Source: a virus. From it: DNA of 28,687 nt. The position numbers and the translations under genes are program-made. The stretch covers positions 1 through 28,687 of IMG/VR virus record IMGVR_UViG_3300023176_004461. One strand, written 5' to 3'. Shown here one piece after another: positions 1 to 28,687 of this stretch (position 1 is its first letter; each line of letters starts with the position of its first letter). The notes under the pieces are model-generated. The model saw only the letters and a list, made by a program, of their open reading frames with translations. It made no database searches and was not told the origin of the DNA.

Positions 1-1999
1 TCGCATAAGTATAAGTCGGAGAAGATCCTGAATTACTATTAACAGTTATAGATTGTCGAGATCCACTTTGTGGCATTACGGCAGTCCAATCAAGGTTTGG
101 ATTTGCATCGTTGGGCGGATTAGAACCCGTAATCCAAAACCAAACCTGAGTTCCGTCCGGAATGTTTGAACCGGTAACATTATACGTAATGTTATTTCCT
201 TCAACACCCGGAGTTTCCGATCCTTCTAATTCATATTCTGCAGGCGCATCTTGAATATTAAACGAAGTAGATTGAGATACTACAGAAGCAGTTATGTTAG
301 GATCTGTAACCGTAACAGTACCACTTGTCAAACCGCCACCCGCATTGTTATATGCGGGTGTAACTATAGTGGGAATTGATATTTGCATTGTAGTATTAGT
401 GACAAGAATTGATCCCGTAAAAGATGAAGTCTGTAAACGCTGTGGGCTTTCTGTAGTCACATCACCAGTAATTTCATAATTCAAATATTTTCCGATATTA
501 TAACTTTCGGTTTGTATTTCAATTATCAAATTATTGCCTTCAACGATATCTGGTACAGAAAGTATAATGAACGGATTATTATTTGCTATAGTAAATGTAC
601 CTGATCCGACATCAACATTGTTGACATTAGCAATTTTTAGTGTTACACTTTCTGTACCATCTTCTATACCGTCTACTCTAGGATCCAAAGTAAAAGATCC
701 TACACCGCCAGAAATTTGCACAGGAACGCCACAACCTGCTGAATCAGGAAGGCCAACTAGAACAGACGGAACACCAGCGGTCCATTTGGAAAGCGGTTCT
801 GGATTTTGATACCATGTATAAAAATCAGAATCTCGCAACGTTTGATCTGATAAAATAGGATCAAAATAATATTTAACCGTGGTTTCTCCATAATAAGGAA
901 CATTAACTCCAGTTAAATTAACTGTATAAACATTACCTTCTTCTAAGTTACCGTTATTAGGAAAAGACAACGTATAATTTTCAATTAGATCGTTGATAAC
1001 AATGTTGGCACTGTCTAGGTAACGTCCTTCCTTATCCTCTAAACGAACAGCAAACCATTCTTCTCCTTCCAAAGGATCGGTTGCAGGATCATTTATAATT
1101 GCTATTGGTATAGAACCAGCAGAAGATGAAATTGAAATGTATTGTGGTTCATTAGAATCAGGCAAGCCACTTCGACCATCATAATAATTTACGCCAAAAT
1201 CTGCATCAGAAGTAGTTCCATGTCTGCCATACCAATAAACACCATCAATTCCAGTCAAATACCCGTTGTTGACGCCGCTGCCAATGACAGAAAGATTAAT
1301 AGTTTGTCCTTCATCAGCAGAAAAAGTTCCGCCTAATGCATAAGATTGAGAAGGATATGCAGCAACATAATCTTTGATAATTGTTTCTATATCAACTTCG
1401 TCTGTTATTGCTACTTCACCGCCCAGATACATTCCCGCCGGGTGTGAAAACAATTTAAAAACATCTCTCCAACGAGAAATTGGTACACCGGTTTTAATTA
1501 ATAAAGCAAAGGTTTGATATAATTTATCGTCGGTAAGATAGCGTAACGAGTTAGGACCTATTGCTGAAGCGGAATCTCCGATTTTAAATATATTTTCTTT
1601 TGTATAAACTACTTCAACATCTTCATTATAAAAAGATCGGAAAAACCATTCTATAGCAAATTTAGTACCTTTAGATCGAAAAAGAATACTAGAAAAATTT
1701 GCCGCTGCTCTTAGTTCAACTTCGTTATTACCAAATCCTTTAAAATAAGATTCGCCCAATAGAAGCTCATCTTCGATATAAGATAAAAGAGTGATATCGG
1801 TTTCGTTAATATCGCGAGCAGCAAACAAATGATGCAACAATTCTGTAGAATTATTTTCATCTTCAAAAGTATAATAGTATTCGAGCAGCTTAATAAATTT
1901 TGGATAATAAGAAGCAAAATGTTCGGGCAGAACATTTTTAACTTCCGAAAGACGAACGTTTGGATTTCGTCTTCTTTTATCTAAAAATCTATTATGCAT
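1..1999 (-). CDS. Virion structural protein with tandem Calx-beta/Ig-like repeats, 3' end cut by window edge
   Basis: An open frame runs from an ATG at 1999 to base 1 without a stop (666 codons plus one base), so the C-terminus lies outside the window. The first ~170 residues (starting MHNRFLDKRRRNPNVRLSEV) are a helical domain with the pattern YPKFIKLLEYYY, RDINETD and RSKGTKFAIEWFFRSF. I know this kind of N-terminus from structural proteins of marine T4-like phages, but its exact role is not clear to me. From about residue 224, four repeats of roughly 110-130 residues follow, each opening with an EG turn: DEGQTINLSV, LEEGNVYTVNLTG, VEGNNLIIEI and VEGNNITYNVTG. These look like Calx-beta or Ig-type beta-sandwiches, as in long adhesive virion proteins. 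The gene follows the 587-residue gene after 3 bases and probably shares its late promoter. It is likely part of a tail or fibre structure; adhesion is inferred. Confidence 0.85.
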   Translation of the reverse strand, partial: MHNRFLDKRRRNPNVRLSEVKNVLPEHFASYYPKFIKLLEYYYTFEDENNSTELLHHLFAARDINETDITLLSYIEDELLLGESYFKGFGNNEVELRAAANFSSILFRSKGTKFAIEWFFRSFYNEDVEVVYTKENIFKIGDSASAIGPNSLRYLTDDKLYQTFALLIKTGVPISRWRDVFKLFSHPAGMYLGGEVAITDEVDIETIIKDYVAAYPSQSYALGGTFSADEGQTINLSVIGSGVNNGYLTGIDGVYWYGRHGTTSDADFGVNYYDGRSGLPDSNEPQYISISSSAGSIPIAIINDPATDPLEGEEWFAVRLEDKEGRYLDSANIVINDLIENYTLSFPNNGNLEEGNVYTVNLTGVNVPYYGETTVKYYFDPILSDQTLRDSDFYTWYQNPEPLSKWTAGVPSVLVGLPDSAGCGVPVQISGGVGSFTLDPRVDGIEDGTESVTLKIANVNNVDVGSGTFTIANNNPFIILSVPDIVEGNNLIIEIQTESYNIGKYLNYEITGDVTTESPQRLQTSSFTGSILVTNTTMQISIPTIVTPAYNNAGGGLTSGTVTVTDPNITASVVSQSTSFNIQDAPAEYELEGSETPGVEGNNITYNVTGSNIPDGTQVWFWITGSNPPNDANPNLDWTAVMPQSGSRQSITVNSNSGSSPTYTYA

Positions 2000-2002
2000 A
2001 AT

Positions 2003-3766
2003 TTATACTATATTAATTGTGCCGCTCATATTAGCATCGGCAGTGCTTTGATAAAACAAGGTTGCAGGCGCACTCATGGGAACCCTAAAAGTTAATACAG
2101 AAGGTGCTGCGGCACCATTGTTAGTTACTCCAGTATTATAAGCAGTGCCGCCAAGTCCAGAAGAAGATTGAATTCTAAGTGGACTAGCAGTCGTTTGATT
2201 ATCAAAATAATAAGTTTCACCTCTTCTCAAATATAAAGTAGGATCGTCTTCTGCTGAAGGAAACCATACATTTTCGGGATCTGTAAAACTATAATGATTG
2301 GTACCATTGGCGGTAAGTATAAATTTGTGAGCAAATCCGCCGGGCGATTGAAGCGTCTTATCAGGATTGTTATAGATGAGACCACTCGCATCTCCAAAAT
2401 GCCCTTGGAATCCGCCAGTGCCAGCAGTCAAACTTAAATAATAAACTTCGGGTTGTGCCGGTGAAGCAGACACCGATCCGGCAAGCATTGAACGTGCAGC
2501 AATGGCGCTGTCTGCTCTAACGTCAGTTAAAAGATAGCCGCTTCCTGAAAACATATTTGATGAAAGCGTTCCACCATAAACTCCATCCGGAGTAAAAGTA
2601 ACATCTGGGGTTAAAGAAATTTCATCTGAGTCTGGTCTAAACTCAGCAGTTTGCCAGCCGCGTTTTCTAAACATGGCATAGTGTGTGCCTGTACCCTGAA
2701 TAAGCTCTTTAGCTAAAGTTTTTTCAGCTATTGACGCAGTACCGTATAGGTATAATGTTGAAGTGTAATTGCCTAAAGGATCGTAGTTCAAACCACTAAA
2801 AAGCGAATTTGTTTGGGGATTGTACAATAAACCATCGCCATCGACGTTGGCGCTGTCATAATCAGTTGCATTGCCGTTCACGTCTATAGAATTATTCGGA
2901 AACATTAAAAGATTAAAATTTTCAGAAACTTCTGCTTGCGTCGGTAACAAAGTATCAGCTGTAAAAGAAGTAGCGTTAACGTTGGTGAGACCACTACCAT
3001 CACCAACAAAAGCAGCAGAAGTAAGTGTGCCACTGCCTGGGTTATATGTAAAAGCAGCGTTAGTATTTACGCTATCAATGCCGTTTTGAAGAGGGCTAAA
3101 CAATACAAAATAATCGGGAGTATTCTCTACCGGAGACTCGACTTGCGCAGAAGCTACTTGTTGTTCTCTTGACCAATCAGACCATAACGAATGATTTGCG
3201 CTGTCTGCAACTAAAGCGGCTAAAGCTAACGTAGCTAGATCTGAAACTTGAGAATGACGCGCACTATCAACGTTATCGAGATATCTACCATCGCCTTCAA
3301 AATAATTTGCCTTTAAAACACCACCATTGTATAAATTGTATTGCAAACCAGTATTGGTAAAAGAACTATCACAACCAAAAGCAGTATCTCTCATAACAAC
3401 ATATAAATTTTGTTCTCCTGCATTTAAACTGGTTAAAGAAATTTTCGAATTAAAAGTTTCAGCACATTGTGAATTTATTGCGTTAATATATTGACTAAGA
3501 TCAGAAAAATCTGTTATAGTTTCTCCGCCCACTGTAAGAGAATTACGAGCTTCAATATTTTCACCAGAAATATCACCCGTAACATTAAGATCGCCGGTCA
3601 CTTCACTACCCGTTGGAGTATCATCAATATTTTGATTAGCTAAATCCCGAATAGATTGTAGGGTTGCTCTCTTGGTAGTTAAAATATCTACATCATTGAC
3701 AATAATTTCATCCGCTAAATCGGGGTCTGTCAATAATAATAATTCTGAAATTTTTACTCCGGCCAT
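2003..3766 (-). CDS. Fibre-type virion structural protein with degenerate cupredoxin-like C-terminal domain
   Basis: 587 residues. The N-terminus (MAGVKISELLLLTDPDLADE) is the short attachment-like segment common at the start of T4-like marine phage fibre proteins. Residues ~57-80 carry a GDLNVTGDISG segment of the fibre type. Four loosely similar beta modules follow around residues 140, 238, 313 and 462, each with G-L-x-Y-N-P (or near) then L-x-(A/S)-x-x-F, sometimes ending in GDG. Residues ~480-587 resemble the plastocyanin-like domain ending many marine phage structural proteins: LYLRRGETYYFDN, SPLRIQSSSG, a tract running YNTGVTNNG, VPMSAPATLFYQ, then STADANM. In that family the ligands are His in HPLRI and Cys, His and Met in YQC-x2-H-x2-M. 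Here they read S528, S574, D577 and M580, so copper binding is unlikely. A canonical late promoter and an AGAG ribosome site precede the ATG. It is probably a tail fibre or baseplate decoration protein. Confidence 0.85.
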   Translation of the reverse strand: MAGVKISELLLLTDPDLADEIIVNDVDILTTKRATLQSIRDLANQNIDDTPTGSEVTGDLNVTGDISGENIEARNSLTVGGETITDFSDLSQYINAINSQCAETFNSKISLTSLNAGEQNLYVVMRDTAFGCDSSFTNTGLQYNLYNGGVLKANYFEGDGRYLDNVDSARHSQVSDLATLALAALVADSANHSLWSDWSREQQVASAQVESPVENTPDYFVLFSPLQNGIDSVNTNAAFTYNPGSGTLTSAAFVGDGSGLTNVNATSFTADTLLPTQAEVSENFNLLMFPNNSIDVNGNATDYDSANVDGDGLLYNPQTNSLFSGLNYDPLGNYTSTLYLYGTASIAEKTLAKELIQGTGTHYAMFRKRGWQTAEFRPDSDEISLTPDVTFTPDGVYGGTLSSNMFSGSGYLLTDVRADSAIAARSMLAGSVSASPAQPEVYYLSLTAGTGGFQGHFGDASGLIYNNPDKTLQSPGGFAHKFILTANGTNHYSFTDPENVWFPSAEDDPTLYLRRGETYYFDNQTTASPLRIQSSSGLGGTAYNTGVTNNGAAAPSVLTFRVPMSAPATLFYQSTADANMSGTINIV

Positions 3767-3791
3767 GGTAATGTCTCTTTATTAGTCCTAT

Positions 3792-3799
3792 TATTTATA
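3792..3799 (-). promoter_or_regulatory. T4-type late promoter TATAAATA
   Basis: The minus strand reads TATAAATA, the exact T4 late promoter consensus, in the 37-base gap between gp15 and the 587-residue gene. It ends 25 bases before the ATG at 3766, leaving room for a short leader with an AGAG ribosome site. In T4 this box is recognised by the phage sigma-like gp55 with the sliding clamp. It should drive the last two genes of the window. Confidence 0.85.
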
Positions 3800-3803
3800 C
3801 TGG

Positions 3804-5090
3804 TTATGTAACATTTATTGTTACGGTTGCTACTTCTGAAGTTCCTGCAGAAGGTGTTGCTCGATATATAAACGTATCTGTTCCTGTGAAGCTTGCGTTA
3901 GGAGTATATCTAAACTGTCCTAACGCAGCATCAAGAACTTCAACTGTTCCGTTAGAAGGATCTCCACCAATTGCGACACTATAAACTACCGGTGGAGCCA
4001 AAGTATCATTGGCTGTTACCAAGAATGTGACCGGCGTGTCTACGGTTGTACTGACAGTGTCATCAATCACGTCTTCAACACCCGTCACATCGACATTTAC
4101 ATTGTAAGTGTACGATCCAAATCCGCCATTTAAAGACATGGTAAAGGCATCTGCTCCACTGTAATCTGGATCCGGAGTGTAGGTGTATGTCCCTTTTGCT
4201 TCGATCATACCATTTATATTTGTTAAGACTTGATCTAGCGTGAATGAAACCGAACCGTGTGTAGGTTCTGTCCCAACAGAAATCGATGAGGGATTAGAAG
4301 GAAGGTTGACAATATCAAAAGATTGTGTTATAGAATTATCTTCTAACAATACTGGATTCAATACTGTATTAGGATCTAACACAAACGCGCTGTCTGCACA
4401 TACTTTAGAAAACAATTCATCTTCGTTGTTGAGATTTAAAAACTCAACACAAGCTTTGGTAATGATGCTCGATGAGGTTGCTACGCTCTTATACAAACTG
4501 AGTCTCATATCAAAATCTAGAGAATAGATAATTGTTCTTCGATTTTCAAGCGGTGCTTCGTAGTCATCAGAAAAAGAAATACCCGTCATAGTAATCGGAG
4601 TATCTTCTACAATGTCAAAATCGTCCAGCGGTTTTACCGACACAGTATAGTGTGGTGTAAAGTAAGGTAGAATTTGTTCTACGATTTGTAGAGCATCATC
4701 TTGCGACTTAGCATAGATGCTCAGCTGAAAACTAATGTTATACGGAACTGGAGTATATACTTTGCTGCCAGTACCATCATAACTAGCTGGATATTGAACA
4801 CAAGAATTTGTTTTCGGCAACTGCCTTGAAGGATCATACGCCATCGCCAAAATTTCAAATGACATACGCGGAAGTTTTACGGCAATCTGACGTTCTACAT
4901 CTTCTCCGTTTGCCATGGCGTCAAGACGAGCCAGAAAATCTCTTTTAGGAGCATACGACAACGGGACACGCTGAGCAGATAGCTGATTGCCCTGCGAGTC
5001 TTTGCGGACGATATTAATCTCATTGAACAGAGATCCAAAAACCGCAACGGCCTTTCGTATTCTTTGATGGTAAAAATGATCACCAAACAT
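3804..5090 (-). CDS. 15: Tail sheath stabiliser / tail terminator gp15 with two extra Ig-like domains
   Basis: 428 residues. Residues 1-~225 match the gp15 family of T4-like cyanophages and relatives: MFGDHFYHQRIRKAVAVFGS, PLSYAPKRDFLARLDAMANG, RQIAVKLPRMSFEI, YTPVPYNISFQLSIYAKSQD, VEQILPYFTPHY and FSDDYEAPLENRRTIIYSLD. In T4, gp15 forms the ring that caps the finished tail and joins it to the neck. T4 gp15 is 272 residues, so this protein is about 150 residues longer. The extra C-terminus (~245-428) contains two beta-sandwich repeats of the tandem Ig/cadherin-like type, marked by GTYTYTPDPDYSGADAF and GQFRYTPNASFTGTDTF, with DTPVTFLVTANDT opening the second. The start codon overlaps the gp14 stop by one base (TAATG), so translation is probably coupled. 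Identity of the N-terminal part is near certain; the role of the extension (surface binding) is inferred. Confidence 0.95.
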   Translation of the reverse strand: MFGDHFYHQRIRKAVAVFGSLFNEINIVRKDSQGNQLSAQRVPLSYAPKRDFLARLDAMANGEDVERQIAVKLPRMSFEILAMAYDPSRQLPKTNSCVQYPASYDGTGSKVYTPVPYNISFQLSIYAKSQDDALQIVEQILPYFTPHYTVSVKPLDDFDIVEDTPITMTGISFSDDYEAPLENRRTIIYSLDFDMRLSLYKSVATSSSIITKACVEFLNLNNEDELFSKVCADSAFVLDPNTVLNPVLLEDNSITQSFDIVNLPSNPSSISVGTEPTHGSVSFTLDQVLTNINGMIEAKGTYTYTPDPDYSGADAFTMSLNGGFGSYTYNVNVDVTGVEDVIDDTVSTTVDTPVTFLVTANDTLAPPVVYSVAIGGDPSNGTVEVLDAALGQFRYTPNASFTGTDTFIYRATPSAGTSEVATVTINVT

Positions 5091-5977
5091 TATGGATCTC
5101 CAAACGGATTAGATTCACTAAAGTCTATAAAGTCAATAGTTCCGCCTTGTGATGTTGTATTAAACGCATCGTTCATTGCGCCATCCTGTAAATCTTCACC
5201 AACTAAAATAGGTATCCCCGTTGCGCCCGATTCTAATCCTGTCACAGGATCGGTGGTGTTAAACTCTGGCAAGCCAGTATATCCCGCAGCAGCGCCAACG
5301 TGAGCCACGTACAGCTTCATTGCAGCGGAATCGGAAAGATCTATGTTAACAATTTCTCCTTCTACGCTACCCTGACTAATCTTCTCATTGAATTCAAAAC
5401 TGCCATTAATAGAATCAAAAGTTAAAATAGTTTGATAGGCGTGAGCAGCTTCGACAATGTCAATAGCTTCAACACCCGTATCAAAATCTTCATCATTGTA
5501 TTCAAACAATTCACAACGAATTCTAAATGTCGGAAGATCTTTTAGCTGGTAGAATGGATTTTCATCCTCAACTTTTGTTACTTCAAAAATAGATCCCGAC
5601 AAAGGTAGATGAATCAAATCGCCTTCTCTAGGACGATACACCGGATTAGTTTCTGAGCTTTCGAACACAGCAACTTGATTCAACCACCTTCTACGCGAAA
5701 CAACAAAAGTTGCCGCGTCTCGTATTTCTACACCGAACTTGGTAAACAGATCACCTTCACCATCAAATCCTTCGGTATTTTCAATATACATTTCGATTTT
5801 ATATGCATCATCAAATCTAGACACGTTGTCATCATCAAAAAAAGTATCTCGATTTACAATTTCACGAGGAATGTAATAAACATCTTGACCATAGATCTTC
5901 AAAGATTCTATGATCAAATCCTCATAGAGATCCTGTTCGGATTTTCTGCCTTGTGAAAAATAAAGATTAGTGGCCAT
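5090..5977 (-). CDS. 14: Neck protein gp14
   Basis: 295 residues. The sequence is characteristic of gp14 of T4-like marine phages: LYEDLIIESLKIYGQDVYYI, RFDDAYKIEMYIENTEGFDG, GDLFTKFGVEIRDAATFVVS, RPREGDLIHLPLSGSIFEV, FYQLKDLPTFRIRCELFEY and NDEDFDTGVEAID. In T4, gp13 and gp14 form the neck that seals the filled head and accepts the tail. The C-terminal ~110 residues are Gly/Asp/Thr-rich and end in FGDP; T4 gp14 is 256 residues, so this one is slightly longer. It starts 3 bases after the gp13 stop, with GGGG six bases before the ATG as ribosome site. Its TAA stop overlaps the gp15 ATG by one base. It is transcribed with gp13 and gp15 from the promoter upstream of gp13. Confidence 0.95.
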   Translation of the reverse strand: MATNLYFSQGRKSEQDLYEDLIIESLKIYGQDVYYIPREIVNRDTFFDDDNVSRFDDAYKIEMYIENTEGFDGEGDLFTKFGVEIRDAATFVVSRRRWLNQVAVFESSETNPVYRPREGDLIHLPLSGSIFEVTKVEDENPFYQLKDLPTFRIRCELFEYNDEDFDTGVEAIDIVEAAHAYQTILTFDSINGSFEFNEKISQGSVEGEIVNIDLSDSAAMKLYVAHVGAAAGYTGLPEFNTTDPVTGLESGATGIPILVGEDLQDGAMNDAFNTTSQGGTIDFIDFSESNPFGDP

Positions 5978-5980
5978 AAA

Positions 5981-6742
5981 TTACCCCATAAAAAAGTCTA
6001 TTGGGAATTCATTTTCTAATCTCAGTTTCTCCTCTAGTTCGGTAAGTTGTGCAGTGGCTTCCTCAAAATATTGCCTACCATTTAATTGTACACCGCCCGG
6101 TAAGGTCATACCTTCGAACTTCATCATGTTCGCGCCCCACTGTTGTTTAATTAGAGCGGTAGCATAATTCTTAACAAACTTGTCGTTCCAAACTTGAGTA
6201 AATGTATCTGGGTCTACAAGCGTAAGAACCTCCATTACCACATATTCACCTACGTCAAGATTACCCATAACATTGGGTGCCCAATCGCCAAAAATATAAA
6301 GACGATCTTGATGTCGAGAATAGGTCACGCGAGGCTGGCCTTCTAAAATATTGTCTAGATACTCTAGATATTGTTGCATTTGATAATAGTACGACATACC
6401 TCCAGCAAAATTCATAAAGTCGCCCATACTGTTAAGCATCATTTGATACTTAATGTCAAACATATTTACGCTGGAAAAAGTTCGATTAAAAGGAAACACT
6501 TTGGTAACATATAGAACGTCTGAAGAAATAGGAATCCATTCATTGTCTATATCAGTTTGTGTTATCTGATGTTTAATGTATGTACGATAGGCTGCATCTG
6601 CATGATATTCCTGATATAATTGCAGAGTATCGTCAACCTTATCTTCAATCTGATCATCATCTACATTAATTTCAAGTACAGGAGATCCTAGTCTTCGCAG
6701 ACAATAGTCGATTAATTCTTGTCTAGTTGTAGGCTGCGCCAT
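5981..6742 (-). CDS. 13: Neck protein gp13 (head completion)
   Basis: 253 residues. The opening MAQPTTRQELIDYCLRRLGS followed by PVLEINVDDDQIEDKVDDTL and QLYQEYH is the signature start of gp13 in T4-like cyanophages and relatives. Later segments EGQPRVTYSRHQDRLYIFGD, KNYATALIKQQWGANMMKFE and LPGGVQLNG also fit. With gp14 it forms the head-tail connector neck. T4 gp13 is 309 residues; shorter forms are usual in the marine group. It is the first gene of the 13-14-15 unit, preceded by a CATAAATA late promoter and a clear GGAG ribosome site 9 bases before the ATG. The T4 order 13-14-15 is kept, which supports all three assignments. Confidence 0.95.
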   Translation of the reverse strand: MAQPTTRQELIDYCLRRLGSPVLEINVDDDQIEDKVDDTLQLYQEYHADAAYRTYIKHQITQTDIDNEWIPISSDVLYVTKVFPFNRTFSSVNMFDIKYQMMLNSMGDFMNFAGGMSYYYQMQQYLEYLDNILEGQPRVTYSRHQDRLYIFGDWAPNVMGNLDVGEYVVMEVLTLVDPDTFTQVWNDKFVKNYATALIKQQWGANMMKFEGMTLPGGVQLNGRQYFEEATAQLTELEEKLRLENEFPIDFFMG

Positions 6743-6764
6743 TTACTTAGTCTCCGTTTTCTAC

Positions 6765-6772
6765 TATTTATG
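6765..6772 (-). promoter_or_regulatory. T4-type late promoter CATAAATA
   Basis: The minus strand reads CATAAATA, one base off the T4 late consensus, 22 bases before the gp13 ATG. The TAA inside the box is the stop codon of the upstream protease gene (GCA TAA ATA), so coding end and promoter share bases. Spacing to the start codon agrees with the three other late boxes of the window (24-27 bases). Confidence 0.75.
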
Positions 6773-8618
6773 CAGTTTCTCTAAAGTTCCTTAGAGTTTT
6801 TGTTCGAGGATATACTTTACCCGAAGATTTTCTAGGGCCGTATATTTCTTTGGTGTCTATTCGACCTTCTGCAGGACGCAAATTCTTTACGTACATAATT
6901 GCACGAGGCGTTTCATTTTGATGAAAAGAATAATTATCTTGATTAGTTGCGGGAACTTGATTTCCTGGCCACACTTTACCGTCATCCCCTATTTCATTAT
7001 GGGTGTCTCGATCTCTTGACATATTTTGAATTAAATATTCTTTAAGTTGAGCGGGAGAAAAATCTGGAAATCTTTCTAAAACACAAGCTGCTATTCCTGC
7101 TACGTTAGGGCAAGCTGCCGAAGTTCCACCAAAAATACCAAAATAAAATGAACTGTTCCTAGGATCCTGAGTTTGAACTCCAGTTGAAGAATTTACCGCA
7201 GCAACACAGCCGTTCGAAGCCGCATAAAGATCTATTCCTCGTCCTCTCGAACTGTAATAGTTAGGCATTTCACCCCTTCCCGTGGGCGCACTCTGATACC
7301 CTTCGCGAGTTCCACTAAGCGCACCAACAAGCACGCCCTCATCTGGTAAAAACCCTCTCGACTTGTGTCTCACAGTACCCCTTGCATTATTTAAAAAATA
7401 ACTATTAGTGTAAAAAGAAGATGATAATTTTTCACAAACCGCATTTTGATTTCCACCAGCGGCAAATACATGTATACCGTCTGCTATAGCATCTGCAACG
7501 TCCGGGCGAATTGTGTCGTTTTCTATTGTAATAACAGCAAAGCCATTCGGTGAGTTACCTGAAATCCAAGTTTCTGCGACAATCTCTGCATTTTCCATTT
7601 GTGCATGAGATAATGACCCTGACGTATTGCTGGAATTTCCATAACCGAATCCATCTCGTTGTGCATAATAAGGCCAAGAAGAAGTTCCTTCATTTAAATA
7701 ATAAATGTATCCATATGATGCAGTAACAACCGTTGGATTTTTTCTGCCCGTAGCAGGGTTTACAGTTTTACTATTATGAAACGCTCTAATATAATCCCAC
7801 AGTGTTAAATAAAGAGAACCATTCGCGTCTATATTTCCTGCCAATATTTGCCAAGAATCAAAAACACTAATGCTGTAAATATTAGCTTTAAATGCAGAAC
7901 CATTTGTATTTCCAGCAGCAAGAGAAGCGCACGAACATCCGTGATTTATTTCCGTGTCAGTAGATGTATTTCCAGTACTGTAAGGAGTATAACTATAATT
8001 TTGAATTAAAAAATTAAACTGTGCAGAAAGACCAGGATTATCCCCCTGTACAGTTGGCGTATATTGGTGCCAATTAATTTCCTGTACTCTAGATCCTCCA
8101 GTTCCGTCTACGTTAACGGCAAATTCCGGATGAGTGGGTATAACGCTGGCATAATCTACTACAATTATATCAACGTTTTCTCCTGTTTCGGTGACTGAAA
8201 TTGTGTCATTGATAAACAACTGCGTGCCCGAGCCACCGTTGGGAATTTGAGGATACCAATTATTGATATCCGAAGAATAATCGTTATACGGTCTTCTTAC
8301 ACGTAGAAGATTCCAACTTACAGCAGCGCTGTTGGGAGGACTATATAAATTTTTATCAAATCTTCCTGTCCTATCAAATGCTGACAATTGTATATCGTAT
8401 TTAATGTTTTTAACAACAGATTCTACACGATCATCATTTCTTAATTCTTCTGCTTCTTCTGAGGTTAAATTATAAACAGTACTTCTAGAAATTGGTTTAC
8501 GTAGACTACAATCAATTGTTCTATTTGGAATGTAAAGAGCACCTCCTTCGGTTTCCATATCATCATAGAAATCAACAAGGTCTTCTCTATTTTTTAGTGT
8601 GACAATATATTCTTCCAT
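6768..8618 (-). CDS. Subtilisin-like serine protease (S8 family) with N-terminal propeptide-like domain
   Basis: 616 residues. The catalytic triad is visible: Asp155 in VDIIVVDYASVIPTHPEF, His226 in NHGCSCASLAAGN, and Ser500 in GGTSAACPNVAGIAA. The oxyanion Asn390 is in HVFAAGGNQN. Residues 1-~78 (EEYIVTLKN, then LTSEEAEELRNDDRVESVVK) look like an I9-type inhibitor propeptide, so the protein may self-process. No signal peptide or membrane segment is seen, so it should act in the host cytoplasm or within the virion. Odd points: Asp155 is followed by YAS instead of the usual TG(I/V), and His226 by GCSC instead of GTHV. All key residues remain, so activity is plausible. The ATG overlaps the stop of the 814-residue gene by one base, placing the protease in a structural operon just before gp13. 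Likely targets are virion or host proteins, but nothing in the sequence decides which. Confidence 0.93.
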   Translation of the reverse strand: MEEYIVTLKNREDLVDFYDDMETEGGALYIPNRTIDCSLRKPISRSTVYNLTSEEAEELRNDDRVESVVKNIKYDIQLSAFDRTGRFDKNLYSPPNSAAVSWNLLRVRRPYNDYSSDINNWYPQIPNGGSGTQLFINDTISVTETGENVDIIVVDYASVIPTHPEFAVNVDGTGGSRVQEINWHQYTPTVQGDNPGLSAQFNFLIQNYSYTPYSTGNTSTDTEINHGCSCASLAAGNTNGSAFKANIYSISVFDSWQILAGNIDANGSLYLTLWDYIRAFHNSKTVNPATGRKNPTVVTASYGYIYYLNEGTSSWPYYAQRDGFGYGNSSNTSGSLSHAQMENAEIVAETWISGNSPNGFAVITIENDTIRPDVADAIADGIHVFAAGGNQNAVCEKLSSSFYTNSYFLNNARGTVRHKSRGFLPDEGVLVGALSGTREGYQSAPTGRGEMPNYYSSRGRGIDLYAASNGCVAAVNSSTGVQTQDPRNSSFYFGIFGGTSAACPNVAGIAACVLERFPDFSPAQLKEYLIQNMSRDRDTHNEIGDDGKVWPGNQVPATNQDNYSFHQNETPRAIMYVKNLRPAEGRIDTKEIYGPRKSSGKVYPRTKTLRNFRETA

Positions 8619-11062
8619 TATGATTCTAATTGTAAAACTGTAAACGTTAAAGTTAATGGATTTTGAATAGATCCGCTTAAGTTTGTAACTTTCAACGGCA
8701 CATCTTGACCGGTATCACACCAACCAATAACTCCTGGTGATACTTTAATAGTTTGTGGGAAAGGGCCCGTCGCAATAAATTCTGCCACAACTCCAGCATC
8801 GGGTGCCGGATCTTGTTCTATTGTTCGACTTGCGTCTGCAGTTCGACTAGCAGTATCAGTATACATTCTAATCCAACAAGAAGCAGTAGCCTTCACTTTA
8901 AAAAGCGCATAAGAAGAATACATCGCTACGGAAGTATCTACCGTAGCATTGTTTGCCATGTTAGTAATGCTTTTAACGATGCCTGCATCTCTAGTAGGTA
9001 GAGTTCCGCTGGCTCCAGGAATTGTTACAGTAACATCATTTCCTGCATTAGTAGCAGTCACACCAGTTCCGGTGAATGTAAATGATGTAACTCCTGCGGT
9101 AAGTTGCGTAGATTCGTCTGTAACGGCGATAGCAGTACCAGTACCACCAACACCAGACCCATCTATAGTAACCTGATTTGTTGCGCCAACTGTTACCGAA
9201 ATTCCACCCGAACCGGTGAAATTAATTTGATCTGTTGTATTGGTTGCAGCTTCAGTATTTGATCCATCAGAAATAAAACTATAAGCGTTTTGATTAGGAT
9301 CACCAGAACCACCACCAGATCCAAAAACATCGTCCGCTGCTTCCCATTGTTGATTAGCATTAGACCATTTTAAAACCTGACCGTCAGATGGGTTAGCATT
9401 CACATCACCCAATTCATTTAGTCTATCGGGTACAAAAGGAGGCGTATATGTGAAAGCACCTGTGATATCACTGTAAACCAAATTGCCCACATTACCGCTA
9501 GGCGACAAAGTTACTGCAGCTAAATCGCTTAACGCAATTCCACCACCGCCACCACCGCCACCGGTTTGATCTGGAGCATTAACCCAATTAACGCCATCAT
9601 ATTTAATTACTTGACCAGGAACCAAAGAATTTAATTGTACATCTACTAAATCATTTAAATATAATTGTGCTGCAGTTGGACCACCTAATTGTGGTTGCCC
9701 TAAATTTCCAGCACTTACACCGTTATTACCCCAAAGCAAAGCACCGTTTTCATCGTATACAACAAACGATCTACCTTCGCTATCTAGAAGCCTTCCACCA
9801 TTTCCCGTTTCATCAGAACTTAATTGAAAGTCTCCTTCAACAAAAGTAGAATCAAAATTTGAAATTCCACTAGCGGATATGCTAACTAATTCTAGTCTGT
9901 TAACGTCCGGCCTATATGTCAAATCTAAATCAAATTCAGCACTATCTCGACCAGCAACACCACCATTCGCTATTGAAAAAATAGGATAAAAAATTGCATC
10001 ACTATCAGTAGGCGCTAATTCAATAGTATCAGTTTGCGCTAAAGCAGCTAAGTCAACATCTCCTTCCATGACAAGACCATCGGTTTGTCTTCGGAAAAGA
10101 ATTCTAGTGTTAGCTACTTTTTCAGGTACATCTGTTAAATAAACATTAGCATTAAAATCAGAGCGTGCACTAAATCTACCGCCGGTGAAATCAGCACTAT
10201 CATTAACATCTAAAGTAGTGTTGATTGTAGTAGTAGCTGGAGTGATGCTTGCGGTAATGCCTGTGTTAAGAGCATCTACAAAAACAACCTGATCATTTTG
10301 AATTTGCAATGATCCGGCACTTTTTTGAATAGTTTGTGTTGCGCCGTTGTTAAAAATAAGGTTAGAATTTTCTGTTAAATCGCCAGTTACTAAAACTGCG
10401 TCTTCAAAAATTGAAGCATTAGTAACCGTAATACCACGATTAAAATCCCATCGATCTGTTCCAGTATGATAAAGAAGTTCTACACCAGCCCCATAAACGA
10501 TAATACCAGAACTATCCCATTGAGATGGTATCACAGCATCTTGAGCAACAACAATATTTCTATCTTCTACTGTCAGAATTTGAGTGTTGAGTATTGTTTG
10601 ATCGCCTTCAACTTGCAAATTCCCTTGGACGGTAAGATCACGACCAATTAAAGCATCTGTTGTTGTTGTGAGGCCCCAAACGGTAATAGCTGTCGGAGTC
10701 GAATCATAACCAACACCTCTAGACGGTTGCGTTACCGTGAATAATGTATCATTGTCTAGAGTAGGAAAAAATGACCAGCGAACACTATCGTACCCGGTGA
10801 TATTTGGATCGCCGTTTAAAGTAAGAACGTACTGTGGATCTGTGTTTTGCGGTAATGATTTAAATTGTAATCCGCTAAGATCTGGTTTAGTTGTAAACTT
10901 GCGCGTTCCATCAACATCAGATATGAATAAAGACCCGTCAGACTCGGGCAGACCCGGATTGGGTTCCGCCTGGTCTAGAGTTAAAAATTCATAACGATCA
11001 GAATCTAACTCGCTAAATGGGCGAGTACTTACTGATCCTGATACTGATTTAATTTGCGTCAT
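8618..11062 (-). CDS. Fibre-type virion structural protein, 814 residues
   Basis: The protein is rich in Gly, Asn, Asp and Thr, with no enzyme motif. Around residues 138-200 it has the fibre module GRDLTVQGNLQVEGDQT, then ILTVEDRNIVVAQDA and a W-x-F-x-x-GI end, also present in the neighbouring 396-residue protein. A segment of the LNELGDVNANPSDGQVLKWS type (residue ~546) is the common phage fibre repeat 'L-x-D-V-x-(x)n-P-x-x-G-Q-V-L-K'. A related copy, LNDLVDVQLNSLVPGQVIKY, lies about 75 residues earlier. An eight-glycine linker (bases ~9541-9562) separates the halves. The last ~100 residues form a beta-rich tip containing W-x-R-M-Y and ending TLTFTVLQLES, similar to the end of other marine phage structural proteins. 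The gene starts 6 bases after the 134-residue gene and is coupled to the protease by TAATG. A role as tail fibre or baseplate spike is inferred from composition and context. Confidence 0.85.
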   Translation of the reverse strand: MTQIKSVSGSVSTRPFSELDSDRYEFLTLDQAEPNPGLPESDGSLFISDVDGTRKFTTKPDLSGLQFKSLPQNTDPQYVLTLNGDPNITGYDSVRWSFFPTLDNDTLFTVTQPSRGVGYDSTPTAITVWGLTTTTDALIGRDLTVQGNLQVEGDQTILNTQILTVEDRNIVVAQDAVIPSQWDSSGIIVYGAGVELLYHTGTDRWDFNRGITVTNASIFEDAVLVTGDLTENSNLIFNNGATQTIQKSAGSLQIQNDQVVFVDALNTGITASITPATTTINTTLDVNDSADFTGGRFSARSDFNANVYLTDVPEKVANTRILFRRQTDGLVMEGDVDLAALAQTDTIELAPTDSDAIFYPIFSIANGGVAGRDSAEFDLDLTYRPDVNRLELVSISASGISNFDSTFVEGDFQLSSDETGNGGRLLDSEGRSFVVYDENGALLWGNNGVSAGNLGQPQLGGPTAAQLYLNDLVDVQLNSLVPGQVIKYDGVNWVNAPDQTGGGGGGGGIALSDLAAVTLSPSGNVGNLVYSDITGAFTYTPPFVPDRLNELGDVNANPSDGQVLKWSNANQQWEAADDVFGSGGGSGDPNQNAYSFISDGSNTEAATNTTDQINFTGSGGISVTVGATNQVTIDGSGVGGTGTAIAVTDESTQLTAGVTSFTFTGTGVTATNAGNDVTVTIPGASGTLPTRDAGIVKSITNMANNATVDTSVAMYSSYALFKVKATASCWIRMYTDTASRTADASRTIEQDPAPDAGVVAEFIATGPFPQTIKVSPGVIGWCDTGQDVPLKVTNLSGSIQNPLTLTFTVLQLES

Positions 11063-11068
11063 TTTTTA

Positions 11069-11473
11069 TTACTCGTTTAAAGATTCTAGTAACGATAAAG
11101 TAAGTTGTAAACCATCATCAGTGTCACCCACACCAGGACTACCGGGCGCTTGGAATGGTCTAACAATTGAATGTGAGTATGCCCAAAGCTGATTGCCTTC
11201 TTGAATAATAAGTTTACCGGTCAATGGAGAAAATGCGTCATTTTTTCTAACCGGATATTCTTTAATCAATGGTGTTTCAACACCCGTACTGGTGTCTTTA
11301 TGAATTACAGTCACAGGCACTGTTCGATCTTGAGTATCAACATTAGAAACTTGAGCCATCAAAATGATAGCAGTAATTCCCGGCGGAGTGTTATAAACAA
11401 GCACTCCCTGTGATGCATCAGAATCTCTGAGCGACCATGTTTTAGTTTTAAATGCATTTAATGGAGTTGCCAT
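11069..11473 (-). CDS. Small beta-rich virion structural protein
   Basis: 134 residues. The pattern MATPLNAFKTKTWSL, VYNTPPGITAIILMAQVSNV, LIKEYPVRKNDAFSPLTGKL and LTLSLLESLNE matches a small protein repeatedly found beside fibre genes in T4-like cyanophages and pelagiphages. It is probably a single beta-sandwich; its C-terminal LTLSLLES resembles the TFTVLQLES end of the 814-residue neighbour. No signal peptide or enzyme motif is present. It lies 3 bases after the stop of the giant gene upstream, with GGGGG ten bases before the ATG. A fibre-tip or decoration role is likely but not shown. Confidence 0.8.
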   Translation of the reverse strand: MATPLNAFKTKTWSLRDSDASQGVLVYNTPPGITAIILMAQVSNVDTQDRTVPVTVIHKDTSTGVETPLIKEYPVRKNDAFSPLTGKLIIQEGNQLWAYSHSIVRPFQAPGSPGVGDTDDGLQLTLSLLESLNE

Positions 11474-11476
11474 CCT

Positions 11477-14400
11477 TTAGTTGCCCCCTTCGATTGCTAA
11501 TATGAAAGGTGTTAATACTGCGAACAATGAACGATCAAAGGTGATACCGGTGATAGTTCCTTCCTCTCTGTTAATAGTTAAGTTTTCACCAATTCTAAAG
11601 TCTCCTAATTCGTCGGTAGCAGTAAAATAAACCAGACCAAAATTAGGTGTAGCCGCTTCCGCCGAATCAAAAAGAACTTCGTTTTCTTTCTTAGGAATAC
11701 CGCCGTTTTGCGGAATAGCGGTAAACATATTTGTGCCTGATCCAACATATTCAAACGTGTGACCGGATGCTGTAATCAATGAACGCTGATGGAAACTGGC
11801 GTTATCCCCCGCCGACATATTTACATTAAGCGGTGGCGCGATTGTTACATTATAAGACCCAGTCTCTTCCAAAATTGAATAATAGAAAAACGCTGCACCA
11901 AACTCTGTGTTAGCGTCAGAGACATTCGTTCTTCGTTGTCCTGCTCCCACCAACACATAATCGCCAGAGCCGCCTACAGACACTGCGTGACCACCAGAAC
12001 CATACTTATCATTATCGCCCTGAGTAGCTACGTTTGTAGGCGTTTGAGGCTCAAGAACGGTTACTCGATTCCAATCACTTCGCGCTCTTTCTAATATCGA
12101 CACTTCATTTTCTATAGCATTGTTTGTTGGAGTATTACCTACAGCAACAAGCAAGCCTTCTATGTCCATATCCACATTGCTACCAAAGCCAAAGCCTGCA
12201 AATTTATCATAAGGTGCTTCAATAATATCTTGTGTGATCCAGTTGCCTTCTTCAAATACGAATAGCTCAGCAACGCCCACATCTTCTACAAAAATTTCTA
12301 CATCGACAGTAGTTTCTCCGGCAAAGGCCGCACCCGAAACTGTTAAAGTTGTTGCAGTTCTGCCAGTAATTGTTCTTAAACCATCGTTGCTCGCAGAACC
12401 TCTTATTTGAATTTCTGTATCAGCAGGAAAATCTATAGTAAAATCAGCATCAGGGTCTGTGGTAGTAATAGTATTACCACTAAAAACAACATTGTCTAAT
12501 TTCTGTTTTCTTATGATTTCTGTGGGAGGACTGTTATCAGCATCAGTAAATGTATTAGTATAATAACCTCTAGGCGTAGTTGAATTACCAAATACAAAAT
12601 GAGATGTCTCTGAATTCAAATCTAATTCACCCAAACGAGTCCCTTCAAAGTTAGACTTGGGAACAATAATTTGTGCAAGGATATACTGATTGTCGATGTT
12701 CCTTTGATAATAGAAGACTTTATTAACCTGCCCCTGCCAATGAACCAACAGGTCAGTACCGTCTGGGTTTGTGGTTGGGACAGGAAGATCTACTGCAGCT
12801 GTGGCACCATCAGGACAAACGATTCTTTGAATCTGTGTCCAAGTGCTAGAAGCTGTGTTAGGACGAGTAAATGCATACACCACGCCTTGAGCGCCTTGTC
12901 CATCGTCTTCATAGTCTGAAACGAAAAGAGTAAGTGCATCTTGGCTCAAAGCTATTCGGCTACCGAACTTGCGATCTCTATTTTGAACCCGCCCAATTTC
13001 TATAAATGCATCTTGCGTCCATGTTTCGTTGGTTCGACGGAATGCATACACAACCCCGTTCAGGCGACTAGAAGATTGAGCATCTACTTGTTGATGACCT
13101 GGTGCTGAGATAACACAGTAACTGCCGTCAGCAGAAATTGCCACACGCTCACCGAAATCATCTGTAGGGTTGATTGAACCAAAATCCGGAGTCGGTGCAA
13201 GCTGCGCTTGATATCCCCAAACAGGCACACCACCAACAAAATCTTTAACATACACTTCTGCGCGACCACCGCTGCCAGCACCACCATCTCTTTCAGTGAC
13301 AACGGCATACAAATCGTTTTCTGAAATTACAACTGAATGACCGTACAGACTATTCAACGTGGTACCATTAATAGCGGTTTGTTCGGTTTCAGCAGTGTTT
13401 CCAGTAATACCCCAATCCTGAGTAATTTCATCAGAAACATCAACTACAGTGTAATAATAATTGTCGTTGTCAAATTTAATTGCATCATTGTAGTTTGGTT
13501 TTTTGAAATCGCCAACATTTAAAGTATAGTCTGCAGCGTCCTGAGTAATGATAGAATTAATTCGAATTTCATCGTCGTTCAGCAAATAGTTTGCGTGGAG
13601 AGTTCCGTTATACAAAGACGGCGAACCACCTGTGGCCACCAAGCCCCGCTCACCAAACGATGAGTTTGAGTTGGTTAATGAACATTGACCACCGCTCGTA
13701 GCAAGTACCGACGTGGTTGTTGATACTGTAAACAAAGATACTAACTGAGCGTAACCACGATTCAACAGATGCACACCAATGCCTCCAGCGTTGAACTGAG
13801 TGAATGCGTCAAGTACCATTGAACGCAAACCAGACACTTTACTACCATCAATCTTGAGACCAATACCGCTTGAAGTCAATGACGTACAGTTCTGAACGTA
13901 TGGAGACTGCGTAATAAAAGGACCTGTAGTCGTATCGTTACGCGGATCAAACGCCAAACAAGCCGCGCCGTTCTGATGATCGCGGAACGTAATCTCTTTG
14001 ATGTACACACCATTGTCTGCCCAGAAAATATCTGAATCGACATTCTTAGGACGAATAGTTGTTGAACGTAACGCATCACCAATGATAGCAGTCTTGGGCG
14101 GCAACGCAATCGGATTATTAACTACGTAATCGCCAGACTTCAAGTAAATTGTGCTGTCAGTACCCTGATTACTAGCTACAGCAGACGAAGAACGAATGAT
14201 CGTCAAACGTTGTGGTGAATCTACATCAAAAGAAACATGAACATTATACAGATCGTTAAACACCACTTTATATCCTAAGTCAATTAGATTAGGAAATGTT
14301 TGTACTCCATAATTAAAATCAAACGCGCTCGCCGTTGCTCCAACCTGAGTTCTCAGTCCTGTAGGATAATTGTATTGATAAATTTGATTTCTCGTTACAG

Positions 14401-17400
14401 GATCATTAAAGAAGGTGCCTAATTGATAAGTTCCTGCCGACGATTGTGTTACGGCTTCGATAATTATATCGAGTAAAGAAAGCGCTTTGCCTTGAACGTC
14501 GGTATCTAATGACGCTAACCAATAACTCAATTCGTTCTTCATTCTTGTATAAGCGGTGATTGTAGCATTCAGTTCATTCTGACCCAAAAGATCTACATAG
14601 CCGTTATTAAAAATAGAGAAGTATGCTCTTTGAGCGATAGACGTTGCACTATTACCGCCGTACTTAATATCATAAGTAAGTGCGTCCAAAACAAATTCCA
14701 TATCGCGCCTACACGTTGCTTGATCAAACTGGTATGCTGGGAAAATTTGATTAGCATATCCAACGGTTTGTTCAGTAAGCGTAGCTCTTTGTCCTGAAAT
14801 AGTAAGAGAGTCACCAGTAAAAACTAAAGCAGTATTAGGTATCGACAACGGATCACTCGCATTAATAGATGCTATGATAACATCAATGAGACCGTTGATA
14901 CGAGTTTGTTCTGTTGCAGTTGTTACGTAGTCAGCGATGATTGTTTTGAGTTCAGCATACGCAGCTGCAGTAGCGACAGTTTCACCATCACCTAATTGTT
15001 TAGTCCATACGTCGGCTTCACCATCTAGGTTCTGATCTGGTCCATACAAATCAATTCCGGACCAATAAGACCTTGCAGTAGTTTCTGTTCCGTAATCCAC
15101 ATCAAACAAAATGTCATGTGAAAGTGCATCAACAATATACCCAAGGTCACGAACACAAGCGTCTTGATCATAAGCCAAAGTGTCATAGTTCTCTTCAATA
15201 AACGCAACAACTCTAGTTTGAATTTTACGACGATTACTTTGAAGTGCAATAGAAGCCTGACGCTTATCGAAATCAATAGCAGCAGATCCCGTAAAGTTTA
15301 TAGGATCGCCATCCGTCTTACCGTAATCAGAAGACTCTTCTAGCAACTCGGTGATTTCTTTGATTCGTGCTGTAACAAAAGTTTGACTATCGGCGGATAG
15401 ACCTAAAGAGTTAATTAGATCTCGCAAATATTCAATCGATTGAATCGTATATGTCAGCTGATCTGATCCGACTTTATTTGCTGCTTGTCTTCGATATGAA
15501 TTACCAGCTGTGATACTATTAAAGTTTGTATTCAGTTCCAGATCTAAAGCCACAGCATCAATAATTAATTGCGTATCGCGTGCGCATTTCTCGTCATCAA
15601 ATCCACCTACGGGATTTGAATCATTCACAAAATCAATTGTATCGTTTTGAATAGCCAGCGTGTTGTCGGTGATAGCATCAAAATTAGTAGTTGTCAAGCC
15701 GCCTAATTCAATTTCAACTTCCGCAACCACAACATCGTCATCGTCTGCTTGCAGAGGTGCGATAATGATATCGAGAAGATTGCTAAGAACGGTTTGCTCA
15801 GGAGCGGTTGTTACATACGTAGCAACGATAGTTTTGAGTTGTTCGTAAGAAGCAATCGTTGCTGCGATCTCGTCTGCATCGTTACCTAACTTATTGACAG
15901 TTCCTGAAAAGTATGCTAAAGCATTTTTTCTTGTGCCCGTGTTACCACCATACTTGACATCGTGTGTCAAAGCGTCTATAATATATCCAACGTCTCTTCG
16001 ACATTTAGCTGCATCATAATTAGGCAATGTAAAATTAGCAGCAATGTAATTATCAACATCATCCTGAATATTAGTTCTGTTGTTCTGAAGTTCCGTCGCA
16101 GCAGTGATCCGATCCGCAGTTTGATACGTAGAACCAGCTGTGGTTGGATAATTTAGTGAAGGATAAACTGGTGTGCCACTAATATAACTAACTACCGTAG
16201 CAATCGAGTTAGTAATCTGAGTATTCACCGCACCACCAAAACCTAATGTTAATAACTGATCTCGTGCAAATTCAATTGCATCAATGGTCACCTGATTTTG
16301 ATCTGACAACACATATGCAGAGTTCGTTCTCTGATAAGCATTACCAGCAGTGTGAGCATTATAATCAGTTCCTAAAATTAAATCTCGTTTTACCGCATCT
16401 AAGATAAGCCCAACATCTCTAAAACATAAAGCTTGATCGTACGCCGGATTGAAAAATCTATCATTAGCATAGACAATCGTCTGATCCTGAATAGAAAGCT
16501 TAGCTGTAAAAATAGCATTAGCGTCAGCTTCTGTGGCAGAACCCGTAATAAAAGGTTCTACTTCCGCTGCTAAATTATCAAGGTTGCCATCCGTTATAAC
16601 TTGTCGTATAATATCAATAAGTACTGCAATATCGTCTTGTTCTTGTTGCGTAGTAACAAAAGCATTAATAAAAGTTTTTAGTTGTTCATATGCTGCAACA
16701 GTTGCTGCTTGTTCGCCAGCACCTAATTGATCTACGCCCTTAGAGAAATAAGCACGAGCATTAGTTCTAGTTCCTGTGTTACCACCATACTTAATGTCAT
16801 GAGCTAAAGCGTCTACGATGTATAAAACATCTCGCGCACACTTATCTTGATCATATGTTAAATCAATATAATTATCATTGATCCACGTAGTTAATTGATC
16901 GGATAAAGTTTGTCGATTTGTTGTCAATGCCACCTGTGCATTTTCTCTGGCCGCAGTCTGATATGCTACTCCAACTGTAGATGGATATGACGGAATTTCG
17001 TATTCTGTAACTCGTCCTTCTAGAACATCGGTGATTCTATCAAACAGAGTGTCAATAGTCGCATCAGAAACAACAACTCCCGCCAAAGCTTTTACTTTTT
17101 TACGTACAAAATTAACCGCTGCAATTGTTATTTCTTTTTGATCGCTAAGGACATAAGCAGAGTTTGCTCGTTTGTATGCAAATCCGGCTGTAATAGTGCT
17201 GTAGTTTGTATCTAAGGCGAGATCTCTAGCTACAGCATCTAAAATTAATCCTACATCGCGATAGCACAAATCCTGATCGAAATTAGGATACTGTGGAATA
17301 AATGTTTCATTAACGTAATCTACTACTTGTTGCTGAATGTCTTGGCGTTCCGCTGCTATAGCATCAAATTCTGTGGTGTCAAGTCCTCCAAAATCTGGTA

Positions 17401-18886
17401 GATCCGCTTGAGTATTATCTACAATAACTCCGGTGTCAATAGTAACTCGAATGCCTTCAATTAAATCTGTAGCTCTTGTTTGTTCTGGTGCTGTCAAAAC
17501 ATAACTATTAATAATAGTTTTTAGTTCTTCGTAAGCCGCTAAAGTAGCCGCCTTTTCACCGGTGCCAGTATTAAGATCTGTATTTGTTCCGCCAATAACA
17601 GCGCCCACATAATAAGCTCTACCAGCAATAGACGATGCAAAATTTCCACCGTACTTAATGTCATGAGATAAAGCATCTACAATATAGCCTACGTCTTCTT
17701 CACACTTAGCAACATCATAAACAAACCCCGTTGTAAAGGGAGCGATGTTTCCAACAATCTGAGCGTTGATCCACGCAGTCAGATCTGATATAATGGTTGC
17801 TCTGCTGGCTTGTAAATTTGTTGTTGCAGTTGCTCGATCTGCCGTCTGGTATAACGACTGGACATCAGTAGGATAGGTAGGTATTGAGTATGCCGTAGTA
17901 TCACCACTAATATATTGAACAATAGTTCCAAAGAGTGTGTCTATCGTAGAAGTTGAAGTTATACCCGCTATAGCCTTTACAAGCGTTTTAGCATAATTAA
18001 CCGCTGCAATTGTCGCAGTGTTTTGATCGCTCAACACGTAAGCAGAAGCATTGCGCAAATAAGAATTACCAGCGGTTTCCGTATTGTGATTTGTTCCTAA
18101 AATTAAATCTGTGGCTACCGCATCTAAGATGTATCCAATATCCCTCGAACAAGTTCCCGCATCGTAGCTAATTGGATAGTTTGCTTGCGTAGCAATGTAA
18201 GATAAAATAGCGTCTTGTATAGCCGCTTTGTTTTGTTGTATAATAGTCGCTGCAGCGTTAGCATCTGTTTGAGCTTCAACCGGCGGATCGGTAAAATAAA
18301 GATCGTCTGCTTCGCCATCATAAAAGATGTCAATAATTTCGCTAAACCCTTTAACGATTCTATCGTTGGCAGTTTGATTAGCCACCACCAAAGGATTGGA
18401 AATCATTCCTACTCGTTCTTCGTTAATGCTACGACGAGTTTGATATTTTTGTTCGCCAGTAACTTTAGCCGCGTTGCCTCGCTTATAAGAAAGACCCGCT
18501 GTAACAGTGTTAAAGTTAGTGTCTAAAATCATATCATAACGGACTGCATCCATAATCAAATGCAAGTCACGTTCGCACGTTACTTCATCAAATTTAAATC
18601 CTTGACGAGCAGTAACTACACCCACAGCAGAGTCGAGTGTTTTAAAAGCGTTCATCAAAGAACGCCCGTCATTACCGTACTGTCCTGATTTGGAAACGTA
18701 ATAGACGTTATCTACTTCTTCTGAACCGATAGACTCAATGGTAATCTCACCATCAGCCTGACGTTTAATATAAGCCTTACCGTCATGGGTGTTGATGGCA
18801 ATTTCGCCAAAGTCGATTTCATTTACCGTAGGCGCTCGACCCGGTATATCGCTTCTTGGTAGTAATATTTTTTTACGGTCTGCCAT
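11477..18886 (-). CDS. Giant multidomain virion structural protein: Cys-repeat, beta-helix and FG-GAP propeller regions
   Basis: 2469 residues. Residues 1-~90 are the marine T4-like fibre start (ILLPRSDIPGRAPTVNEIDF, GEIAINTHDGKAYIKR, VYYVSKSG). Residues ~100-1430 carry ten repeats opening C-x-R/E-D and continuing (L/I)-x-DA-(V/L)-x-x-D, in two alternating types: one with TN...TAG.(S/A)Y.R and one with KYGGN...(A/S)Y(F/Y/W). Residues ~1560-1780 look like a right-handed beta-helix: STIYLKSGDYVVNNPIALPP, KTAIIGDALRSTTIRPKN, then NC and SGIGLKIDGS turns. Residues ~1840-2340 form seven FG-GAP-like blades (LYGHSVVIS, DFGERVAIS, KFGSRIALS, a weak fourth, a fifth TRLGELDLN, GFGSNVDMD, YGSGGHAVSV) with GVVYAF-type strands. 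About 85 residues are inserted between blades five and six. A final ~130-residue beta region follows. Preceded by a late promoter. It is probably a long tail fibre or spike; no catalytic residues are claimed. Confidence 0.9.
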   Translation of the reverse strand: MADRKKILLPRSDIPGRAPTVNEIDFGEIAINTHDGKAYIKRQADGEITIESIGSEEVDNVYYVSKSGQYGNDGRSLMNAFKTLDSAVGVVTARQGFKFDEVTCERDLHLIMDAVRYDMILDTNFNTVTAGLSYKRGNAAKVTGEQKYQTRRSINEERVGMISNPLVVANQTANDRIVKGFSEIIDIFYDGEADDLYFTDPPVEAQTDANAAATIIQQNKAAIQDAILSYIATQANYPISYDAGTCSRDIGYILDAVATDLILGTNHNTETAGNSYLRNASAYVLSDQNTATIAAVNYAKTLVKAIAGITSTSTIDTLFGTIVQYISGDTTAYSIPTYPTDVQSLYQTADRATATTNLQASRATIISDLTAWINAQIVGNIAPFTTGFVYDVAKCEEDVGYIVDALSHDIKYGGNFASSIAGRAYYVGAVIGGTNTDLNTGTGEKAATLAAYEELKTIINSYVLTAPEQTRATDLIEGIRVTIDTGVIVDNTQADLPDFGGLDTTEFDAIAAERQDIQQQVVDYVNETFIPQYPNFDQDLCYRDVGLILDAVARDLALDTNYSTITAGFAYKRANSAYVLSDQKEITIAAVNFVRKKVKALAGVVVSDATIDTLFDRITDVLEGRVTEYEIPSYPSTVGVAYQTAARENAQVALTTNRQTLSDQLTTWINDNYIDLTYDQDKCARDVLYIVDALAHDIKYGGNTGTRTNARAYFSKGVDQLGAGEQAATVAAYEQLKTFINAFVTTQQEQDDIAVLIDIIRQVITDGNLDNLAAEVEPFITGSATEADANAIFTAKLSIQDQTIVYANDRFFNPAYDQALCFRDVGLILDAVKRDLILGTDYNAHTAGNAYQRTNSAYVLSDQNQVTIDAIEFARDQLLTLGFGGAVNTQITNSIATVVSYISGTPVYPSLNYPTTAGSTYQTADRITAATELQNNRTNIQDDVDNYIAANFTLPNYDAAKCRRDVGYIIDALTHDVKYGGNTGTRKNALAYFSGTVNKLGNDADEIAATIASYEQLKTIVATYVTTAPEQTVLSNLLDIIIAPLQADDDDVVVAEVEIELGGLTTTNFDAITDNTLAIQNDTIDFVNDSNPVGGFDDEKCARDTQLIIDAVALDLELNTNFNSITAGNSYRRQAANKVGSDQLTYTIQSIEYLRDLINSLGLSADSQTFVTARIKEITELLEESSDYGKTDGDPINFTGSAAIDFDKRQASIALQSNRRKIQTRVVAFIEENYDTLAYDQDACVRDLGYIVDALSHDILFDVDYGTETTARSYWSGIDLYGPDQNLDGEADVWTKQLGDGETVATAAAYAELKTIIADYVTTATEQTRINGLIDVIIASINASDPLSIPNTALVFTGDSLTISGQRATLTEQTVGYANQIFPAYQFDQATCRRDMEFVLDALTYDIKYGGNSATSIAQRAYFSIFNNGYVDLLGQNELNATITAYTRMKNELSYWLASLDTDVQGKALSLLDIIIEAVTQSSAGTYQLGTFFNDPVTRNQIYQYNYPTGLRTQVGATASAFDFNYGVQTFPNLIDLGYKVVFNDLYNVHVSFDVDSPQRLTIIRSSSAVASNQGTDSTIYLKSGDYVVNNPIALPPKTAIIGDALRSTTIRPKNVDSDIFWADNGVYIKEITFRDHQNGAACLAFDPRNDTTTGPFITQSPYVQNCTSLTSSGIGLKIDGSKVSGLRSMVLDAFTQFNAGGIGVHLLNRGYAQLVSLFTVSTTTSVLATSGGQCSLTNSNSSFGERGLVATGGSPSLYNGTLHANYLLNDDEIRINSIITQDAADYTLNVGDFKKPNYNDAIKFDNDNYYYTVVDVSDEITQDWGITGNTAETEQTAINGTTLNSLYGHSVVISENDLYAVVTERDGGAGSGGRAEVYVKDFVGGVPVWGYQAQLAPTPDFGSINPTDDFGERVAISADGSYCVISAPGHQQVDAQSSSRLNGVVYAFRRTNETWTQDAFIEIGRVQNRDRKFGSRIALSQDALTLFVSDYEDDGQGAQGVVYAFTRPNTASSTWTQIQRIVCPDGATAAVDLPVPTTNPDGTDLLVHWQGQVNKVFYYQRNIDNQYILAQIIVPKSNFEGTRLGELDLNSETSHFVFGNSTTPRGYYTNTFTDADNSPPTEIIRKQKLDNVVFSGNTITTTDPDADFTIDFPADTEIQIRGSASNDGLRTITGRTATTLTVSGAAFAGETTVDVEIFVEDVGVAELFVFEEGNWITQDIIEAPYDKFAGFGFGSNVDMDIEGLLVAVGNTPTNNAIENEVSILERARSDWNRVTVLEPQTPTNVATQGDNDKYGSGGHAVSVGGSGDYVLVGAGQRRTNVSDANTEFGAAFFYYSILEETGSYNVTIAPPLNVNMSAGDNASFHQRSLITASGHTFEYVGSGTNMFTAIPQNGGIPKKENEVLFDSAEAATPNFGLVYFTATDELGDFRIGENLTINREEGTITGITFDRSLFAVLTPFILAIEGGN
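14605..18580 (-). repeat. Ten C-x-R-D repeats inside the 2469-residue protein
   Basis: The repeats open CERDLHLIMDAV, CSRDIGYILDAV, CEEDVGYIVDAL, CYRDVGLILDAV, CARDVLYIVDAL, CFRDVGLILDAV, CRRDVGYIIDAL, CARDTQLIIDAV, CVRDLGYIVDAL and CRRDMEFVLDAL. Types follow the order A, A, B, A, B, A, B, A, B, B. Type A copies usually continue with Y.LSDQ-like helices, and type B with an AAT.AAY..LKT helix and an (A/T).EQ motif. The repeats look helical. The arrangement suggests growth by duplication of an A-B pair of about 250-300 residues. The nucleotide copies have diverged, so the repeat is clear mainly at protein level. Confidence 0.9.
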
Positions 18887-18910
18887 CTATTTTCTCTAAA
18901 ACAATGTTTA

Positions 18911-18918
18911 TATTTATG
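18911..18918 (-). promoter_or_regulatory. T4-type late promoter CATAAATA
   Basis: The minus strand reads CATAAATA 24 bases before the ATG of the 2469-residue gene. As at 6765, the TAA inside the box is the stop codon of the upstream gene (GCA TAA). The leader after the box contains TAGAGAAA as a possible ribosome site. It should drive the giant gene, the 134- and 814-residue genes and the protease. Confidence 0.75.
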
Positions 18919-20104
18919 CGTACTTGCCGCAATCAATAACGTCGAAGACTAATTCCGGAACTTGTAAAAATGGAACGTCAATACCGTCACTGAATTTCCA
19001 GGACGGTGTATTTGTTCCATCATTTGAATATCTAATCCAAGCAATGGGGCGAGCAGAATCGCCTAAAGCGATACCCGCACCGTCTGCCAATTGTGGTTGG
19101 TTTGTAGGCGTTCCGTCAGCAATAACAATTTGTTGGTCTTCAATCAAAAGCTCTGTGGTTGATATGTTAGTCGTTTCACCCAACACAAACAAATTTTTTG
19201 TTACCGTGAGGTCACCATCAATTGTTGTTGAATCCAACGTAGTAATACCATCAACATCAAAATCAACTCCTACAGATGCAGAACCCGTAGCAGTAAAATC
19301 TCCAGTGAGATCTAGAAAGTTTTGTACTTCAATACCCGAAGTGTTGTTCTTCCTCGTAGTTCTAAACGCTTCTTCACCAGATGCATAGCCAATTAAAGTA
19401 TCTGTGATTGAAGACCATGACAAGTATGGTACATCATTAAGATCTGCTAACGTAGCTTCCGTTGCTTTAATGGTTGATGCGGTAAGAGTAATCGTTTCTG
19501 CAAAAATATCAGTCGATCTAACAATAGTAAATCCAGCACTATCGGCTAGAAAATTATCAACTCTTTTATTTCCGTCTACAAGAACAGCACTATTGGGTGT
19601 CAGCACACCCTGTTGATGATTCAAAAGATCGGTAAAATATTTACCACCAATTACATCGATCTTAGTAGAGTTACCATCATTATCATTGTCGCCGGTAGCA
19701 ATATAAAGTCGATCACCGCCGTTACCAAAACCGTCTGTAGCTAAATCCGGAAGATATGAATATGCCATTTCTCCTTGTTGGAGAATAACAGGTTCGCCCT
19801 GAGTTCCAGACCTACGAATTAAAATATTGCTGTGCGCTGAATCGCTTGGATATGTTTTGCCGTCTACGTCTAACTTGGTAATATTTGTTACAATAAAATT
19901 ACCAGTATCGGAGTCGTAGACAAAAGTTCCACCCTCTGATTTTCCTGTAGTGTCAACACCAACAATATTATCGATGTCTGCATAAGGACCGATAACAACT
20001 GTAGAGAGAGGAACGCCTACTACAACTTTATGAACTCTGGTTACGTTACCTACAACCGTCTTATAAGTTGGAGAACCGATGAGAATTTTGTCTACACTAG
20101 CCAT
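18914..20104 (-). CDS. Fibre-type virion structural protein, 396 residues
   Basis: The first ~45 residues are valine-rich with repeated hydrophobic strands (ILIGSPTYKTVVGNVTRVHK, VVVGVPLSTVVIG). Residues ~95-180 (ILIRRSGTQGEPVILQQGEM, GGDRLYIATGDND, IDVIGGKYFTDLLNHQQG) form the domain commonly seen in marine T4-like phage fibre proteins. Residues ~270-385 carry the fibre module GDFTATGSASVGVDFDVDG, then IDGDLTVTKNLFVLGETT and LLIEDQQIVIADGTP, ending in W-K-F-S-D-G-I. The same module occurs in the 814-residue protein, so the two probably share an ancestor or fold. The gene starts 4 bases after the 117-residue gene, with CGGAA about 9 bases before the ATG. No enzyme motif is seen. Tail fibre or baseplate attachment is the likely role. 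Confidence 0.85.
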   Translation of the reverse strand: MASVDKILIGSPTYKTVVGNVTRVHKVVVGVPLSTVVIGPYADIDNIVGVDTTGKSEGGTFVYDSDTGNFIVTNITKLDVDGKTYPSDSAHSNILIRRSGTQGEPVILQQGEMAYSYLPDLATDGFGNGGDRLYIATGDNDNDGNSTKIDVIGGKYFTDLLNHQQGVLTPNSAVLVDGNKRVDNFLADSAGFTIVRSTDIFAETITLTASTIKATEATLADLNDVPYLSWSSITDTLIGYASGEEAFRTTRKNNTSGIEVQNFLDLTGDFTATGSASVGVDFDVDGITTLDSTTIDGDLTVTKNLFVLGETTNISTTELLIEDQQIVIADGTPTNQPQLADGAGIALGDSARPIAWIRYSNDGTNTPSWKFSDGIDVPFLQVPELVFDVIDCGKYA

Positions 20105-20108
20105 GAAA

Positions 20109-20462
20109 CTATTCCGTTACAGAAGGGCTTATGGTAATTTTTCCTTCAAGTACTCGTTCTACGATAGTGGCTTCGCCATCAATTGTCGAGATTTCTACAT
20201 CGTAAAGATATTTCTTTTTTGGATTAAGAGCGTTAGTTTGAGCGTTGGTTAAACTTAAACTAACAATACCATCTGTTGCAGGAGATCCAACTGAAGCGGT
20301 GAATGCAATTTTTTCAATAGCAGGCGCATCAAAACGCGTTGCCATACTAGCAGCAACACTATATCCTGACAAGTCTTTTTTAGATCCGTCTGGGTTGACG
20401 AGGTATATTTCTATGGCAACATCTGTGCCTTGATCAATTTTTAAATCTTCGTAGTGAGCCAT
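20109..20462 (-). CDS. Small BppU-like beta-sandwich structural protein
   Basis: 117 residues. The pattern IDQGTDVAIEIYLVNPDGSK, DLSGYSVAASMATRF, DGIVSLSLTNAQTNALNP, KKYLYDVEI and VLEGKITISPSVT is the one seen in the N-terminal domain of siphophage upper baseplate proteins (BppU type) and in many stand-alone small phage structural proteins. The usual form is a linear run 'QG-x-(T/D)...DL-(T/S)-G-Y...LT..QT..L..G.Y.YD(L/V)E(I/V)...(L)LEG...(S/P)EVT'. It is the first gene of its unit, with a canonical late promoter 27 bases upstream and AAGAAG as ribosome site. It probably docks or decorates the fibre encoded next. Function is inferred from family likeness. Confidence 0.8.
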   Translation of the reverse strand: MAHYEDLKIDQGTDVAIEIYLVNPDGSKKDLSGYSVAASMATRFDAPAIEKIAFTASVGSPATDGIVSLSLTNAQTNALNPKKKYLYDVEISTIDGEATIVERVLEGKITISPSVTE

Positions 20463-20489
20463 ACGGAAAAATCTTCTTAGGTATGGCTT

Positions 20490-20497
20490 TATTTATA
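20490..20497 (-). promoter_or_regulatory. T4-type late promoter TATAAATA
   Basis: An exact TATAAATA on the minus strand lies in the 39-base gap between the oxygenase-like gene and the 117-residue gene, 27 bases before the ATG. It should drive the 117- and 396-residue genes. Confidence 0.85.
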
Positions 20498-20501
20498 CAA
20501 A

Positions 20502-21179
20502 TCACTGACTCAAATCATCCATGATTTCATTTTGAAGTCCTAAAGACATTTCTGATCGATCCAAAGTAAATGCAATGGTCATTCTTAAACAGTCGGTGCT
20601 GGCAGCGTGATAGCACCAACTCTCTTTAGGGTCTCTATACGCACCGAAATATCCAGCTTTACACTGCCAACCGGGTACGTCTGGCATTTCTATTACACTA
20701 TTGGTTTTCCAATCCCAATATTTAAACCAGCCTTCGCCGGTTTCTGACCAAGTAAAAATAAAATTATAAGCCGCCGCGTTAGCATTATTGTGCCAAGATA
20801 TGAATCCTCCGGGAGGGTAGACTGAAAATAAAGCGTTTCTTCTAAGACAAAAATTAGCCAAAACCGAACCTAAAGCATCGTTAACCCGGTCCATTATTTC
20901 ATCGACGTTTTTCTTACCTTCATCTGATAAATGAATATTATTAAAACTAAACGAGTGACTGTAAATAACTTCCGGAAATCCATCGTGTCGATTTCCTTTA
21001 TCCATTATTTGTTTACGATAATCGTCACCAACATAATAATCGCGCTCATTTTTTTTATTAACCGCTGTAGCATGCATATACTTGTAATTGTCATCAGTTA
21101 CAAACCATTCAGCAGGTTTTAAAACATTTAACGCCCAATCATTTAAAGGTATATCATAAAGACCAAATCTCATTGTCAT
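20502..21179 (-). CDS. 2OG-Fe(II) oxygenase-like protein (hydroxylase-type), with an H-x-N metal site
   Basis: 225 residues, a typical size for small phage 2OG-Fe(II) oxygenases. The core strand reads YPPGGFISWHNNANAAAYNF, followed by TWSETGEGWFKYWDW, WQCKAGYFGAYR and WCYHAASTDCLRMTIAF. I assign His130 and His191 as iron ligands and Arg199 as the 2-oxoglutarate contact. The usual acidic ligand two residues after the first His is Asn132 here (H-N-N). This may be normal for this phage subfamily, or it may weaken or change the chemistry. Known relatives hydroxylate proteins, nucleotides or small molecules; the substrate here is unknown. The gene follows the glycosyltransferase after one base, with no promoter between, so both are co-transcribed with the Tyr-rich giant fibre gene. 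A second ATG two codons in is also possible as the start. Confidence 0.8.
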   Translation of the reverse strand: MTMRFGLYDIPLNDWALNVLKPAEWFVTDDNYKYMHATAVNKKNERDYYVGDDYRKQIMDKGNRHDGFPEVIYSHSFSFNNIHLSDEGKKNVDEIMDRVNDALGSVLANFCLRRNALFSVYPPGGFISWHNNANAAAYNFIFTWSETGEGWFKYWDWKTNSVIEMPDVPGWQCKAGYFGAYRDPKESWCYHAASTDCLRMTIAFTLDRSEMSLGLQNEIMDDLSQ

Positions 21180-21180
21180 A

Positions 21181-21930
21181 TCAAAACTGCCATTTTTTTG
21201 ATGCTATACTAGAAAAATGACGAATTACAACGGGATCTTTATTGTGATCAAATTTGTATCCATTATAAAAATTCCATCGAGCATCGTCTTCAAAAATTCC
21301 AACTTTCAACTCTTGATATTTAGGCTCTTTTTTAGTAAGCCACCATAATGAAAACTGATCCCATCTTTTAAAGGAAGCAGGATAATTTTTTAAATCGTCC
21401 TTACCGCTTGCATCTTTAGGCCACCATCGTCCACCATATTGTTTGATTGTTAAGTCATACCAATCTCTCATGAATTCTTTGACTAAAGGCTTGCCAGATC
21501 GGTATAAACAAACACCACCACACAATTCAAAACCACCTTTGCTGCCGTCCGGCTTGGTTGCACCCGGAAAATAAACTTCTGCGTAACAATAATGTCTTTC
21601 TTCGGGAAGACCAGTAAACATCATATCATACTCACCAATCTGATCCCAGATTTTAACAATATCAGGATGTTCAACTTGACAATCTGCATCAATGTAGCAG
21701 GTTAGATCGTATGGTGAACGAGCCATTCCATCTATTTTAGCTCTTTTGTGATCGTCCACTTTTTCTACTGCATCAACAAATCTTTCTTGCCCGTCTAAAA
21801 ATTTTTCTTCTGTGAACAAAGTAACATGAGCATCTGGATAATATGCTTTTATAGTTTCGGCTAGGTTGATGGCCGAAAGATAAAAGAATTTTGTGCGCGA
21901 AGCTACTATAACAAATCCTTTAGTTTCCAT
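21181..21930 (-). CDS. Glycosyltransferase, GT-A fold with DxD motif
   Basis: 249 residues from the preferred ATG at 21930. The N-terminus METKGFVIVASRTKFFYLSA enters a Rossmann-like nucleotide-sugar fold. DLTCYIDADCQV contains the D-x-D (residues 81-83) that binds metal and nucleotide sugar. Further features are ELCGGVCLYRSGKPLVKEFM and a Trp-rich end (RWWPKD, FKRWDQFSLWW). No signal peptide is present, so it acts in the host cytoplasm. An in-frame ATG at 21957 would give nine more residues, but it lies deep inside the preceding gene. The ATG at 21930 overlaps the upstream TAA by 11 bases and has GGGA ten bases before it. The acceptor is unknown: virion protein, host surface glycan or DNA are all possible. 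Its place between a fibre gene and an oxygenase gene favours virion protein modification, as inference. Confidence 0.82.
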   Translation of the reverse strand: METKGFVIVASRTKFFYLSAINLAETIKAYYPDAHVTLFTEEKFLDGQERFVDAVEKVDDHKRAKIDGMARSPYDLTCYIDADCQVEHPDIVKIWDQIGEYDMMFTGLPEERHYCYAEVYFPGATKPDGSKGGFELCGGVCLYRSGKPLVKEFMRDWYDLTIKQYGGRWWPKDASGKDDLKNYPASFKRWDQFSLWWLTKKEPKYQELKVGIFEDDARWNFYNGYKFDHNKDPVVIRHFSSIASKKWQF

Positions 21931-22393
21931 TATCAAACAATCCCATTTCCTTTCCAATAATCAATGATGCTACCGCATTCAGTTCCATAGGAGATTGTGC
22001 TCTTCTTAATCGTGCTCGTAAATTTTTATCTTCGCAATTTTTAATTTCTTCAATTTCAAAAGCTTGAAGTTTTTGATTAAACAGATCTTCGTATTCTCTT
22101 TTTTTAACGTTCTGATCTTTTTTAATCTTTTGAGTTTCGCCTCCATTACCGCCACTCTCGCCTTTTTTTCTTTGAATCCGTTCTTTGGTAAATTTTTCAA
22201 TCGCAGCAATTGTAATTTGTTCTACCGCCTCGTTAAAGGTTGGATTGGGCGATCCGTTTGGTAACAATTTATCTAAACTTAAAACGTCTTTTTTCTCACG
22301 ACCATCGCTCAGCTTTGTCATGCGAATACATTTTAATTTAGTTTTATCGTTGTTTTCCCAAAAGGCGTCTTTTAAGTAATAATAATTCGACAT
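21920..22393 (-). CDS. Small charged protein of unknown function
   Basis: 157 residues, not recognised. The N-terminal half (MSNYYYLKDAFWENND, then KLKCIRMTKLSDGREKKDV) looks like a small beta domain. Residues ~75-130 are very rich in Lys and Glu and probably helical or coiled coil, broken by a GESGGNGGE linker. The C-terminus LRARLRRAQSPMELNAVASL and IGKEMGLFDNGN is a likely amphipathic helix pair. No signal peptide, membrane segment or metal site is visible. It lies 14 bases after the giant fibre gene with a good GAGG ribosome site, and its end overlaps the glycosyltransferase start. Position directly behind a fibre gene would suit a fibre-assembly chaperone, but nothing in the sequence proves this. 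Confidence 0.7.
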   Translation of the reverse strand: MSNYYYLKDAFWENNDKTKLKCIRMTKLSDGREKKDVLSLDKLLPNGSPNPTFNEAVEQITIAAIEKFTKERIQRKKGESGGNGGETQKIKKDQNVKKREYEDLFNQKLQAFEIEEIKNCEDKNLRARLRRAQSPMELNAVASLIIGKEMGLFDNGN

Positions 22394-22407
22394 TATAAAT
22401 CCTCATT

Positions 22408-25400
22408 TTAAGCAATTCTTACATATAGCGTCCATATTTCATAATCTAAAGGAGGCTCAATTAATTGCGCTTTAAATCCGTATGGCACGTCTATAGAAAT
22501 AGTTCTTCCGTATTCCGCAATATACGTCTCTCCATCATATGCATCTCCTTCATAATTTTCTGCGAGATAAACAGAACCTTCATACGCTCGATCAAACCCA
22601 GCAGTATATTGCAATCCAGAATATTCGGACACATATTCTGAAACATACGTTGTGCCGCCATAATCTCCTGTGTATGTTGCATCATAAGTAGAGTCATAAG
22701 TTCCAGAATATGCGGCATCGTATACTGTTTCATATATTGAAGTATATTCTGAAGTGTATCCTAGCCCTTCATATGTGCCTTCATATTCACCAACATATAT
22801 GGTAGAATATGAGGCGGTGTAATCTACATTATACGACCCTTGATACGAGCTTTGATATTCTGCAGTATATTCCGAGACATATACGGACTCATACTCAGAT
22901 TCAATTCGATCATAATCTCCTACATATAGTTCTTGTTGAGTTCTTTCGTAAGTGCCAAGATAAGTTTCGAAAGCTTCGCCCGTATATGTTTCAGCGAACA
23001 ATTCGTCTTGAGATCGTCCGTATAGTCCTTCATATGCAATTACTTCAGCGGGTCTAATGCGCTCATACAGCCCAGTGTACTGCTCTGGAATACTGCTCTC
23101 ATAAGTGCCAGTGTAGGGTTCTTGTGCGTCTCTAATATACGCGCCAGTATAGCTTTCCAGATCCAATCTTGCATATGCACCAGAATATGCCGCTGGCGTG
23201 TAACTAGTAGTATCAAAGAATTTAATACTACCTAAACCGGTATATCCATTAATTCCGGCATCAGGATTTATAAAAGTTGTAATGTGGCCTGATTGCGTGA
23301 CGACTCTATTTCTATGAAACAACGGTGAGTATATTTGGTCATCTTGTCCAACACCAATCAATACTGGACTGCCTACATTTGAAACGTCCAAAATGAAAAA
23401 ATAAGACGGCTTAGCGTCACTTGATGTACTTTCGTAGCTTGCAGAAAAAACAAGTTTTTTAGTACTATCATCGTAAGCTATAGATTTTATGGTAGCGTTG
23501 GATGGAAGTGTGGTGTATTGTACCCAGTCCTCCACATTAATAGTTGACAAATAGGTAGCACTTCCTCCGGCAACATTATAAATAAAAATCTGTTTCTGCC
23601 CATTGGAAGAAATTAATAAAATACTACCAGAAAGAATTAAGAGCCCTCCAAATTGGGGAGCACTGACGCCGAGTCCGGTTGCTGGCACAACAATAGTATC
23701 AGTAGGATCTTCTGGAGTTCCTGAAGATAAATCATAAAGATATACTACTCCAAAGGCATAATCATCATAATTGTCTTGCTCTTCTTGCTTAGCAGTTACC
23801 GCTAGTATATTATTGTCATACTGAATAACACTGCCAAAATAGTCGTTCGTGGTCGATTGAAAAACATTAGGATTATACATACGATACGTCAGCGTTGTAT
23901 TAAAATCATTACCCAAAGTTAAATCATGCACAGTCACCATTCCACTTGCATTGTTCTGCTCATAGGGATGACTTGAAACACCTTGATGACCTACGATTAA
24001 AAGATTTCCACTTCGCGCATAACTACGCTCACTATCAGTAAGATTTGAAATACCATCAAAATTAACATCTAGATAGCTAAAACAATCATAATATTGTGTA
24101 GGGGTTTGCGAAGACAAATCATAAAAGAAAGCCGCTCCACGTATGAACGCATTTCCAGCATCAACTACTAATTCTGACCCGTCTAAAGCTATCGAATAAC
24201 CAAAACCATCTACGTTTGACACAACGAAAGAATCTTCATAATTTAAATTATCATAATCTAGTGGAAAAGATATATCATGAAGATGATTGCCCGTAGAAGT
24301 ATCATACACTCTAACAATACCAACTTGATTATTATCTGAAGTACCACCATTAACATAATGTTTTCTAGCAGGAACTACCGTATACATTGAATTCGAAACA
24401 GCGTTGGTATAATTACACTGATAATTACCGTTGTTCTCTGATGCCCGACGCCAAGGTCGCACTCCAAAATTCATCCAAAAATGATTCTGAATTGGTCCTT
24501 CCCAATCAATTTCACTAATAGTGTTCCCAGTAGTTATATCTAATTCTAGAACAGCGCCTGCTTTGTCTGTACCGTGAGTAGTAGCGCCTACAAACAAACT
24601 AGTTCCATCTATGGCAACACCTCGCCATGCTTCAGAAAAATCCTTCAAAACAACACCTAACGAATCTCTAACTATATACAATTCAACTGGAGACGCGGGA
24701 GTAGAAAGGTCATAAACTCTCAGAATGTTATCTGTATTGATATCTTGTTGAATAACAAGATAGTTACCAGTGTGATTCAAAGTGTAACCAAAATAACCTG
24801 ACGAGCTATCTGTTCCATCGTAAGCGTTTATAATTTCTCGACCAGTTGTAAAAACAGGGTTTTCGATTACAGCAATAGGAGTGGTTGGAGTGCCAGAACT
24901 AATGTCATAAACATATACCACACCTGCATACGGATATGGATTTAAATCATCATAATTTTCTTCATAAAACCTATTAGCGTATTGATGCGAAGCTGACACT
25001 GTTACTATATTGCCGCTAATTCCAACGCTATGACCGAACTGACTTCCTTGACTGTTCTCACCCGGTTCCGTAGGTCTTAAAATAAAAACAGGCTCTTCGG
25101 GCGTACCGGACGATATATCATAAACATAAGCTATTCCGTTATTCGTTTCATAGGTATCTTCTGAATAAGCACCTACAACTAAATAATTTCCGTCAACCGC
25201 CATACTCCCATAAAAATTTGCAAAGCCATCATTACTACTAGTGAGATATGGCGAAATATAATCACCCCAATCTGGATTGTCAATCGTTAAAATCGGAGTT
25301 GTTGGAGTGGCTCCTGCAAAATCATAAACGTATATTCTTCCGGCGTTTGTACCATCAAAATCGTATGCGCTTGTAGCATACCCTGCAGAGACAAAAAGCA

Positions 25401-28400
25401 AAGAACCTACTCCTCTCATAATCCGGGTAAACCCACCGTCGGCAAGATCGCTAGGATCTGGGGATGGAATAGTATATGTCGGAGTATTCGTATATCCGGA
25501 GGACAAATCATAAATGTACAAAAATGTAAAAGAGTCGTTCTGACCAACAGCTAAAAACTCGTTACCGCCGACTGTAAGGAACGCCATTGCGCTCCCAAAA
25601 TTTTCATAGCTTGGTTGAGTTTGGCTTAGGCCACCATCTTTTAGGTAAGGATTTTCTATTACCCCCAAATAATTTTTTGTAGACTTATCATACAAATGAA
25701 CTCTTCCGGGAGTTTTTGTATACATTCTATAATTATCATTTTTAGTATCTGATATAGCAATGTAATTTGTACCAACAGAAACGCTATCACCAAAGGAATG
25801 TCTGTATTTTATTCCTAATATTTGCTTGTCTAAGAGATCAGAGTTATCATGCTCCATCATCAAAGTAGTTGCAGGCAACGTAAGTCCGTCTCTTACACGA
25901 TCATAAGCTCCAGTATATTCTTCTAAGTCTTCGCCAACATATGCACCAAGATAAGTTTCTTGATCTTCTCTTTCATAATTCCCAATATAAGTGCCGGTAT
26001 AATCTATTCCATATTCGCCTGTATAAACATCAGCAGTATAGCTATAGCCTAAAGGTAAAACAAGCAAAGCCGGAGGCGCTTTTGATCCGGTCTCTGTCCA
26101 TTTCGTATTGATTAAAAGATTAGTACCATCTTTGGAGATGACACATCCAGATAATGCATCGAATTCTGGGTAGGATAATGTAAATTCGGGTATTTCAATT
26201 GCAGGAGAATTTAAATTATAAATCTGTGCTTTAAAAGAGTTATAAGTACCGACAACAACTAAATCATCTTGAATGGCAGACCACCCAAAGTTCACCGGGT
26301 AATCAGGATCTTGAATTGTTGCTATTGGAATTTCTGGTGTGGGTGAGTTCATATCCCACACATAAGTAACGCCCCAGCTGCTCGCGCCAGAATAGAACTC
26401 TTTTTCACCTTTCACGGTGCAAACAATTCGAGAACCCCTAATTCTAGGACCGCTCATTGTTGGTTGGATTGCTGTTATCGACCCCATCCTCTGATTAGTA
26501 TCATAAGTGTTGGGGTTTAACAATTCTGCAATGGGAATGCTAGGATTTGCCGAATTTAAGTCATAAACATATAACGCGCCTTGATCTGTATTTGCTTTAT
26601 CAGAATATTCTAAAGCAACCACTATTAAATTTCCGGAAATATCAATCGAGCCCATCCATGGTACATTCGCCGCTTTCTCATATTCTTCTTCTTCATTGTA
26701 TATTTCTAAAATCGGTGTAGTGGGTGTTCCGGAAGCAAGATCATAAATATAAGCAGCACCGGTATTTCTGCTGACATTGCTATATTCACTTCTTTGAAAT
26801 ATAGCAACAACGCCAACAATATTACCATCAATAGATACGTCGCGACCAAAAGACTCTCCGCCAGTATTAGCTGTTGTTTCTAAAATAAAAACTGGAACTG
26901 TAGGTGTTACTGAATCCATGTCATACACATACGCTCGCCCACTGTTACTACTACTACTATTGAATATATCACCGACGGCGGATACTACAACCCATTTACC
27001 GGAAGTATCGACTGAATAACCGAAGTCATCCTCAATACCACCACCCGCTGGTAAATCAAAAGCAGAATACTGTGATTCGTCGGGGTTAACAAGAGTATGA
27101 ACAAGCTCCCCTTGTAAATTATACACATTTACTTTTCCAGGATGAAGGGGGCCTCGGTTTCCCCAAACAATATAATCATCCATAGCTATTGATCTTGATC
27201 CTGTATCGTCAAACTGCGATAAAAGTCTTCCTTGTACCGGATTTTCTACAACTGTTGCTGCACTTGATAGTTCTGGATCAGCAGCGTTTAAATCTATTAC
27301 ATAAGCTCGCCCCACATCGAGACCAACACTAGTATTATAACCTGGTTCTCCAATAATAAGTTTATTGTTTTTAATTGCTACTGCATTGCCAAATGCTGTT
27401 GGTGTCTTATCCCAAAACGGTTCGGACAAATGTCGATCAGGACGTTCTATTATATGTTGAGGATCTGTATTAGAAATACTCAAGTCCCAAACTCCTACCC
27501 AACCAAATAGGCGATATAATTTGCTTTCGGGTTGATAAGTTTCAATGTAATCGTTTCCGCTAGAGTTGCCGGTTATAGGGAAACCTACAACAAGAATATC
27601 ACCTTCTACTGCAACTATTTCAGTGGCTCGGCCATACGCGCCAGCATTAAATGATGTTTTAATAATAATTCTATCTGTAGGATCCGTTGGAGTTCCAGAA
27701 GCAAGATCATAAACAAATACAGACCTATCTGTAGTATCCGGATATGTGCTTAGCACTACAAGACGATTTCCTTTTAGAACAAGCGTAGAACCAAAATATG
27801 TAAGCCCCAGACTGCCTGTATATCCAGGATCTATAAACGGATAGATAGTGTGAACAGGAACAGTTGGTGTTCCTGAAGTTATGTCATAAACATACACTAT
27901 ACCTTCATTTATATCATAACCGTCTTCATAATACGCGCTCACCGCAATAAGATTTCCTGAAACGGCTAAATCTAGTCCAAAACGACCTTGATTCGCTGGG
28001 TTCGGATTATCGATGGTCAATATTGCTGTTTCTGGTGTGCCGGACGATAAATCAAATACATAAATTGTTCCAGCATCAGAATAAGAAGAAACAGTCTGGT
28101 TCCAATTTGAAACAACAATAATATTTCCATCTATATCCAAAGTTTCACCGAAGTATTGCTTGCCACTTCCAGAAAACGTATATAAAGGAACTGTTGGAGT
28201 TGCACTATTTAAATCGTAAACCACAACGTCGGTGTAACTAGCAGGATATCCACCTACAACTAAAATATTATTGTCATTTAATGCTATTCTGCCGCTCTTC
28301 CCTGTTCCTTGAGTTGAAGATTCTATCGTATAAACTAATTCATTTGTAGCTACACTATAAACTGATACTGTTTTCGAATAAAAGGTTGAAGTATTTCTAG

Positions 28401-28687
28401 TGCCGACTGCGTAGTAAGTGTCATTAATAGCAACCGACGTTCCAAATTCTTCGTCGTACGGATAGTACAACGTTTCAGCGTCTATTCGCGTTGTTGTCGG
28501 TAGCGTTAATGCATCTCTTACGCGCTCATATTGACCAATATAATCACCTTCATAAGTCTGCAGGTAATCGCCGATATAATCTGTTCCGTATTCTCCGGAA
28601 AAAGATTGTCCGGTTGCTGTAGGATCCACAAACTGCCAAATTTTAATGAAGCCGGGATCAGTGAGAGCATTTTCGTAATTATTGTAA
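22408..28687 (-). CDS. Giant propeller-repeat and Tyr-rich repeat fibre protein, 5' end cut by window edge
   Basis: The frame is open to the right edge: 2092 codons plus one base, then stop. A GTG at 28629 might be taken as a start, but 19 in-frame codons precede it (including DPGFIKIWQF) and no ribosome site lies before it, so the true start is outside. Residue numbers here count from that GTG. Two large blocks (~50-860 and ~930-1800) each hold about 13 repeats of ~65 residues with F-G-x-S-V-A-I-x-G-N, L-V-V-G-A and then VYDLSSGTPTTPI-like strands; these look like FG-GAP-type beta-propeller blades. Each block is introduced by a Tyr-rich linker (GEYGTDYIGDY, GEYGIDYTGTYIGNY) ending in RVRD(A/G)LTLP(T/A)TT. 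After residue 1809 come Y-x-G-x-Y repeats, then an almost perfect Tyr-every-four stretch, and a C-terminal cap ending EPPLDYEIWTLYVRIA. It is probably an extended surface fibre. No catalytic motif is seen. Confidence 0.9.
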   Translation of the reverse strand, partial: YNNYENALTDPGFIKIWQFVDPTATGQSFSGEYGTDYIGDYLQTYEGDYIGQYERVRDALTLPTTTRIDAETLYYPYDEEFGTSVAINDTYYAVGTRNTSTFYSKTVSVYSVATNELVYTIESSTQGTGKSGRIALNDNNILVVGGYPASYTDVVVYDLNSATPTVPLYTFSGSGKQYFGETLDIDGNIIVVSNWNQTVSSYSDAGTIYVFDLSSGTPETAILTIDNPNPANQGRFGLDLAVSGNLIAVSAYYEDGYDINEGIVYVYDITSGTPTVPVHTIYPFIDPGYTGSLGLTYFGSTLVLKGNRLVVLSTYPDTTDRSVFVYDLASGTPTDPTDRIIIKTSFNAGAYGRATEIVAVEGDILVVGFPITGNSSGNDYIETYQPESKLYRLFGWVGVWDLSISNTDPQHIIERPDRHLSEPFWDKTPTAFGNAVAIKNNKLIIGEPGYNTSVGLDVGRAYVIDLNAADPELSSAATVVENPVQGRLLSQFDDTGSRSIAMDDYIVWGNRGPLHPGKVNVYNLQGELVHTLVNPDESQYSAFDLPAGGGIEDDFGYSVDTSGKWVVVSAVGDIFNSSSSNSGRAYVYDMDSVTPTVPVFILETTANTGGESFGRDVSIDGNIVGVVAIFQRSEYSNVSRNTGAAYIYDLASGTPTTPILEIYNEEEEYEKAANVPWMGSIDISGNLIVVALEYSDKANTDQGALYVYDLNSANPSIPIAELLNPNTYDTNQRMGSITAIQPTMSGPRIRGSRIVCTVKGEKEFYSGASSWGVTYVWDMNSPTPEIPIATIQDPDYPVNFGWSAIQDDLVVVGTYNSFKAQIYNLNSPAIEIPEFTLSYPEFDALSGCVISKDGTNLLINTKWTETGSKAPPALLVLPLGYSYTADVYTGEYGIDYTGTYIGNYEREDQETYLGAYVGEDLEEYTGAYDRVRDGLTLPATTLMMEHDNSDLLDKQILGIKYRHSFGDSVSVGTNYIAISDTKNDNYRMYTKTPGRVHLYDKSTKNYLGVIENPYLKDGGLSQTQPSYENFGSAMAFLTVGGNEFLAVGQNDSFTFLYIYDLSSGYTNTPTYTIPSPDPSDLADGGFTRIMRGVGSLLFVSAGYATSAYDFDGTNAGRIYVYDFAGATPTTPILTIDNPDWGDYISPYLTSSNDGFANFYGSMAVDGNYLVVGAYSEDTYETNNGIAYVYDISSGTPEEPVFILRPTEPGENSQGSQFGHSVGISGNIVTVSASHQYANRFYEENYDDLNPYPYAGVVYVYDISSGTPTTPIAVIENPVFTTGREIINAYDGTDSSSGYFGYTLNHTGNYLVIQQDINTDNILRVYDLSTPASPVELYIVRDSLGVVLKDFSEAWRGVAIDGTSLFVGATTHGTDKAGAVLELDITTGNTISEIDWEGPIQNHFWMNFGVRPWRRASENNGNYQCNYTNAVSNSMYTVVPARKHYVNGGTSDNNQVGIVRVYDTSTGNHLHDISFPLDYDNLNYEDSFVVSNVDGFGYSIALDGSELVVDAGNAFIRGAAFFYDLSSQTPTQYYDCFSYLDVNFDGISNLTDSERSYARSGNLLIVGHQGVSSHPYEQNNASGMVTVHDLTLGNDFNTTLTYRMYNPNVFQSTTNDYFGSVIQYDNNILAVTAKQEEQDNYDDYAFGVVYLYDLSSGTPEDPTDTIVVPATGLGVSAPQFGGLLILSGSILLISSNGQKQIFIYNVAGGSATYLSTINVEDWVQYTTLPSNATIKSIAYDDSTKKLVFSASYESTSSDAKPSYFFILDVSNVGSPVLIGVGQDDQIYSPLFHRNRVVTQSGHITTFINPDAGINGYTGLGSIKFFDTTSYTPAAYSGAYARLDLESYTGAYIRDAQEPYTGTYESSIPEQYTGLYERIRPAEVIAYEGLYGRSQDELFAETYTGEAFETYLGTYERTQQELYVGDYDRIESEYESVYVSEYTAEYQSSYQGSYNVDYTASYSTIYVGEYEGTYEGLGYTSEYTSIYETVYDAAYSGTYDSTYDATYTGDYGGTTYVSEYVSEYSGLQYTAGFDRAYEGSVYLAENYEGDAYDGETYIAEYGRTISIDVPYGFKAQLIEPPLDYEIWTLYVRIA
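22621..22902 (-). repeat. Tyrosine tetrapeptide (Y-x-x-x) repeat tract
   Basis: The encoded stretch runs ESEY, ESVY, VSEY, TAEY, QSSY, QGSY, NVDY, TASY, STIY, VGEY, EGTY, then a five-residue step (EGLGY), eight more tetrads (TSEY to TGDY), another five-residue step (GGTTY) and two VSEY copies. Spacers are mostly Ser, Thr, Glu, Asp, Gly, Ala and Val. TAT and TAC codons alternate and the spacers differ, so the DNA is not a simple repeat; the Tyr spacing is kept at protein level. Confidence 0.95.
22908..23205 (-). repeat. Y-x-G-x-Y repeats of the giant fibre protein
   Basis: Pairs of the form Y-x-G-x-Y (YSGAY, YTGAY, YTGTY, YTGLY, YEGLY, YLGTY, YVGDY) are separated by polar linkers of about 7-10 residues, several of which read R-x-x-x-E/Q-x (AR, IRD, ERIRP, ERTQQ). 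The same pairs occur in the two linkers that start the propeller blocks. Confidence 0.9.
25861..26050 (-). repeat. Internal Tyr-rich linker, second copy of the block header
   Basis: It encodes YTGEYGIDYTGTYIGNYE, then YLGAY, YTGAYDRVRDGLTLPATT. The first copy, at about 28480-28610, encodes SGEYGTDYIGDY, YEGDYIGQYERVRDAL and TLPTTT. Both are followed at once by a propeller block, so the gene contains a duplicated unit of about 880 codons. Confidence 0.88.

Follow-up and report, generated by a model that had tools for sequence, protein, structure and literature searches.

In a 28,687-nt stretch of DNA from a marine T4-like phage (IMG/VR record IMGVR_UViG_3300023176_004461, positions 1 to 28,687, referred to as the window), a gene encoding a putative subtilisin-type protease directly follows a fibre gene that ends in a conserved domain, here termed domain A. 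As the same order is found in dozens of relatives, this arrangement suggests a protein-cutting enzyme borne on the viral fibre. Our preferred reading, which we consider somewhat probable, is that the two genes form a fibre-end module in which the subtilase would be docked on domain A, at the outer face of the virion, and would cut host-surface proteins.

The subtilase gene and its product

The subtilase gene, the codons of its catalytic residues and the two flanking genes are located as follows.

6768..8618, minus strand: subtilase (S8) gene, ATG start, 616 aa (ORF, Pfam and PHROG matches, homologue searches)
7014..8180, minus strand: catalytic S8 domain, residues 147-535 (Pfam and predicted fold)
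8403..8618, minus strand: I9-propeptide-like N-terminal domain (N-domain) of the subtilase, residues 1-72 (predicted element order)
8154..8156, minus strand: catalytic Asp155 codon (homologue alignment)
7941..7943, minus strand: catalytic His226 codon (homologue alignment)
7449..7451, minus strand: oxyanion Asn390 codon (homologue alignment)
7119..7121, minus strand: catalytic Ser500 codon (homologue alignment)
8618..11062, minus strand: fibre gene, 814 aa (one-base overlap with the subtilase start)
8621..9013, minus strand: conserved domain A at the fibre C-terminus, residues 684-814, to which the subtilase is proposed to dock (homologue comparison; predicted beta-sandwich, pLDDT 91)
5981..6742, minus strand: gp13 homologue (neck), context only (phrog_211)

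The window protein matched Peptidase_S8 (PF00082) with E=1.6e-18 and 67.4 bits (cut-off 21.8), and the S8 assignment was also obtained from a PDB sequence profile and from the predicted fold. The order Asp-His-Ser and the motif contexts (VVDYA at D155, INHGCSC at H226, AAGGN at N390 and GGTSAAC at S500) line up with the S8 motifs in all homologues. These four residues were invariant across the 34 distinct homologues taken from phage genomes and viral contigs. When the set was widened to 93 proteins, including a truncated ORF (L114) and one without a peptidase (L128), the Asp was kept in 90, the His in 92, the Asn in 92 and the Ser in 91. Glu at the position of the catalytic Asp was seen in two divergent members, S-CAM1 (L056:6323-8578) and L099 (1484-3292). 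Values of dN/dS among related subtilase copies were mostly between 0.05 and 0.35. The AlphaFold model of the subtilase had a pTM of 0.71 and a mean pLDDT of 68, with residues 390-402, the loop after N390, below 50, and the best Foldseek matches to it were all S8 proteins (E 2e-12, TM up to 0.73 of the target). The window gene thus apparently encodes an intact subtilisin-type protease, and the complete set of Asp155, His226, Asn390 and Ser500 described in an earlier sequence-only reading is borne out.

Other details of that reading stood in part. It had called the N-terminus I9-like: the predicted order of elements, beta-alpha-beta-beta-alpha-beta, is typical of I9 (order only was compared), but PF05922, with 18.1 bits, fell short of its cut-off (21.2) and was seen in 1 of 21 homologues. 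Of the two motif contexts regarded as unusual, D-Y-A-S does have an extra residue found in the window subtilase alone, whereas HGxSC is common to the nearest relative, L003. In line with that reading, inspection of the N-terminal sequence revealed no hydrophobic export signal. Mean identity among homologues is higher in the N-domain (0.49) than in the catalytic domain (0.41).

The coupling to an 814-residue fibre gene in a T4-like phage was confirmed: the fibre stop and the subtilase start have one base in common (TAATG). Downstream of the subtilase lie gp13 (phrog_211), then gp14 (PF11649) and gp15 (PF16724). An assembly error is excluded by two contigs of separate metagenomes on which the CDS recurs base for base. 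A recent foreign insertion of the gene is without compositional support, its G+C content (0.384) being equal to that of its neighbours.

Three other products of the window have features of their own. The gp15 homologue (3804-5090) has Ig/cadherin-like domains at its C-terminus (two Big_9 stretches, E 5.6e-16) behind a normal sheath-stabiliser domain, and its relative in phage C48C1 (L148) is far shorter. A fibre of 2469 aa (11477-18886) contains many repeats of the YDxxxCxRDxxYIxDAxxxD type and matched cyanophage tail-fibre PHROGs, together with a Phycobilisome family match below cut-off. A protein of 2073 aa (22408-28629), for which no PHROG match was found, is made of nine FG-GAP_2 stretches and then a Tyr/Gly-rich repeat tail (YxGxY type).

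The fibre-end domain and its partners

Among the homologous loci, the gene upstream of the subtilase varies greatly in length and in its stalk, which is collagen-like in some cases, while its last ~130 residues are conserved. This domain A recurs ahead of the subtilase in nearly all loci. When the full-length fibre was used for searching, only its C-terminal ~135 residues were widely common to other phages, so the pairing does not reflect a general conservation of the fibre. No Pfam family covers domain A, and its PHROGs are of unknown function. Cyanophage fibre proteins were its close fold matches; matches to PDB folds were weak (HFTV1 turret, TM 0.45) and no solved sequence relative was found.

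A search with domain A only retrieved 80 viral contigs. A subtilase started -1 to +6 nt downstream in 77 of them, an upper figure, the search profile having been built from subtilase-paired copies and some loci being near copies; two others carried a protein of an unrelated family, termed X, and one (L128) another protein. Most complete or long genomes have a single subtilase next to a single domain A. In the relatives PSS2, S-CBS2 and S-CRES1, a weak domain A is not followed by a subtilase. Apparent stand-alone domain A genes of 96-105 aa were an artefact of requiring ATG, as the frames are open over ~370-400 aa with a possible GTG start. A second subtilase subgroup (P-SSM2, S-SCSM1 gp144, Sf-CH8, S-T4, AG-345-E02 and AG-345-L05) is preceded by a different conserved fibre end, domain B. 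The sequence-only reading had held that a position just before gp13 needs an explanation. The gp13 gene is indeed downstream, but this adjacency is not conserved and the fibre-end domain is; domain A, rather than the neighbourhood of gp13, explains the place of the subtilase gene.

Domain A is followed by family X (600-930 aa, without a Pfam family) in S-BM3, Sf-CH1b, S-SCSM1, AG-345-F15 and S-H9-1, the last of which carries both pairs, subtilase and X, in tandem. Members of X directly behind a domain-A fibre include L061:4963-7266, L051:709-2679 and L060:6356-9145, and one member, S-SCSM1 gp140, is recorded as a virion protein. A protein search for family X in viral contigs gave no usable match. 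No similarity was detectable between X and the subtilase N-domain, so that a docking surface common to both would be conjectural, and X as a homologue of that N-domain was not supported by hhalign (probability 0.1%). In a tree of domain A, four X-paired copies, including that of S-H9-1, cluster with starred support, the tree having few columns and leaving the other three X-paired copies unplaced. At L128 (~2110-6168), the protein behind the domain-A fibre combines an N-domain like that of divergent subtilases with Ig-like repeats and has no peptidase. S-BM3, in which the partner downstream of the domain-A fibre is X, also encodes a protein of ~2650 aa annotated as peptidase S8 (S-BM3_00202, L054:1-3418), two small genes upstream of that fibre.

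Distribution and clues to location

Homologues were found by tblastn in 41 phage records, nearly all of T4-like cyanophages, and at 38 IMG/VR loci; the nearest relative found, L003, is 45% identical to the window subtilase. Among 84,980 bacterial and archaeal species genomes there was a single matching contig, binned as Bacteroidetes; since it bears phage scaffold and capsid genes, it is itself phage DNA. The subtilase family therefore looks phage-borne. Several phage records name the homologue subtilisin-like, and that of P-SSM2 is T4-GC 292 with PF00082. The protein family is thus not new, being common in cyanophages and known by annotation, and on this point the sequence-only reading was overstated. 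In the open-access literature we found no description of a fibre-borne subtilase, nor of the domain A pairing, the alternative partner X or the siphovirus-like occurrence. Because a search of 15 related contigs, mostly fragments, revealed no psbA, a cyanobacterial host is not claimed for the window phage.

The pair adjoins scaffold and capsid genes at several of the loci L027-L038 and at L149, and the capsid protein of L034 shares 68% identity with its counterpart in the cyanosiphovirus S-CBS2. Since it is present in tailed phages with different capsids, the subtilase and domain A pair appears, on genomic grounds, to be transferred as a whole, pointing to a common task at the host.

Fusions and one record give further clues to location. 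Homologues are fused to LamG lectin-like domains in L025, L030 and S-SCSM1; in L025:8004-12905 and L030:8004-10598 the LamG is placed between the N-domain and the peptidase. The S-TIM54 homologue is fused to esterase-like and Ig domains, and cupredoxin-like fusions were seen in L121 and, below cut-off, in L042. In the S-SCSM1 record, gp144, which holds the subtilase and falls in the domain B subgroup, not that of domain A, is tagged "(virion protein)". Mass spectrometry identified 45 proteins in S-SCSM1 virions (PMC9602691); we counted 47 such tags in the record, near but not equal to that number. Presence in the virion is thereby supported for one homologue, S-SCSM1 gp144, by the record tag and the published proteome. 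The earlier distinction between the subtilase and the prohead protease gp21 also held, as the window protein gave no match to PF03420 (Peptidase_S77, gp21) and a separate gp21 with this domain is present in 7 genomes that carry the subtilase; in S-SCSM1, gp040 is the tagged prohead protease.

Proposed mode of action and alternatives

We propose that the upstream gene encodes a tail fibre whose variable stalk would end in domain A, a beta-domain of ~130 residues, and that the coupled downstream gene would provide a subtilase, predicted to be catalytically competent, that docks on this domain. The docked enzyme would be carried on the virion exterior and may cut host-surface proteins at adsorption or penetration. 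The I9-like N-domain probably maintains the fold of the enzyme and keeps it inactive inside the producing cell, and may double as a docking part. Candidate interface residues are the conserved region of R41, S44, H48 and Y49 in the N-domain, and W47, D60, R63, D68-P69 and E78 in domain A (numbered in its 131-residue form). We infer the docking, the fibre-end position, the enzymatic activity, the substrate and the roles of the N-domain. The sequence-only reading had offered three options: trimming of fibres, a virion-borne protease acting on host-surface proteins, or a structural relic in the tail. The virion-borne protease fits best, because of the fibre-end domain partner, the surface-type fusions and the S-SCSM1 virion tag; the relic is disfavoured by the near-invariant catalytic residues and the low dN/dS.

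The main rival, which we regard as unlikely, is that the subtilase serves fibre maturation inside the cell, where it would cut the fibre or its C-terminal domain, in the manner of a removable folding chaperone, with no action on the host needed. The coupling to one fibre gene, the conserved domain at the very C-terminus of the fibre and an I9-like N-domain that could time activation are all in keeping with maturation. However, X stands behind domain A in several phages with no adjacent subtilase, so domain A is not present only for cutting, and the LamG, Ig and esterase fusions fit a role at the virion surface better. That the subtilase fold acts as a structural or assembly component, a fibre-end adhesin or chaperone in which proteolysis is incidental, seems more doubtful still. 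The higher conservation of the N-domain, the L128 protein with its similar N-domain and Ig-like repeats in the absence of a peptidase, and the Glu for Asp in two divergent members (S-CAM1 and L099) speak for it, but the D, H, N and S residues and the GTS motif are near-universal and dN/dS is well below 1.

Even less probable, in our judgement, is an intracellular or lysis-stage protease involved in host takeover, release or superinfection exclusion and merely co-expressed with late genes. The lack of an export signal and the neighbourhood of late genes would suit it, but the constant association with a fibre-end domain in both myo- and siphovirus-like contigs, the virion tag on the S-SCSM1 homologue and the surface-type domain fusions all argue against it. 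A subtilase that replaces or helps the gp21 prohead protease would be in line with both being serine proteases of T4-like phages; the two belong to different families, though, and the separate gp21 genes described above contradict the idea and leave it next to no probability.

Beyond the docked protease itself, domain A might be a general fibre-end socket of cyanobacterial myo- and siphoviruses that accepts alternative tips, either an active subtilase or X, and the subtilase form would then be the proteolytic counterpart of a polysaccharide-degrading tailspike; we put this forward tentatively. Phage fibre enzymes are known mostly for sugars. If the proposal is true, many aquatic phages cut host-surface proteins for entry, a gene left hypothetical in many genomes gains a function, and the surface proteins of picocyanobacteria become a candidate barrier or receptor. 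The fixed pair and the existence of cultured phages (S-H38, S-H9-1 and S-CREM1) make the idea directly testable.

The closest known proteins are the subtilisin-like serine proteases of cyanophages (P-SSM2 T4-GC 292, S-H38, S-H9-1 and S-WAM2; phrog_9158), which belong to the same family, have the same catalytic motifs and are likewise coupled to a fibre-type gene upstream, and to which the window subtilase is 26-35% identical; they are annotated by domain only, with no role proposed in the open-access papers covered. The catalytic motifs and predicted fold also resemble those of subtilisin, proteinase K and mirolase (S8). Unlike these, the window subtilase has no visible signal peptide, contains long inserts, has a fibre partner and is phage-encoded. 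T4 gp21 (S77) is likewise a phage serine protease, but is of another family and coexists with the subtilase in the same genomes. In the gp37/gp38-type arrangement of T4, a fibre is associated with an adjacent tip adhesin or chaperone. The likeness lies in a gene directly behind a fibre with a conserved C-terminal end and in an exchangeable partner; unlike the gp38-type partner, the one in the window would be a protease, and its attachment is presumed. Tailspike depolymerases are enzymes that act on host-surface polysaccharide. The subtilase, as proposed, would similarly be a virion-borne enzyme working on the host surface, but it would cut protein and, unlike tailspikes, form a separate chain beside the fibre.
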